From contig NZ_LSZH01000015.1 in NCBI RefSeq assembly GCF_001647545.1, forward strand, positions 124,001 to 188,000: DNA of 64,000 bases, read 5' to 3'. Under the pieces are notes generated by a model. The model searched no databases. It was not told where the DNA came from and saw only the letters and a program-made list of their open reading frames with translations. Source of the stretch: Acinetobacter sp. SFB. Lineage in GTDB: Bacteria > Pseudomonadota > Gammaproteobacteria > Pseudomonadales > Moraxellaceae. Each line of letters begins with the position of its first letter. The stretch's first letter is position 1. Below are positions 1 to 64,000 of the stretch, piece after piece. A program made the position numbers and the translations under genes.

Positions 1-1046
1 AGCATAATCGACAAGGCGACTGATGACACCAGCAGCATACCGGTTGATGCGGAAAAACCGCCCAGAAAGGCCAAAAGTGTTAACCATTCCTGATTATAAC
101 TGAGCGGCAAGGACAGAACGGCAACATCGGGAATGGCTAAATAGTGCGGTGCGGCATGTAATGCCCAGCTGGCAATTGGAATAATCGCGATGGTGGTCAG
201 AATCAGATAAGTGGCAAACCAGCGACGTGCCCCACGAATATGTTTTTCATCGCGTAGTTCAACTACAGCCACATGGAATTGGCGCGGCAAACAAATGACC
301 GCCAAGGCTGCCAATAGTGTTTGTACCCAAAACGTTTCCGGTACACCAAACAGTTGAACTTCTTTAAAGGAATCAGCTACATCACTTGAAATTTGTTTTA
401 AATTTTCCGGAGAGTCAAACACAAAAAATAAGGCAACACAGAGCAAAGCAAACAGTTTAACAAAGGACTCAAATGCTACCGCCAACATTAAACCGCCATG
501 CTGTTCGGTATTGGCTATTTGCCTTGTTCCAAAAATCATGGCCAAAATGGCCAATATCCCTGTTAAGAACAGCACGCCATTGGTGGTGCTTTCCATCCCC
601 GAATCCTGCTGTAGAATTACTGCAGCACTTAAGGCAATCGCTCGGAGCTGCAGAGCCAAATAGGGAATAATCGCGATAACGGCAAGAATGGTGACCAGGG
701 ACGCCAATGTCCCGCTTTTGCCATAACGGGCAGCAACAAAGTCGGCAATTGATGAAATTGCATGATGCTGACGCACTCGACCCAAGCGCCGCCAAATATC
801 GTATCCAACCCCGACAAAGATTAAGGGCCCTAAATAAATTGGCAGGAAAATAATGCCTTCACGAACAGCGGCACCGGTCGCGCCATAGAATGTCCAGGAT
901 GAACAGTACACCCCTAAAGTCAAACTAAAGAGTAGCATACGCCCACGAGTACTCAGCCGACTGGCATGTTTTTCCCCATAAAAAGCGCAGATAAAAAGTA
1001 ATGCGATATAGAGGGCAAGTACCCCTATGATGAGCCAGCTGTTCAT
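1..1046 (-). CDS. CbrA-like sodium/solute-symporter-type sensor histidine kinase (N-terminal part, runs off the window)
   Basis: The reading frame starts at the ATG complementary to 1044-1046 and stays open to the left edge, so only about 348 residues are seen. They form a chain of hydrophobic helices of the solute:sodium symporter fold (start MNSWLIIGVLALYIALLF, then YGEKHASRLSTRGRML and YCSSWTFYGATGAA). These are typical of the membrane half of CbrA-type hybrid sensor kinases rather than of a plain permease. The kinase and receiver domains would lie beyond the window, so the kinase assignment rests on family resemblance and on context: it is divergent from the DUF485-ActP pair, an arrangement known in Acinetobacter and pseudomonads, where such kinases govern carbon-source use. 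A plain SSS transporter is the alternative. Confidence 0.75.
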   Translation of the reverse strand, partial: MNSWLIIGVLALYIALLFICAFYGEKHASRLSTRGRMLLFSLTLGVYCSSWTFYGATGAAVREGIIFLPIYLGPLIFVGVGYDIWRRLGRVRQHHAISSIADFVAARYGKSGTLASLVTILAVIAIIPYLALQLRAIALSAAVILQQDSGMESTTNGVLFLTGILAILAMIFGTRQIANTEQHGGLMLAVAFESFVKLFALLCVALFFVFDSPENLKQISSDVADSFKEVQLFGVPETFWVQTLLAALAVICLPRQFHVAVVELRDEKHIRGARRWFATYLILTTIAIIPIASWALHAAPHYLAIPDVAVLSLPLSYNQEWLTLLAFLGGFSASTGMLLVSSVALSIM

Positions 1047-1229
1047 ATTGCCTACAGTGTAAAACTATAGCGTAATGATACCCCATCTGATAATCTCACG
1101 GTTTTAATTGATCATTTTTTAACGACCAAAGTCTAAATTACAAGAACGTATGATTATTGTTACCTTGCGTTAGTAATAATTCGAATTAAAAAATAGTCAG
1201 CCCATGGCTGGGCTAAAAGGAGTGTGATT

Positions 1230-1556
1230 ATGGATGAAGTACAAGTAGATCGAATTCTACAAAATCCAAAGTTTAAGGAAATGGTTGCTAAAAAAAGTCG
1301 TCTGAGTTGGACGCTGACTGCAATCATGCTGTTTGTCTATGTTGGTTTCATGCTACTCGTCGGTTATAACAAAGAATTCCTAATGAGTTCTTTTGACGGT
1401 GGTGTGATTACTTGGGGTATACCACTGGGTCTAAGCATCATCGTATTGTCATTTGTACTCTGTGGTGTGTATTCCTATATTGCCAATAATAAGTTGGATC
1501 CATTGACACAAGATGCAATGCGAGAAGTAGAAGCAATTGCTAGAGGAAAGCAATAA
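1230..1556 (+). CDS. yjcH: DUF485 inner-membrane protein (YjcH family), partner of ActP
   Basis: A 108-residue protein with two hydrophobic segments (about residues 30-55 and 62-90) between a charged N-terminus containing [19 protein letters not shown] and a short charged tail, the usual DUF485 layout and length. The ATG at 1230 is preferred over the in-frame GTG at 1224 because AAAAGGAG at 1215-1222 lies at normal distance from it. The stop is 1 bp before the ATG of the acetate permease gene, so the two are surely co-transcribed. In enterobacteria the homologous yjcH-actP pair follows acs; here acs is not adjacent. The role is presumed to be permease assistance, which is not demonstrated for the family. 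Confidence 0.9.
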
Positions 1557-1557
1557 T

Positions 1558-3273
1558 ATGAAATGGAATTCATTTAAGGCTCAAGCTCTTATAGCCTCTA
1601 CGCTACTCATGTCGGGTATGGCCATGGCTAGCCCAGATTTGGGAACAGCCGAACAGCAACCAACCAACTGGCATGCGATTATCATGTTTGTGATTTTCGT
1701 TGCTTTTACTTTGGTTATTACCAAATGGGCAGCGAAGCAAACCACCAGTACTGCAGACTTCTATACTGCCGGTGGTGGTATATCAGGTTTCCAGAATGGT
1801 TTAGCGATTGCCGGTGACTATATGTCGGCTGCGTCATTCCTGGGTATTTCTGCATTGGTGTTCAGTTCAGGTTTTGATGGTTTGCTTTACTCACTCGGTT
1901 TTATGGTGGGCTGGCCAATCGTCTTGTTCCTGGTGGCTGAACGTCTACGTAACTTGGGTAAATTTAACCTATCTGACGTAGTGTCTTTCCGCTTGGCAGA
2001 AAAGCCGGTGCGTACCTTAGCTGCAATCAGTTCACTTGTGGTTGTTGCGTTCTACCTAATTGCTCAGATGGTGGGTGCAGGACAGCTCATCAAACTGCTC
2101 TTTGGTTTGAACTACAACATTGCTGTTGTCATCGTGGGTCTATTAATGATGGCTTATGTGATTTTCGGCGGTATGCTGGCAACCACTTGGGTACAGATCA
2201 TCAAGGCAGTAATGTTATTGTCTGGTGCGACTTTCATGGCATTTATGGTTATGAAAGGTGTGGGCTTTAGCTTCACTGAAATGTTTGAACAGTCGATTCA
2301 AATCTTCTCTAAAGTACATGATGTAAGCTTGGCTGAAGCGGGCAATATCATGGGACCAGGTAAGTTGGCAGCCAATCCTCTAGATGCTATTTCACTCGGT
2401 CTGGCATTGATGTTTGGTACTGCAGGTTTGCCTCATATCTTGATGCGTTTCTTTACTGTAAAAGATGCTAAAGAAGCTCGTAAGTCAGTTGTTGTTGCTA
2501 CAGGTTTCATTGGTTATTTCTACCTTTTAACCTTCATCATTGGTTTCGGTGCGATCCTTTATGTATCGAATAACCCGCAATTCCTTGATGTGGCAAAAAT
2601 GGCAATGACCGGCAAGTTAGAACTTGTTGGTGGTAACAACATGGCTGCTGTGCATTTGTCTGATGCACTCGGCGGCGACTTGTTCATGGGCTTTATTTCA
2701 GCAGTAGCATTCGCAACGATTCTTGCTGTAGTTGCAGGTTTGACCTTGTCTGGTGCTTCAGCAATTTCACATGACTTGTATGCAAACGTATTCAGAAAAG
2801 GACGAACGACTCCTGAATCTGAACTCCGTATGTCAAAAATCGCGACTTTAGGTCTTGCAATTTTTGCCATGATTTTGGGTATTTTGTTCGAGAAGCAAAA
2901 CGTTGCCTTTATGGTCGGTTTGGCATTCTCTGTGGCTGCATGTGCCAACTTCCCCATACTGGTACTGTCCATGTTCTGGAAAGGCTTAACCACGCGTGGT
3001 GCGGTTATTGGTGGTGTTGTGGGTCTAGGTCTTGCAGTACTGTTGATTGTACTGTCTAAAGCAGTATGGGTAGATACATTAGGTATTTCCGATACGCCAA
3101 TCAACCCATTCAATGGTCCTGCACTCTTCGCTATGCCATTGTCATTCTTCTGCTGCTGGTTGTTCTCCGTGACTGATAATTCAGCACGTGCACAAGCAGA
3201 GCGTAAAGCATTTGACGCGCAGTATGTTCGTTCAATGACAGGTATTGGTTCATCAGGTGCATCTGATCACTAA
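1558..3273 (+). CDS. actP: Cation/acetate symporter ActP
   Basis: A 571-residue solute:sodium symporter (SSS family). It has an N-terminal leader-like hydrophobic segment ending in SGMAMAS, then about 13 membrane helices. Family signatures are visible, such as [32 protein letters not shown], here split as [17 protein letters not shown] and [12 protein letters not shown], the [13 protein letters not shown] segment and the sodium-site helix around [18 protein letters not shown]. The protein takes up acetate and other short monocarboxylates. The start at 1558 has AGAGGAAAG just upstream, within the end of the DUF485 gene; the longer upstream reading is a non-ATG extension. A clear terminator follows at 3293-3319. 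Confidence 0.95.
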
Positions 3274-3292
3274 GACTTAAAATTGCAATGAT

Positions 3293-3319
3293 AAAAAAGT
3301 CCCTAAGGGGACTTTTTTA
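3293..3319 (+). terminator. Rho-independent terminator after actP
   Basis: The stem AAAAAGTCCC / GGGACTTTTT with a TAAG loop is followed by a T-run, 20 bp after the actP stop. Confidence 0.9.
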
Positions 3320-3594
3320 TTGTCTAGAGATTCAATATATGATTTATCAATAAATTATTGATACAGATGTATGGGTATTATTTAACGCTGGTTTTAAATT
3401 TTTCACCTGAGAGAATTTCTTGGTTAAAAATCAGCTGAGCAGCATGGGTAAGTGAATTTTATCGAAAATTTTCATACAAATGTGTTATTCGTCTGCTCGA
3501 ACATTCATGCTAAGTTGATCCGATCAAAAACAAAGAAACAGTATGACCGACAAAAACAATGATCAACAAAAATAGCAATTTCTTGGAGTGATGA

Positions 3595-4287
3595 ATGCAG
3601 GCGTTTATTCATGTTTGGAAAATTTTCCGCTTATTACCTTCAGCCTGGCTGATCCTGCTGCAATTTATCATTTTAATATTATCTGTCATCGGTAATCATA
3701 GTGTCACTTATCGAACCTTGACCTGGCTGTTGGGTGTTCTTGTTTTACTTGTCATTGCCAAAGTCATTCGACAAACACCCATGTTTACGATTTTAGGTCT
3801 AAGTTTTGTCAGTGGGGCGGTAATTTTTTCTTCAATGATTTTATTGGGGCTGGATCAGCCCATGATTCAGGTGATCGCTCATGGTTTCGAGGCTGCCGCC
3901 TATTTTAGTGCTGCCTATGGTTTATTGCGCTATATGTTTGAAGACCGTTACTTAACTCAAGATGAGCTATTCGCTGCCGGTGCAGTATTTACGCTGCTTG
4001 CCTGGGGTTTTGCCTTTTTATATAACATTTGCCAGCTTTTGCTACCGGGTAGTTTTCACAATCCGAATATGACCGGCTTACAAACCTGGCTGAATTTACT
4101 GTTTTTAAGTTTTAGTTTGCAGTCGGCAACCGGTTTGTCTGATTTAATGCCGATGAGTGCGCCTGCACGTGTATTGGCCATGTTGCAAATGTTTGTGGGT
4201 GTCATGTACTTGGCGCTGATTGTTTCGCGTTTAATCGCCCTGCAATACATTGCACACTTGCCCAATCGGGATAAGAATCAGAAATAA
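3595..4287 (+). CDS. Ion_trans_2-like (two-pore potassium channel type) membrane protein with degenerate selectivity filter
   Basis: A 230-residue membrane protein with about six to seven hydrophobic helices. The C-terminal part, FLSFSLQSATGLSDLMP followed by SAPARVLAMLQMFVGVMYLA, aligns by eye with the pore region of bacterial ion-channel family proteins. In those the pattern is YFSFVTLTTLGYGDITP followed by a helix ending in LAILIARLVG. The filter position carries TGLSD instead of a GYG/GFG-type potassium filter. ATG 3595 is preceded by TTGGAG at 3582-3587. The gene stands alone between actP and the BCCT gene. The family call is by motif only; ion conduction is doubtful given the filter. 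Confidence 0.6.
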   Translation: MQAFIHVWKIFRLLPSAWLILLQFIILILSVIGNHSVTYRTLTWLLGVLVLLVIAKVIRQTPMFTILGLSFVSGAVIFSSMILLGLDQPMIQVIAHGFEAAAYFSAAYGLLRYMFEDRYLTQDELFAAGAVFTLLAWGFAFLYNICQLLLPGSFHNPNMTGLQTWLNLLFLSFSLQSATGLSDLMPMSAPARVLAMLQMFVGVMYLALIVSRLIALQYIAHLPNRDKNQK

Positions 4288-4461
4288 TCTGAAGTTGTGG
4301 CCATATTACAGGAATGTAACTGCACCATGCATGTCATTAATTTACGCTATGTTTGAGTTTTAATTTTGTTCTACTTAGCTCGTCTTTTATTTATCTTTCG
4401 ATAAATGCTTTATTTGACCGTTTGGTCTGTCCCATTAATTAAAATATTAAATGGAGGATAT

Positions 4462-6432
4462 ATGCCTTCCAAAAATCCGTCCTGGTTTGCTAACGTCAAT
4501 CTAAATGTGTTTTTGAGTACCGTCGCTATTATTTCTATCTTTCTGGTCGTGGTTATTTTAGCCCCAAACTCATTTGAGCTGATTACTAAGCATCTCAATA
4601 AATGGGTGACAGATTCTTTTAGCTGGTTCTATGTATTATCGGTCGCGATATTTCTTATTTTACTGATTTATATTGCGTTATCAGACATGGGGGAAATTAA
4701 ACTGGGTCCCGATCATAGCCAACCCAGTTATAGCAATGCTTCCTGGTTTGCCATGTTATTTACCGCAGGCATGGGGATCGGTCTCATGTTCTTTGGGGTT
4801 GCCGAACCGGTCATGCACTATGTATCACCACCGCAAGGGGCGGGTGAAACGATTCAAGCTGCACAGCAGTCTATGCGCGTGACTTTCTTTCATTGGGGCT
4901 TTCATGCCTGGGCAATCTATACCGTTGTGGGATTAGCACTGGCCTATTTTTCTTATCGCCACAATCTGCCACTCAAAATTCGTTCTGCTTTATATCCGAT
5001 GATTGGTCAAAAAATTTATGGTCCTATCGGGGATACAGTCGATACCTTTGCCACGATTGGAACAGTTTTCGGTGTCGCTACTACCTTGGGTTTTGGGGTG
5101 ACGCAAATTAATTCGGGGCTGAACTATCTGTTTGGAATTCCACAAGCCGCAAGCACCCAAGTGATTCTGATTGTTATAGTCAGTGTAATGGCTTCAATGT
5201 CGGTATTTTTAGGCTTAGATAAAGGGATTAAACGCCTATCTGAACTGAATCTAATTTTGGCGCTGATTTTATTGCTGTTCGTGTTTTTTGCCAGTTCATC
5301 TATTTATTTACTCCAGACCACCATTCAAAATGCGGGACAATATGTCTCAAATTTATTTGCGATGACCTTTAATCTCTATGCCTATCAACCGAATGGCTGG
5401 ATTGGTGGCTGGACCATTATGTACTGGGCATGGTGGATTTCATGGTCGCCATTTGTGGGCATGTTTATTGCCCGGGTATCCAAAGGACGCAGTATTCGTG
5501 AATTTATTGTCGGTGTCTTGCTGATTCCGACCGGCTTTACCCTGATCTGGATGGGTTTTATGGGAAATGCCGCGTTATATAGCATTTTGCATGAGGCCAA
5601 TCATTCTCTGGTTCTGGCAGTTCAACGCGATTCATCGGTCGCACTCTTCGAGTTCCTGCATAGTTTGCCTTTTTCCAGCGTCATGAGCTTATTGGCCACT
5701 GTTCTGGTGGTGCTATTTTTTGTGACTTCTGCAGATTCAGGTGCACTGGTGACCGACTATTTAACTGCAAAATCTGAAAATTCTCCCCTTTGGCAAAGAC
5801 TGTTTTGGACCGTGCTGATGGCGGTATTGGCGATTGTTTTATTGTTAGTCGGTGGATTAGGTGCATTACAGTCAGCCACCATGATGAGTGCCTTGCCGTT
5901 CACTTTTATTATGCTGTTTATCTGTTGGGGTTTATTAAAAGCCTTGCGTTTAGACGTGACTAAAATGAATGCCTTACAAGAAGCACGCATTACCCCGCGG
6001 GCGATTCAGAACCCACGCAGCTGGCAGCAGCGTTTAGGTCTGATTATGCATTATCCGCATACTGAAGCAGAGGTGAAACAGTATATCGAAACTGAAGTAT
6101 CCCAGGCTTTTCAAAGTGTGCAAAAAGAATTTCAACGGCGTAAGCTGACTGTGAGCATTCGTTCGATTACTGATGGCTTGGAATTGAGAGTCGATCACCA
6201 TGATGAAATTAATTTTATCTACCAAGTGGTGATACGCGAAACAGTTCCACCGAGTTTCATGCCGCAAATGCCGTCGAATGAAATAACCTATTATCAAGCG
6301 GAAGTCTTTTTAAGAGAAGGTGGTCAGAATTATGATGTGATGGATTGGACTTCAGATGATCTATTACAAGATATTATTGATCAATATGAACGCCATTTAC
6401 ATTTTTTAAGTTTGGTTCGGACTTCTGAATAA
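4462..6432 (+). CDS. betT: BCCT-family choline/betaine-type transporter, BetT-like
   Basis: A 656-residue BCCT transporter that imports a quaternary ammonium compound (choline, betaine or carnitine type) across the inner membrane. Visible signatures are the glycine-rich unwound helix GMGIGLMFFGVAEP (residues 103-116) and the family stretch WWISWSPFVGMFIARVSKG near residues 323-341. A cytoplasmic tail of roughly 140 residues follows the last helix, as in the long-tailed BetT group rather than in short-tailed CaiT. ATG 4462 is chosen over the upstream ATG 4405 because AATGGAGG sits 6-8 bp before it. No bet genes are adjacent, so the substrate is inferred. It ends against the porin gene, sharing a bidirectional terminator. 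Confidence 0.88.
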   Translation: MPSKNPSWFANVNLNVFLSTVAIISIFLVVVILAPNSFELITKHLNKWVTDSFSWFYVLSVAIFLILLIYIALSDMGEIKLGPDHSQPSYSNASWFAMLFTAGMGIGLMFFGVAEPVMHYVSPPQGAGETIQAAQQSMRVTFFHWGFHAWAIYTVVGLALAYFSYRHNLPLKIRSALYPMIGQKIYGPIGDTVDTFATIGTVFGVATTLGFGVTQINSGLNYLFGIPQAASTQVILIVIVSVMASMSVFLGLDKGIKRLSELNLILALILLLFVFFASSSIYLLQTTIQNAGQYVSNLFAMTFNLYAYQPNGWIGGWTIMYWAWWISWSPFVGMFIARVSKGRSIREFIVGVLLIPTGFTLIWMGFMGNAALYSILHEANHSLVLAVQRDSSVALFEFLHSLPFSSVMSLLATVLVVLFFVTSADSGALVTDYLTAKSENSPLWQRLFWTVLMAVLAIVLLLVGGLGALQSATMMSALPFTFIMLFICWGLLKALRLDVTKMNALQEARITPRAIQNPRSWQQRLGLIMHYPHTEAEVKQYIETEVSQAFQSVQKEFQRRKLTVSIRSITDGLELRVDHHDEINFIYQVVIRETVPPSFMPQMPSNEITYYQAEVFLREGGQNYDVMDWTSDDLLQDIIDQYERHLHFLSLVRTSE

Positions 6433-6443
6433 ATCCAGAAAAT

Positions 6444-6474
6444 AAAAAAGGACACATAAAGCGTCCTTTTTTTG
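6444..6474. terminator. Bidirectional terminator between betT-like gene and omp33-36
   Basis: The stem AAAAAGGAC / GTCCTTTTT around a 9-nt loop has A/T tracts on both sides, between two converging genes. Confidence 0.88.
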
Positions 6475-6495
6475 AATTCTTTTTCTAATTAAAAA

Positions 6496-7392
6496 TTAGA
6501 AACGGAATTTAGCATTAACACCAACAGTTTGAGTGTCACGAACTGTTAAATCATTTGCTTGAGCTGATTCATAGTTAGCATTTACATAAGAAGCGCCAAC
6601 TGCAACAGCAGGAGTGATGAAGTAATTTACGTTCGCGCCCCAAGCAGAGTCTGGAGAACCATCAAAGCTAGATTCCATGTAAGAAGCAGCAACGCTTAAT
6701 TTAGGGGTAATAAAAAGAGTAGTACCTAGGTTGTAAGCAGTATCTTCACCATAAACTAAACCAGATTCAAAACCGATAGACATGTTAGTACCGTCAATCG
6801 CACCTACGTATTTAGTACGTGCAGTGATTGCATCTTGATCATCAGCAATTGTGTTGGTTTCAAGAGCAGCTTTAGCAATACCGTTATTCATGATATTGAA
6901 AGCATCAAGAGAAGCTTGGTCAGCAACACTGGTATAACCCACTGCAACCAAGAAGTTAGGGATTACAAGAGCACCCAGTTCTAATGCATAACGGTCGCCT
7001 TGGTCATCGGCTTGACCGCCTTTACCATCAAGCTTAGTGTGGTTATAAGACGCACTTGCATAGGCAGGAACAAATCTAGTTGGAATATAAGCTTCAGCTT
7101 TAGCACCATAAGTGTGGGCAGTAAAGTCAGTTTCATCCGCATCAACGTCATATTCGCCATAGCTATAAGCTACAGAAACGTTAGACGCCTGATTTAAAAA
7201 CGCTGCTTCAGCCAATGGACCTTTTGAAGAATCAACATTTTTAAAGTAGTAAGTACCTTGTACAGCGCCAGTAAAGTTTTTGTCATTTACTGTATTGTCG
7301 ATGTATTCAGATTGACCTTGTACTTCGAATTGGTACGCTTGAGCACCGGTCATGGCTAATAATAAAGCAGTGGCTAAACCGAGTTTTTTCAT
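6496..7392 (-). CDS. omp33-36: Omp33-36 family outer-membrane porin
   Basis: A 298-residue precursor whose signal peptide is cut after MKKLGLATALLLAMTGAQA (residue 19). The mature protein starts with YQFEVQGQSEY and ends in KFRF, a C-terminal phenylalanine as needed for BAM-dependent insertion. The signal sequence, the repeated beta-strand alternation, and blocks such as SSKGPLAEAAFLNQAS and NFLVAVGYTSVADQASL are those I know from the Acinetobacter porin Omp33-36 (also Omp34). That porin is a gated channel and a host-interaction factor in A. baumannii. It is monocistronic, with a long AT-rich upstream region and its terminator shared with the BCCT gene. This is the strongest genus marker in the window. 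Confidence 0.92.
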   Translation of the reverse strand: MKKLGLATALLLAMTGAQAYQFEVQGQSEYIDNTVNDKNFTGAVQGTYYFKNVDSSKGPLAEAAFLNQASNVSVAYSYGEYDVDADETDFTAHTYGAKAEAYIPTRFVPAYASASYNHTKLDGKGGQADDQGDRYALELGALVIPNFLVAVGYTSVADQASLDAFNIMNNGIAKAALETNTIADDQDAITARTKYVGAIDGTNMSIGFESGLVYGEDTAYNLGTTLFITPKLSVAASYMESSFDGSPDSAWGANVNYFITPAVAVGASYVNANYESAQANDLTVRDTQTVGVNAKFRF

Positions 7393-7907
7393 AATAATTA
7401 CCAGTTCTGTTAAAAATGGATTAAACAGTAGGCATTGTATTGTAACAAAACATTAAGTCAATGAACTAAAAGAACATTATTTTATTGAGCTTTTACTCTA
7501 TATAATGTATATGAATAAAAAATAAACAATCAGCATGTTGACTGTCAACTTTAAAAACTTTTTTCAGAACAAAAGAATATGTGCATTAAAGCAGCTTATT
7601 TTTCATGAAATGAAGGAAATTCAAAGGGATTTTTACAATGTAAAAATAGATTAATTTATAGTTATTAATTGTAAAAAACAATTTATATGTGTTGCAGTAG
7701 AATGCGCCGTGATCATACTTGTACTATTTTCTGGATCGAAACAATAAATAAAAATTAAATTAGATATTTTTTGTTTAAAAAATAAACATACCAAATAGGA
7801 ATTTGTGAAATATTTCACATTTATCTGGGATTATTGTGATTCAAGTAAATCCCTATTGTTTTAATAGGCTTTACTTATTTGTTGTTTTTTATCATAATCT
7901 ATCTATC

Positions 7908-8006
7908 AGCTCATATTACATTGAAGTAATGTGATGAGGATCTGATTCTCCATAAACAAGTTTTGTTTTTATATGCCCAACTTTCCCCAAGGTTGGGCTT
8001 TTTTTT
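7908..8006 (+). ncRNA. Candidate small RNA ending in an intrinsic terminator
   Basis: A strong terminator (GCCCAAC / GTTGGGC, then T8, 7975-8006) has no gene in front of it on the plus strand. Upstream, TTACTT and CATAAT spaced by 16 bp (about 7873-7900) could be a sigma70 promoter, giving a transcript of roughly 100 nt. The hairpin TTACAT-tgaag-TAATGTGA lies inside. No known family was recognised; the start is a guess. Confidence 0.35.
7975..8006 (+). terminator. Orphan intrinsic terminator
   Basis: A GCCCAAC/GTTGGGC stem is followed by eight T residues, with no annotated gene upstream on this strand for several hundred bp. Confidence 0.85.
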
Positions 8007-8104
8007 GCCTAAGCTCAGTGTGCTCTAAATAAATCCTGATATTCAATAAAGAAACGATCCAAATACTCGTTCCTGCCATGCAAATTCAAACTAGATTAAT
8101 TAAT

Positions 8105-8230
8105 TACATAACGATTTATTGCAAGGTTGAAGGCTTTAAAAGTCTCTTTGGAAATATTGACACTATAATTGCCCTGTTTAGGTGCAAAAATAACTTGGAT
8201 TTCATTTGCGTAAGTAAATTTTAGGCAATA
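8105..8230 (-). pseudogene. Possible remnant of an unidentified gene (C-terminal stub)
   Basis: On the minus strand an open stretch reads KFTYANEIQVIFAPKQG, then NYSVNISKETFKAFNLAINR, then YVIN and a stop. It has protein-like composition but no start codon or upstream part. It may be a decayed 3' end of a gene or chance. Confidence 0.2.
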
Positions 8231-8265
8231 AAAAACCCCAATTTTCAAAAAAACTGGGGTTTTTT
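8230..8265. terminator. Terminator-like hairpin
   Basis: The stem AAAAACCCCAATTT / AACTGGGGTTTTTT has A/T tracts on both sides, so it could stop transcription in either direction. No intact gene precedes it. Confidence 0.6.
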
Positions 8266-8503
8266 AGCCAAAAATCTCAGGTAAATCAAAGATCCTGCTG
8301 AGGAATGATTTTGACTTGCCCTAATGCGGTGCATTATGCACTTATTTGTGGCATGTGTAAATATTTTCTTACATCTGTTATAAAAATATTTTTAGATATG
8401 GGTAATCCAGACAAAATGGGGTTAGGGAATTTGATAAAAATAGCAGATTAGTTCATTCGAGATTTTTAGATGAAATAGGGATTGTTTTACTTGGGTTGCT
8501 TTA

Positions 8504-9367
<864 letters not shown>

Positions 9368-9437
9368 ATATAGTCTCTTATCAAAAAAATTATAAGTAAC
9401 TAATAAGAGGTATAAGTTTACTAAAATCGGTTAAATT

Positions 9438-9467
9438 TTGTCATTAAATGTTAAAATAATGTAATAT
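9438..9467 (+). promoter_or_regulatory. Candidate sigma70 promoter of the diguanylate cyclase gene
   Basis: TTGTCA and TAATAT are separated by 18 bp and lie about 70 bp upstream of the start codon. Judged by eye only. Confidence 0.4.
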
Positions 9468-9537
9468 ATACGATTGTATTGTAAGCATAACCTGATGATG
9501 ATTGGCCAGCTGTTTTTGTTCGGGGCGTACTGAAGCC

Positions 9538-11238
9538 ATGTATAAATTACGTTCGAGACATATTGCTCAACGGCTTTTGTTGTCGATGATCATCATTATA
9601 TTTTCCCTTCTTTTTCTTTCTGTTCCTTTGATTATCAGTAGTTATCAGAATTATCAAAAAGCAGATCGCGCCTTGATTGAAATTTCTGCGCTGCGTGCGG
9701 TTGCAGATTTAGCCAATCAGGTTTCACGTGAAAGAGCGCCTGCCAATAAGGTGATGTCGAGTAGTAGTACTGATGAATTAGCAGAAAATTTACAAGAATT
9801 GCATGCACATCGAAAAGAAGTCGATTTACAGACTGAGCAGACACTACATATTTTACAAGCAGCGGGCTTTTCTGCTCAGGTCCAAGGCTTATCTTCCAAT
9901 TTAAAACTGTCTTTACATCATGGTCGTCAAGCTGTAGATGCTTATGCTGCTTTGCCCCAATCTGAACGTACTTCAAAACAGCTTGATCATGCGATTAATC
10001 AAATGTTCATGGCTTGGGATAGTTGTCACGAAATTTTAAAAAATGTATTGTTACAATCTGAAGCTAAAAGCACTTCTGTTTCTGAATACTACACCCTGAT
10101 TTTAATTCTGGCAGATTTACGCGATCAGGCAGGGCGGATTGTCTCCAATATCATGCCATCCATTACTTTTGTAGAAAAAATACCTGAGGATAATCTGGCT
10201 CGATCATTACAGACTCAACATCAAGCCTATTATTTATGGGATTTGGTCAATACCCTACAACCTGAACAGGCTAAAACCCCGGAATATTTGGCTTTGCATC
10301 AGCAAGTAAAGGCAAAGTTTTTAGACCAAGGCATTCCAATCGTAACTCGCTTGATTAATGAAAGTATGCACAGTCAGGCATATTCATTGACCGGTACGCA
10401 ACTGACAGAAGCAATGGTGGATAAATTAGTGACAGTGGTAAATTTGCAAAACTATATTTTTGATTACAGTGTTAGCGTTGCTCAAAAACAAAAAAATCAA
10501 GCACAGCAACAATTTATTCTGACGTTATTGGTTGCAATAATTTGTCTGGTTACAGCATGTTTTACCATGATCTATGCGCGAAATGGGGTATTCAAACCTT
10601 TACTTAAAGCCAAAAATACCATTCTTCGTTTGGCACAGCATAAAATTACAGATTATGAGGATTCATCTGCTGACCCGATCACTTTATTGGAGGCAATTAA
10701 AAAGTTAAAACGCGTGCTACAGCAACGAGATGCTTTAGAATTTCAGCTCAGAAACATTGCCAATACCGATACTTTAACCGGTGTATCCAACCGTTTGGCA
10801 CTAGATGAATATATTAAATATGTGGAAAAGAAACCTGAAAAATTCGCTCAAACCGCCCTCATTATTTTTGATATTGATGATTTTAAACATGTAAATGATA
10901 CATTTGGGCATATTATCGGTGATGAAGTTATCCGGCTGGTGGCGGAAAAATTACAAGTTAATGTGCGAAATTCAGATTTGATCATTCGTTACGGCGGTGA
11001 TGAATTTTTGGTATTAATCGAACAGGCTGATTTTGATGACGCTTGGGTTGTCGCGAATAAAATTCTGAAAGAAATTGGCAACTCTGAACTGTACATTGCC
11101 GAGCTCAACCAGAATATCCAGATTTCTGTCAGTGCGGGTGTGGCGGTGGGTGCAGCATCGTGGATGGCCTTACTGGAAAAAGCCGACAAGTCGTTATTTC
11201 AAGCCAAAGAAAATGGAAAGAATAAAGTCGCAGGGTGA
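9538..11238 (+). CDS. Membrane-anchored diguanylate cyclase (GGDEF)
   Basis: A 566-residue protein that makes cyclic di-GMP from GTP at the inner membrane. The N-terminus has a helix at about residues 15-35, a periplasmic sensing region of about 290 residues without recognised motif, and a second helix near 328-350. The catalytic GGDEF domain covers about 400-566 with an intact RYGGDEF (GGDEF at 486-490). The inhibitory I-site RNSD sits at 477-480, so product feedback is expected. There is no EAL domain. ATG 9538 starts a plausible positively charged membrane anchor; a TTG at 9502 in frame gives a longer but less natural N-terminus. It stands alone, with the input signal unknown. Confidence 0.9.
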   Translation: MYKLRSRHIAQRLLLSMIIIIFSLLFLSVPLIISSYQNYQKADRALIEISALRAVADLANQVSRERAPANKVMSSSSTDELAENLQELHAHRKEVDLQTEQTLHILQAAGFSAQVQGLSSNLKLSLHHGRQAVDAYAALPQSERTSKQLDHAINQMFMAWDSCHEILKNVLLQSEAKSTSVSEYYTLILILADLRDQAGRIVSNIMPSITFVEKIPEDNLARSLQTQHQAYYLWDLVNTLQPEQAKTPEYLALHQQVKAKFLDQGIPIVTRLINESMHSQAYSLTGTQLTEAMVDKLVTVVNLQNYIFDYSVSVAQKQKNQAQQQFILTLLVAIICLVTACFTMIYARNGVFKPLLKAKNTILRLAQHKITDYEDSSADPITLLEAIKKLKRVLQQRDALEFQLRNIANTDTLTGVSNRLALDEYIKYVEKKPEKFAQTALIIFDIDDFKHVNDTFGHIIGDEVIRLVAEKLQVNVRNSDLIIRYGGDEFLVLIEQADFDDAWVVANKILKEIGNSELYIAELNQNIQISVSAGVAVGAASWMALLEKADKSLFQAKENGKNKVAG

Positions 11239-11256
11239 TGATATATCACCCGTTAT

Positions 11257-12099
11257 TTATTTAGTTTTCTCAATCAAATAATTAATAAAGTTAGTACATG
11301 CAACCAACATAAATTTTGCATCAATATAAGTAACGGTGGATGAGTTAGGAGAACCATGACGCACACCATCTTCATCTGATGAATATCCGTATAATTTATT
11401 TAAACTTTCCATAAGAGTTGGATGTAAATTATATTTAGATCTTAATTTAGGAATCGCTTTTCCTAAAGTAATCGAATTATCTTCAAGGAGTTGCATTACT
11501 AAAGCTTCTATAGCACTAATCGATTCTTTAATTGAATTTCTATAATCCGGGTTTTGACGATCTGACATCAGTTTTAAAGCTTGATTTAGATGTTGTTGAA
11601 CACCTGAATATGGATTTGTGTTATTTATAGCATTTTCAATAGATTCAATTTCTTGCTCGGAAGTGATAGGAATAATTTCGTCATTTATGATTCGGTAAGC
11701 ACTATTTTCTCTTTCTAATATCTGATTAATTTGTTCAATAAATTTTTCTTTTTTTTCACAATATTGGGTTGGATAATTTTCTAAAGTTTCTTCAATAAAG
11801 CTATAAATAGTATGCCATTCAAATTTAAAAAATAAATTTCTGATGATAGTAATTGATTCATGAGAACGAAGCGGAATTGTATCGTTAGGTTTTTTAAAAA
11901 AATTGAACCAATATTTATTTATTAAGTTATTTAGATTCGAATTTTTTGTATATGAGTAAATAGAAGGGTGATGAGAAATTTTGCTCCACAAACATAGATG
12001 AAAAACACTCCAAATCCCATTTCTTAAATGATCATCTATGCTTTCTTTTTGAATAATGTCACGAACTGGTTTATATCCATATCTTTCTGAAAACCGCAT
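11257..12099 (-). CDS. AbiJ-NTD4-type abortive-infection protein (predicted defence gene)
   Basis: A 280-residue protein beginning MRFSERYGYKPVRDIIQ, the signature start of the AbiJ N-terminal domain 4 family. The C-terminal third (from about residue 170) has the helical pattern NPDYRNSIKESISAIEALV and ends near DGVRHGSPNSS. This resembles Abi C-terminal/HEPN-type regions in which a conserved R...H pair serves RNA cleavage. TTGAGGAAATC precedes the ATG. The gene sits alone between the diguanylate cyclase gene (19 bp away, tail to tail) and uvrA, and is more AT-rich than both, consistent with a single-gene acquisition. Function in phage defence is inferred from family, not shown here. Confidence 0.72.
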   Translation of the reverse strand: MRFSERYGYKPVRDIIQKESIDDHLRNGIWSVFHLCLWSKISHHPSIYSYTKNSNLNNLINKYWFNFFKKPNDTIPLRSHESITIIRNLFFKFEWHTIYSFIEETLENYPTQYCEKKEKFIEQINQILERENSAYRIINDEIIPITSEQEIESIENAINNTNPYSGVQQHLNQALKLMSDRQNPDYRNSIKESISAIEALVMQLLEDNSITLGKAIPKLRSKYNLHPTLMESLNKLYGYSSDEDGVRHGSPNSSTVTYIDAKFMLVACTNFINYLIEKTK

Positions 12100-12112
12100 G
12101 ATTTCCTCAAAT

Positions 12113-12140
12113 AAAAAACGGTGAATGAATCACCGTTTTA
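12113..12140 (-). terminator. Intrinsic terminator of uvrA
   Basis: The stem AAAACGGTGA / TCACCGTTTT has a 5-nt loop, and on the minus strand a T6 tail follows; it is 26 bp past the uvrA stop. The hairpin lies directly upstream of the abiJ-like gene and insulates it from uvrA. Confidence 0.85.
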
Positions 12141-12165
12141 TCATGCATTTAGCGAAAATAGAAAA

Positions 12166-14997
12166 TTATTTCAACAGTGGCTTCAAGAACTTCGCTGTAT
12201 GTGAAACTTTAGATTTCGACATTTCTTCAGGTGTACCTTCAGCAATAATCATACCGCCACCAGCACCACCTTCAGGACCAAGATCAATCACCCAGTCGGC
12301 AGTCTTAATCACATCCAGATTATGCTCAATCACCACAATGGTATTACCCTTGTCGCGCAGCTGATGCAGAATATCCAGCAGTTTGGCAATGTCATGGAAA
12401 TGCAGACCTGTAGTCGGTTCATCCAGGATGTATAAGGTTTTACCCGTATCACGCTTAGCCAACTCACGGGCCAATTTGACACGTTGTGCTTCACCCCCCG
12501 AAAGGGTTGTCGCAGACTGACCTAAACGGATATAACCCAAACCGACATGAGTCAAAGTTTCTAAACGACGGTGAATCACTGGAATGGCTTCAAAGAAATG
12601 CATGGCATCTTCAACAGTCATGCCCAAAACATCGGAAATGTTCTTGCCTTTATAACCGACTTCCAGCGTTTCACGGTTATAACGGTCGCCATGACAGGCA
12701 TCGCAAGGCACATACATATCGGGCAGGAAATGCATCGCCACTTTAATCATGCCATCGCCTTCACAGGCTTCACAACGACCACCTTTGACGTTAAACGAGA
12801 AACGACCCGCAGCATAACCGCGTGCTTTGGCTTCAGGCGTTTGCGCAAACAACTCACGAATCGGAGTGAACAAACCTGTATAAGTCGCAGGGTTAGAACG
12901 TGGTGTACGTCCAATCGGGCTTTGGTCAATATCCACGACTTTATCAAGAAACTGTAAGCCGTCAATCGAATCGAATTTTTCAGCAGTTAAAGTGGTTGCA
13001 CCATTCAATTGCGTTGCGGCAAGCGGTAAAAGGGTACGGTTAATCAGGGTGGATTTACCCGAACCTGAAACCCCCGTCACACAGGTCATAATGCCTAACG
13101 GAATGGTTAAATCAACATTCTGTAAATTATGACCGGCAGCACCCATCAACTTGATTTTTTCTTCCGGTTTTGGCGGTTGGGTACGAACTTCCGGCACTTT
13201 AATTTTTAACTTGCCTGATAAATACTGTCCAGTAAGCGAGTCAGGATTTTCCAAAATTTCTTCATAGGTACCTTCGGCAATAATATGACCGCCATGTACA
13301 CCAGCACCCGGACCAATATCAATAATATGATCGGCGGCACGAATCGCATCTTCATCATGCTCGACCACCAAAACGGTATTGCCTAAATCACGCAGACGAA
13401 CCAGAGTTTCAAGCAGACGGTCGTTATCACGTTGATGCAAACCAATTGACGGTTCATCGAGGACATACATCACCCCCATCAAGCCTGCACCAATTTGCGA
13501 AGCCAGACGGATACGCTGTGCTTCACCACCCGACAAGGTTTCGGCAGAACGCGAAAGACTTAAGTAGTTCAAACCGACAGAAACCAGGAAGTGCAAACGC
13601 TCCCGGATTTCCTTGAAAATCTTGTCGCCAATCTCGCCTTTGGCACCTTCAAGTTGCAGGTCTTGATAATAAGCTTCGGCATCGCCAATCGACATCTTGG
13701 TAATTTGTGCGATGGTTTTATCTTTGACCCGGACGTTACGTGAAATTTCATTTAGACGCGAACCATCACAGGCATCACATGCAGCATTGGATAAATATTG
13801 CGCCAAATCATCACGGACATAATTCGATTCGGTTTCACGGTAGCGACGTTCCAGATGCGGCAAAATCCCTTCAAAAGCTTGCACACGTTTATGCTGACGA
13901 CCGCGTTCATCGATATAACTTAAATCAACTTTGTCTTTGCCTGTTCCGTAAAGGAATTTCTTTTTGGTGTCGGCATCCAGTTCATTCCACGGCGTATCCA
14001 AAGAAAAGCCAAAATGTGCTGCAACTTTTTCAATCATGCTGTAGTAATACGGACGTTGTCTGTCCCAGCCACGAATCGCGCCTTGGCTAATTGAAACTTC
14101 ATTGTTTGGAATCAGTTTTTCAGCACTAAAATGGCTGCGTGTGCCCAAACCGTCACAGACCGGGCAAGCACCAAATGGATTGTTGAACGAGAACAAACGC
14201 GGTTCAAGTTCAGCAACCGCACGATCACATTCAGGGCAAGAATGCTTGGCAGAGAATACACGTTCAGGTTGTTCACCCTTCATCCACGATAAAATCGCGA
14301 TGTCGCCGCCTAAGCGCAGTGCGGTTTCAAAAGATTCGGCAATACGGTTGCCTAAGTCATCACGGACTTTAAAACGGTCGACCACCACTTCAATGGTATG
14401 TTTTTTCTTTTTATCCAGCTCGGGTGGAGTGTCAATTTCAACAATTTCACCATCGACACGGGCACGGACAAAACCTTGGCTTTGCAATTGCTCAAACAGG
14501 TTGGTGTATTCGCCCTTACGTTCACGCACTACAGGCGCAAGCAGCATTAAAGCGGTACCTTCCTCTAAGCCTTTAACCGCATCGACCATTTCAGAGATGG
14601 TTTGAGCCACCATCGGCAAGTCATGTTCAGGACAATACGGTGTTCCGACACGGGCATATAAAAGACGTAAATAGTCATAAATTTCAGTGATGGTTCCCAC
14701 AGTTGAACGTGGATTGTGACTGGTTGATTTCTGTTCGATTGCAATCGCTGGACTTAAACCTTCAATAGAATCGACTTCTGGTTTTTCCATTTGCGAAAGG
14801 AACTGGCGCGCATAGGCAGAAAGTGATTCTACATAACGGCGCTGACCTTCAGCATATAAGGTGTCAAAAGCTAAGGAAGATTTACCAGAGCCTGAGAGTC
14901 CCGTAATGACCACGAATTTGTCACGTGGAATATCGAGTGACACATTTTTTAAGTTATGGGTACGTGCGCCTCGAATACGGATATGACTTTGGCTCAT
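12166..14997 (-). CDS. uvrA: Excinuclease ABC subunit A
   Basis: A complete 943-residue damage-recognition ATPase of nucleotide excision repair, acting in the cytoplasm with UvrB. It carries two ABC modules: the first Walker A is GLSGSGKSS (33-41), and the second GVSGSGKST lies in the C-terminal half. Both have ABC signatures ([14 protein letters not shown] and [15 protein letters not shown]). Zinc-finger cysteines are present at [20 protein letters not shown] and at [19 protein letters not shown] followed by CDACHG. Length is normal. No operator is obvious; Acinetobacter lacks a classical LexA, so the usual SOS box would not be expected. Confidence 0.98.
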
Positions 14998-15256
14998 AAA
15001 ACATCTCGGTAATGTGCAAATTGAAGGTTATATATGATAGCGATTTAATTTTGTTCAAGCTGAAAAAATCGTTTTTTAACGACATATTATGTCGGCCGAA
15101 TGACTTTAGTTAAAGTTTATAAGACTGTAGCGAGCTTTTTAAGGAGTAACAAGCCTGAATAATTTACTTTTAATGTGAATATTGTTGACGAATGTATCGC
15201 TAAAAAAGCAAACTCACAGCACAATAACATGAAAATAATAAGGGAAATGAAAAACA

Positions 15257-15613
15257 ATGATCGCCAAAATTTTAATCACACTGATTGCACTGCTGCATGT
15301 TTATATTCTGGTTCTTGAAATGTTCCTGTGGGATAAACCGCTTGGAATGAGAGCCTTCGGCAATACTCTCGAAAAGGCAAAATTGACCCAAGTTTTGGCG
15401 AAAAATCAGGGCTTATATAATGGTTTTTTAGCCGCCGGGTTAATCTGGTCGCTATTTGCACCGGATGCTTATGCCATGGCACTGGCCAATTTCTTTTTAG
15501 GCTGTGTTTTGGTTGCCGGAATTTATGGTGGCATAACCGCCAGTAAAAAGATCATTTATATTCAGGCGGTTCCTGCATTGATTGCCTTGCTTGTGGTGAA
15601 TTTGATGATTTAA
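15257..15613 (+). CDS. DUF1304 family inner-membrane protein
   Basis: A 118-residue protein with four hydrophobic helices and the family landmarks HVYILVLEMFLW, a short loop KNQGLYNGFLAAGL, and GIYGGITASKKI. Size and topology match DUF1304 proteins, which have no assigned function. AAGGGAAATG 13-22 bp before the ATG provides a ribosome site. It is followed by the broken glpM-like gene in the same direction. Confidence 0.88.
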   Translation: MIAKILITLIALLHVYILVLEMFLWDKPLGMRAFGNTLEKAKLTQVLAKNQGLYNGFLAAGLIWSLFAPDAYAMALANFFLGCVLVAGIYGGITASKKIIYIQAVPALIALLVVNLMI

Positions 15614-15677
15614 GCGAACGATATTGCGCAGCGTAGACTAGGTGATTCAATCAATTGATCTTTTCGGATGGATAGCG

Positions 15678-16025
15678 ATGCTGGCTTTATTTTTAAAATG
15701 TAGTTTAGATGCAGCCATTATTTTAATTATTTCTATCCTTTCCAAGAATAAAGCTTTTTATATTGCAGGATTGGTGCCGTTATTCCGACTTTTGCCTTGA
15801 TTGCGCATGTAGTTGTCTCGCAACAGCAGGGTGCAGAAGCGTTGCGTACAACTGCATTATTCGGTTTATGGTCGCTTATTCCTTATTCCTTATTTTATTT
15901 ATTTGCTGTTGATGTATGTATTGGCAACCAAAATGTCAATGTGGTCGTGCCTGGGTATAGCGACGCTATGCTGGATAGTTGCTGCGGCAGGACTGGTTTA
16001 TGGCTGGCAGATGTTTCAGAATTAA
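15678..16025 (+). pseudogene. glpM: GlpM-family membrane protein gene with two frameshifts
   Basis: Three successive frames together restore a GlpM-like protein of about 110 residues: MLALFLKCSLDAAII...YIAGLVPLF, then (P)TFALIAHVVVSQQQGAEALR...LFGLWSLIPY, then FIYLLLMYVL...LVYGWQMFQN. The first break fits loss of one C at 15785-15786 (TTCCG where TTCCCG is expected) and runs into TGA at 15798. The second is an exact tandem repeat of the 7-mer TTATTCC (15876-15882 and 15883-15889). The two lesions return to the starting frame but leave about 30 codons shifted. E. coli GlpM is a small inner-membrane protein linked to alginate/glycerol phenotypes in Pseudomonas. The gene is dead unless the sequence is wrong at both places. 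Confidence 0.8.
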
Positions 16026-16396
16026 AAACAAACAATGCATTTTTATGACGAGTAATTAGATAACGTGTAAAAATCAAAAAATATTCAATATTGGATTTTT
16101 AAAAATCAGCACTGCTTTGTTGAACTGATTCAATTTCTGTATCTTTGCCTAGGTATTGACTCTACTGTTGAGAGGGCAAAATGAGGATCTCAAAATATAT
16201 TTTGACTCCGCAAGAAAAATATTTTGTTTCCTATACAGGACATCCTGAGTCAGTTTTAAGCCCTGCTTTAAAATGCAGCGCAAGGGATGGGAAACGTGTG
16301 GCATCCATGCCACACGCATCACTTGCTAAAATCTATTTTTAAAATTAACTTTAACAACAACTTACTATTAATTGAAAGATAATTTATGAAAAGAGT
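16026..16396. other. Intergenic stretch with a short possible ORF and a palindrome
   Basis: It contains a 53-codon frame (16181-16342) and a perfect 9-bp inverted repeat CGTGTGGCA-TCCA-TGCCACACG (16295-16316) without T-run. Nothing else is recognised; it may be residue of a lost gene. Confidence 0.5.
16181..16342 (+). CDS. Doubtful small ORF (53 aa)
   Basis: ATG 16181 is preceded by GAGAGGG at good spacing and the frame runs 53 codons (start MRISKYILTPQEKYF). The second half is read through the palindrome at 16295-16316, and the composition is not convincing. No family is recognised; it may be noise or a remnant. Confidence 0.2.
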   Translation: MRISKYILTPQEKYFVSYTGHPESVLSPALKCSARDGKRVASMPHASLAKIYF

Positions 16397-17068
16397 TTAG
16401 GCATCCAATCCTAACCACTGTCTTTGATCATAGGCGCTATCCCAGAACAACCATTCCAGTTTGGCAGCTTGAGTATAAGCCTGATGCATTTTTGCAAGCG
16501 TATCGGCATCACAGCGCGCTGCGACTCTATCAATGGTGGCAATCACATTTCGCACGGCCTCATTGAATTCTTCGCCTGCATAGGTATCGACCCAAGCTTG
16601 ATATGGATTGTTTGCAATAGAATTTTCGACAATATCTTTACCGACTTCGGCATAAATCCAGAAACAAGGCAGTAAGGAAGCCAACACCACCGGATAGCTT
16701 TCAGACCATGCCGTTGCAGTTAAAAATGAGGTGTAGTGATGACAAGCCAAGGTAAGTGGAGTGGATTCAAATTCTTTTTTGCTGATATCAAATTCCTGCA
16801 TGAAACCGTCATGCAGACTGCGTTCAACCACAATGGCAATGCGAGCAGCTTCTGCAAACTGAATCACGTCATCGGCTTCAAAGGCTTTGGCAGCACAGAC
16901 CGCAAGTGCGCGACCATAGGCCAGTAAATAATGTGCATCCTGAATTACATAATGACTAAAAACCTCTTTGCTCAAAGTACCTTGTGCAAGTTCCTGGTTA
17001 AATGGCAGGGCTAAAGTTTTTTGATATAAAGCTAAATTTCGCTGCCATACATCTTGAGAAAAGCTCAT
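16397..17068 (-). CDS. tenA: TenA family thiaminase II / aminopyrimidine aminohydrolase
   Basis: A 223-residue all-helical enzyme that hydrolyses aminopyrimidine breakdown products so they can re-enter thiamine synthesis. Counting from MSFSQDVWQ, the catalytic residues fall at the Bacillus TenA positions: Asp44 (VIQDAHYLLAYGRAL) and Cys135 (LLPCFWIYAEVG). The start is set at 17068 by AGGATGATGAC just upstream; the longer frame to 17332 adds 88 unlike residues. No TPP-riboswitch pattern was seen in the 215-bp upstream gap and no thiamine gene is adjacent. Confidence 0.92.
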   Translation of the reverse strand: MSFSQDVWQRNLALYQKTLALPFNQELAQGTLSKEVFSHYVIQDAHYLLAYGRALAVCAAKAFEADDVIQFAEAARIAIVVERSLHDGFMQEFDISKKEFESTPLTLACHHYTSFLTATAWSESYPVVLASLLPCFWIYAEVGKDIVENSIANNPYQAWVDTYAGEEFNEAVRNVIATIDRVAARCDADTLAKMHQAYTQAAKLEWLFWDSAYDQRQWLGLDA

Positions 17069-17303
17069 GTCATCATCCTGTTGAGAATAAAAGAAAATAT
17101 ACCAAATGCCGACTATATCAAGAGTTCTTAGATGAAGATATCCAGCCACATAAAGTGTGGCGTGGTCTTGAAAAAAATCATACGAAGAATTTTGGATTAA
17201 TATTAAAAAGTCGTCATAATTGTGCGCATAAAATCTTAAACTCCTATTTTTAAGTTTTACCGAATTTATTCTCCATACATATTTGTTCATAGGTCGATCT
17301 ATC

Positions 17304-18389
17304 ATGATGAAACATTTTGGTTTCTCAATCATTTTTACGATCGTGTGTCTGGCTATTTCTGCATATTGGGGCTATAGCCATGGCCCAGAAGCAGGTTTAA
17401 AGACCATGTTCACGGCGCTCACCATTACTGCCATTTTAGCGGTGATGGAAGTGTCACTTTCTTTCGATAATGCCGTGGTCAATGCCTCGGTACTACGCGG
17501 TTGGGATCATTTCTGGAAAATGATTTTCTTGACCGTCGGCATTGTTATTGCTGTATTTGGCATGCGTTTGGTGTTCCCGATTGTGATTGTTGCTGTCACT
17601 GCGGACATGGGCATGCTTGAAGTCGTAAAAATGGCGATCAATGATCCTATTCTTTATTCAGAGAAATTGATGGCACATCATGCTGAAATTGCAGCATTTG
17701 GTGGCTCGTTCCTGTTGTTGGTCTTCCTGAATTTCTTTCTGGATAGTGAAAAAGATACGCATTGGTTTAGGTGGATTGAAGCGCGTTTGTCCAATCTTGC
17801 CAATGTACCTGCAATGTCAGTATTCCTTGCATTAATTGGCTTGCTGATCATGGCGGCCAATGTAGCTGAAGCATCACGTTTGGTGGTAACCATGGCAGGA
17901 ATCTGGGGCATTGTGGTTTATATCGGGGTTCAAGTACTCAGCCATTTGTTAGGTGGTGAACCTGAAGTTGATGAAGATGGCAATGCGGTGGCACATGATG
18001 CCAGTGGTGCATCTACCGGAGTGATTAAAGCAGGCTTAGGCGGTTTTATTTATCTTGAAGTACTGGATGCATCGTTCAGTTTTGATGGGGTAATCGGTGC
18101 TTTTGCGATTACATCGGATGTAGTGATCATTATGCTCGGTCTAGCAATTGGTGCCATGTTCGTGCGTTCAATGACCATTTATCTAGTTGAAAAAGGCACA
18201 TTAGATGCTTATATCTTCCTTGAGCATGGCGCGCATTATGCCATTGGTGCTTTGGCATTCATTATGCTGGCGAGTGGTGCTGGGTTGCATATACCAGAAG
18301 TCGTGACTGGTTTGATTGGTGTCGCGTTTATTGTCTGGGCAGTGATTGCATCCATTCAATATAGTAAGCGTCAAGAACGGATCGGTTAA
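17304..18389 (+). CDS. TerC-like DUF475 membrane protein
   Basis: A 361-residue protein with about nine hydrophobic helices and the paired acidic motifs of the TerC superfamily, MEVSLSFDNAVVNAS near the N-terminus and LEVLDASFSFDGVIGAFAIT in the second half. The mirrored FDNA/FDGV arrangement is typical of membrane proteins thought to export or meter metal ions (manganese for TerC relatives). A cytoplasmic acidic loop (GGEPEVDEDGN) separates the halves. ATG 17304 is chosen; the start 7 codons earlier adds no feature. No manganese riboswitch was seen. It ends with its own terminator. Confidence 0.85.
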   Translation: MMKHFGFSIIFTIVCLAISAYWGYSHGPEAGLKTMFTALTITAILAVMEVSLSFDNAVVNASVLRGWDHFWKMIFLTVGIVIAVFGMRLVFPIVIVAVTADMGMLEVVKMAINDPILYSEKLMAHHAEIAAFGGSFLLLVFLNFFLDSEKDTHWFRWIEARLSNLANVPAMSVFLALIGLLIMAANVAEASRLVVTMAGIWGIVVYIGVQVLSHLLGGEPEVDEDGNAVAHDASGASTGVIKAGLGGFIYLEVLDASFSFDGVIGAFAITSDVVIIMLGLAIGAMFVRSMTIYLVEKGTLDAYIFLEHGAHYAIGALAFIMLASGAGLHIPEVVTGLIGVAFIVWAVIASIQYSKRQERIG

Positions 18390-18413
18390 TCCTTTTTTAA
18401 GAAAAACGGTTAC

Positions 18414-18443
18414 AATAAGGGCGCATAAAATGCGCCCTTATTT
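18414..18443 (+). terminator. Terminator after the TerC-like gene
   Basis: The stem AATAAGGGCGCA / TGCGCCCTTATT is followed by a short T-run, 25 bp after the stop codon. Confidence 0.8.
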
Positions 18444-18536
18444 ATGGGGGCTGATCTTTGAATAACTCAACATCCACAACATGAATGTTGTAGGATAGCC
18501 CATCGAAATTAAACTCATAAACCTAAGCTTATTGAT

Positions 18537-19901
18537 ATGATGAATGCTTTAGAACGCCGTTCAACCTTTGCCTTAAGCAGTATTTTTGCCCTGCGTATGT
18601 TGGGCTTGTTCATGATTATTCCTGTTTTTTCTGTAGCAGGCCAGTCATATCAAGGGGCAACACCTGCGCTGATTGGTTTGGCGGTCGGTGTATATGGTTT
18701 GACCCAGGCCATTTTACAGATTCCATTTAGCTTGCTGGCTGACCGTTTTAGCCGTAAGCCCTTGGTCGTTTTAGGCTTATTGTTGTTCGCACTCGGTGGT
18801 GCAGTTGCCGCAATGTCCGAAACCATTTATGGCGTGATCATTGGTCGTGCGATTGCTGGTGGTGGCGCGGTTTCTGCTGTGGTGATGGCACTGTTAGCCG
18901 ATGTCACGCGTGAAGAACAGCGCAGCAAAGCCATGGCGGTGATGGGGATGAGTATTGGCTTCTCTTTTATGCTGGCGTTTAGCCTTGGGCCTTGGCTCAC
19001 CAGTCTGGTCGGTATTTCCGGACTATTTTGGGTGACGACCATTATGGGCTTGGCAGCAATTTCCATGTTGCTGTTGGTGCCTAAAGTGACCCGTCATCAT
19101 AAAAATTATCAGCAAGGTTATCTTGCACAACTGAAACAGGTGCTGAAAATGGGCGATTTGAATCGCTTGCATGTTTCAGTGTTTGCGCTGCATTTGTTGC
19201 TGACTGCGATGTTTATTTATATGCCATCGCAACTGATTCAGTTTGCTGATATTCCATTGGCCAGCCATGGTCTGGTGTATTTACCCCTGCTGGTTATTAG
19301 CCTGTTTTTTGCTTTTCCAAGCATTATATTGGCAGAAAAATATCGTAAAATGCGCGGTATTTTCCTGACTGCAATTGGCGGGATCATTCTGGGTTTACTG
19401 GTGCTGATTTTTGGCTATGGATCCAAATACATTTTATTGGCAGGTTTGGGATTGTTCTTTATTGCCTTTAACGTGATGGAGGCTTTGTTGCCTTCATGGC
19501 TATCTAAATCCGCACCGATTCAGTCTAAAGCCACAGCCATGGGTGTGAATGCCAGCAGTCAGTTTTTAGGGGCATTTTTTGGCGGTATGATTGGTGGCCA
19601 ACTCTTGTTACTCAATAATACAGCCTTGGGTTGGAGTATCTTAAGTGGCATCGCAATTGTCTGGTTGTTAATCAGTTTTGGCTTGGCTCAACCACGTTAT
19701 CTTTCATCCTTGGTGCTGAGTTTACCCGAGACGAAACAAACGGATGAGTGGACTTCTCAACTTTTGGCAATTCGTGGTATTGAAGAGGTTGTGGTGATGT
19801 CTGATCAGCAATTTGCGTATGTTAAAATTGATAAACAGCTTATAGATGAAGCTGCGCGACAAGATTTAACGCAGTTGTTAGGTAAAGATGTAGCCATTTA
19901 A
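18537..19901 (+). CDS. yajR: YajR-like MFS transporter with C-terminal cytoplasmic domain
   Basis: A 454-residue major-facilitator protein with twelve helices, the loop 2-3 motif LADRFSRKPLVVLGL, and the GPWLTSLVG region of drug:proton antiporters. After the last helix a soluble tail (about residues 395-454, with IRGIEEVVVMSDQQFAYVKI) looks like the small alpha/beta YAM domain that marks the E. coli YajR group. The substrate is unknown; YajR homologues are described as putative exporters. Its stop lies 51 bp before ssb, and the order uvrA / MFS / ssb recurs in related genomes. Confidence 0.88.
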   Translation: MMNALERRSTFALSSIFALRMLGLFMIIPVFSVAGQSYQGATPALIGLAVGVYGLTQAILQIPFSLLADRFSRKPLVVLGLLLFALGGAVAAMSETIYGVIIGRAIAGGGAVSAVVMALLADVTREEQRSKAMAVMGMSIGFSFMLAFSLGPWLTSLVGISGLFWVTTIMGLAAISMLLLVPKVTRHHKNYQQGYLAQLKQVLKMGDLNRLHVSVFALHLLLTAMFIYMPSQLIQFADIPLASHGLVYLPLLVISLFFAFPSIILAEKYRKMRGIFLTAIGGIILGLLVLIFGYGSKYILLAGLGLFFIAFNVMEALLPSWLSKSAPIQSKATAMGVNASSQFLGAFFGGMIGGQLLLLNNTALGWSILSGIAIVWLLISFGLAQPRYLSSLVLSLPETKQTDEWTSQLLAIRGIEEVVVMSDQQFAYVKIDKQLIDEAARQDLTQLLGKDVAI

Positions 19902-19952
19902 GCATAACTCTTATAAAGTAAAATATAGAAATAGATAGGAAGTGTACGTCTG

Positions 19953-20555
19953 ATGCGTGGTGTTAATAAAGTAATTTTAGTCGGAACTTTAGGCAAAGAT
20001 CCTGAAACCAAAACTTTCGCGAATGGTGGTTCGCTTACTCAGTTTTCAATCGCAACCAGCGATTCCTGGACGGATAAAACGACCGGTGAACGTAAAGAGC
20101 AAACTGAATGGCATCGTATTGTGCTGCATAACCGCTTAGGTGAAATTGCACAGCAATATCTACGTAAGGGTTCTAAAGTTTATATCGAAGGTTCATTGCG
20201 TACGCGTCAGTGGACAGACCAAAGCGGTCAAGAACGCTACACCACAGAGATTCGTGGTGAACAAATGCAAATGTTAGATAGCAACAACCGTCAGCAAGGT
20301 GAACAAGCTGCGGGTGGTGACAACGGGGGTTATAATCAACCACGTTTCAACAACAACCAAGGCGGCGGTTATAACAACAATAATAATAGCAATAACCAAG
20401 GCGGTTATGGCAATAATCAAGCTGGTGGTTTTAATAACAACCAACAAGGCGGTTATGCAAACAATAATCCGTCTGCTTTCCAGAAAGCACCGCAATCTGC
20501 ACCTGCTGCGCCTGTCGCTGCACCTGCTGATTTAGATGATGATTTACCGTTTTAA
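19953..20555 (+). CDS. ssb: Single-stranded DNA-binding protein
   Basis: A 200-residue SSB. The OB fold occupies about 1-110 ([51 protein letters not shown]). It is followed by an unusually Asn/Gly/Gln-rich linker of about 70 residues and the conserved acidic tail DLDDDLPF that docks replication and repair partners. The linker is encoded by repetitive AAC/AAT/GGY codons. AGATAGGAAG lies upstream of ATG. The last codons take part in a long inverted repeat that crosses the stop codon (20535-20581), just before the terminator. Confidence 0.98.
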
Positions 20556-20581
20556 TTGATTCAAAACGGTAAGTCGTCATC
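20535..20581 (+). repeat. 19-bp inverted repeat spanning the ssb stop codon
   Basis: The left arm 20535-20553 (the DDDLPF codons) pairs with the right arm 20563-20581 over 19 bp with two positions that would be G-U in RNA. The loop AATTGATTC contains the end of the stop codon region. Confidence 0.8.
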
Positions 20582-20582
20582 C

Positions 20583-20613
20583 AAAACCCTTTGTAACAAC
20601 AAAGGGTTTTTTA
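20583..20613 (+). terminator. Terminator of ssb
   Basis: The stem AAAACCCTTTGT / ACAAAGGGTTTT with an AACA loop is followed by T-rich sequence, immediately after the long inverted repeat. Confidence 0.9.
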
Positions 20614-20769
20614 TTGTCTAAAACAATTAAATCTAGAAATATGATAGAAATATTTAATCTATTTTTTCGATTGTTTTTATGAAAAAGTACGGTTTTATCT
20701 ATTTTAGAAACTTTCGTATTCTAGCTTCACAACATAAGCAATCCCAGAAACGAGCTAGAGGAATATCTC

Positions 20770-21333
20770 ATGAGTTTAATTAATACTGAAGTAAAACCAT
20801 TCAACGCAACTGCTTATAAAAATGGTGAATTCGTTGCAGTGTCTGAAAAAGACATGATCGGAAAATGGTCAGTGGTATTTTTCTATCCTGCAGACTTCAC
20901 TTTTGTTTGTCCAACAGAACTGGGTGATTTGGCAGACAACTATGCTGAATTCCAAAAAATGGGCGTTGAGATTTATTCAGTATCGACAGATACCCACTTT
21001 ACCCATAAAGCTTGGCATGACAGCTCAGACGAAATCAAAAAAATCCAATATGCAATGATTGGCGATCCAACCTGGACTTTGGCGAAAAACTTTGAAGTTT
21101 TAATTGAGTCTGATGGCTTGGCAGACCGCGGTACTTTTGTGATTGACCCTGAAGGTAAAATCCAAATTGTCGAAATTAATGCCGGTGGTATTGGTCGTGA
21201 CGCTCAAGAACTTCTCCGTAAAGTGAAAGCTGCGCAATATGTACATGCGCACCCAGGTGAAGTTTGCCCTGCAAAATGGAAAGAAGGTGATGCCACACTG
21301 GCGCCTTCAATCGACTTGATTGGTAAAATTTAA
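20770..21333 (+). CDS. ahpC: Alkyl hydroperoxide reductase subunit C (2-Cys peroxiredoxin)
   Basis: A 187-residue typical 2-Cys peroxiredoxin reducing hydrogen and organic peroxides in the cytoplasm. The peroxidatic cysteine is Cys47 in [10 protein letters not shown] and the resolving one Cys166 in GEVCPAKW, both at the classical positions. AGAGGAATATCTC precedes the ATG. The usual reductase gene ahpF is not adjacent, so it must be supplied from elsewhere. No OxyR site could be called by eye. Confidence 0.97.
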
Positions 21334-21356
21334 TTTCAAGTTAAAATACTCTCCCA

Positions 21357-21386
21357 AAAAATCCAGGACTTAGCACCTGGATTTTT
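21357..21386 (+). terminator. Terminator of ahpC
   Basis: The stem AAATCCAGG / CCTGGATTT is followed by T residues, 24 bp past the stop. Confidence 0.88.
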
Positions 21387-21767
21387 ATCTGTAAAATTTA
21401 ATAAATAAAGCGAGATGGCTAGGCTTTGCCGCTCAATTTTTTGGTCTTCTCTTTTTATTTTTTAATGAAGGATTTCTACATTATTTTGTTTATTAACTGC
21501 TTAAAGCAATCCATATATTTTATAGAGTGACTCATCCTGAACGGCACTTTGCTCCACCGTATTAAAATCAAAACATTGAATGGCGGATTTAATGATGGAA
21601 AAAGAGGCTTCTGCTTAAAGCCGTTTATGCAGATTTTTATCATTTTAGAGAAATAGTCAGAAGATTATCCTATTGTTGATACGCTGTATATTGCTCATGC
21701 GCTAGGCTGACGACTTTAAAAGTTTTAAGATAAATCCATATTATTTCCTAGTGATAGGAGCTTTGAA
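21387..21767. other. Intergenic region without recognised gene
   Basis: 380 bp before the pirin gene. Short peptide-like stretches occur in several frames but each is broken by stops. I see no promoter or RNA that I can defend. Confidence 0.5.
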
Positions 21768-22655
21768 ATGAAAAAAATTATTGGCGTTTACCGTAACCAG
21801 AACATGCATTGGGTAGGCGACGGCTTTCCGGTTAAAAACCTGTTTTCCTATGACCGTTTAGGGCAGGCGATTAGTCCATTTTTACTCTTGGACTATGCAG
21901 CACCGTATCATTTTAAGCCAACTACACAGCAGCATGGCGTCGGTTCACATCCACATCGTGGTTTTGAAACGGTGACGCTAGCCTATCAAGGTGGGGTGAC
22001 TCATAAAGATTCAGCAGGCGGTGGTGGTCAGATTAAAACCGGTGATGTGCAGTGGATGACGGCGGGTGCAGGTTTGGTGCATGAAGAGTTTCACTCTGAA
22101 GAATTCGCCCAAAATGGTGGCTTGTTTGAAATGGTACAGCTTTGGGTGAATTTGCCTGCGGCAGACAAAATGACTGCACCTAAATATCAGGCCATTGAAG
22201 CCCAAGAGATTCCTGTGATTGAACTGGAACAGGGCGCAGGGCATATCCGTGTGATTGCAGGGCGCTATATACAGGGTGATACAGAACATAGGGGACCTGC
22301 ATCTACCTATAGTCCTATAAATGTATGGGATGGTGAATTAAAAGCAGATCAGGTGCATCACATTCATGTGCCTGTCGATCACAATGTCTTGGTTGTGGTG
22401 TTATCAGGTGAAATGCAGCTGAATGGAACGCAGCATGTTCAAGACAGTTCCATTGTCATGTTTGCTCAAGATGGTGAAGCCGATATTCAACTGCAAGCGA
22501 TGAAAGACAGCAAATTTCTGGTGCTCACCGGTCAGCCTTTAAATGAGCCAATTCAGGGCCATGGTCCTTTCGTGATGAATACTCAGGCTGAAATTATTCA
22601 AGCCTTTAATGACTTTAATAGCGGCAAGTTTGGTGAGATTCCGGTGGCCAGTTAA
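21768..22655 (+). CDS. Pirin family protein (bicupin)
   Basis: A 295-residue protein with two cupin barrels. The N-terminal one carries the metal-binding histidines of pirins (VGSHPHRGFETVTLA, then GLVHEEFHSEE). The C-terminal barrel lacks a full histidine set, as usual. Members include quercetin 2,3-dioxygenases and redox-responsive regulators, so the substrate cannot be named. GATAGGAG precedes ATG by 8 bp. It is monocistronic, with its terminator at 22694-22721. Confidence 0.92.
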   Translation: MKKIIGVYRNQNMHWVGDGFPVKNLFSYDRLGQAISPFLLLDYAAPYHFKPTTQQHGVGSHPHRGFETVTLAYQGGVTHKDSAGGGGQIKTGDVQWMTAGAGLVHEEFHSEEFAQNGGLFEMVQLWVNLPAADKMTAPKYQAIEAQEIPVIELEQGAGHIRVIAGRYIQGDTEHRGPASTYSPINVWDGELKADQVHHIHVPVDHNVLVVVLSGEMQLNGTQHVQDSSIVMFAQDGEADIQLQAMKDSKFLVLTGQPLNEPIQGHGPFVMNTQAEIIQAFNDFNSGKFGEIPVAS

Positions 22656-22693
22656 TTTTAGCCATTGATGGATTGGTCATTCAAGAAATAAAG

Positions 22694-22721
22694 AAGCCCC
22701 TAAAAAACTTAGGGGCTTTTT
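22694..22721 (+). terminator. Terminator of the pirin gene
   Basis: The stem AAGCCCCTAA / TTAGGGGCTT is followed by T residues. Confidence 0.9.
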
Positions 22722-23088
22722 GCGAAATAATTTTTTTGTTTTTACAGCATTTGATAGTTATAAGGTCTTAAAAGTGCGTCTGATGGTCAAATTATTATGT
22801 GATGTATCATAGCTGTATTTTATGAATTTGTAAAACGATCGTTATAATATTGGTTAATTTATATATCCTTTTTTTAAAGGTTTTTAATATTTATATGGGT
22901 GAAATTATAATATTTTAGTATATTTATTAGGTTTTATTTAATCCCTGAATCAATCTAAAAAATCTTTCTAATATTTCTGATGATGACTTTTGTTAAAAAA
23001 ACATATTCTGGAATATTTTAATACCCCCTTTTAATCTCGCTTGGTTCATAATTTCATTAATCTTATGTGTAACTGACGGATAATAATT
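22722..23088. other. AT-rich upstream region of the flavoprotein operon
   Basis: It contains the palindrome AACGATCGTT (22834-22843) overlapping a TATAAT-like box (TTATAAT just after it), which could be a repressor site on a promoter some 240 bp upstream of the start codon. Otherwise nothing is seen. Confidence 0.4.
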
Positions 23089-24387
23089 TTGGATATTGCA
23101 GTTATTGGTAGTGGCATGGCTGGGCTAGCTACCGCCAGAATTCTTAAAGATGCAGGGCATAGCATAACTATTTTTGAAGCATTGCCTGGACGTGGTATGG
23201 ATAGCCATAGCATAGAGTTTGAAGGCGGCTTAATTGATGCACCCTTGCGTGTCATGAATCCTCATTTGTGGAAAAATACCCTCAGTTTGGCAACGTATTT
23301 AGGTATCCCCACTTTCCCCGTGCGTACCTATATGGCATGCAGCTGGTTATTTGAAGATCGCACTGAAACATGGTTAACCACTACGCGTAGTCGGATTGGT
23401 AATTTCCCGATTATTAATAACCGCAAAGGGCTGCAACAATACGGCTGGCGCTTGGTCAAAGGCATGCTGCAACTGAAAGCGGCCATTGCCAGATTCTTCA
23501 GATCAAAGAATCAAGAGATTACTCTGGCTGAATTTATCAATAATAATGATATTGAGGAAGTATTCTGGCATGGCGTAGTGATGCCGGTGCTGTATACCAT
23601 TTGTACCTGTAACCCAAAAACCATTGGGGACTGGCCTGCCAAACCGTTATTGACCTTCTTGCGTCAATTGACCGATGGCGATGCTTTGCTGCGTCTGCAA
23701 GGTGGCACACCGGCATTGGTCGACAAGCTAATTGAAGGCATTGAAATTCATAATGGTTCAGCCATTACCCAAGTCAAAGAGCAAGAAAATGGTGTTTCAG
23801 TTGAAAATGCATTGGGTGAGCAACGCATTTTTGATCGTGTCATTGTGGCCACACCGACCAATAAAATTGAAACCTTTTTAAATAATGAACAATTTGCAGA
23901 TGATATTGTGCTGTTAAAGAAATTCAAATTTGAACAGGGTCAATTGGTCATTCACACCGATCAAACTGTGATGCCACCCAAGCGTAAAGACTGGGCGGTC
24001 CTCAGTTATATGATGGATCGTAAATTTACTCGTCAACAGTTTACCGTATGGTTGAATTCGGTTGAACCGAGTCTGGTGGGTAAAACGCCAGTGTTCCAAA
24101 CTTGGCGACCGGTGACTGACATTGATCCTAAAAAAGTCATTTCCAGCGTCACTTTAACCCGTGCGGTGGTGGATTCTCAAACCGTTGCTTTAAACAAAGA
24201 GCTGCAACAACGCCATAAAGATCTCAACCGTAAAGTGTTCTATTGTGGTTCTTGGTCTTGTGATGGGTTGCCGGTGCTCGAATCTGCAGTGACGTCAGCA
24301 ATGCATATTGCAGAAATTTTGGGTGCCCCATTGCCGTTTGTGGGATTAAAACCTAAAGTTGAGGTTGCCCCACAACTCGGCTACTAA
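23089..24387 (+). CDS. NAD(P)/FAD-binding amine-oxidase-type oxidoreductase
   Basis: A 432-residue flavoprotein starting at a TTG codon with ACGGA upstream; no ATG lies earlier in the fold. The N-terminal Rossmann motif IAVIGSGMAGLATARIL and the following acidic strand end IFEA bind the ADP part of FAD. The C-terminal block YCGSWSCDGLPVLESAVTSA is the second FAD contact found in amine-oxidase/phytoene-desaturase relatives. It is followed after 3 bp by a methyltransferase gene, so the two likely modify the same compound, possibly a lipid. In other bacteria a similar oxidoreductase often sits beside cyclopropane-fatty-acid-synthase-like methyltransferases. The exact substrate is unknown. Confidence 0.85.
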   Translation: MDIAVIGSGMAGLATARILKDAGHSITIFEALPGRGMDSHSIEFEGGLIDAPLRVMNPHLWKNTLSLATYLGIPTFPVRTYMACSWLFEDRTETWLTTTRSRIGNFPIINNRKGLQQYGWRLVKGMLQLKAAIARFFRSKNQEITLAEFINNNDIEEVFWHGVVMPVLYTICTCNPKTIGDWPAKPLLTFLRQLTDGDALLRLQGGTPALVDKLIEGIEIHNGSAITQVKEQENGVSVENALGEQRIFDRVIVATPTNKIETFLNNEQFADDIVLLKKFKFEQGQLVIHTDQTVMPPKRKDWAVLSYMMDRKFTRQQFTVWLNSVEPSLVGKTPVFQTWRPVTDIDPKKVISSVTLTRAVVDSQTVALNKELQQRHKDLNRKVFYCGSWSCDGLPVLESAVTSAMHIAEILGAPLPFVGLKPKVEVAPQLGY

Positions 24388-24390
24388 TCC

Positions 24391-25224
24391 ATGAAATGGC
24401 TTCAAGCGATTCAACAGCAATTTTCACAACATAAGTATGCGATTAACGCAAAACAGTTAGGGGATGATGCTGAACTCGCTTGGAGTAATTTGGGCTATTG
24501 GGATGATGCAACATCCTCCTATCCTGACGCTTGTCGTCAATTGGCAGATCAGTTGGCGCAAGCAGTTCATTTAACTGCACAAGACAGATTGCTCGATTTA
24601 GGCTGTGGACAGGGTGCAAGTCTGCTTCATTGGCAACAGCATTATCATGTTCAGAATATTGAAGCCGTGGAATTACAATCCAGTTGTGTAATTCAAATTC
24701 AAAAACATCTTCCTCAACTTACTGCAATTCACCCACATTCTTTTTTAAATTTAAAACAGATTCAGTTCACATCTGGCTTTGATGTGGTGCTGTGTATCGA
24801 CGCTGCCTATCACTCCAATTTGAATTCATTGCTCGATTCAGTGCGGAGTGTTTTAAATTCAAAGGGCAGATTGGGTTTTCATTATTTAATCTGGTCTGAA
24901 AAATGGCTGGATTTAAATTCATTGCAAAAACGAAAGTATCAGTGGTTATTAAAAGCTGCGGATGTAAATTCAGATAATTTAATGACTGAATCGGCTTTGA
25001 AGCAAACTTTGCAGGGCTATGATTTTGCGGAGATTGAAATCCGGGATTTATCTAAAGACGTTTTGCAGGGTTTTGCAAATTATTTTCAGAAAATTCAGCA
25101 ATTACCACACCAGACTGCAGATTTGGATGCATTTAAAATTCGCATGACAGCCAAGTTATGTCGCAAGCTGTATGCGGAAGGTGTGGTCAAGTACGTGCAA
25201 ATTAGTGCGAAAAATAATAAATAA
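24391..25224 (+). CDS. Class I SAM-dependent methyltransferase
   Basis: A 277-residue protein with the SAM-binding motif I LLDLGCGQGASLL (about residues 66-78), an acidic residue at the end of strand 2 (IEAVEL), and motif IV-like FDVVLCIDAAYH. The last segment is not typical of ribosomal or DNA methylases. It is tightly coupled to the preceding flavoprotein gene (3-bp gap), and the acceptor is presumably a small molecule or lipid, by inference. Confidence 0.85.
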   Translation: MKWLQAIQQQFSQHKYAINAKQLGDDAELAWSNLGYWDDATSSYPDACRQLADQLAQAVHLTAQDRLLDLGCGQGASLLHWQQHYHVQNIEAVELQSSCVIQIQKHLPQLTAIHPHSFLNLKQIQFTSGFDVVLCIDAAYHSNLNSLLDSVRSVLNSKGRLGFHYLIWSEKWLDLNSLQKRKYQWLLKAADVNSDNLMTESALKQTLQGYDFAEIEIRDLSKDVLQGFANYFQKIQQLPHQTADLDAFKIRMTAKLCRKLYAEGVVKYVQISAKNNK

Positions 25225-25258
25225 TGAGCGTTTAAATATTCTGAAAAAAGATTAATTG

Positions 25259-25294
25259 CAAAAACAACAAAGCCTCACTAAAAAGCGAGGCTAA
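25259..25294 (-). terminator. Terminator of tRNA-Thr
   Basis: On the minus strand the stem AGCCTC / GAGGCT is followed by a T-rich tail, directly downstream of the tRNA. Confidence 0.7.
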
Positions 25295-25302
25295 GTATAA
25301 AA

Positions 25303-25378
<76 letters not shown>

Positions 25379-25514
25379 AACGTGGGATGAATGATAGCGA
25401 ATTTCGCTGAAAACGCAAGCCAAAAAATGAACGATCGATTTTCCTGCTTTAAGATAAAAAACTTACCCACTGCAAAGGTGGGCAAGTCAAAAAGAATTTA
25501 AAAGATAACACTGC

Positions 25515-25742
25515 TTATTTGGGCCTCAGGATCTGGGCTAAGTCTTGTGCACATTCTTCCAAGGTTAAAGCCATGTCAATTTGCATTTGTGGCTTCAGTT
25601 CGTCTGCAAGCTTTCTCCACTGTTCTATTAAACGTAGCGCTTTCTGAATTTTATGTTTATTCATGTCTTTGGCAAGGGTTGGGGTATAACCACCACGTTT
25701 CGTATTCTTGATCTGTTTTACATAGTTATCGCTGGTATTCAT
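25515..25742 (-). CDS. Small conserved-type hypothetical protein (75 aa)
   Basis: Basic N-terminus (KQIKNTKRGGYTPTLAKD) followed by a helical region (KIQKALRLIEQWRKLADEL, MALTLEECAQDLAQIL). A good ribosome site GGGAG lies 7-9 bp before the ATG. No family is recognised, and it has no membrane segment or signal. Clean start and codon use suggest a real gene. Confidence 0.65.
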   Translation of the reverse strand: MNTSDNYVKQIKNTKRGGYTPTLAKDMNKHKIQKALRLIEQWRKLADELKPQMQIDMALTLEECAQDLAQILRPK

Positions 25743-25966
25743 GCTTACTCCCGAATAGCAGTTTTTGATCTGCTGAATGGACTTTTATGCCTTGATCTAA
25801 AGTTCTGTAAGATGATTATTATCAGCTGAATATTGCAGTTTGATGATCATTTTTTGAGTTTTTAGGTTCTCTTGTAATGAGGTGAATAAATGTGCAAATT
25901 TTTTTAAAAAATGGAAGTCGTTATTTTAAAATTTTCGATCAACAGATGAAGACTTTTAATCTCAGG

Positions 25967-26000
25967 AATGAAGAAAGTATCGCTACATACTTTCTTCATT
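25967..26000. terminator. 14-bp perfect inverted repeat after the asparaginase gene
   Basis: The arms AATGAAGAAAGTAT / ATACTTTCTTCATT enclose the loop CGCTAC, 11 bp downstream of the minus-strand stop. The T-tail is weak, so it may act as a terminator or as mRNA end protection. Confidence 0.6.
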
Positions 26001-26011
26001 TGGCCTAAATA

Positions 26012-27428
<1,417 letters not shown>

Positions 27429-27539
27429 TTAGAGAAAATATTCCCAAATAATATAACCCAGACCGAATCCAATAAATGAGTAGAGCGTGATGATAAAAAA
27501 TACAAAGCTCGCTTTATTTTTCTTCGTTAAAAAACTCAT
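27429..27539 (-). CDS. 36-residue single-pass membrane peptide
   Basis: The frame MSFLTKKNKASFVFFIITLY continues SFIGFGLGYIIWEYFL and stops with TAA. A basic N-terminus followed by one hydrophobic helix fits a small inner-membrane protein. GAGGAATTA sits 7-9 bp before the ATG, a better ribosome site than many larger genes here have. No family is recognised. It lies between ansB and the island boundary. Confidence 0.55.
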   Translation of the reverse strand: MSFLTKKNKASFVFFIITLYSFIGFGLGYIIWEYFL

Positions 27540-27802
27540 ATTAATTCCTCAATATTGGGCCTAAGTTAGATTATATTATCCCATTTATTCAGGAAAAGTG
27601 GTCTGCTTTACTGCTTTTAAATATCTGAATTGGTATTAATCATTCTATTTTTAATAAGTTAGATTTTTTTTCGTCCATCATCGCTAAAAAAATTTAAAGA
27701 CTGCTAAAAATATGCAATCCATGAGGAATAAAACAATGTACCGTCAAATGTACCGATAAATATGTCGGTTTACTACTGTATTGCACCCTAATGTATAGGC
27801 GT
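27540..27802. other. Left flank of the island; possible scar of a second integrative element
   Basis: No gene. At 27737-27770 the repeated word TGTACC (aaTGTACCgtcaaaTGTACC) and a TCGGT form the kind of short repeats found before tyrosine-integrase genes. They are followed by ATTGCACC and then by the hairpin and tRNA-end fragment. This mirrors the order seen at the integrase-proximal right end. Confidence 0.4.
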
Positions 27803-27839
27803 AAAAAAGACCTAAACCATGCGGTTTAAGTCTTTTTTA
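27803..27839. terminator. Hairpin next to the left att site
   Basis: The stem AAAAAAGACCTAAACC / GGTTTAAGTCTTTTTT has one mismatch. A similar hairpin (AAAAAGCCTAAA / TTTAAGCTTTTT) lies at 52170-52205 beside tRNA-Ser, so both probably descend from the transcription terminator behind a tRNA-Ser gene. Confidence 0.75.
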
Positions 27840-27844
27840 AATTC

Positions 27845-27858
27845 TGGCGAGAGAGGGA
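27845..27858. repeat. Left attachment-site copy (imperfect tRNA-Ser 3' end)
   Basis: TGGCGAGAGAGGGA versus TGGCGGTGAGAGAGGGA at 52237-52253; they have the same orientation and a 3-bp gap. Confidence 0.65.
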
Positions 27859-27917
27859 ATTACATTGTTAAGTTAAGATATTGAAAAAAAATATATTAAT
27901 ATATGTGATTTTTATTT

Positions 27918-27940
27918 TTACCCCCAATTATACCCCCAGA
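27918..27940. repeat. Subterminal CCCCC repeat pair, left end (putative integrase/AlpA arm site)
   Basis: Two TACCCCCA-type words are separated by ATTA. The counterpart at 52104-52126 differs at few positions. Confidence 0.6.
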
Positions 27941-28074
27941 TTAATCAAGGTGGTAAAGCTTGTATAGTTAGGTTTATGAGTTTGAAAATAATTATACAAA
28001 ATAAGGCACTTGCCTGCTAGTCTGAATCTGTTTGTTGGATTTTTACACAAATCTAATGAGTTTGTTCAACCTAT

Positions 28075-29043
28075 TCAATTTTTAACATTAGATCGCTCGT
28101 TATTAGAAATGACTTCAACTTCATCGTCATTTTGTACGGTATTGTCATATTGACTATGCTGATCAAACCCTAAAGCATCATTTAAGTTGGACTGATTTTT
28201 CATTATCAAAAGTTGCTTTTGCTCTGTGCAATTTTTTCGAAATTGATCTTTTATTTCATTAATTGCTTCAGGTGCAAGAGCCCCATTTATACTTTGTTGG
28301 TCTACTTCGGACATATCACCTACATAAGCTTTAATTTTTTCTAACTCAATGGTTTTGCTTACAGCTATTTGTACTAAGTATTCCTCAAACTCTTTTGCAG
28401 ATTTGCTCATGTTTTCGTGGATGGTGTTTTTTTGCTGCTCAAGCTTGGTTTTAATTCGAGCAATTTCTTCATCCTTTAATTTCAGCTCTTTCCTTAAAAT
28501 AGAATCATTATTTTTGCTTTTCTCCTTTTTAAGAGTTGATATTATTTTATTTTTTTCTGTTAATTGTGAGTTTTGCCTGTCAATTAAAAACTCTAAACAG
28601 TTTTTAAGGCTTTTAAATTTATATTTTTCTCTAATTCTATCAAGTTCTTTTAATGTCTTTTGATCAAGTGTGATTTGTTTAATGATGCAATTATTTTCTT
28701 TGTTATTGTGGTTGTATTTAAATGATGGGAATTTCTTTTTTAAAATTTCAAAATGCGCATCATTTATTTCAACGATAAATTCATCATTTTCAAATTTTGG
28801 AAGGTAAGGGAATATTTTATTTATAAGATCTGACTGGTTTTGACTGTTTAGGGAAGTAAAGTCTTGATCATCACTTAGCCTAGTCGATGAATCCTTTTTA
28901 GATAAATAGTGATCCTTTTTTCCAGACGCCACAATCTTTCTTATCAGGCCAGATTTCTCGCTGGATTCTAAATCTAAGAATTCTTTTTTTAAATCTGTGT
29001 AAGAAGATAACCATTTCTCTAAAGTTAAATGCGGTCGTGCCAT
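28075..29043 (-). CDS. Ribbon-helix-helix / coiled-coil protein, probable element regulator or partition-like protein
   Basis: A 322-residue, Lys/Glu/Asn-rich soluble protein. Residues about 125-160 (ITLDQKTLKELDRIREKYKF, then KSLKNCLEFLIDRQ) look like a ribbon-helix-helix DNA-binding unit. They are followed by a long predicted coiled coil (about 165-215, with repeated KLKDEEIARIKTKLEQQ heptads). The acidic C-terminus is probably unstructured. The gene is divergent from the two-winged-helix gene, and the 178 bp between hold three inverted repeats, one ending 11 bp upstream of this start. Autoregulation is therefore likely. A KfrA-like role is an alternative. No named family is recognised. Confidence 0.55.
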   Translation of the reverse strand: MARPHLTLEKWLSSYTDLKKEFLDLESSEKSGLIRKIVASGKKDHYLSKKDSSTRLSDDQDFTSLNSQNQSDLINKIFPYLPKFENDEFIVEINDAHFEILKKKFPSFKYNHNNKENNCIIKQITLDQKTLKELDRIREKYKFKSLKNCLEFLIDRQNSQLTEKNKIISTLKKEKSKNNDSILRKELKLKDEEIARIKTKLEQQKNTIHENMSKSAKEFEEYLVQIAVSKTIELEKIKAYVGDMSEVDQQSINGALAPEAINEIKDQFRKNCTEQKQLLIMKNQSNLNDALGFDQHSQYDNTVQNDDEVEVISNNERSNVKN

Positions 29044-29053
29044 TGTTAATTTT

Positions 29054-29152
29054 CATTAATATTTACTTAATATTAATGTATATCAAAAATAAACATTAAG
29101 TAAATGTTAATTAAATGATAATTATAAAAATACCAATTATTAATTATCATTT
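29054..29152. promoter_or_regulatory. Operator cluster: three inverted repeats between divergent island genes
   Basis: CATTAATATT-tactt-AATATTAATG lies at 29054-29078, AACATT-aagta-AATGTT at 29092-29108, and AAATGATAATTA / TAATTATCATTT at 29113-29124 and 29141-29152. The first two share the word ATTAAGTAAAT in opposite orientation and so look like two copies of one palindromic operator. Confidence 0.7.
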
Positions 29153-29221
29153 TGTGCCTATCACGTTTAGTGTATGATACCTATGCCTGAGATATAGGTT
29201 AATTAAGTAGAGATTTTTATT

Positions 29222-31006
29222 GTGGATCGGAAGATTTCTGAGCAGCATTTCTTAACCCTATTTATGGCTTTTTATCAGAGGGTGGAGGGGCAACTTTCAG
29301 CCTACGCTGTTTGGGCGCTAATTACTTTTATAAGAAATTTTGGAGCTGAGAGTACATCATTACCGCTTGCCCAATTGGCTAAAGCTACTGGCATACAGAC
29401 TAAAAAATTACGGGTTGTATTGAATGAATTAGAGCAGCATGGAATATTAAAAATAGATTTCCCTGAGACGGGAAAACGTGCCAGAGTCCGTCACTTACAG
29501 CTTAATCTTGCTTATATTGGCGATGATTTAATAATGTCTGTTAATAGCCTGGATAATACTATTATTAAAAGAATGTCTAGAAAATTTCCGTTATTAAAAT
29601 TTATTGCACTTCTATTTATAAAAAGTGCTGAGATAAAAATCAGCAATTTACCTAAAAAAACAGAGACTGATTGCAATCTTGATTATCGAAGTTATCTTGT
29701 TTTATTGCGGTTAATTTATGGTGCAGATTCGTTTGGGATTGTTATAGGGTGTGGAATTGCTGAAATAGAGCGGGCAACAGGGTTAAACAAACAATCTATT
29801 TATCGGGCTATACAGCAGCTTAAACAATTCGGATTTATTCGATGTCAGGCAAATGGAGCAATTCGAAATAGTTTTATTCAGATAGAGTCTCCAATTTACG
29901 CTTTAAACCTTTCACATAAATTTTGGGGCGATGTTGCAATTTACGGTAAATTTTATATTTTAAAATACCCGCAGCCACATGCTTTTGAAGTCCAGAAGGT
30001 AGCCTCTATTTTTACTTTGCTTGATCAAAAGGGTGGCTTATTTTTAAACAATGAAAGCGAACATTCAGATGCTGGTTTGAATATTCTAAAACATAAAAAT
30101 AACTATTTGCTGTGTGATCCTTTGTGTTGGATGAAGCCTGTTCTATATGAAAAGAATAATAATTTTAATGTAATACAGAGAGCGCAAGTCATGAAATTCT
30201 TCGATCATTATTTAGAATTAAAGCAATTGCATCCTGAGAATTCATTATCCACTGCTTTTAATTTAAAGCCTCATGAAAATATTCTGGATGATGAGGTGGC
30301 TTTAGACCGTTTAGAATCTACCAAGGCTATAAAACTCAGTGGAATGCATAACCGCTTAGGTCTTTTTCAAAGTTTACTTGAGCAGTGGTGCTGTCAGATC
30401 TATAGCCAGAATAAATCCTTTTTTAAAATGTTAAGAGATGCTAATCCAGTAGTAATTGATGATGAAAGTTTTGAACGTTTAGAGTGCATAGACTCTCTCT
30501 ATCCGTATTCATTGCATGATAACCAAATCAAAATAATCAAAAAAGAAATGGAGTTAAAGAATGAATCGGATAAAACTCCATCGAGGATCGTAGCCAAATT
30601 AAAAGCAGAACAGTTCAGGGTTCATCAGTTTTTAATGGCTCTTATGGATCTCATTGCATACAACCAAATTTACTTTTTTCAGCAATGTATGACTAAATAT
30701 TCCGCTATTGATAATACGACTAAGAGGGGGTTAGACCGAGTATTTGCTGAGGCAAGAGAAATAGTAAAGCCTTTTAGAATTCTACCTCGGTCGTTTATTC
30801 AGAACACGTACAGCTGTTGCTTTGTTCCTGATCAGGATGCAAAAGCGGACGAGTATTTCTTATGCGAATTGGAATTTCAAAAAGCATTGCAAGATGCGAC
30901 TCCATTCGACTTTCCAGTACAGCAAATGACAGAAATATCGCCAACACTGGAAGAACTTAAAAATTATGGATTACTGCAGCATCGCTGTTTATCATTATTT
31001 GAGTAA
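29222..31006 (+). CDS. Large protein with two winged-helix domains, unknown role in the island backbone
   Basis: A 594-residue soluble protein starting at GTG. Two helix-turn-helix segments of similar pattern are visible: LAKATGIQTKKLRVVLNELE followed by QHGILKI (about residues 47-75), and IERATGLNKQSIYRAIQQLK followed by QFGFIRC (about 182-208). The remaining 380 residues have no motif that I know. The pairing of two winged helices is seen in initiators and in transcription factors of mobile elements, so replication or control of the element are both possible. It is divergent from the RHH protein and lies upstream of the Rep gene. Confidence 0.55.
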   Translation: MDRKISEQHFLTLFMAFYQRVEGQLSAYAVWALITFIRNFGAESTSLPLAQLAKATGIQTKKLRVVLNELEQHGILKIDFPETGKRARVRHLQLNLAYIGDDLIMSVNSLDNTIIKRMSRKFPLLKFIALLFIKSAEIKISNLPKKTETDCNLDYRSYLVLLRLIYGADSFGIVIGCGIAEIERATGLNKQSIYRAIQQLKQFGFIRCQANGAIRNSFIQIESPIYALNLSHKFWGDVAIYGKFYILKYPQPHAFEVQKVASIFTLLDQKGGLFLNNESEHSDAGLNILKHKNNYLLCDPLCWMKPVLYEKNNNFNVIQRAQVMKFFDHYLELKQLHPENSLSTAFNLKPHENILDDEVALDRLESTKAIKLSGMHNRLGLFQSLLEQWCCQIYSQNKSFFKMLRDANPVVIDDESFERLECIDSLYPYSLHDNQIKIIKKEMELKNESDKTPSRIVAKLKAEQFRVHQFLMALMDLIAYNQIYFFQQCMTKYSAIDNTTKRGLDRVFAEAREIVKPFRILPRSFIQNTYSCCFVPDQDAKADEYFLCELEFQKALQDATPFDFPVQQMTEISPTLEELKNYGLLQHRCLSLFE

Positions 31007-31191
31007 TACACATGCTTGATTTAGGTTTATAACTAAAATATTCAAAAAACATTTTTCTGACTTAACTATCGTAACGATGAAATATCTAAAAAGCCTAGCT
31101 TAGCCGAAGGTTTGGAAATCGTGCTGATCGGCTAGGCTATCATTATTGCTTTTGCGCTAAGACGGTTTTATCTATTATTTATATAGATAAT

Positions 31192-31221
31192 TAATTACTA
31201 TAGGGTTACTAATTACTATAG
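31192..31221 (+). repeat. Iteron-like direct repeats TAATTACTATAG
   Basis: There are two exact 12-bp copies at 31192-31203 and 31210-31221 (18-bp period), with looser variants downstream. Confidence 0.5.
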
Positions 31222-31457
31222 ATACTAAGATAGATAATAAAACTATAAATACTAGATATATCAATACAATCACGATTACTCATGCACATAACAAGAACAA
31301 TTAGGTATGTCCTACAGATCTGAATAGATATCCCAATATAAATGACGCTATTGATCAATAGTCCATGTAGGATCAGATCACTATTCGATACGTGTAAATA
31401 TTGGATGATGTGTCCTTACACTAGATCAGGACGCCATTTAAAAAAATAAGTCGATTG

Positions 31458-31485
31458 CTTAACTATGACGTTAATCATAGTTAAG
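31458..31485 (+). promoter_or_regulatory. Perfect 11-bp inverted repeat covering the Rep ribosome-binding site
   Basis: CTTAACTATGA-cgttaa-TCATAGTTAAG; the right arm ends in AAG of the AAGGAAA ribosome site before GTG 31496. It could be an autoregulatory operator, an RNA hairpin limiting translation, or a nick-site hairpin. Confidence 0.65.
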
Positions 31486-31495
31486 GAAATTCAAC

Positions 31496-32497
31496 GTGTT
31501 CCCATTCAATTTAGATCATCAGGCAGGGGTGATGTATGCCATTCATACCTTTGTGGATGTATGTCTTAATTTTGATATGCCGAATGAAGCGTTCATTTTC
31601 AACCTAGAACACTTATGGTGTGCATTTGAAGCGTTTAAACAAGAAGGAATTGAGTACGCAGCATCGATTAGGGCGTTTGTTGCAGTCACTGAATACGTCA
31701 ATAGTCAGCGTCGCATGCTTAATTTTGGTGAATATCTATCAGGGTTGCCTATAGGCGAAATTAAGGCATTAAGACGAATCCTGCATGCGCATCGAGGGGT
31801 GATACGTGAGGAGATCAAAAGCTTTACTAGACGGAAAGAATTGAATCGAGTGGCGTTACTTGAGGAGTTCGAAGGTGCAATTAAAGCCTATCATGAAGTA
31901 TTGGTGATCAGGGTAGATTTATACTATTCCAAAGATCGTCTGATCGAAATTACCATACATGACTTCTATCAGCATGTCGGAAAACTACGTGATTTGATTA
32001 CGGATAAGAATGGATATTTTGATGCACTTTTGACTTATGCGATTGCGCTGGAGCATGGAATAACCAAAGGCTTTCATGTGCATCTGGCATTGGTTATTAA
32101 TGAGTCCAAATATCGCAACGATTATAATATTGCTAAATGGGTGATTGAAAAATGGCAGGAGATCACTCTTGGAAAAGGGTATGGATGGAATAACAACACG
32201 ACAGAAAACAAAAAGAATTATCGCGATCAAGGTACTTTAGGGATTGGGATGATTCGTCGTACAGAGCCTGATCAAGGCAATAATGCTTTAAAAACCGTTG
32301 CATATCTCAGTGATCTTGAAAAATACAGGCAGACGTTATTGGTTAAACCACGAGGACGCAGAACCTTTTATAAAGGGGATTATCAGCATCATGGTCGCCC
32401 TATACCTGATACAGAGGAAAATAGAAGAATCAAAGAATGGAATGCACAGACTGCTTTAGCAAAGCTGGAAGAGGAGGTTTGGTTTAAAAAAATATGA
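31496..32497 (+). CDS. Inovirus Gp2 / YagK-YfjJ family replication protein (HUH type)
   Basis: A 333-residue protein starting at GTG. The segment ITKGFHVHLALVINESKYRN contains the His-hydrophobic-His motif (His194, His196) of HUH relaxases/replicases. Further on, NNALKTVAYLSDLEKYRQ contains the tyrosines expected for the nicking residue. This arrangement is that of the YagK/YfjJ C-terminal family and inovirus Gp2-like proteins, known from cryptic prophages of E. coli. The protein should nick one strand at an origin and start rolling-circle replication of the excised element. An 11-bp inverted repeat covers its ribosome site. The next gene starts 42 bp later. Confidence 0.75.
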   Translation: MFPFNLDHQAGVMYAIHTFVDVCLNFDMPNEAFIFNLEHLWCAFEAFKQEGIEYAASIRAFVAVTEYVNSQRRMLNFGEYLSGLPIGEIKALRRILHAHRGVIREEIKSFTRRKELNRVALLEEFEGAIKAYHEVLVIRVDLYYSKDRLIEITIHDFYQHVGKLRDLITDKNGYFDALLTYAIALEHGITKGFHVHLALVINESKYRNDYNIAKWVIEKWQEITLGKGYGWNNNTTENKKNYRDQGTLGIGMIRRTEPDQGNNALKTVAYLSDLEKYRQTLLVKPRGRRTFYKGDYQHHGRPIPDTEENRRIKEWNAQTALAKLEEEVWFKKI

Positions 32498-32539
32498 ATG
32501 TGCCAGTTCTATGAAATCAATTCATTCATAGGACAACAC

Positions 32540-33511
32540 ATGAGTAATTTAGCATTAGAGTTTACAGCTGCACGCTTAGAACAAAACATGATTGAGCATT
32601 ACAAAAGACTCAAATTTGAGCGGGTTCCAGAAAGTGTTGAGTTCAACGATTATAAAAATTCTTTAAATCAGGAGTTAAAACAAAAACTTATGAGCTACTT
32701 TGATGATTGGCGTATCCTGATGGTGGCTTGTGGAGGGCAGCACAAGTTTTCATTTTGGGTGGATGCTTTTTATCGTGCTTATAGCAGTGTGTTACTGGAA
32801 TCAGGTGCTCCATATTTTACAATGGAGGGTACTACCACAGCTTCTCATTACAATGATCAAGCATCTGCACATATTGATAAAATTTTGAAGCGTCTGAATA
32901 AGTTATTTAAAAGTGCAAGCTTTTTAGAACAACTTCAGCAGCATAATCAGCATTACATGAAGCAGATCGACAAAATTCGTGAATCCTATTGTGCGGTGAG
33001 TGAAATATATCCCAATGCTATTGATTTGAAATTTGAACTGAGTCTAGAAGGATTGCACAATCAATGGATTGATATCTCTGGGTGGAATAATTTGCTTTAT
33101 CACTTTCAAAAGCAGCTCAGACAACTCTCTTGGTATAACGCCCAAGCCGTATTTACGTTTTATCAGGTTATTCGGGTTGATCAACGCTATATTGTGAAAT
33201 TCTTTCTGACCCTAGACCCCTTATTGTATGGCGAACCTTCAGTGTATAGTCGAGAAATAGATATCTGGTGGAAAAGGGTAACTCAAAATAGGGGGATTTC
33301 GTTTTGTCCACTAGTAGACTTTCAGCAATATCAACATGAAGACGAATATCAACTAATTATCAAAAGGAATACTCAGGATCAAGTTTTAGACCCTTTAAGT
33401 GCCTTAGATGAGATGCCTGATCGAGAAACCAGTAGCGAAGGTTTAGCCAATAGAATCTGTGTTTATCCTAAAGGTTTTAAATGGTTTCACGGCGCACCCG
33501 TACGACGCTAA
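32540..33511 (+). CDS. Unknown island protein downstream of Rep
   Basis: 323 residues from ATG 32540, which has AGGAC at good distance; an in-frame ATG at 32498 touching the previous stop is possible but lacks a ribosome site. It is soluble, with no signal peptide, and helical in the middle (HIDKILKRLNKLFKSASFLE). The motif-like block KFSFWVDAFYRAYSSVLLES is unassigned. It is probably co-transcribed with the Rep gene and may assist replication. No family is recognised. Confidence 0.6.
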   Translation: MSNLALEFTAARLEQNMIEHYKRLKFERVPESVEFNDYKNSLNQELKQKLMSYFDDWRILMVACGGQHKFSFWVDAFYRAYSSVLLESGAPYFTMEGTTTASHYNDQASAHIDKILKRLNKLFKSASFLEQLQQHNQHYMKQIDKIRESYCAVSEIYPNAIDLKFELSLEGLHNQWIDISGWNNLLYHFQKQLRQLSWYNAQAVFTFYQVIRVDQRYIVKFFLTLDPLLYGEPSVYSREIDIWWKRVTQNRGISFCPLVDFQQYQHEDEYQLIIKRNTQDQVLDPLSALDEMPDRETSSEGLANRICVYPKGFKWFHGAPVRR

Positions 33512-34099
33512 AAATTCATATTACATTCCTGTACTTGCTTGACGCATCTAAGATGCTCAGATTATCCTTAGCCTGCTGACCTACATCGTCAGTCGGTTTT
33601 GACAGACCGTTATCATCTAGCACATCAAAAAAGTAATTTTTTGGTGGCGAACTCGTTCGTCCCCCTTCGTTGCGGTAGGGCGAGGGAGGGACGCCTTGTG
33701 CGTGCCGGTTCCTAGATGACTGGTCTGTCAACCCTTTCTCGTTCTGCCACCATCATTTGACAGTGACTTGGTAGAACTTCTATATCATCTAGGAGTACGC
33801 CATGCGCTTACATCAATACCATCCCTTATTTTTCTCTTTTTCAGTATTTGTGCCGTTGGGTGATTAGACCTGATGCTGTGCAGTCAGTGCATAGCTGTGT
33901 CTATCGCTTTTTAAGAATAAAACTTTTTCAAATACATATTACCGATATGAAGATGAATCTCTAATGCTGTTTTGAGCTAAGTAGATCTGTACGCTTTATC
34001 GTCTATAAAAAATTCAAAAACTTAGATATTCATTCCAACCAATATTGCATGGGGGACACTGGATCTGCTGAAGACCAGTGATGCCTGTAAAAAGAGAAA
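33512..34099. other. Non-coding region with a strongly structured GC-rich core
   Basis: 588 bp between the Rep operon and the exported-protein cluster. The first 270 bp fold into nested hairpins (see the separate entry). The rest (33800-34080) is AT-rich with no frame I trust; a small hairpin CACTGGAT.../...GACCAGTG (about 34057-34080) stands just before the next gene. Confidence 0.6.
33598..33782. ncRNA. Structured element: putative ssDNA replication origin or structured RNA
   Basis: An outer stem is formed by GACAGACC...ATCATCTAG (about 33599-33620) and CTAGATGA..GGTCTGTC (about 33713-33730). Inside are CAAAAAA/TTTTTTG (33626-33643) and a GC-rich part where GGCG...GTCCC pairs with GGGAC..GCC. 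A further hairpin GTTCTGCCA/TGGTAGAAC (about 33751-33778) follows. The segment is GC-rich in an AT-rich element and lies behind a HUH Rep gene. A 71-codon frame read through it on the minus strand looks like a by-product. Confidence 0.5.
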
Positions 34100-34366
34100 A
34101 TGACTATGTTAAAAACTTTCCTAAAAACTACCCTGATTTCATCACTACTTGCAGGTGCATCATGGGCGCAAGCAGGCTGGTTTGCGCAAGCCAGTGAAGC
34201 CTATTTTGTTCAGGCCCGAAATTTGGGTGGCGGGGTCTATCAGTGCATGTATAAAACCAATCCGGGCAATCGCGGCTGGCGGAATTTCACGGTGAACTTT
34301 CAGGGTGGCTGCCCGCGCTTCGTTCACTTTAATGCTCAGAATGGTCAAGTCTCTGTACCGAACTAA
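34100..34366 (+). CDS. Small exported protein (88 aa)
   Basis: Signal peptide MLKTFLKTTLISSLLAGASW with cleavage after AQA. The mature part of about 62 residues has two cysteines (VYQCMYKT and FQGGCPRF) that could form a disulphide, and aromatic/Gly-rich strands. ATG 34100 or 34106 is possible. It is the first of three exported products in a row. No family is recognised; a surface, coat-like or entry-exclusion role would be guesswork. Confidence 0.65.
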   Translation: MTMLKTFLKTTLISSLLAGASWAQAGWFAQASEAYFVQARNLGGGVYQCMYKTNPGNRGWRNFTVNFQGGCPRFVHFNAQNGQVSVPN

Positions 34367-34384
34367 ATGGTGGGGAGATTTGAG

Positions 34385-34954
34385 ATGAACCAAAAAACCA
34401 TATTGGCCTTAGCTGTTATTCTGGCTTTGACTATTGTGATTGTGTCCGGATTCTATTTTTTCAGTACTAAGCCGAATGTTCAGAAGCCTGTGCAAACAGC
34501 TGAAACCGCGGTGCGTGATATGCCGGTCTCAGAAGCTGCTGCTTCAGAAGGCATTCCTGCTGCGGAAGTTGATGGCATTGATGTGGAGGAATTGACTGCT
34601 GGAATTAAGCAACCAAGCTCTGTACAGCATCAACCTAAGCTGCTGAAATTTGAGCTGGATCAAAGCCTGAAAGCGACAGATACCTTGCTGTCCATGCTTC
34701 CTTATGCAGACCTACCTGAATTTGAACAGAAAAATGTAGATAAGTATCAGCAGCTCGTCTTTGCCAAAGCCTCTCAAGATACCGGTAAGCCCGTGAGCGG
34801 TTTTAGCTTGCAGGAACACGGCGCATTAGAGTCGGAACAGGCGGGCAACCGTTACTACGTCTATAAATTTGATAATGGCGCAGACTGTAAAATTCATCTG
34901 GTCAGTATTGATTTAGAGACAGGTGATTACGGCGTGAGCTACAACTACTGCTGA
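34385..34954 (+). CDS. Membrane-anchored periplasmic protein (189 aa), unknown
   Basis: MNQKTILALAVILALTIVIV forms an N-terminal anchor; the rest is outside. It has an Ala/Glu/Pro-rich linker (about 28-75) and then a folded domain with a cysteine pair near the end (DCKIHLV, SYNYC). GGGGAG is 8 bp before ATG 34385, so the earlier ATG at 34367 is not used. It lies 18 bp after the small exported protein and 11 bp before the lipoprotein gene, clearly one operon. Confidence 0.65.
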   Translation: MNQKTILALAVILALTIVIVSGFYFFSTKPNVQKPVQTAETAVRDMPVSEAAASEGIPAAEVDGIDVEELTAGIKQPSSVQHQPKLLKFELDQSLKATDTLLSMLPYADLPEFEQKNVDKYQQLVFAKASQDTGKPVSGFSLQEHGALESEQAGNRYYVYKFDNGADCKIHLVSIDLETGDYGVSYNYC

Positions 34955-34965
34955 GGATAAATTTT

Positions 34966-35346
34966 ATGAATACATTTTTTAAATCGATCCTGCTGGCAGT
35001 AACGGCTGCTGCAGGCATGATGCTGTCAGGGTGTAGTTCTAGCCTTGATCCTAATACTTTTACCGTTGAAATGAATGTAGTAGATACCAGCAACTGGTAT
35101 GCGCAAAACCAAGCGGCAAATGTCATCACCATTCGTTCCAACAGTCCAGATCCGATTAATGTCACCAATGTGCTGATTAACAACGGTGAATGCAGTTATG
35201 AAGGCTATCGCAGATCGTTGGAGTATCCGCAGCATTTTAAAATGGGACTGCGTTTAAGGCTGAAATTAACTGGCTGCAGTTACGATAATGTCGTACGTGT
35301 CGATGTTGAAACAGAACAGGGAACAGCGAGCTATAGCTTTCAATAG
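34966..35346 (+). CDS. Small lipoprotein (126 aa)
   Basis: Signal peptide with lipobox LSGC (MNTFFKSILLAVTAAAGMM then LSGCSSS), so it is lipidated and membrane-attached. The mature domain is beta-rich with two cysteines (NNGECSYEGY, LTGCSYDN). GAGGATAAATTTT precedes ATG. It is the third exported protein of the cluster and ends with TAG followed by a terminator. No family is recognised. Confidence 0.68.
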   Translation: MNTFFKSILLAVTAAAGMMLSGCSSSLDPNTFTVEMNVVDTSNWYAQNQAANVITIRSNSPDPINVTNVLINNGECSYEGYRRSLEYPQHFKMGLRLRLKLTGCSYDNVVRVDVETEQGTASYSFQ

Positions 35347-35384
35347 CGGTTTTAAACACTAAACGACGAACTTAAATCTAAATC

Positions 35385-35415
35385 AAACCGTGTCCTCAAT
35401 GGGCACGGTTTTTTT
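35385..35415 (+). terminator. Terminator of the exported-protein operon
   Basis: The stem AAACCGTG / CACGGTTT is followed by seven T residues, 38 bp after the lipoprotein stop. Confidence 0.88.
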
Positions 35416-35466
35416 ATGCCCTTAATTCAGCTCGTCGTACTCAATTCATTTCACAAGGAATATTCA

Positions 35467-35769
35467 ATGTCCTTAATTCAATGCCCTTATTGTCAGTCCA
35501 CTCATGTCAGACAGATGGATTCAAGTCATGCAAACGCCAACTATTTCGAACAACTGCAACGCTGTATTTCACCCACACAGATGGCGCTGTTCGGCATGCA
35601 GCTTGCCAAAAAAGCAGGATTTCCACCTTTTACAGGCGCAGCCATCGGTGTTGTTGTCGGTGGTGTATTGGTCATCGTCAGTCAGTACTGCTATGAAAAA
35701 TATTATAGCAATGCAGAGCAGTATATCTGTCAGGACTGCCATCAGCATTTTGCTTGGGCCCAGTCTTAA
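35467..35769 (+). CDS. Zinc-ribbon protein with one membrane helix (100 aa)
   Basis: An N-terminal CPYC (MSLIQCPYCQSTHVRQ) and a C-terminal CQDC (YICQDCHQHF) would form one zinc ribbon across the chain. A hydrophobic helix GAAIGVVVGGVLVIVSQY lies between. ATG 35467 with AAGGAATATTC is preferred; ATG 35416 adds an unlikely leader derived from a partial repeat of the same sequence (ATGCCCTTAATTCA / ATGTCCTTAATTCA). Function unknown. Confidence 0.6.
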   Translation: MSLIQCPYCQSTHVRQMDSSHANANYFEQLQRCISPTQMALFGMQLAKKAGFPPFTGAAIGVVVGGVLVIVSQYCYEKYYSNAEQYICQDCHQHFAWAQS

Positions 35770-35842
35770 CAGAAGCAGATTTTACAGCTGATTATTTTTA
35801 AATATTTTAATTCAATCAATTATAGGTACAGGAATTAACACT

Positions 35843-36889
35843 ATGGCACATCAAATTGAAAAAATGGCTTATGTCGGAGACACCCCTTGGCATGGTCTTG
35901 GCAATCAGCTCGCGCAAAACCAGCCGATTGAAGTCTGGGCGAAGCAGGCAGGCATGGATTGGCGTATTGAATCATCCAATGTCAGCTACATGGCACAAAA
36001 TGAACGCGGGCAAAGCATCATCATGCCCTATGAAGAACAGCGCGTACTTTACCGCTCGGATACCCATGCACCTCTATCTGTGGTCAGTCAGCGTTATCAG
36101 GAAGTCCAGCCTGCTGAGGTATTGGAGTTCTACCGTGATCTAACTGAGCAATCAGGTTTTGAATTGGAAACAGCAGGCGTATTGAAAGGAGGTAAGAAAT
36201 TCTGGGCTTTGGCTAAAACTGGGCAGACTACAGCACTTAAAGGCAGGGATGTCAGTAATGGTTATATCTTGCTGGCAACGGGTTGTGATGGAACACTAGC
36301 GACTACGGCGCAATTCACCTCAATCCGTGTAGTCTGCAACAATACTTTGGCGATTGCGTTAAAAGGACAAAACAGCAGTGCAGGCGTGGTCAAAGTCCCG
36401 CACAGCACTCGCTTTGATGCAGATAAGATCAAGCAGCAGTTGGGAATTTCTGTCCGAGCATGGGATGAACATATGTATGAAATGAAACAGCTCAGTCAGC
36501 GTAAAGTGACTCAAAGCGAAGCAGCAGCTTATTTTGATGCCGTGTTTAACAATATTAGCTTGAGTCCAGCGGAACAGGATGAAGGCATTATTCAATTCTA
36601 CCGCAATGTCGCTACCCAAGCCAATTCAGCTACCAAAACTGACAAAAAGACGGAGCCGAATGGCCGTGCAATGTCTAAAGTCATGACTATGTTTAACGGG
36701 CATGGACGCGGGTCAGAACTGAGTTCAGCTAAAGATACCGCTTATGGTTTGTTATGCAGTATTACAGAATTTTCCGATCATGAACGTCGCGCCATGAGTC
36801 AGGATCATCGCCTAGATTCTGCATGGTTTGGTGCAGGTGCAGGACTCAAGCAGCGTGGGTTGGAACAGGCTTTACGCATGTTGTCGTAA
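35843..36889 (+). CDS. DUF932 (phage/plasmid-like) protein
   Basis: A 348-residue soluble protein with the DUF932 landmarks: MAYVGDTPWHGLGNQL at the start, WRIESSNVSYM, LYRSDTHAPLSVVSQRYQEVQP, GFELETAGVLKGGKKFWALA and FTSIRVVCNNTLAIAL. Members are carried by plasmids, prophages and integrative elements (for example YfjQ-like genes in E. coli cryptic prophages). The function is not established; a role around element replication or anti-defence is speculative. TAGGTACAGGAATT lies upstream of ATG. Confidence 0.85.
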   Translation: MAHQIEKMAYVGDTPWHGLGNQLAQNQPIEVWAKQAGMDWRIESSNVSYMAQNERGQSIIMPYEEQRVLYRSDTHAPLSVVSQRYQEVQPAEVLEFYRDLTEQSGFELETAGVLKGGKKFWALAKTGQTTALKGRDVSNGYILLATGCDGTLATTAQFTSIRVVCNNTLAIALKGQNSSAGVVKVPHSTRFDADKIKQQLGISVRAWDEHMYEMKQLSQRKVTQSEAAAYFDAVFNNISLSPAEQDEGIIQFYRNVATQANSATKTDKKTEPNGRAMSKVMTMFNGHGRGSELSSAKDTAYGLLCSITEFSDHERRAMSQDHRLDSAWFGAGAGLKQRGLEQALRMLS

Positions 36890-37083
36890 AACGGGTCTAG
36901 CCTTGCTGCTCAGGACTTCAAATTTAAAAGTGGATTTGTGTAGGGTACTTAACTGTAATTGTGGGATGCATAAATACCGTGGATTAGATGGAAATGGACA
37001 ACATAAGTTTCCGTAAAATTTTATGGGACTGCCCTATGATCTGAGCGAATACCCGCTCGCATCAATGATTAGGAGTAAACATC

Positions 37084-37314
37084 ATGAATGCGTTCACAGG
37101 TCAGACATTTCAGATGAATCAAATTATTAATATTAAAGAAGTAATTCAATTTACAAGTATTAGTCGGGCAAAGATCTATGAAATGATCAATGTAGATTCA
37201 AAGTACTATGATTCAAGCTTTCCAAAACCCGTACGCTTAAGTGAATCACGTATTGGGTGGGTGGCTTGGGAAGTGAATCAGTGGATTGAAGATAAGATAC
37301 AAAGTCGTGAATAA
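37084..37314 (+). CDS. alpA: AlpA-type helix-turn-helix regulator (excisionase-like)
   Basis: 76 residues; INIKEVIQFTSISRAKIYEM is a MerR/Xis-type helix-turn-helix, followed by FPKPVRLSESRIGWVAWEVN and QWIEDK, the standard AlpA pattern. AGGAGTAAACATC gives the start. In CP4-57 AlpA switches on the adjacent integrase and promotes excision. Here the integrase is 15 kb away, so it would act on the ends or on another promoter. Confidence 0.85.
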   Translation: MNAFTGQTFQMNQIINIKEVIQFTSISRAKIYEMINVDSKYYDSSFPKPVRLSESRIGWVAWEVNQWIEDKIQSRE

Positions 37315-37317
37315 AAT

Positions 37318-37340
37318 GGGAGCGAAAGCTCCCTTATTTC
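37318..37340 (+). terminator. Short terminator after alpA
   Basis: GGGAGC-GAAA-GCTCCC is followed by TTATTT. Confidence 0.65.
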
Positions 37341-37352
37341 ACACTTAATTTT

Positions 37353-37559
37353 TTATGCGCCACCAATAACAATTTCTTTTTTATCTGTAACTAGGTAATA
37401 ACTGAGAGCAATTTTTTTAAAAAGTAGATTATGTTGACAATGAGAACATGGCTTAATTATAGAATAAAAAGGTGAGTCTTTATGTTGAGAAAGTTCATCC
37501 ATGGCAGAGTTGAGGTAATCGTTATTGAGTTCATTTTTACATATAGGGCAAGCAGTCAT
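37353..37559 (-). CDS. Small CxxC zinc-binding protein (68 aa)
   Basis: It begins MTACPICKNELNND and has a second pair in KPCSHCQHNLLF; four cysteines in two CxxC knuckles suggest a treble-clef or zinc-ribbon fold. It is convergent with alpA. Upstream on the minus strand AAAGAAGATG gives a modest ribosome site. Function unknown. Confidence 0.5.
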   Translation of the reverse strand: MTACPICKNELNNDYLNSAMDELSQHKDSPFYSIIKPCSHCQHNLLFKKIALSYYLVTDKKEIVIGGA

Positions 37560-37679
37560 CTTCTTTTAATCTTTAACTAATTGTCTTATATTAGTTTTTA
37601 ATTAAATTTGTGGCAACCTTTGTTTATAATTTCTAGTACATGCTTATGGTGTACGTCTAAACTCTTTATATAAAAGATC

Positions 37680-38267
37680 ATGAATAAAACTATCAACTAT
37701 TACAATGAAAATGCTGATCAGTTCTTTGCAACAACTTATCAAGTTGATATGAGCAGTTTGTACCAATCATTTTTAAAATATCTACCAAGATACGCTTCTA
37801 TTCTCGATCTGGGCTGCGGCTCAGGTCGAGATGCGTTAGCTTTTAAAAATTTTGGTCATCAGGTAGAGGCAATTGATTATTCAGAGGTGCTCGTTGCAAA
37901 AGCCAAACAGCTCACGGGAATCAATGTAAGACAGCAAAGCTTCTACGAGCTGGATGAGCGAGATAAATATGATGGGCTTTGGGCATGTGCGTCGTTGTTG
38001 CACTGTGAGCGTGAATGTTTAGCTGATGTGATGCTAAGATTATTAAAAGCACTTAAAGTGAATGGTGTCTTGTATATGTCATTTAAGTATGGCGATGGTG
38101 ATCGAGAAAAAGATGGACGTGCATTTACGGATTTAAATGAACAGCAGGCGCAGGATTTGCTGGATCAGGTGATGGGCTTTCAATTATTAAAACAATGGAT
38201 CACTGTAGATCAAAGACTGGACCGAGAAGAAAAGTGGTTAAACCTGCTGTGGAAAAAGCATGCTTAA
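37680..38267 (+). CDS. TehB-like class I SAM methyltransferase, paired with an HNH nuclease
   Basis: 195 residues. Motif I is ILDLGCGSGRDALAF (about 41-55), then an acidic strand end VEAIDYS, and GLWACASLLHCER in the motif IV region. It is closest in pattern to small-molecule/TehB-type methyltransferases rather than to DNA methylases with DPPY. The stop overlaps the start of the HNH gene by 8 bp, so translation is coupled. The pair is likely the first cargo module of the island. Whether it acts on DNA as a restriction-modification pair is doubtful without a target motif. Confidence 0.75.
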   Translation: MNKTINYYNENADQFFATTYQVDMSSLYQSFLKYLPRYASILDLGCGSGRDALAFKNFGHQVEAIDYSEVLVAKAKQLTGINVRQQSFYELDERDKYDGLWACASLLHCERECLADVMLRLLKALKVNGVLYMSFKYGDGDREKDGRAFTDLNEQQAQDLLDQVMGFQLLKQWITVDQRLDREEKWLNLLWKKHA

Positions 38268-39273
38268 TTTAGTCCCAACTGCTCAAGAGCAATTAAAGTT
38301 TTTGAAAAATATTCAGCTGATTTTGCAATCTGGCAGTTTTAGTAGCACCTATAAGTTTGCTTTACTTATTAGCCTAAGCAGATTAGCTATTGAGAAGGGA
38401 CAGGATTCAGGTGAAGGTCTAGCGCTAGAGTATGGGGATATTGCTGAGAAATTTATTGAGCTGTATTGGAAGCAAGCAGTTCCTTATACGTTTAATGAGG
38501 GCAGCAAGCTAATACTTAATCAGAATAATGGTAAACAAGCGGCAATTGTAAATAGAATCATTTCGCTGAGGCAGGCTTATGCATCACTCGGCTTGCTGCG
38601 CCGTGATTCCTTGGTATGGTTTAGTTTATTGAAAGATGTAGCAAGAACTGTAAAAGAAATGCCAGTGCGCTATCTGCAAAATATAAGCGGTCAAAATTTC
38701 GAATTCTTATATAGGCTTGAGAAGTGTGGAAAGCAGTTGATCCTTTTGCCGCAGGTTATGTATTGCTTAAGACAGTTCAGTGAAATTATTGAGGAGTTAT
38801 GCCAGAAGCGCTGGATCGACTACATCCGTAAGAATAGCAACAATGCGCCAATTCTGAATAAATTGCCGAACCTCGAACAATTTATGTTTGAGCCCAACCG
38901 GAATCAGCTTAATGCAGTAGCCCATATTTTGGTAGAATTACAAGAGTGCAGATGCTTCTATTGCAATAAGTCAATGAAAAAAGGCAATTATGCCGTTGAT
39001 CACTTTATACCGTGGTCTATGTATCCATCGGATACAGGGCATAATTTCGTGTTAGCAGATGCGAGTTGTAATTCTAAGAAGAGTAATTTTCTTGCCACAG
39101 ATGAGTTTTTACATAAATGGCAGGAACGTAATCACACTCAGGATTTGGTCATTATAGATCGGATATCTGTACTGGGCTTTCTCACAGATAAGGATAGATC
39201 ACATAAGGTTGCAGAATGGGCATATGCTCAAGCAGAAGAAAATGGCTATTTGCTATGGTCCAATAAGCTGTAA
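38260..39273 (+). CDS. HNH endonuclease
   Basis: 337 residues. The HNH/treble-clef module is near the C-terminus: CRCFYCNKSM, then YAVDHFIPWSMY (catalytic His) and ADASCNSKKSNFL (Asn and second Cys pair). The N-terminal 230 residues are helical with no known motif. Translationally coupled to the methyltransferase. Predicted function is DNA cleavage in a defence or element-competition module. It ends 4 bp from the convergent PD-(D/E)xK gene. Confidence 0.8.
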   Translation: MLNLVPTAQEQLKFLKNIQLILQSGSFSSTYKFALLISLSRLAIEKGQDSGEGLALEYGDIAEKFIELYWKQAVPYTFNEGSKLILNQNNGKQAAIVNRIISLRQAYASLGLLRRDSLVWFSLLKDVARTVKEMPVRYLQNISGQNFEFLYRLEKCGKQLILLPQVMYCLRQFSEIIEELCQKRWIDYIRKNSNNAPILNKLPNLEQFMFEPNRNQLNAVAHILVELQECRCFYCNKSMKKGNYAVDHFIPWSMYPSDTGHNFVLADASCNSKKSNFLATDEFLHKWQERNHTQDLVIIDRISVLGFLTDKDRSHKVAEWAYAQAEENGYLLWSNKL

Positions 39274-39277
39274 GTAT

Positions 39278-41188
39278 CTACATATATGTCGAGTATCGAT
39301 CTATAAACAGTTGATGGTCATAAAACTTTAAGAAAGGTTTAAGAGCCAAGTAAATATCTTCTTTCAACTTAATATCTATCCATGATTCATCCGAATAAAT
39401 ACATTCAGCCATAGCTCTGAAGATATGTTCAATTTCTTGGTTATTCATTAAAAACTCTTCATTTTTTACTCTTTTCTGAAGCGCTGTTAAAAGTTCTTTA
39501 AAATTTGAAAATTGTTCATTATAAAAATCAAGTTTTGATGAAATATATGAAAAATATCCCTTCGCATTTTCGACCAAAGGGATTAGGCATAGGTACAATT
39601 GAGCTATTTCATTGACAGTGAAATAGGCACGATTACTTTTAGGGGAAATATAAAAACTTTGTAGAACATCGATAGTCTTCAATATGCCTTGGGTTCGATA
39701 GTGGTGATCTTTTAATAATGAAAACTTACGAATATCTCTAATATAACCATAACTTTCTAAATCTTGAATATTTTGAACTTTTCTTGCGGAACTAAAGTAA
39801 AAAAACAAACTTTTCTTTCTATTCCAAGCAATTACTTTGGGAATGAGCTGGTTTATTAACCATTCAAATGATGTTTGACAAGGCCACCATTTTTCTTCAG
39901 ATACAGGGATTTTGCTGAGAGGAGGTTGCCACAATAAAGTAAGTTCATCGGTATCATTGATGCCTTCTATATTTTCTGCCCAAAACATACCATGATAAAC
40001 ATCTTCTATAGGTTTTCCTCTTTCTCCAGTGTAAAGCTGTATGAAATTTCTAGATGCTGAAAAAATATGCCATTCAGTATTGCCTTTATCTACATCATGG
40101 GCATTCGTAAATTTAATCAGTAAGTCCCAAATTTCCTTCGGCAAAGCAAATAAGGCGATATAAGTTTGACCATGCCATGTAATAAAGGGAAAGTTATGAG
40201 AAGCCCATTCATTTTCAATTTTTTGTATTGCTGCTAGATAAGCTTGCGTGAGATTATCTGCGACCTCAATAAGTTGCTGTATAGCTGCATTAGGTAGGTT
40301 AAATCGACAATTTTGTAAATCAATGATCTCAGAGTGGGCTATATCTTTACCAACATAAAATGGTCTATAGCGAGAGTTGATAGGTTGTCCTAAGTTTCCT
40401 AAAAAATTTTCTAACATCCATTTATTTTCTAGAATAACACTTACCCCGTGAGCATCATGAGTTTTAATCGTAAGATTGGCAGAGCCGACATGGTTTTCTG
40501 TGGGTAAAAGAGCTGAAATTTCTACCCATTTTTTTTTAATTTTCCAAATACCATCTTCAGAATATGTTTCATCAAAGTCAGAATAATTTATTGAAGAAAA
40601 ATGTAGAAATTCATCAGCGGCACCTCTATGGTTTTTGACTGGATCAATTAAGGCTTTATGTAGTGTTGAGATAAAGTGGGTTCTAAGCATCCATTCATTA
40701 TAAAATCGGCTTTCTGGTGCCATCGGAAAGAATTTGCTGACAATATCTGGATAAGGTTGAGATTTTATTGTTAGCGTTACGCCAGTCCATAGTTCTGCCT
40801 CAATTCCTAAGCAATGTAGTTCATGATGAATTTCATCCCATTTTTTTCGAATATTTCTTGGTAAATCTTCTTGGGCAAGGATAATGACATATTTTTTTAT
40901 ATTAGAGATTAAGTCATTTTGCTTGAACTTTTTTACAGTGTTGCCTAATTCTTGAGTCGATAATTTTTTCCAACATTTACATTCATATGCAGCAAGTTTG
41001 TTAGAGGATTTCACAATATTTGCGCATATATCAAGTCCTCCTTGGTAGTACCCATTGCCTGCTATTCGATGAACATTTGTCAATTCTTTATCTTTATATA
41101 GCAACCATTCGCAATATTGCTCAAATTGTTCACTTGAAAGTTGCGAGAATGGTAAAGTTGTAGCATCAAACGGGATGTAATTTTTCAT
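39278..41188 (-). CDS. PD-(D/E)xK nuclease-domain protein with large unknown C-terminal region
   Basis: 636 residues. The N-terminus has the Mrr-type restriction fold: LSSEQFEQYCEWLLYKDKEL, then GGLDICANIV with Asp53 and YECKCWKK with Glu69 and Lys71, the D...ExK set. The other 540 residues are unassigned and contain long mixed helix/strand regions; no helicase or ATPase motif is visible. It ends with TAG. It is divergent from the SEFIR gene (238-bp shared upstream region) and so may belong to the same system. Very AT-rich. Predicted role: DNA-cleaving effector in phage defence. Confidence 0.65.
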   Translation of the reverse strand: MKNYIPFDATTLPFSQLSSEQFEQYCEWLLYKDKELTNVHRIAGNGYYQGGLDICANIVKSSNKLAAYECKCWKKLSTQELGNTVKKFKQNDLISNIKKYVIILAQEDLPRNIRKKWDEIHHELHCLGIEAELWTGVTLTIKSQPYPDIVSKFFPMAPESRFYNEWMLRTHFISTLHKALIDPVKNHRGAADEFLHFSSINYSDFDETYSEDGIWKIKKKWVEISALLPTENHVGSANLTIKTHDAHGVSVILENKWMLENFLGNLGQPINSRYRPFYVGKDIAHSEIIDLQNCRFNLPNAAIQQLIEVADNLTQAYLAAIQKIENEWASHNFPFITWHGQTYIALFALPKEIWDLLIKFTNAHDVDKGNTEWHIFSASRNFIQLYTGERGKPIEDVYHGMFWAENIEGINDTDELTLLWQPPLSKIPVSEEKWWPCQTSFEWLINQLIPKVIAWNRKKSLFFYFSSARKVQNIQDLESYGYIRDIRKFSLLKDHHYRTQGILKTIDVLQSFYISPKSNRAYFTVNEIAQLYLCLIPLVENAKGYFSYISSKLDFYNEQFSNFKELLTALQKRVKNEEFLMNNQEIEHIFRAMAECIYSDESWIDIKLKEDIYLALKPFLKFYDHQLFIDRYSTYM

Positions 41189-41426
41189 AAATTAAAATTA
41201 AGTCGATTAAATTTTACTTTTGAGTATTAAATTTTAAAGACCATCATATTTTATTTTCAACGGATTCTAAACTATTTTAAATCCTAATTATTTGATAGTG
41301 CTTATAACTTAAGTTTAAAAATTAACGACTTCTATAATCTATTGAATACTATTGTTTATTTAATTGTTTTTGCGCTTAAAGAATAGTAAGTTGATTGAAG
41401 TTTGGATAAAAAGAGAAAAATTTTTC

Positions 41427-42890
41427 ATGTCTGCGCCAAAGTTATTTATTTCCTATAGTTGGACTTCTACTGAGCATGAGGATTGGGTTCTGAGGTTAGC
41501 TCATGATTTAACAGAGTCAGGTGTAGATGTTAAATTTGATAAATGGGATTTAAAAGAAGGGCAAGATCCTTATTACTTTATGGAACAAATGGTTGCAGAT
41601 GAGACTATTGCTAAAGTCATTATGATTTGTGATCAAAAATATAAAAGTCGAGCTGATGACAGGGAAAAAGGGGTTGGTATTGAAACGCAGATTATTTCTT
41701 CAAAAATTTATAATGAGGTTAAGCAAACGAAATTTGTAGCTGTTATTGCAGAGGTTGATGATAACGGGAACCCTTTTATACCAGTATATTACTCGGGAAG
41801 AATCCATATTGATTTGAGTAATGATGATAAATATACGCAAAATTTTGAACAGTTAATACGATGGGTATTTGATAAACCCTTGCATCAAAGACCACAGCTA
41901 GGTAAGCCACCACAATATATTTTAGAAGAAAAAGTTTCTTTGCTTGGGATTGATGCACTAGCAAGGCGATGTATAGATTTGCTCAAGAGAGGAAAGCCCA
42001 ATGCTCAAGGAGCGATAAATGAATATTTTGATACATTATTAGAGAATTTAAATAGATTTAAATTAGAGTATTCTGATGATTTAGAACCAGTTGATCATGC
42101 AACATTAATTTTTAATAGAATTGAAGAGTTTAAGCAACCTCTAGAACAAATTATTAGAGTGCTATATACAATCGCTTCACATGCTGCAACTGAGGATAGT
42201 ATGTTAACTCTTCATCGTTTTTTTGAGGGAATGTCACAATATTTCTATCCAGATTCAAATGGAAAAACGAGCTATAGCTATAGAGAGTGGGATTTTGATT
42301 TTTATAAATTTATTGCACATGAACTATTTCTCTATACATTAGCAATTTTTATAAAAATGGAAAAATTCTCTATAATTTCATTTTTACTAAACCACCCTTA
42401 TTATTGTTATAGGGGATCTAGCCGATCAAAAAAGATCAAGCAATTTGACTTTTTAAATGAAGATATTGAATCTCTTAAATTTTACTTTTCAGAAGTTGAG
42501 GGGAAAAACTGGTATTCATCATTTGCTGAGCTTATTAAAAGAAGATTTTCAATAAAATTTATAGGACTGGATCGTTTATGTCAGGCAGACTTTATTTGTT
42601 ATTTAAATTTGATGTCTAAAAATATAGAAAGTAGTCGTTATGATTATTGGAATCCGACCTTGCAGCTATATCATGATGGACATGATTCTTATGAAATTTT
42701 TGCCAAATCTATTTCAAAGAAATACTGTGAAAAAATACTGCCATTATTAAATATTAATGCAACTTCTAATTTAAAAGAGTTATTGGAAAAACTATCTAAT
42801 AATCCAGATATGATTCCAAGAGTAGGAGAATGGGGGAAGTTACCTATTAAGCGATTGTCCAATTATGACCTACTTTTAACCTTACCTTAA
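41427..42890 (+). CDS. SEFIR-domain (TIR-like) protein, predicted defence effector or signalling component
   Basis: 487 residues. Residues about 5-150 form a SEFIR domain: KLFISYSWTSTEHEDWVLRL, then DVKFDKWDLKEGQDPYYFME, AKVIMICDQKYKSRAD, and GVGIETQIISSKIYNE. The downstream 330 residues are helical and unassigned. Bacterial SEFIR/TIR proteins can hydrolyse NAD+ and trigger abortive infection. ATG 41427 begins the conserved domain almost at once; the longer upstream frame begins with a non-ATG codon. The next gene, an Avs-like STAND NTPase, starts 9 bp after the stop, so the two form an operon. Confidence 0.8.
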   Translation: MSAPKLFISYSWTSTEHEDWVLRLAHDLTESGVDVKFDKWDLKEGQDPYYFMEQMVADETIAKVIMICDQKYKSRADDREKGVGIETQIISSKIYNEVKQTKFVAVIAEVDDNGNPFIPVYYSGRIHIDLSNDDKYTQNFEQLIRWVFDKPLHQRPQLGKPPQYILEEKVSLLGIDALARRCIDLLKRGKPNAQGAINEYFDTLLENLNRFKLEYSDDLEPVDHATLIFNRIEEFKQPLEQIIRVLYTIASHAATEDSMLTLHRFFEGMSQYFYPDSNGKTSYSYREWDFDFYKFIAHELFLYTLAIFIKMEKFSIISFLLNHPYYCYRGSSRSKKIKQFDFLNEDIESLKFYFSEVEGKNWYSSFAELIKRRFSIKFIGLDRLCQADFICYLNLMSKNIESSRYDYWNPTLQLYHDGHDSYEIFAKSISKKYCEKILPLLNINATSNLKELLEKLSNNPDMIPRVGEWGKLPIKRLSNYDLLLTLP

Positions 42891-42899
42891 TTTTTAGAT

Positions 42900-45800
42900 A
42901 TGCCAGAATTAAATTTTTCAAATATAAGAACTTTTGACGGTAGTAAAGATGGTGGATTTGAAGAGTTGATCTGCCAGTTGGCTCATCTGTGTCCTCCCGC
43001 AAATGCTCGAACCTTTGAAAGGAAAGAGGGGGCTGGTGGAGATGCTGGTGTAGAGTGTTATTGGATACTTGATGATGGTACAGAACATGCTTGGTAGGCT
43101 AAATACTTTTTAGAGAATATTGATGATTCTCAATGGACTCAAATTAGTGATTCAGTTTTAACAGCATTGGATAAACATCCCAATATCACAAATTATTATG
43201 TTTGTATTCCTCAAGATTTACCAGATAGCCGAAAAATGGGGCGTGGAGGAAAGCAGGTCGTAAGTGCCAGAGATAAATGGAATATTCATTGCAATAAATG
43301 GGAAAAGGAAGCTCTAAAAAGAAATATGCAGGTAAATTTCCATTTTTGGGGGAAGCATGAAATTTTATTAATGTTAAGCCAACGGGATAATCCATTGTTT
43401 AATGGACGAGCAAGATATTGGTTTGATGAATTAATCCTAACTAAAGATATTTTTGAAAAAATCATTAACAGGTCTAGGTTTTCCTTAGGTGATCGTTTTA
43501 CGCCAGAATTTCATGTGGATCTACCTATAGCTAAAATATTTGAGGGCTTAGGACGAACAAAAGAATATACAGAATTATTGAACTATAATGTGTATGAGTG
43601 GCTTTCCATAGTTGGTGAGGTTGAAAAATCTATTTTACGTTTGGAAAGTTGTGATAAAAATTATTTTAAATATTTAGTTGAAAATATAAGTTATCAAGAT
43701 AAATGGAATTTAATAAATACTACTATTAAAGACCTAAAAAATAGTTTGAAAAATAAAGATTGGTTCTCTAAGTTAGAGATATATGTTTCAGTATTGACTG
43801 AAATTCAAGAATTTTGTTCTGAACTTGTTAAAATTTATCATATTGCTTCTGATTATAAAAAAACTGTAGAAACCGTAAGAATACATCAAAGTGATATTTA
43901 TAAATTTAGTGATATAACAAATAAACTATTGAATTTTCTTATAGATAAAATTACTCAAGCTGCTTATACAAGGCAGTTTTTATTACATGGTGATGCTGGG
44001 AATGGTAAGTCTCATATGTTGTGTGATATTGCTTTAACGAGAATGGGTAAGGGATTATCTACAGTATTTATGTTAGGGCAGCATTACCAAGGTGGTAATC
44101 CATTAGATTTTTTAAAAAGAGAATTAGATTTAGCAACAATAGATGATAGTACACTTTTAGGAGCATTGGATGCTTGTGGAGAAGCAGATAAGTCTAATCT
44201 TCTGATTATAATTGATGCAATTAATGAGGGGCGGTTTAGTCGAGATTGGAATGACTGGTTGATCAGCTTTTTTCATCAAATTAGCCAATATCCACATATA
44301 AGTATAGTTGTCAGTTGTAGATCTACCTATCTTAATTATATATTTCCTGAAGATTTAAGAAGTAATATTACTCAACAAGAACACAATGGATTTAAAGGGT
44401 TTGAACATAGAGCTGCTTCGATTTATCTAAATAGACAGGGGATTGTTAAGCCATCTGTACCTATATTAGCTCCTGAGTACACGAATCCCCTTTTTCTTAA
44501 GACATGCTGTAAAGCAATAAAACAAGCAGGTCTGAGTGAGTTTCCTAAAGGGTTACATGGAATAGTAAATATTTTTGAGTTTTATATTCAAAGTGCTCAA
44601 AATAAGATTTCTAAAGTTAAGGGATATAGACCGCATGAAAAGGTTGTTTATAATGCCTTACTGCGGTTAGCAGAAAAACTCTTTCCAGAAAATGTTTATG
44701 GGTTAAAATTTGAAGAAGCATTTGAATTAATTAATAGTGTAGACTCGCGTAATGGTTCAGGTGAATATTTATATGATTTGATGCTAGAAGAAGGGCTGAT
44801 ATCTGAAGATATTGAGTATAATAGAGCAGATGGTCAAACGAATTCTGATGTGGTGGTTCGTTTTACTTTTGAAAGGTTTAGTGATTACTTAATTGCTATT
44901 AGTATAATGGCTGGCATACAAAGTATTCCTGAACTAGAAGCAGCACTTTATGAAAATTATAACTTTCAACTTCTAAAATCAAAACAGAACAGCTTTAAAT
45001 TTTTAGGCATCTGGTCTGCACTTAATATTATCATAGCTGATAAATTTAAAACTGAGTTGATTGACCATTTTCCTATTGAAACTCTAAACTATTATTTTTT
45101 CGAAGAGATTTTTGTTAAGACTCTAATAAGTCGAAGCACAAGTTCATTCACTGATAGAACAATAGAAATTTTTAACCAAATTCCTAATAAGTGTTATGAA
45201 AATCATAGGATAAATATTTTATTTGCATTAGCAACAGAACCTACTCATAAATTGAATGCAGTTTTCTTAAATGATTGGCTTAAAAATATGTCTCTCTCTT
45301 CAAGAGATTCTTATTGGTCAACTTATGTGGCATATGCTGATGAAGTTGAAGAGGAACATGAAACAGAGTCCAACCTTAGAGCATTAATCGAATGGGCTTT
45401 GAGTAAAGAGATTTCTTTAGCAGAAGAAGAACGTCTATACCTATGTTCTATAACATTAACTTGGATAACATCAACTACAAATAGAAAGTTACGAGATGAA
45501 GTAACTAAGGCAGTTGCCCATTTACTATGCTTTATTCCAGAGGAAATAATCTTATTTCTTGAAAACTTCTATGAAATAAATGATCCTTATATTAATGAAA
45601 GAGTTTACGCTATTGTCTATGGGGTCTTAACAAATCTTCAAAATAACTCTTATACATCTAAAATAAGCCAATGGATTTTTGAACATCACTTCAAAGATAA
45701 ATATCCATATCCACATATTCTATTAAGGGACTATATTGTCAGTATATTGCTGTATGCAGAACATAAAAAAAGTCTTCCTACTGATATAAAAAGGGAATCT

Positions 45801-47525
45801 TTTTTACCACCTTATAAGCAGAAATGGGCTTTAAACGACCCTATTGATGTCCTGAATATTGCTGATCAAGATAAAAATGAGATTTATTACTCTGTTATGA
45901 GTTCTATGTCAGATTTTTACTGCTACAGTATGAGAGCTATTGATGAAGTTACTTGTACTGAATTAGATATAGAGGATATGAGGGTAGGATTAGATGAGAA
46001 AATAAAATTTGCAAAAGAATTACCTGCAAATTTAGCTACTGAGTTGGAAGCTTTGATTTTGGAAGAAGCAGATTATCTTTTGATGAAAAAATTAGAAGAA
46101 TCTAAATTATGGAAATCTTTAAATTTTGATAAAATTTTGGAAGAAATTTCTAATAATAGAACAAAGCAGATTGCTCTTGATCCAAATCCAGAACCTAATG
46201 AAATTATTAATTTTAATAAAAATAATGAGAAAACAAAAATACAATTATTTTTAGAAAATAACAAAGATAAATTGAATTCATTGCAACAAATTAGAGCTAA
46301 ATGGATATTTAAATTATCTAATTTCGAAATTGTAATGCAATCAAAAAAGCAAGCACAGCGATGGATTTATTTTAGAGCAATGCAACTTGGTTGGAATAAT
46401 GAACTATTTGAATCATTTGATAGAAACTTACCTTCTAGTGGAGGAAGTAGACCTTTGATAGAGCGAATCGGTAAAAAATATCAATGGATTGCTTATCATG
46501 AATATTTAGCCTATCTAACAGATAGCTTCCAAGTGAAGCCTGATAATCATTTCCTTGAAGCGGTTTCTACTGATTATCTTGGTAGTTGGCAATTGGGTGT
46601 AAGAGATATCGATCCAACATTATTGATTAGAAGAACAGGAGATGATGGTTGGTCAGTAAATAACACTAATACATGGTGGCAACCAATTTCAATAAAATTT
46701 GCTATGAGTGATAAAATAAATGAATTACAGGAATGGCTTTGGACTGAAAAGAACTTACCGCAGTTTAATAATGCTCTTATAGTAAAAGATGAGTGCGATA
46801 TAAATTGGTATGCTTTAGCAGGCTTTGTAAAGTTTAGAAAAGAACCAAAATTGGACAAAGATAAAATTCCATATCAAGATTTCTGGTATAGAATTAATCC
46901 GGTTTTGATATCTAATCAATGTTTTTCTGAATTTAAACAAAAAATTTTGGGGCAGGAGCTTTGTAATCCTGATTTAATTGAAACGCTTCGAATTGGATAT
47001 CACTCTTTTCTAGGTGAGCATTGTTGGCATCCTTGTGTAGATGATTATCTAAAGGATTTATCAGACGGTTTTGGATGTAGATTGAATCAGATAGAAGAAA
47101 AATTAGAAGCCTTTTCTCCAATTTCAAAATATGAATATGAGAGTAGTACTAATGATGCTTCTGTTAAAGAAGGTATAAACTTTTTTCTTCCTTCACCACA
47201 ATTGATTCATTCATTAGGTTTAAAGAGAAAAGCTTTGTCTGTTAATAATTGGGTTGATTCTTCAGGTCGAATTATTTTTCAAGATCCAAGTGTTGATGAA
47301 AGTGGTTCAAGCTTTGCTTTGTGCAGAAAAGATATCCTTGATAATTGGTTGGAAAAAAATGATTATCGAGTGGTTTGGTTAATAGGAGGTGATAAGAAAG
47401 TTTTAACGGAATTTAATCATGATTTTTATGGGCGCTTAAATTTTAATGGTTTTTTTTCAGTAGAAAAAAATATTATAGATGGTAATGTTTGGACAACAAA
47501 GACTAAACCTAATAAGGATAATTAA
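42900..47525 (+). pseudogene. Avs-like nuclease-STAND NTPase, interrupted by one amber codon at the nuclease active site
   Basis: One frame of 1,541 codons. The N-terminus is a Cap4/Mrr-like PD-(D/E)xK nuclease (NIRTFDGSKDGGFEELICQL, FERKEGAGGDAGVECYW with Asp48, then HAW-stop-AKYF). The STAND NTPase core follows with Walker A LLHGDAGNGKSHM (Gly364 onward) and Walker B NLLIIIDAINEG near 435. A long C-terminal helical-repeat half probably senses phage proteins, as in AVAST systems. The TAG at 43095-43097 replaces the residue that is Gln in the (E/Q)xK motif of relatives (WQAKY). No frameshift exists elsewhere. Downstream TTG/ATG restarts could give an NTPase lacking the nuclease. Assignment to a numbered Avs type is not possible by eye. 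Confidence 0.8.
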
Positions 47526-47661
47526 CTAGTTGAATATATAAGTAGCTGGAATGATAAATATTTAACCCTGTTATTTAAATCCTTTTAGGAGTAGGAAAAT
47601 TTAATCTTCCAAGGTTTATATGTGTTAGTTCAGACTTAATCTGAACTAACACAGTTTCGGG

Positions 47662-49449
47662 TTACCATGTTTGCATTTTAAATAATCTACCTTTTTCTCC
47701 ATCGTCATGTAGAAGAACAGTAATTTCTGTGTCAGCAATCCACTCACGAACTTTTTCATAATCATTTGGTGTATCTGATTCAATCATAGTAATGACTTGT
47801 TGGATTCCTTCATTTCCAAGAGAGCGCATCTCTTTAAGTAGATTTTCTTTCTTCCTATCATCCAAAGTTTCAAAAACTCCGTCATGAAAGACGAAATGAG
47901 GGAAATTTTTAGTTTGATAAGTTTTTAGTAGTGCTAAGTCAAAGGCAATACATAATAGTTTTTTATAAGAATTACCTTTATCAGCACTTGTTTTGTTTCC
48001 TGTAGAATCAAGAAGGTTTGCAGAAAAGCTAACATGATTTTCATTATTGAGATTCACAGAGATCATGGCTGGTTCTGAAATTACAGAATTGACTAAATCG
48101 CTAAAATATAGTCGAATATTCGCAAATGCAGATTCAGAGTTTGAAGCTGTATTTGATTCAATACTATTTTCTATTGTTGATATTACTTTTTCGTAATCTG
48201 ATTCTTTTATGCGAATCAAATTTTGTATTTCTTTGGCTTCTTGAAATACTAGGCTTTGATCTTGAAGATAAGAAATATTGCTTTTAATAGTAGCAATTTC
48301 ATTAGCAAGAATTTTATATTTATCTAAAATATCATTAGAATTTAACAGCTCTAAGCTTTCAGAACGTTGAATATTTAAGTCTTTTAGAGAGTTAGATAAT
48401 TCATTAATTTGCTGTTCAAGTCGGTTTTTTTCTTTTAATAAGAAAGAACGTCGTTCTTTCAAAATATCATTGTGAAACTCAATCAACTGGTTGTAATCCT
48501 TAACAACCTGATCATTAAAAATAATCCCAATATCTTGAAAAAGCTGTTGAGTTTCTTTTACATTAAATTTGATTTTTGAATCAGACAATGAAATGTTGAT
48601 TTGGTCTAAATTAGCTTTTTGATAGTACAGATCATTATTGATCTTACGGATATCTTTTCCAAATTGCTTCACTAAATTGTCAGTAGTAATTTGATCAACA
48701 GAACTAAAGTCTAGAGAATTCAATTGATCCTCTTTAATCTTTAGGGTCTGATTTTTAATTGCAATTAAACCTTCAATTTCGGATATATTTTTTGCTTCAA
48801 CAGTAGGTAAGATTTTTTTCTTCTTATCTTTAAGATCTTCTAATTCAGATTCAATCTCATACGACTGTTCAATTGCTTGAGAGTCTAAACCTAAGATTTT
48901 AGCTAATAATGGTTTCCATTGAGAATGTGCCCCTTTAAAACCTAGGTCAAATGGGTCATCAAAATCATTTTGACTTCTTAGTAAATATCCAATCACTTTC
49001 CTGAAAGAGTAAGGGGAAATTTCCGTTAAGTTTAAATAGCTATCTAATAAATGCTTCGATTTATCATATCCAACTTCAAAATGATCCCATTGATCATCGG
49101 GAATATTTTTATAGTCTTGAAACTTTTCTTTATGCTGTTTAAAACTGAATTTTGAGCCATTTTCTACACTTCTTCGAATTGTGAGAAACGTTCCAGTTTG
49201 TAATTCAATTTCAAGAAAAAAAATAAACGATTCAAATTGTTTATTAGCAAACAAGAAGAAGTCTTTATCCTTTTTTGAAACTAAGCAAAAATTAATTAGG
49301 TCTCTAAGTGTCGATTTTCCTAAATTATGAGTATCTTTTTCAGTATTTGTTAATAGTCGAATTTCAGCTAAGACAACATTCAATCCACTATTAAAGTTAA
49401 TGTCATCAAAATACTTTTGTTGATTACTGTATAATTTAGATAATTTCAT
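47662..49449 (-). CDS. ABC-3C system ATPase (SMC-like, DUF2326 type)
   Basis: 595 residues. It is a split ABC ATPase: the N-terminus (KLYSNQQKYFDDINFNSGLN, then HNLGKSTLRDLINFCLV, a variant P-loop with GKST) and the C-terminus (FPHFVFHDGVFETLDDRKKE, Walker B-like) flank a long coiled coil (about 195-420). This is the layout of DUF2326/ABC-three-component ATPases. It is the last gene of a three-gene minus-strand operon, overlapping the middle gene by 4 bp (ATGA). Predicted to bind DNA or nucleoprotein and control the nuclease component. Confidence 0.82.
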   Translation of the reverse strand: MKLSKLYSNQQKYFDDINFNSGLNVVLAEIRLLTNTEKDTHNLGKSTLRDLINFCLVSKKDKDFFLFANKQFESFIFFLEIELQTGTFLTIRRSVENGSKFSFKQHKEKFQDYKNIPDDQWDHFEVGYDKSKHLLDSYLNLTEISPYSFRKVIGYLLRSQNDFDDPFDLGFKGAHSQWKPLLAKILGLDSQAIEQSYEIESELEDLKDKKKKILPTVEAKNISEIEGLIAIKNQTLKIKEDQLNSLDFSSVDQITTDNLVKQFGKDIRKINNDLYYQKANLDQINISLSDSKIKFNVKETQQLFQDIGIIFNDQVVKDYNQLIEFHNDILKERRSFLLKEKNRLEQQINELSNSLKDLNIQRSESLELLNSNDILDKYKILANEIATIKSNISYLQDQSLVFQEAKEIQNLIRIKESDYEKVISTIENSIESNTASNSESAFANIRLYFSDLVNSVISEPAMISVNLNNENHVSFSANLLDSTGNKTSADKGNSYKKLLCIAFDLALLKTYQTKNFPHFVFHDGVFETLDDRKKENLLKEMRSLGNEGIQQVITMIESDTPNDYEKVREWIADTEITVLLHDDGEKGRLFKMQTW

Positions 49450-49688
49450 GAATCAATGAACTCAATTGAGTCTGTTTTGATATGGTATTTAATTTTACCT
49501 AATAAAAACAAAATGCTAAGTGCTGGTATGAATAAAAATTCGCCGCCTTCAATGTTTTTCTCTATAAAAGATTTCAACTCATTAAAGTTACAAATTCTAT
49601 TCTTTGCTAAATATTTAAGCATTAAAGTAGCTGCATAAATTGCAGTTTGGTCTGGGTTTGTGTGTTTAGTTGGTAATACATAGCTCAT
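49446..49688 (-). CDS. ABC-3C system middle component (80 aa)
   Basis: A small all-helical protein (MSYVLPTKHTNPDQTAIYAA, then LMLKYLAKNRICNF, then a strand pair FLLGKIKYHIKTDSIEFID), as expected for the small winged-helix-like middle component of ABC-three-component systems. Both ends overlap neighbours by 4 bp, which shows strict translational coupling and supports membership in one complex. Confidence 0.78.
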   Translation of the reverse strand: MSYVLPTKHTNPDQTAIYAATLMLKYLAKNRICNFNELKSFIEKNIEGGEFLFIPALSILFLLGKIKYHIKTDSIEFIDS

Positions 49689-50659
49689 GATTCAACCAAT
49701 CCGATATCACAATTCCAATACATATAAAATACTACAATATGAGTTAAAGACTGTGCTTCTTTTTGACGTAAAAATTTACTTCTGCTTTTAATAATATCTA
49801 AAAGTAAGTTGTATAGATCATCAAAGCGTTCGTACTGAGCAATTTTTGCGAGTACTTTAACTTGGAAGTCTTCAACTAAATTGGTATACATTTCCCTAAT
49901 TTCATTATTAGCTGGGTTCTGTAAAAATTTATCAATTACAGAGGTATAACTTAAATACTTACCTAGTAAATAATTTGATGTAGCCTCTGAAAAATTATTT
50001 AGTTCATTCTTCTTTTTAAAAGTTGTTCTTTTTGTAGGATGGTCTTCTGGAATTTTTCCTGCTAATTCTTTACTTAGTTCTTCACATCCTTGGTGTAGAT
50101 GTTGAATAAACTCACTCAAAGCAGATGGATTAATGTTGATTGGGAAATTTGATGGTTTTAAATCAACTTTGTCTGGGATATCAGAAAAATCTTCTAAGCA
50201 ACTCTCTATATATTCTATTCCTGCTAAAAATATGTTCTCGCAAGGAATTCCTGTATGGATATTTATTAGGGCTCTAATTTTTTCTTCTGCAATTCCGCCT
50301 AGCTTTCTATTTGCAAAAAGCATGTAGTTCTGGAGTTCACCACGTTCAAATAATTTTTTTACTTTATCTAATTCTTTATAAATTGTGCATGATTCTACAC
50401 CTTCCTTAAAGAAATCAGGGTCACTAAATGACGTATTATATCCTGCAGTAAACTTTGCTTGGATTACAGTTATACCTTCCCAGGGATTTGCGGTACTCGG
50501 AAATAGAGTTGCTTTTCCGTGAAATTTTGCATCCCTTCCACCATCTTTACCTGGTGCAAAACCCTGAATGCCAATCCCAAAAAGTTTTTTACAAATCTGG
50601 ACAACCAACCTTTCAAAATTGTCATCACCAATTTCTTCATATCGATAATTTAAATACAT
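49685..50659 (-). CDS. ABC-3C system effector: PD-(D/E)xK nuclease plus C-terminal domain
   Basis: 324 residues. The N-terminal nuclease fold has GKDGGRDAKF (Asp43) and TVIQAKFTAG (Gln67-x-Lys69), the D...QxK variant also used in the Avs-like protein nearby. The C-terminal part (about 180-324, NNFSEATSNYLLGKYLSYTS onward) corresponds to the ABC-3C C-terminal domain. First gene of the operon; the upstream 220 bp carry its promoter. ABC-3C operons were predicted as conflict systems from comparative genomics (Krishnan and colleagues' ABC ATPase survey). The set here looks intact. Confidence 0.8.
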   Translation of the reverse strand: MYLNYRYEEIGDDNFERLVVQICKKLFGIGIQGFAPGKDGGRDAKFHGKATLFPSTANPWEGITVIQAKFTAGYNTSFSDPDFFKEGVESCTIYKELDKVKKLFERGELQNYMLFANRKLGGIAEEKIRALINIHTGIPCENIFLAGIEYIESCLEDFSDIPDKVDLKPSNFPININPSALSEFIQHLHQGCEELSKELAGKIPEDHPTKRTTFKKKNELNNFSEATSNYLLGKYLSYTSVIDKFLQNPANNEIREMYTNLVEDFQVKVLAKIAQYERFDDLYNLLLDIIKSRSKFLRQKEAQSLTHIVVFYMYWNCDIGLVES

Positions 50660-50883
50660 AAGTTCTCTGGTCGCAAAATTTTTAAATGTTTACTGAGTGG
50701 TTTGGAGAAGACAAAAATAATTAGATCTAATTTTACTAGTTTTCTAATCAATCAGTAACTGTGTAGCTGGAGTGACTTCTATTTTTAGTGTAATTCATAG
50801 CAAAAAAATGTCGGAAAATCTATATTTTATAAAATACGTGTTAAAAAAATGGAGATAAAAGGGAAGTATATTTTATTAAAAAA

Positions 50884-52053
50884 TTAGAGATTCCTCCTCA
50901 ACTCATCAATAAAATCAGCCCAGTCCTGCATCATCTTTGTTCTGTATTCTAAGTGTTGAGCATGGTTATACGCTTGTGACACGGCGTTACCTACTCGATG
51001 CGCTAACTGAATTTCAATTGCATCATGCATGTAGCCTTTTTCATGCAACGTTGTTGATGCAAGCCCACGGAAGCCATGTCCAGTCATCTTGCCGTTATAG
51101 CCCATTGTACGAATCACACAGAGTAGGGCATTGCTGCTCATGGGTTTTGCCGTGCTGTGGTTATAAAAGACATGCTGCTTATTGCCTGTGAGAGGCCGTA
51201 GCCCTTCAATGAGTTCTATAGCCTGCCTAGATAATGGAACAATATGAGGCTGCGCCATTTTCATTTTATGTGCTGGAATTCTCCATAAATGATTATCAAA
51301 ATCAATCTCATTCCACGCCATCATTCTCAGCTCAGCTGTACGTACAAAAGTTAACGTCATCAGCTGTATAGCTGTCTTAATCATTGGGTTGCCATGATAG
51401 CGATCCATACGCTCAAGGAAGGGCGGAAACTCAGAAATATCTAAGCGGGCCATATGCTTTGTTTTTCTCGGTTTTAAGGCTTCTCCTAAGTGCGGAGTCG
51501 GGTCATTCTCAATCAGGCCTTTACGGATAGCAAAACGAAATATACGACCAGTGAGAGGTATAGACCGCTTAGCCATTTCTAGTGCGCCGCGAGCTTCGAT
51601 TTTTTTGGCGCAGGCGAGCACATCTTTGCCTTTGATTTGATCAATGGGCATATTGCCTAAGGCGGGGAACAGGTCTTTTTCAAATACAGAGAGATCACGT
51701 AAGTACGTGGTTTCTTTAATGACAGGTTTGCGGTCTTCCATCCACTCTGTTGCAAGCGCTTTAAAAAGCGTGTTTTCATCGGCATGCAATTTTTTTTGCT
51801 TCTTGGCCTCATTGGGATTGATCCCATCTTTAAGCCTTAAGCGCGCTTCGTCTCTGGCGCGGCGGGCTTGCGCAAGCGTGGTTTCTGGATATGAACCAAT
51901 ACTGAAGATATTTTCTTTACCATTGAAGCGAAACTTCATCCGCCAATGCATACCGCCAGAAGGTGTGACTTCCAAGTACATGCCTTTTTCATCAGCATAT
52001 TTAGTTTTCTTTTCCGCTGGTTTGATTTTTCTAACAAAAGCATCTGTAAGCAT
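50884..52053 (-). CDS. int: P4-type tyrosine integrase of the island
   Basis: 389 residues from ATG at 52053 (MLTDAFVRKIKPAEKKTKYA, the DUF4102 arm-binding domain start). The catalytic set of tyrosine recombinases is present: Arg in TFVRTAELRMMAWNEIDF, HGFRGLASTTL (HxxR), and LAHRVGNAVSQAYNHAQHLE with the nucleophile Tyr (AYNHA). A longer frame to 52143 passes through the CCCCC repeats and is not used. Located 184 bp from tRNA-Ser and oriented away from it, the standard arrangement for an integrase that targets the 3' end of a tRNA gene. It appears intact. Confidence 0.93.
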   Translation of the reverse strand: MLTDAFVRKIKPAEKKTKYADEKGMYLEVTPSGGMHWRMKFRFNGKENIFSIGSYPETTLAQARRARDEARLRLKDGINPNEAKKQKKLHADENTLFKALATEWMEDRKPVIKETTYLRDLSVFEKDLFPALGNMPIDQIKGKDVLACAKKIEARGALEMAKRSIPLTGRIFRFAIRKGLIENDPTPHLGEALKPRKTKHMARLDISEFPPFLERMDRYHGNPMIKTAIQLMTLTFVRTAELRMMAWNEIDFDNHLWRIPAHKMKMAQPHIVPLSRQAIELIEGLRPLTGNKQHVFYNHSTAKPMSSNALLCVIRTMGYNGKMTGHGFRGLASTTLHEKGYMHDAIEIQLAHRVGNAVSQAYNHAQHLEYRTKMMQDWADFIDELRRNL

Positions 52054-52074
52054 TGCAATGGTTTCCGTAGAAAT

Positions 52075-52126
52075 CTGGGGGTATAAAAATAGGGGTAAAT
52101 TATTATACCCCCAGTTATACCCCCGA
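52075..52126. promoter_or_regulatory. Integrase upstream repeat cluster (CTGGGGGTATAA / TTATACCCCCAG and a further TATACCCCCGA)
   Basis: A perfect 12-bp inverted repeat (52075-52086 and 52103-52114) plus a direct second CCCCC word up to 52126, just upstream of the integrase start. It matches the CCCCC pair at 27918-27940 near the other end. Likely arm-type or AlpA-type binding sites that also control int. Confidence 0.65.
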
Positions 52127-52169
52127 CTAGATCGGGATTGCAACAGATAAAGTTGATACTATCAGACAC

Positions 52170-52205
52170 AAAAAAAGCCTAAACCCTTTAGATTTAAGCT
52201 TTTTA
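52170..52205. terminator. Hairpin between integrase and tRNA-Ser
   Basis: AAAAAGCCTAAA / TTTAAGCTTTTT; on the minus strand it would end the tRNA transcript. A near copy flanks the left att site. Confidence 0.7.
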
Positions 52206-52236
52206 AGACCTCGTGAATCATCATGAGAGTAAAATG

Positions 52237-52326
52237 TGGCGGTGAGAGAGGGATTCGAACCCTCGATACGCGCAAACGTATACACACTTTCCAGGCGTGC
52301 TCCTTAAGCCACTCGGACACCTCACC
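52237..52326 (-). tRNA. tRNA-Ser (anticodon GGA)
   Basis: A 90-nt class II tRNA with a long variable arm and encoded CCA. The acceptor GGTGAGG pairs with TCTCACC. The anticodon stem-loop contains CTGGAAAG (anticodon GGA) and the T-arm TTCGAAT. The gene is complete and serves as the integration target; its last 17 bp are the right att core. Confidence 0.96.
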
Positions 52327-52448
52327 ATTGCGCCGCGATAATAACGAAAAAAAGCCACGCTGCCAAGCTGAAACAATTGATTTAAAGCAAAAGTTTTATC
52401 TCGGTGATATCATGGCGAAAAAATAGTGGCACAAAACGAAGACAAAAT

Positions 52449-54329
52449 ATGCAAAGTACTGCAAAGAAAGCCGCCTTGCCTGTGATTACCCTCGCAGCGC
52501 TTGGGGTTGTATTCGGAGACATTGGTACCAGTCCACTGTATGCCCTTAGGCAATGTTTCCTCACCGCCCATCTCGCTATTAGTGAAGCATCGGTCCTTGG
52601 GATTTTATCGCTGATCTTCTGGTGCATGATGCTGACGATTAGTTTCAAATACGTGACCATCATTATGCGTGCCGACAATAATGGTGAAGGCGGGATTATG
52701 TCGTTATTGGCATTGAACCTGCGGACCTCACGTATTGCCGAGAACAAGAAGATTTACCTGATTGCTTTAGGGTTTATTGGCGCATCACTGTTTTTTGGTG
52801 ACGGCATTATTACTCCGGCAATTTCCGTCTTGTCCGCTATTGAAGGCTTGAGTATTGCGACACCCATGTTTAACCAGTGGTTAATGCCTTTAGCCATTGG
52901 TATTTTGGCTGGATTATTTCTGGTACAGCGGCATGGCACCGCGACCATGGGAAAATTCTTTGGTCCGTTAACTCTGGTTTGGTTTTTATCCATTGGTGCG
53001 CTGGGGGTGTGGAGTATTATCCAAACCCCGTTCGTGTTGACCATGGTAAGTCCACATTGGGCTTTTAAATTTATTGTCCATCAACCCTATGTGGCATTCC
53101 TGACCATGGGGGCAGTTATTCTGACCATAACCGGTGGCGAAGCTCTATATGCCGATATGGGGCATTTTGGTCGCTTACCGATTCGTCTGGCTTGGTTCAT
53201 TATTGTTTTACCATGTCTACTGTTTAACTATGCAGGACAGGGAGCTTTGTTACTGCGTAACCCAGATGCCATTGCCAATCCATTCTATATGCTGGTTCCA
53301 GATTGGGCTTTATTTCCCATGATTGGCCTGGCGACTGCTGCGGCAGTCATTGCATCACAAGCAGTGATTACTGGCGTATTCTCCATGACCAATCAGGCGA
53401 TTCAACTACGCTATTTGCCGCGCTTAACCGTACATCACACTTCGGATGTGGAGCAAGGGCAAATCTATTTGCCGTTCATCAACTGGGTGTTATTCATTTC
53501 GGTAGTTATCCTGATTTTGCTGTTTGAAAGTAGTGCCAGTTTAGCCAGTGCTTATGGTGTAGCGGTCACTATGACCATGCTCTGCGGTACGATTTTAATT
53601 TCATTTCTTGCTTACGGTTTTTGGCGTTGGCCAGTCTGGAAAGTTATGTTATTTGCCGTACCATTCTTATTGATTGATTTAGTTTTTGTGGCCTCAACCT
53701 CATTAAAAATCATTTCTGGAGGATGGGTGCCAATTCTGATCGGCGCTGCGGTGTATACCCTTTTAATGACCTGGAAAGCGGGACGAGAAATTGTACTGGC
53801 ACGTTTAGAAAAAGATGCTCTACCGATAGATCTGTTTATTAAAAGTATTAGCATGAGCGCGGAAACTCAATTTGTTCCTGGCTCAGCGGTCTTTCTAACC
53901 GGTACACCCAATATCGTGCCGCATGCCATGTTGCACAATATCAAGCATAACAAGGTACTGCATGAATTGAATATTATGGTGACAGTCATCACCCGTGATA
54001 TTCCTTATGTATCCAAAGAAGAGCGCACCCAAGTTGAAAAACTGGACAATCGTTTTTATCGTATTTCACTATATTACGGTTTTAAAGATATACCCAATAT
54101 TCCTGAGGCACTGGAACAGGCATATCAACACTTAGGTTTTGACTTCGACATGATGCAAATAAGCTTCTTTATTTCGCGTGACCGCCTGATTCATACAGTT
54201 GGAGAAGGTTTGTCTCCTTGGCGTGAAAAACTGTTTATTTCCATGCAGCGTAATACCAGTCCAGTCAGCGATTTTTATCAAATCCCCCCTAATCGGGTGG
54301 TTGAGCTGGGCAGTCAAATCGAAATCTGA
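52449..54329 (+). CDS. kup: Low-affinity potassium uptake protein Kup
   Basis: 626 residues with about twelve membrane helices and a soluble C-terminal tail of about 180 residues. The family start [20 protein letters not shown] and blocks such as [36 protein letters not shown] and [18 protein letters not shown] identify Kup. Proton-coupled K+ import. ATG 52449 matches homologue N-termini; the ATG-less extension to 52404 is rejected. It starts 122 bp beyond tRNA-Ser and has its own terminator. Confidence 0.96.
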
Positions 54330-54351
54330 TGATTAGAAATGACAGACAATA

Positions 54352-54384
54352 AAAAAACCAAGGTGGAAAATCCTTGGTTTTTTT
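54352..54384 (+). terminator. Terminator of kup
   Basis: The stem AAAACCAAGG / CCTTGGTTTT with an 8-nt loop is followed by T residues; the A-rich left side could also serve the converging gene. Confidence 0.88.
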
Positions 54385-54418
54385 ATCTGGAGGAGAGAAG
54401 CCCTGAAAAAGAGAGCGA

Positions 54419-55159
54419 TTAGTTCTCTGTTTGTTCTACAGCAGGCGCTTCTGGAGAAGCATTTATTGGTGCATCGGTAAGATCAGTCTCTGGTGTAGCT
54501 TGTACTGCGTCATTATCAGTTTGCGCAGCTTCAGGTGTAGCGGCGAAAGCTTCATTTGTTTCTGCTGTATTCACTGGTGCTGCAGAAACAGCTTCATTGG
54601 TCACATCTGTTTGCGACATATCAGCCGCATTGACTGGTGTATCTGTAGAAGATGAAAGCATCGATGCAGCAGCCACATTTTCATTAGTTTCATTCACGGG
54701 CGCTTGAGCAGCAGCTTCTTGACTCATGACTTGTTCAGCTTGTTGTGCAGCCAATTCAGCATTCGGTTGCATTGGGTCTGCATTTTCAGATGCAGCTTGA
54801 GCTGTTTGCTCAACAGCAGGAGCATTTGCTTGTTCTGGAGATACTTCAGCAGCTTGAGCCGTAGTATTCATATCTTGTGTAGTTTGTGCTGCAGTTTGAT
54901 CTGTAGTGACCATACTTTGAGATTCAGTCTCAGATCCAGCTTGAGCAGGTTCAGCAGTGATTTGACTTGCATCAACAAGACGGATTTGACCGCTTGCCAC
55001 TAAGTCTTGAATTGAACCTGCTTGACCATTCACGGTAGTAGTCACTTTAACTTTAGATAAACTTTCTAAAGAATCGCCAGGTTGGATTGCGGGTTCTGCG
55101 AATGCAGTTGCACTCATTAATCCTGTTATGAGACTTAAACCTAAAAGCTTCGAATGCAT
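54419..55159 (-). CDS. Exported low-complexity Ala/Glu/Gln-rich protein
   Basis: 246 residues. Signal peptide MHSKLLGLSLITGLMSATAFA, then a short folded part (EPAIQPGDSLESLSKVKVTT, SIQDLVASGQIRLVDASQIT) that resembles a conserved N-terminal unit. About 170 residues of Ala/Gln/Glu/Thr-rich sequence without aromatics follow, with recurring NAE/TAE/QAA words, most likely disordered. No anchor is seen. Function unknown; composition suggests a periplasmic spacer or envelope-associated protein. Nearly all TM predictors would see only the signal. Confidence 0.75.
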   Translation of the reverse strand: MHSKLLGLSLITGLMSATAFAEPAIQPGDSLESLSKVKVTTTVNGQAGSIQDLVASGQIRLVDASQITAEPAQAGSETESQSMVTTDQTAAQTTQDMNTTAQAAEVSPEQANAPAVEQTAQAASENADPMQPNAELAAQQAEQVMSQEAAAQAPVNETNENVAAASMLSSSTDTPVNAADMSQTDVTNEAVSAAPVNTAETNEAFAATPEAAQTDNDAVQATPETDLTDAPINASPEAPAVEQTEN

Positions 55160-55413
55160 AAAATACTCCGTAGAAATGATAATTCCGAATCTTGCATGCT
55201 TTCACCTTGTCATAATCAGGATCGGTTTTTCAATCAAACATACGTAAAGTCATTAAGAGTCTTTATAAAAACCTTAGAAAATAAGACATATTGTTACAAC
55301 AACAGTGCTTTTGTTGAGCAGGTTTTGCCTAAATGTTAAACAAACAACTTTTGCTACATATACTTCATTTTCGCGGCTTGTTAAGCTCGTTAAAAATGAG
55401 TGTTTATCTAGAA

Positions 55414-56532
55414 ATGGCCATTAGAAAACGTAAAACCAGTAAATCTTGGGTTCAACTTTTAAATCAAAATAGCTTAAAAATTATTTTGGGTTTGGTCGCG
55501 ACCAGTAGTTTTGCGATTGCGTTTGGACAGGAAAAAATCCAGCAATTTGTTTCATTGCCATCTTCATCCAGTTCGGCGTGTTTAGATCAATTTTATCGTG
55601 ATATTCCACCTTATTTAGTAAAAGAAAGCCTTAATAAAAATACTTATCCGCTGTGTTTTAATGGCTTTAATGTGATGTATTCAGGCGTATCGAAAACCCC
55701 TTTGTGGGTTGCTGAAGCCTTGACTCCGCAACGTTTAAGTCAAAAAATTCCGCGTGAAGACAGTTTTCATGAAGAATCCAAAGTCAAAGTAGAACATCAG
55801 GCGACATTATCGGATTATAAAGCGTCCGGTTATGATCGTGGACATATGGCACCCAATGCAGATATGCCTACCAAAGCTGCGCAAAATGACAGTTTTTCTT
55901 TAGCCAATATGGTGCCGCAAGCACCTAAAAATAATCAGCAAGTCTGGCGTGAGTTAGAGGAAGCGACGCGCGCGATTGTGACCAAGCAGAAACAAGAGGT
56001 TTATGTCGTTACTGGCCCCGTATTTACTGCTAAAAAACTCAAAACCATTGGTAAGGGGGTCATTGTTCCCACAGCGACCTATAAAGCCGTTTATATGCCA
56101 AAAACAGGGGCGGCAGGTGTGTATTATGCCGACAATACCCTAAAAAGTACTGCCCCAAAAGTGCAGGTGATTAGCATATGTGCTTTGGAGGATCTTACTG
56201 GAATCAATATTTTTCCTCAGCTAACAGAAGACCAAAAGCGTAATACTTACAATTTGCCATTAAGGGCAAGTGCGGTCAAAGCGACTCAGAAAATTGCCTA
56301 TTCACATTGGGATGCAGAAAGTCAATGTGCCGAAGAAGTGAGTGCAGATGCACTGACTGCTTTGCAGAAACAGTTTAAATCATCCTCGGTAAAATCGTCT
56401 TCAATCGCGAAGACTGCACCATCGGGTGAGAACCAGAATGCAGCTCCAGCGCTTGATCCAAATACCCAAGATACGATTGTTAAACAATTGATTGAAGGAC
56501 TTTTACAGTATATTTTACAGTTGTTGAAATAA
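55414..56532 (+). CDS. DNA/RNA non-specific endonuclease (NUC1/EndoG family), membrane-anchored or exported
   Basis: 372 residues from ATG 55414. Basic start MAIRKRKTSKSWVQLLN followed by a hydrophobic helix (LKIILGLVATSSFAIAFG) gives an anchor or signal. The nuclease domain carries YDRGHMAPNADM (DRGH at 141-144, catalytic His) and the Asn-containing metal segment NMVPQAPKNNQQVWRELE. The Ser/Lys-rich tail (about 310-345) is probably flexible. In-frame ATGs at 55333 and 55396 are possible starts with no better ribosome site. Likely acts in the periplasm on nucleic acids. Confidence 0.88.
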   Translation: MAIRKRKTSKSWVQLLNQNSLKIILGLVATSSFAIAFGQEKIQQFVSLPSSSSSACLDQFYRDIPPYLVKESLNKNTYPLCFNGFNVMYSGVSKTPLWVAEALTPQRLSQKIPREDSFHEESKVKVEHQATLSDYKASGYDRGHMAPNADMPTKAAQNDSFSLANMVPQAPKNNQQVWRELEEATRAIVTKQKQEVYVVTGPVFTAKKLKTIGKGVIVPTATYKAVYMPKTGAAGVYYADNTLKSTAPKVQVISICALEDLTGINIFPQLTEDQKRNTYNLPLRASAVKATQKIAYSHWDAESQCAEEVSADALTALQKQFKSSSVKSSSIAKTAPSGENQNAAPALDPNTQDTIVKQLIEGLLQYILQLLK

Positions 56533-56601
56533 GCAGTTTTTAGGTAGGATAAGAGGAGTTGTCCTACTTTTTAAATAACAACAAAGACAAGTGAGAATAT
56601 A

Positions 56602-56847
56602 ATGTTTAAGCCCTTTGAAAATGGTACCGAATCACATGCGATTCACGACCTCACTTTGGAAAACCAAGAAGATTGCGTCAGTATTTATGGCAACTTGCAG
56701 TTGACTAAAGATCGGGCTGGCTTACAGGCTGCCAAAGCTTTACAGGCATTTTTAAATGATGTCGTCAGTGCTCTAGAGAGTGAACCGAATTTGCCTGAAA
56801 AAATTGATCGGCAAGATGAACAGGAAATTGAAAATCCATTTTTATAA
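56602..56847 (+). CDS. Small acidic conserved-type protein (81 aa)
   Basis: A soluble, acidic helical protein with core LTKDRAGLQAAKALQAFLND and tail DRQDEQEIENPFL. A ribosome site is weak (AAGTGAG). It follows the nuclease gene by 69 bp. I do not recognise the family, but clean boundaries and the terminator directly after it support a gene. Confidence 0.65.
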   Translation: MFKPFENGTESHAIHDLTLENQEDCVSIYGNLQLTKDRAGLQAAKALQAFLNDVVSALESEPNLPEKIDRQDEQEIENPFL

Positions 56848-56864
56848 AATATAATCCCTCATTA

Positions 56865-56880
56865 TGTTCCATGTGGAACA
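56865..56880. promoter_or_regulatory. parS-like 16-bp palindrome
   Basis: TGTTCCATGTGGAACA differs at a single position from TGTTCCACGTGGAACA, a form of the ParB-binding parS site known in Pseudomonas. It lies between a small gene and its terminator. Confidence 0.5.
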
Positions 56881-56881
56881 T

Positions 56882-56911
56882 AAAAAAGCTCACATAATGT
56901 GAGCTTTTTTT
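56882..56911 (+). terminator. Intrinsic terminator
   Basis: The perfect stem AAAAAAGCTCACAT / ATGTGAGCTTTTTT adjoins the parS-like palindrome. Confidence 0.9.
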
Positions 56912-57020
56912 ATGGAGCTTGTTTTAGTCTTTTTCAGGAGTCACTACTTTATCAATAAACATTTCTCAATCACAACAGCATGAATAGAAATGACACTTGT
57001 ATGACTGAAATCAGCTTTTA

Positions 57021-58019
57021 TCAGTATTGCTGTTGTCGCCATTGTTGTGGTGTAAAGCCAGTCCATTGTTTGAAGGCACGCTGGAAGGCACTTTGTTCAG
57101 AATAGCTCAGCAATAAAGCAATTTCTTGCAGGCTCAAATGTGGATCTTTTAAATATTGTTCTGCCAATAGATGTCGAACTTCTTGCATGCGTTGCTGATA
57201 AGTAGTGCCTTGTTGTTGTAAATGACGTTGCAGCTGGCGTACCGACATGTTTAATTGCTGCGCAATAGCTTCGATTTGATACAGGTTTTTTTGTATGCCG
57301 GTTAGAATTGCCTGTTGTAGCCGTTGATCCATTTGGGTGGAATGAGGAAGCTTGTCTAAAAGAGACCGAGCTTGCTGCATCAGTAAATTTTGCAGAGTTT
57401 GATCACCCAGACGAAATGATTTGGCAAGCTCAGACACAGGTAAAATAATTTGTGCGACGGGTTGTGAAAAGCGAACTTTGCAATGGAAATATTGCTCATA
57501 TAATGCAATATTTTTGGGTGCTGGATGGACAAAATGAACTTCATGTACGTGAATATCATCAAAGTCCATAAAGTATTTTAGAAACTGTAACATCAACGCG
57601 ATCGCAAGTTCATGCGTGACTTGGGTGGTAAGATGAAAGGGAATATCTCCCCAGCCAATTGCTAAGTAGTCTCCAAGTATGTTGGCATGTAGGGGGCTGC
57701 CATCATAAATCAGGCGATGAAAATCATAATAACGTTGTAAAGCCTCAGCTAGGGTATTACAGGATAGGGCAATATAAGCAATGATGCCCAAATGTTTCGG
57801 TTGCACAGAGTCGGCAATATCTAAGCCCAGTGCCGGCATTTGAGTATGCTGTTGCATGTCTGTCAGCAAGTCACGAAAAATACTGAAGTCAAAGCGTTCC
57901 AGGTTTTGAACCTGTTGCAGTTTTTCAGAAATCACTAAGCCTTTGGCTTGGCTATAGGCATAAAGTAAATGCCCAAGTCCACCATAAACAGAGCCGGTAT
58001 AATCTTTAAATTGCTGCAT
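57021..58019 (-). CDS. AraC-family transcriptional regulator
   Basis: 332 residues. The N-terminal arabinose-binding-like domain of the OruR/ArgR group occupies about 15-205 (GIIAYIALSCNTLAEALQRY). The C-terminal double helix-turn-helix covers about 235-332: IEAIAQQLNMSVRQLQRHLQ and PHLSLQEIALLLSYSEQSAF followed by QRAFKQWTGFTPQQWRQ. The start at 58019 is chosen over a TTG 10 codons earlier. Divergent from the His-rich membrane protein gene with about 100 bp between, so it probably regulates that gene; the inducer is unknown. Confidence 0.9.
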   Translation of the reverse strand: MQQFKDYTGSVYGGLGHLLYAYSQAKGLVISEKLQQVQNLERFDFSIFRDLLTDMQQHTQMPALGLDIADSVQPKHLGIIAYIALSCNTLAEALQRYYDFHRLIYDGSPLHANILGDYLAIGWGDIPFHLTTQVTHELAIALMLQFLKYFMDFDDIHVHEVHFVHPAPKNIALYEQYFHCKVRFSQPVAQIILPVSELAKSFRLGDQTLQNLLMQQARSLLDKLPHSTQMDQRLQQAILTGIQKNLYQIEAIAQQLNMSVRQLQRHLQQQGTTYQQRMQEVRHLLAEQYLKDPHLSLQEIALLLSYSEQSAFQRAFKQWTGFTPQQWRQQQY

Positions 58020-58122
58020 TATGATCTTTTTATTGTCGTAATTTATCAATGAATTTTTATGTTAAGGTCAATATTTAGCACAGTTCATTGTCTATATTCA
58101 ATACAATTGATGGAGAAATGAT

Positions 58123-58710
58123 ATGTGGAAAGGTTTTTTATTTGGATTGGTTGTGGCCAATGGCTTTGAATGGGTGGCGCACAAATATATTTTGCATGGT
58201 ACCCATCGTCATGGAAAGCCACGGTATAGTCCTGTACCTGAAAGCATGAAATCACATTGGGAACATCATCGTGAAGTTCGAAAAACGGCATTTCATGACT
58301 ATGGCTATGTCGAAGGCATTTCAAACTGGCGCACCAAAAATGAAATCCTTTCTCTGGCAGTGGTGGCGACAACTACCAGTTTAATGTTTTATCCTGTCTC
58401 GAAAGGCATGGCTGTGGCCGCGGTCTACAGTGCCTGCAATTATTACTATATTCATCGTCGTGCCCATTTAGAGCCAGACTGGGCAATGAAAAAAATCCCC
58501 TGGCATTATGATCATCATATGAACTCAAATCAGGATGCCAACTGGTGTGTGACCAAACCCTGGTTTGATTATGTGCTCGGAACCCGGGTGATTTCATCAA
58601 AAGATTTGCAAGAACAGAATCCGCTGGGTATTACATTAGCGCAACCTATCTCAAAGGTATTGAATTTTATCTCGGCCACTTACTTTCCTGCAAAATGGAT
58701 AGAAAAGTGA
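58123..58710 (+). CDS. Sterol-desaturase/fatty-acid-hydroxylase-like membrane protein
   Basis: 195 residues with two to three hydrophobic segments and four histidine clusters that fit a di-iron centre: HKYILHGTHRHG, HWEHHREV, HRRAH and HYDHHMNSNQDANW. This is the pattern of the fatty acid hydroxylase superfamily, though short. ATG 58123 has TGGAGAAATGAT in front. It is likely controlled by the divergent AraC regulator; the lipid substrate is unknown. Confidence 0.8.
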   Translation: MWKGFLFGLVVANGFEWVAHKYILHGTHRHGKPRYSPVPESMKSHWEHHREVRKTAFHDYGYVEGISNWRTKNEILSLAVVATTTSLMFYPVSKGMAVAAVYSACNYYYIHRRAHLEPDWAMKKIPWHYDHHMNSNQDANWCVTKPWFDYVLGTRVISSKDLQEQNPLGITLAQPISKVLNFISATYFPAKWIEK

Positions 58711-58990
58711 TGCAATGATCAGTGGAGATATAAAAATATAGCGCTTAGACGTTTTTAGTTTTATTGAGTTTAAATTAATTTTTTGATTTTAAATAGACTA
58801 TTGCTGTTGGTCTATTAAAGTAATGTCGTAAATTGTCAACGTTATTGGCATTAATGGTCAATATTCCAAGGCTTTTTTATTCTATATTTGCCGCATCGTT
58901 AAGTTGTAAGCAAACTTGACCTAGTTAGTGTATCTAGTCTGGTGTTTTATCTTGCAAGAAACCACGCGCTGTAGTTTTCTTGGGTTTATA
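58711..58990. other. AT-rich non-coding region upstream of candidate sRNA
   Basis: No frame I trust; it may contain the sRNA promoter. Confidence 0.5.
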
Positions 58991-59017
58991 GGGAGTCTCT
59001 AAGACTCCCTTTTTTTA
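58915..59017 (+). ncRNA. Candidate small RNA with two hairpins
   Basis: CAAGAAAC...GTTTTCTTG (about 58954-58981) forms a hairpin, followed by a classical terminator GGGAGTC-TCTAA-GACTCCC plus T7 (58991-59017). No coding frame precedes it on this strand for 200 bp. The 5' end is not determined. The layout of stem-loop plus strong terminator in an intergenic region is typical of a trans-acting sRNA. Confidence 0.42.
58991..59017 (+). terminator. Strong orphan terminator
   Basis: A GGGAGTC/GACTCCC stem with a TCTAA loop is followed by seven T residues. Confidence 0.9.
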
Positions 59018-59048
59018 TCTAAAATTTTTATTAATACTTCATTAAAAT

Positions 59049-59079
59049 AAAAAAGAGTATTTTAAAAACACTCTTTTTG
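59049..59079 (-). terminator. Terminator of hisF
   Basis: The stem AAAAAGAGTATTTT / AAACACTCTTTTT has A/T tracts on both sides, 20 bp past the hisF stop. Confidence 0.85.
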
Positions 59080-59098
59080 ATAAGAAGGTATTAAAGTT

Positions 59099-59857
59099 TT
59101 ACAGGCGCATTTCGATGCCTTGTGCAGCTAGATATTGTTTTGCTTCAGGAATGGTATGTTGACCAAAGTGGAAAATAGAAGCGGCCAGAACTGCATCTGC
59201 TCCACCTTGCAAAATACCATCTGCTAAATGTTGTAAACAGCCGACACCGCCCGAAGCAATGGTCGGAATGTTCACGCGATTATTGATTTGACGCATGAGT
59301 TTGAGGTCATAACCAGATTTGGTGCCATCAGCATCCATAGAGGTAATCAGCAGTTCTCCGGCACCATATTCTGCCATTTTGACGGCCCATTCCAAGGCAT
59401 CAATCCCGGTTGCTTTACGGCCACCATGGGTGAAGATTTCCCATTTATTGTGAGCCGTTTTTTTCGCATCAATGGCAACCACAATACACTGTGCGCCAAA
59501 GCGTTGTGATGCTTCTTGGACAAATTCCGGATTAAACACCGCAGCCGAGTTAATGCTGACTTTATCTGCGCCGGCATTGAGTAATGAGCGAATATCCTCA
59601 ACTTTACGCACACCGCCACCTACGGTTAATGGAACGAATACACTTTCGGCCATACGTTCAACAGTACGGTAAGTGGTGTCACGGCCGCTCGAGGTTGCAG
59701 TAATGTCTAGGAAGGTAATTTCATCGGCACCTTGTTCGTTATAGCGACGTGCCACTTCAACCGGGTCGCCTGCGTCACGAATATCAAGGAATTGCACACC
59801 TTTCACCACTCGACCATTATCTACGTCAAGGCAAGGAATAATACGTTTAGCAAGCAT
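59099..59857 (-). CDS. hisF: Imidazole glycerol phosphate synthase cyclase subunit HisF
   Basis: 252 residues, (beta/alpha)8 barrel. With HisH it forms IGP and AICAR from PRFAR in histidine synthesis. The catalytic aspartates are Asp11 in [15 protein letters not shown] and the later one in [10 protein letters not shown]. Phosphate-binding loops are [11 protein letters not shown] and IASGGVG. The start [12 protein letters not shown] at 59857 is the family start; the frame extends upstream without homology. It lies 4 kb from hisA, separated by unrelated genes. Confidence 0.97.
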
Positions 59858-59970
59858 AATTTTTTCCAAAAATAACAGCCGATTATGAAACTTCGCCACG
59901 AAGGTGCTACACCTTGGTAGTGGGAGCAGGTATTCTATCAAAATTATGTAAGTTTTTTTGCAGGTTTTCT

Positions 59971-60921
59971 ATGTCGGTTTATACCCCTTTGACTTTACAG
60001 GAAGTTCAGGCTTTTGCAGCACCTTATGGATTAGACGTGGTTGACCTGATTCCCATTCAAGGAGGTATTCAAAACACAAACTATTTTTTAGTTTGTGAAA
60101 ACGCCAAACATTATGTGCTGACTATATTCGAAGAGATGGATGAGCAAGGTGCAGGAGAATTGGTTCCGGTACTTGAGCATTTGGGTAAACAGGGTTTAGC
60201 GGTACCAGTGCCCTTAAATTATGCGGGTAAAGCTATTCATACGCTAAAAAATAAGCCTGCTCAAATTGCGCCGCGCATGATGGGTCAACATCCGATACCA
60301 TCGACTGTGGAACAAGCACAAGCGATTGCCATTGCACAGGCGAAGATGCATATCGCATTACAAGATTTTCCTTTAGAACGGGCAGAATATCGTAATCATG
60401 ATTATTGGTTACAAGTCGCCAAAGAATTAAAACCGACTTTAAATCCTGCGGATGCTATTTTATTGAGTGAAGTTCTGGGGCTATATGAGGCTTTAACCGC
60501 AGTCTATCCTGACCGCCCTAAAGGCTTTATTCATTCAGATTTGTTCCGTGACAACACCTTGTTTGAAGGGAATGAATTGAAGGGTATTCTAGATTTTTAC
60601 GAACTGAATAAAGATGAATTCCTGTTTGATCTCGCGATAACTTTAAATGACTTCTGTAGCGAATATCCAGAGGTGCATTTAAATGAAGTTAAGGCACAAG
60701 CATTCTTGGAAGCGTATGAAACCGTACGTCCATTAACCGCTGATGAAAAAGCCTGTTTAGAGATATATTTGGCGATGGCAGCAGCTCGATTTTGGCTGAT
60801 GCGTTTACAAGTGGCACAAAAAAATGCACAACAGGGACGTACTGGCGATGATATTTTGCAAAAAAATCCACAAGAGATGCGTAATATGCTGGTAGAAAGA
60901 CTAAAATTTGTCACTGCTTAA
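59971..60921 (+). CDS. thrB: Homoserine kinase (APH-fold, type II ThrB)
   Basis: 316 residues. N-lobe glycine loop region DLIPIQGGIQNTNYFL. The catalytic loop is FIHSDLFRDNTLFEG (Asp and Asn of the aminoglycoside-kinase fold) and the metal-binding segment GILDFYELNKDEFLFDLA. It phosphorylates homoserine on the threonine path. ATG 59971 with CAGG upstream is preferred; the frame to 59914 crosses the hisF leader. The next gene follows after 18 bp, possibly an operon. Confidence 0.94.
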   Translation: MSVYTPLTLQEVQAFAAPYGLDVVDLIPIQGGIQNTNYFLVCENAKHYVLTIFEEMDEQGAGELVPVLEHLGKQGLAVPVPLNYAGKAIHTLKNKPAQIAPRMMGQHPIPSTVEQAQAIAIAQAKMHIALQDFPLERAEYRNHDYWLQVAKELKPTLNPADAILLSEVLGLYEALTAVYPDRPKGFIHSDLFRDNTLFEGNELKGILDFYELNKDEFLFDLAITLNDFCSEYPEVHLNEVKAQAFLEAYETVRPLTADEKACLEIYLAMAAARFWLMRLQVAQKNAQQGRTGDDILQKNPQEMRNMLVERLKFVTA

Positions 60922-60939
60922 AATAAATAGGAAATAAAA

Positions 60940-61563
60940 ATGCGCGATCAGGGGCGATTAGTCGAATGGTTTGATGACAAAGGCTATGGTTTCATTCAAC
61001 CGAATGATGCCTCGAAAGATCGCGTGTTTTTACACATCAAGGATTTTGCTCGTCAAGGCCCACGTCCTATTGTCGGCTGTGCACTGGAATATACGGTATT
61101 ACTGGATGGGGAAGGGCGTTTCCGTGCGCAACAGGTAATGTATCTCAAAGCCTCGCAAACACAAAAAATACTGGCTAAACCGAAAAACCTAAATGGACAA
61201 ACACAAAAATTAAAGCCGATGCAAATTGCCTGTGTAGCTTATATCTTGGCTTTGGCTGTTTTTACCATAGCCGGCTTGTTAAGTGGAATGGTGTTGTTAT
61301 TTATCAGCATCATGAATGCCATGACCTATTGGATGTATGCGCAAGATAAAGAGGCGGCATTACTGGGTAATCGCCGTGTACCTGAACAGACTTTACATAT
61401 TTTATCCTTTCTTGGAGGCTGGCCTACAGCATGGCTGGCACAGGAAAAATTGCGTCATAAAACACAAAAACAACCGTTTAGAAAGATTTATTTTTGTACT
61501 ATAGGCTTAAACATTCTTTTGATTTTATGGCTAATTTCTCCTTTAAACTTCCTTAAGTTTTAA
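60940..61563 (+). CDS. Cold-shock domain - DUF1294 fusion membrane protein
   Basis: 207 residues. Residues 1-70 form a cold-shock OB fold (GRLVEWFDDKGYGFIQPN with RNP1-like KGYGFI, then VFLHIKDF as RNP2). After a basic linker, three to four hydrophobic helices form DUF1294 (MNAMTYWMYAQDKEAALLGN, LHILSFLGGWPTAWLAQEKL RHKTQKQPF, here split). The fusion is widespread and its function is not defined; RNA or ssDNA binding at the membrane is suggested by the domains. It follows thrB at 18 bp. Confidence 0.9.
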   Translation: MRDQGRLVEWFDDKGYGFIQPNDASKDRVFLHIKDFARQGPRPIVGCALEYTVLLDGEGRFRAQQVMYLKASQTQKILAKPKNLNGQTQKLKPMQIACVAYILALAVFTIAGLLSGMVLLFISIMNAMTYWMYAQDKEAALLGNRRVPEQTLHILSFLGGWPTAWLAQEKLRHKTQKQPFRKIYFCTIGLNILLILWLISPLNFLKF

Positions 61564-61593
61564 AGAAGAACAATTACTTTAGAAGGTCTTACA

Positions 61594-61986
61594 ATGAATT
61601 ATTCTATAGATAAAGACTCTAATCGTACTCTGACTTTAATTCTTTATGTCCTTTATATTATTGCTATTTTTTCAGCTGGTTTACTGGCAGTTATTGCATT
61701 AATCATTAACTATGTTAAACGTAGCGATGTACGCGGCTCTATTTTTGAAAGCCATTTTACCTGGCAAATCCGCACTTTTTGGTGGTATTTATTCTGGAAT
61801 ATTATTGCTTTTATTCCGTTCTTTTTCCTGTTTTTTACCGGTGAAAATACCGATCTTTTCGCAGGTGTTGCACTCATTGCAACTACATTCTGTCTTACGG
61901 TGATTGGTATTTCCTGGATCTGGATTGTCTATCGTGCTATTCGCGGTATTATTCGCTTGAATGATAATCAACCGATGTATCAATAA
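61594..61986 (+). CDS. DUF4870-type small membrane protein
   Basis: 130 residues with three hydrophobic helices (LILYVLYIIAIFSAGLLAVI, TFWWYLFWNIIAFIPFFFLF, and a third around GVALIATTFCLTVIGISWIW) and the family-like motif FESHFTWQIRTFWW. Function unknown. It follows the CSD-DUF1294 gene by 30 bp with AGAAGGTC before ATG and ends at a terminator. Confidence 0.82.
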   Translation: MNYSIDKDSNRTLTLILYVLYIIAIFSAGLLAVIALIINYVKRSDVRGSIFESHFTWQIRTFWWYLFWNIIAFIPFFFLFFTGENTDLFAGVALIATTFCLTVIGISWIWIVYRAIRGIIRLNDNQPMYQ

Positions 61987-62007
61987 TAACGACTGATAAA
62001 TAAAAAT

Positions 62008-62036
62008 AAAAAGGCAGCTTTAAGCTGCCTTTTTTA
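62008..62036 (+). terminator. Terminator after the thrB-DUF4870 gene group
   Basis: The stem AAAAAGGCAGCTT / AAGCTGCCTTTTT is followed by T residues. Confidence 0.92.
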
Positions 62037-62164
62037 ATAGCATCGTTCTGGCAATTGGTGGAGTACCTCTCCCTCGCAGAACATATTTTTTATTGCCTGA
62101 TTTAGTTTATTCCTTCTTCCTATGCGAGAGAGCCAGGGTCAGGGAATAGAAAGCAATTAAACTC

Positions 62165-63067
62165 TTAAGAGCTTACTTGCTTATTTTTCTTGAAAAATCT
62201 CGGCTTCCATTCACTGACAATCACAGCCATCACCACCAATGCACCGCCTAAAATGGCAAGTATGGGTAAGCGTTCACCAGCCAGTCGTCCAATCAGGGCG
62301 GCCCAGACCGGTTCACCCGAATAGATAATAGCAGCTTGTGAAGGATCAACTTCGCGCTGCGCCCAGTTCATTACCAGCTGAATGGCTGCACTGGCCAAAC
62401 CCAGTCCAGAGAGAATGATCAGAAGTGGCCAAGAAAATGCCGGATTCCACGCTTCACCCGTCACAGGCATCATGCAAAAAGCAAAAAGAGAAGCAAAGCC
62501 AAGCTGAATCACTGTTACTCGGTGGACATTGACTTTACCGGCAAAAAAACCAATCAGGATAATTTCAAGGGCGATGGCGATTGAACCGAGAAGGGTAATC
62601 AGCTGCCCAAAGTTCAGTTGTAGGTGTCCAAAGCCGTTGCCGGTCAAGAATACGAGACCGAGAAAAGCCAGTCCTGCACCGCACCAAGTCATAAATTGTG
62701 GCGTTTTAGCAAACAATAGCCACAACAGAAGCGGTACTAAGGGCACATACAGCGCGGTTAGAAAAGCTGATTCACTACTACTGATACTTTGTAGCCCAAT
62801 GGTTTGAGTACCATAGCCAATCGCGATTACCAACCCAATCAATGCACCCGCAGCAATTTCTTTAAAGTTAATGCCACTTAGATCTTTCCAGGAAAAAAGA
62901 CTGACAAACAGCATGGCTACAGCAAAACGACAGCCGACAAAAAACATCGGGCTAGCAAAATTTAAACCGTATTGCACGGTCAGGAATGATCCACCCCAAA
63001 TGATGGTAATCAGAATTAAGGCAAGTTGTGGGGCTTTGGTTTTAAACCGAGAAGGAGCGTTTGACAT
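62165..63067 (-). CDS. EamA/DMT-family transporter
   Basis: 300 residues with ten hydrophobic helices in two EamA repeats. The first starts LALILITIIWGGSFLTVQYG (the W-G-S motif of repeat one). The second carries ALEIILIGFFAGKVN and YSGEPVWAALIGRLAGERLP, the Glu-Pro motif near the end of repeat two. It exports or imports a metabolite that cannot be named. A basic tail (EWKPRFFKKNKQ) ends it. It lies between hisA and the DUF4870 gene, downstream of hisA in the same direction. Confidence 0.9.
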   Translation of the reverse strand: MSNAPSRFKTKAPQLALILITIIWGGSFLTVQYGLNFASPMFFVGCRFAVAMLFVSLFSWKDLSGINFKEIAAGALIGLVIAIGYGTQTIGLQSISSSESAFLTALYVPLVPLLLWLLFAKTPQFMTWCGAGLAFLGLVFLTGNGFGHLQLNFGQLITLLGSIAIALEIILIGFFAGKVNVHRVTVIQLGFASLFAFCMMPVTGEAWNPAFSWPLLIILSGLGLASAAIQLVMNWAQREVDPSQAAIIYSGEPVWAALIGRLAGERLPILAILGGALVVMAVIVSEWKPRFFKKNKQVSS

Positions 63068-63097
63068 GTCTATACAGCGAAGAAATTCATGGAAATA

Positions 63098-63121
63098 AAA
63101 AAGAGGTCCGAAGACCCCTTA
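63098..63121 (-). terminator. Terminator of hisA
   Basis: On the minus strand AGGGGTC-TTCG-GACCTCT is followed by T6, just downstream of the hisA stop. Confidence 0.75.
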
Positions 63122-63136
63122 AGGATGAATCAATAC

Positions 63137-63868
63137 TTAGATGGATTGATCATCCCAAAGTGATTGCGCTTCACGAAGGTTTAATGTGCCTTCATAAATT
63201 GCACGACCGGTGATCGCACCTAAAATGCCTGGTTGGCCTTTTAAATTGCGCACGTCGTCAAGATTGGTTACACCGCCAGATGCAATTACAGGCAAACCTG
63301 AATAAGTTGCCAGGTTCACGGTCTGTTCGATATTGACACCTTGCATCATGCCGTCACGTGCGATGTCGGTATAAACAATGCTGGATACACCGGCATCGGC
63401 AAAGCATTTTGCCAGATCAGTCGCTTTTACGTCAGTGACATTTGCCCAGCCATCCGTTGCCACCATGCCATTCATGGCATCGATACCGACAATGATGTGA
63501 CCGGCGAATTTTCTGCAGGCTTCTTCAACAAATTCAGGATCCTGAACTGCTTTAGTCCCGATAATGACAAAAGATACGCCAGCTTGTAGGTAATGCTCGA
63601 TGGTTTCCAGCGAACGGATACCACCGCCAATCTGGATTGGTAAATCCGGCTGAGATCTAGCAATGGCTTCAACCACTGGCTTATGGATGGGCGTGCCGGC
63701 AAAAGCACCGTTTAAATCAACCAAATGTAAGCGGCGCGCGCCTTCATTTACCCAATGCTGTGCAGTTGCAACTGGATCGTCAGAAAATACGGTATCGTCT
63801 TCCATGCGGCCTTGTTTTAAACGAACACATTTGCCATCTTTCAGGTCAATTGCAGGGATGATCAGCAT
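63137..63868 (-). CDS. hisA: Phosphoribosylformimino-5-aminoimidazole carboxamide ribotide isomerase HisA
   Basis: 243 residues, (beta/alpha)8 barrel. It isomerises ProFAR to PRFAR, the substrate of HisF-HisH. The catalytic acids are Asp8 in [14 protein letters not shown] and the second in [11 protein letters not shown]. The phosphate loops are [11 protein letters not shown] and [22 protein letters not shown] precedes ATG. It lies 3.3 kb from hisF with an EamA gene and plus-strand genes between, typical of the scattered his genes of this genus. Confidence 0.97.
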
Positions 63869-63935
63869 GCTTTCGCTCCTTGCCTAATCTCGTTAAAGTT
63901 ATTGTTTGTCATCTTAACAAAGTATTGCTAAATCT

Positions 63936-64000
63936 CTAAGCCTCAGTTTCAGCTTTTGTTTTGTTCGGGCGAATGCGTAATTTTAATGACGTGTTGGGAA
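63936..64000 (-). CDS. Possible 3' end of a gene upstream of hisA (partial)
   Basis: On the minus strand an open stretch of 21 codons (PNTSLKLRIRPNKTKAETEA, then TAG) runs off the right edge. It has the basic/polar look of a protein tail and is placed where a gene of the hisA cluster would end. Too short to name. Confidence 0.35.
   Translation of the reverse strand, partial: PNTSLKLRIRPNKTKAETEA

Follow-up and report, generated by a model that had tools for sequence, protein, structure and literature searches.

The GC-rich structured element at 33598-33782 of the window, that is the 64,000-nt stretch of Acinetobacter sp. SFB analysed here, belongs to a known RNA family. Judged from its sequence it is a full-length phage-type C4 antisense RNA, accompanied by its own matching target sites on a predicted common transcript. 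We consider it very probable that this C4 module serves as an antisense off-switch for a mobile gene cassette, with a code shared between the RNA and its targets. The features of the module and of the cassette are summarised in Table 1.

Table 1. Features of the C4 module and of the downstream cassette (window coordinates).
Feature	Position	Strand	Basis or remark
Sigma-70-like promoter TTGACG-18-TATCCT	33539..33568	+	single site found; 1.7 expected in region shuffles, no evidence alone
c4-a1b1-like element (RF03163), 5' leader including the a1 hairpin	33562..33613	+	28.3 bits, sub-threshold
a1 site TTGACAG, complement of a', in the loop of hairpin 33594-33609	33599..33605	+	8 contiguous pairs with own a'
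b1 site ATCATCTAG, complement of b'	33612..33620	+	uninterrupted run of 8 pairs with b'; changes code jointly with b' and b2 in relatives
A/T hairpin in the linker from b1 to the C4 RNA	33622..33647	+	folding conserved, 99 distinct segments
C4 antisense RNA core (RF01695)	33668..33754	+	55.5 bits, model 1-87 of 87
b' loop TTCCTAGATGA of hairpin P3	33709..33719	+	structure line of the Rfam alignment
a' single-stranded segment CTGTCAA	33725..33731	+	structure line; pairing tests
Competing hairpin GTTCTGCCA/TGGTAGAAC, a2 in the loop	33741..33777	+	weak covariation
a2 site TTGACAG, complement of a'	33757..33763	+	7 contiguous pairs with a'
b2 site ATCATCTAG (33784-33792), running into Shine-Dalgarno GGAG	33784..33795	+	10 contiguous pairs with b'
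21-codon ORF MRLHQYHPLFFSFSVFVPLGD, ATG at 33802, behind the b2-overlapped Shine-Dalgarno	33802..33867	+	proposed direct target
88-aa protein, signal-peptide-like N-terminus (by eye), cassette gene 1	34100..34366	+	ORF and relatives
195-aa cassette protein, hydrophobic N-terminal segment (by eye)	34367..34954	+	
126-aa lipoprotein-like cassette protein (by eye)	34966..35346	+	
117-aa cassette protein, zinc-ribbon-like N-terminus	35416..35769	+	profile match below cut-off
DUF932 protein, last conserved cassette gene in the window copy	35843..36889	+	profile match

The match to the Rfam C4 model covers its full length and clears the gathering score of 45 bits. The preliminary description of this DNA had proposed a set of nested stems, and these are present beyond chance: 33596-33830 folds with -78.6 kcal/mol, where dinucleotide-shuffled versions give -60.2 +/- 4.6 (z -4.0, none of 200 as good). 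Taken alone, the C4 stretch (33655-33760) forms its own long stem with a less striking energy (z -2.0, 8 of 200 shuffles as good). The A/T stem of that description corresponds to a linker hairpin whose folding is conserved in the genus (99 distinct segments covering positions -58 to -8 relative to the core have a mean z of -2.5 against mononucleotide shuffles). As for the proposed outer stem, the complementarity of GACAGACC..ATCATCTAG and CTAGATGA..GGTCTGTC is real, but the preferred interpretation is a1-b1 lying opposite b'-a' of the C4 RNA. For the hairpin said to follow the inner stems, GTTCTGCCA/TGGTAGAAC, covariation across loci is weak but exceeds that of shuffles (29 distinct arms, six loci left out; on average 5.24 contiguous pairs compared to 4.42, z 4.4). 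As it draws on the 3' side of the C4 stem, this hairpin competes with C4 folding.

Conservation and covariation of the stems had been named as the check to be made, and the outcome is strong. We aligned 84 distinct cores of the genus using MAFFT, without fitting the alignment to the structure, which was taken from Rfam. The three-stem structure is kept in that 92.3% of the cells are paired, and 16 of 27 pairs are changed on both sides, a result that none of 500 shuffles equalled. Sliding the partner by 1-3 columns lets the pairing fall to 41-54%. In 47 of the 84 cores, the window among them, one outer pair (columns 3-86) does not form. The element is a structured RNA, as had been suggested, yet not a new one. 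A 71-codon frame on the minus strand, listed earlier as the gene that might compete with this view, was rejected, as it is not conserved: of the 17 sequences of the window's class that were examined (window included), 13 have a stop after 3-4 codons and 2 after 35-38, and the frame is about 70 codons long only in the window and in L033.

In the C4 layout, a' and b' of the RNA are complementary to an upstream a1/b1, and RF03163 (c4-a1b1) is named for it. The layout includes a second pairing of a'/b' with downstream a2/b2 at a ribosome-binding site (in part after PMC5320573). Here, RF03163 aligns over its full length (1-53, E 4.8e-5 in a search of 701 bases) directly ahead of the C4 RNA. The motif ATCATCTAG had been reported to occur three times around the element. 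Two exact copies are in the window (33612 and 33784), while the third is inverted, agrees in 8 of 9 bases and lies inside the C4 RNA as TCATCTAG on the minus strand (33712-33719). Over the whole window this number of copies, inverted one included, is no rarity, being reached by 7 of 100 shuffles; the repeats owe their weight to conservation. From the sequence we read them as the predicted pairing sites of the C4 RNA, namely b1, b' (the inverted copy) and b2. The duplex of the b' loop with b2 and the Shine-Dalgarno bases amounts to -15.9 kcal/mol. Membership in the C4 family rests on structure and target layout, whereas the module is a variant in what it controls.

The pairing of the RNA with its own locus was evaluated for 123 C4 loci of the genus, merged to 108 distinct ones by joining identical loci (L001 and L032 are the same place, as are L036 and L112). 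As measure we used the longest Watson-Crick run of a' or b' with the flanking DNA, comparing the own locus to loci with different a'/b'. Own runs are longer at all four site pairs, with means of 7.97 vs 4.67 for b'-b1, 7.55 vs 4.56 for b'-b2, 7.56 vs 4.28 for a'-a1 and 6.54 vs 3.76 for a'-a2. Runs of at least 7 pairs are found in 91, 80, 105 and 87 of the 108 loci, respectively. The sampling is weighted to a few genomes with ~20 copies each; with a single representative per code, leaving out L092 and L142 where P3 was mis-parsed, the 52 b' codes give 7.71 vs 4.74 at b1 (z 21.0) and 7.00 vs 4.58 at b2 (z 17.3), and the 11 a' codes 7.09 vs 4.52 at a1 (z 7.2) and 6.45 vs 4.25 at a2 (z 6.6). In 20000 permutations for each of the four site pairs, the observed value was never reached. 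Moreover, the duplex energy with the downstream partner is -12.1 kcal/mol on average for the own locus and -7.8 kcal/mol for others. A promoter-like site whose start lies 115-140 nt upstream of the core is found in 89 of the 108 loci, with 1.3 of 108 expected from mononucleotide shuffles.

Both downstream sites are present in 86 of 106 loci (again without L092 and L142). The other 20 keep a1 but lack a downstream b2 by the cut-offs used, and 19 of these come from two genomes whose C4 loci were sampled almost completely. Repression in cis is thus not universal. Loci without b2 that keep a1/b1 include L114, L116, L119, L132, L134, L139, L140 and L141; by eye, a downstream AACTCC...GGAGTT could sequester the Shine-Dalgarno sequence in a hairpin instead. 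Among 109 C4 units in five genomes, 107 codes are distinct within their genome. Shuffling a' among loci leaves duplicates as few (2 observed, 2.81 expected, P 0.43), hence no selection against duplicate codes is claimed.

Co-switching is seen most clearly inside the window's class. L036, L039 and L041 carry a code differing from that of the window at b1, P3/b' and b2 alike, and the 82 bases that separate b1 from the P3 hairpin are without exception those of the window. A few further changes are found between b' and b2, and the sequence ahead of the leader is variable too. L037, L040, L042 and L044 share the code of this group with more changes, and L043, L050, L053, L058, L061 and L062 have a third code in b1, b' and b2 alike, the changes being even more numerous. 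As the first spacer is unchanged, exchange of a single block does not explain the pattern; the three sites are kept matched. Two genomes with two cassettes each have different codes in their copies (L238/L248 and L235/L236). This would fit immunity types, although two cases prove little.

The genes behind the module are constant and those before it are not. The five cassette genes are linked to C4 in 16 of the 17 class loci, and the 17th (L071) stops at a contig end. A scan of genome contigs for the 88-aa gene found 18 copies, all in Acinetobacter and largely overlapping the class loci, and all 18 have a matching C4 module 336-369 bp upstream. The upstream neighbours vary between the class loci, including the Rep-like gene (31496-32497), which itself has only a weak YagK_YfjJ_C match below the cut-off. 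The position behind a Rep operon given in the preliminary description is correct, but the module travels with the downstream genes, and the idea that it is part of that operon is rejected. Cassette and module reside in chromosomes, with one copy on an A. johnsonii plasmid. The 88-aa protein has no match in Pfam or PHROG, and no relative of its gene was found in the viral contigs and phage records searched. Among the 17 class loci, 15 encode a YqaJ exonuclease, and a Gp3-like recombination directionality factor (RDF) is present in 14; L070 and L071 have neither in the sequence examined, and L078 lacks the RDF. In relatives such as L075, L077 and L080 both genes are located between DUF932 and AlpA. 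The window cassette lacks both (36890-37083), hence the switch may guard a decayed cassette here.

Further along the same island a defence cluster extends over 38260-50659. It comprises an HNH protein (38260-39273), bSEFIR (41364-42890), Avs2 (43167-47525), a PDC-M68B/LmuB-like protein (47662-49449) and an ABC-3C CTD12 protein (49685-50659). A tyrosine integrase with an Arm-DNA-binding domain (50884-52143, minus strand) adjoins tRNA-Ser(GGA) (52237-52326), and the island likely has its integration end here (50884-52326). No direct repeat of at least 18 nt resembling an att pair was found at the island ends.

Based on these data we propose the following course of events. A transcript starting from the promoter near 33539 would contain a1-b1, the C4 RNA, a2-b2 and the 21-codon ORF. 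By analogy to P1/P7 and to A. baumannii RNA-seq data, RNase P may free the C4 RNA by a cut at the GGT of its 5' stem. With its b' the free RNA would then cover b2 along with the Shine-Dalgarno bases ahead of the short ORF, and with a' it would cover a2. This pairing would block translation of the short ORF and thereby silence the cassette from the 88-aa protein to DUF932, in most loci also YqaJ and the RDF. In P1, the block is passed on by polarity within icd. In trans, the C4 RNA could likewise shut off this operon when a related element brings it in, and the a/b code would then define an immunity type.

Several observations count against such an off-switch. The c4-a1b1 match does not reach its gathering score (28.3 vs 46.7 bits), no intrinsic terminator was found in 33400-34200, and the 21-codon ORF ends 232 bp before the 88-aa gene. 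Among the five cassette proteins no Pfam or PHROG model match reveals a recognisable antirepressor. By duplex energy, moreover, only 16 of 56 codes have their own leader as the best partner, and 34 of 56 have it within the best three.

C4 RNAs are widespread in the genus. They were found in 127 of 149 Acinetobacter genomes examined, and in a family-wide draw in 47 of 149 genomes and 8 of 16 genera. The genome of the window has a single C4 RNA, and several others, presumably from relatives of A. baumannii, have 19-26; chromosome-sized records of A. baumannii itself show 10-12 similar places. Sorted by what lies downstream, the 108 distinct loci comprise 38 ahead of a TetR-type regulator, 13 of the window class, 22 with a lipoprotein-like ORF according to a crude signal rule, and 35 others. 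The TetR assignment was confirmed by Pfam for three proteins, and an annotated TetR regulator follows C4 in A. baumannii NZ_CP040085. The TetR-family genes behind these modules are paralogous (L002, L006, L046, L116 and 34 other loci; also L146), and many of these modules contain a conserved short ORF, of 28-31 aa in the MRT type.

Three genomes show head-to-tail arrays of three C4 units each (L011, G083:C1:255601-255856; L003, G146:C59:43859-44114; L180, G136:C1:232520-232775). The units are ~86 bp long with, by eye, a promoter-like site ahead, and come without a1/b1 or a2/b2. They have a common a' and differing b' loops, and the array differs between the genomes. It is possible that these tandem arrays act in trans as antisense arrays.

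Other readings of the element have to be weighed. The preliminary description had considered a DNA element, either a single-strand origin or a packaging hairpin of a filamentous-phage-like island. The strong folding and the Rep-like gene upstream, for all the weakness of its sub-threshold profile match, would suit such an element. However, the genes that stay constant are those downstream while the upstream ones vary, variation is concentrated in the loops matching a ribosome-binding site, with which they covary, the whole length of an RNA family model is matched, and no counterpart of the 88-aa gene was found among viral contigs or phage records. With this, a DNA function is hardly credible.

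A C4 relic co-opted for regulating chromosomal mRNAs in trans, its local sites being remnants, is another reading, in line with Weiss et al., who favour host targets for the A. baumannii Group 1 RNAs (PMC5320573). The 20 loci without b2 and the array units without local sites point in the same direction. Remnants, on the other hand, would not co-switch with the RNA, as both local sites do in the window class. Moreover, a single array-unit pattern searched in 173 genomes gave 2 matches, where a rough estimate expects ~2 by chance, and neither looks like a leader with a start codon; the reversed pattern as control gave 0 among the matches listed. We therefore regard this relic as quite improbable. 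Slightly better, but still improbable, stands a type I toxin-antitoxin pair in which the short ORF encodes a toxic or cell-division-affecting peptide like P1 Icd and, together with C4, stabilises the island. Icd of P1 inhibits cell division (PMC8198154), a 28-31-aa peptide is conserved in many loci of the TetR type, and in the class the start of the 21-codon ORF is conserved, with a synonymous share of single changes of 0.317 compared to 0.197 expected (15 distinct sequences). These are however pairwise counts that are not independent, and the C-terminus of the 21-aa peptide is variable and changes in length.

The code-matched off-switch can be set beside known systems. In P1/P7, C4 targets a1/b1 and a2/b2, with icd and ant downstream. 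The module resembles these C4 RNAs (RF01695) in the three-stem fold, with b' in the P3 loop and a' between P3 and the closing stem, and in two pairs of target sites with b2 at the ribosome-binding site of the first ORF, a small one. Unlike in P1/P7, no antirepressor was recognised, the ORF has only 21 codons, the window cassette consists of small envelope-type proteins and DUF932, and the module is found in chromosomes and a plasmid with many codes within one genus. As none of the five cassette proteins matches an antirepressor model, though an unrecognised one may be among them, we do not file the element under the P1-type C4/icd/ant immunity operon, for which the immI description of PMC8198154 served as reference.

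C4-like RNAs are known and abundant in A. baumannii, and the sections of Weiss et al. 2016 (PMC5320573) dealing with them report processing at GGW and propose phage or host mRNAs as targets. With the Group 1 RNAs described there the window element shares the genus, the Rfam motif and the GGW found at their processed 5' end, the GGT at 33674-33676 in the C4 5' stem matching this cleavage motif. Region 1 of Group 1 corresponds, in our own reading of that portion, to the a1-b1 leader by position and loop motif. Different from what is reported there, local sites match the RNA here and switch together with it. The sections of that paper dealing with these RNAs make no mention of local targets, and neither 'complementar' nor 'tandem' occurs in its main text. 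In the later literature we found no paper describing local targets of C4 or code switching in Acinetobacter. The accessible text of interactome papers of 2024 and 2025 contained no passage on C4 that we could find, and later papers mentioning C4 do so, in the passages available, only by citing Weiss et al. Thus the RNA family is already known, while its local targets and the joint switching of RNA and targets in Acinetobacter seem to be new, as we found neither in print.

A wider reading would join genus-wide code-matched C4 switches and target-less arrays into an RNA-array immunity against matching foreign elements. In that case dozens of a'/b' codes, diverging by co-switching, would be spread over portable modules that precede mobile cassettes, genes of envelope proteins and TetR-family regulator genes. 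We regard this combination as unlikely. If the immunity reading is true, mobile cassettes would fall into compatible types.

The targets of the Acinetobacter C4-like RNAs were left open in 2016, and the matched local sites reduce the question to an experiment with one reporter per locus. Moreover, the module offers a natural case of regulatory specificity in evolution, as an antisense RNA and two separate targets switch code together while 82 bases between the first target and the b' hairpin of the RNA stay identical.
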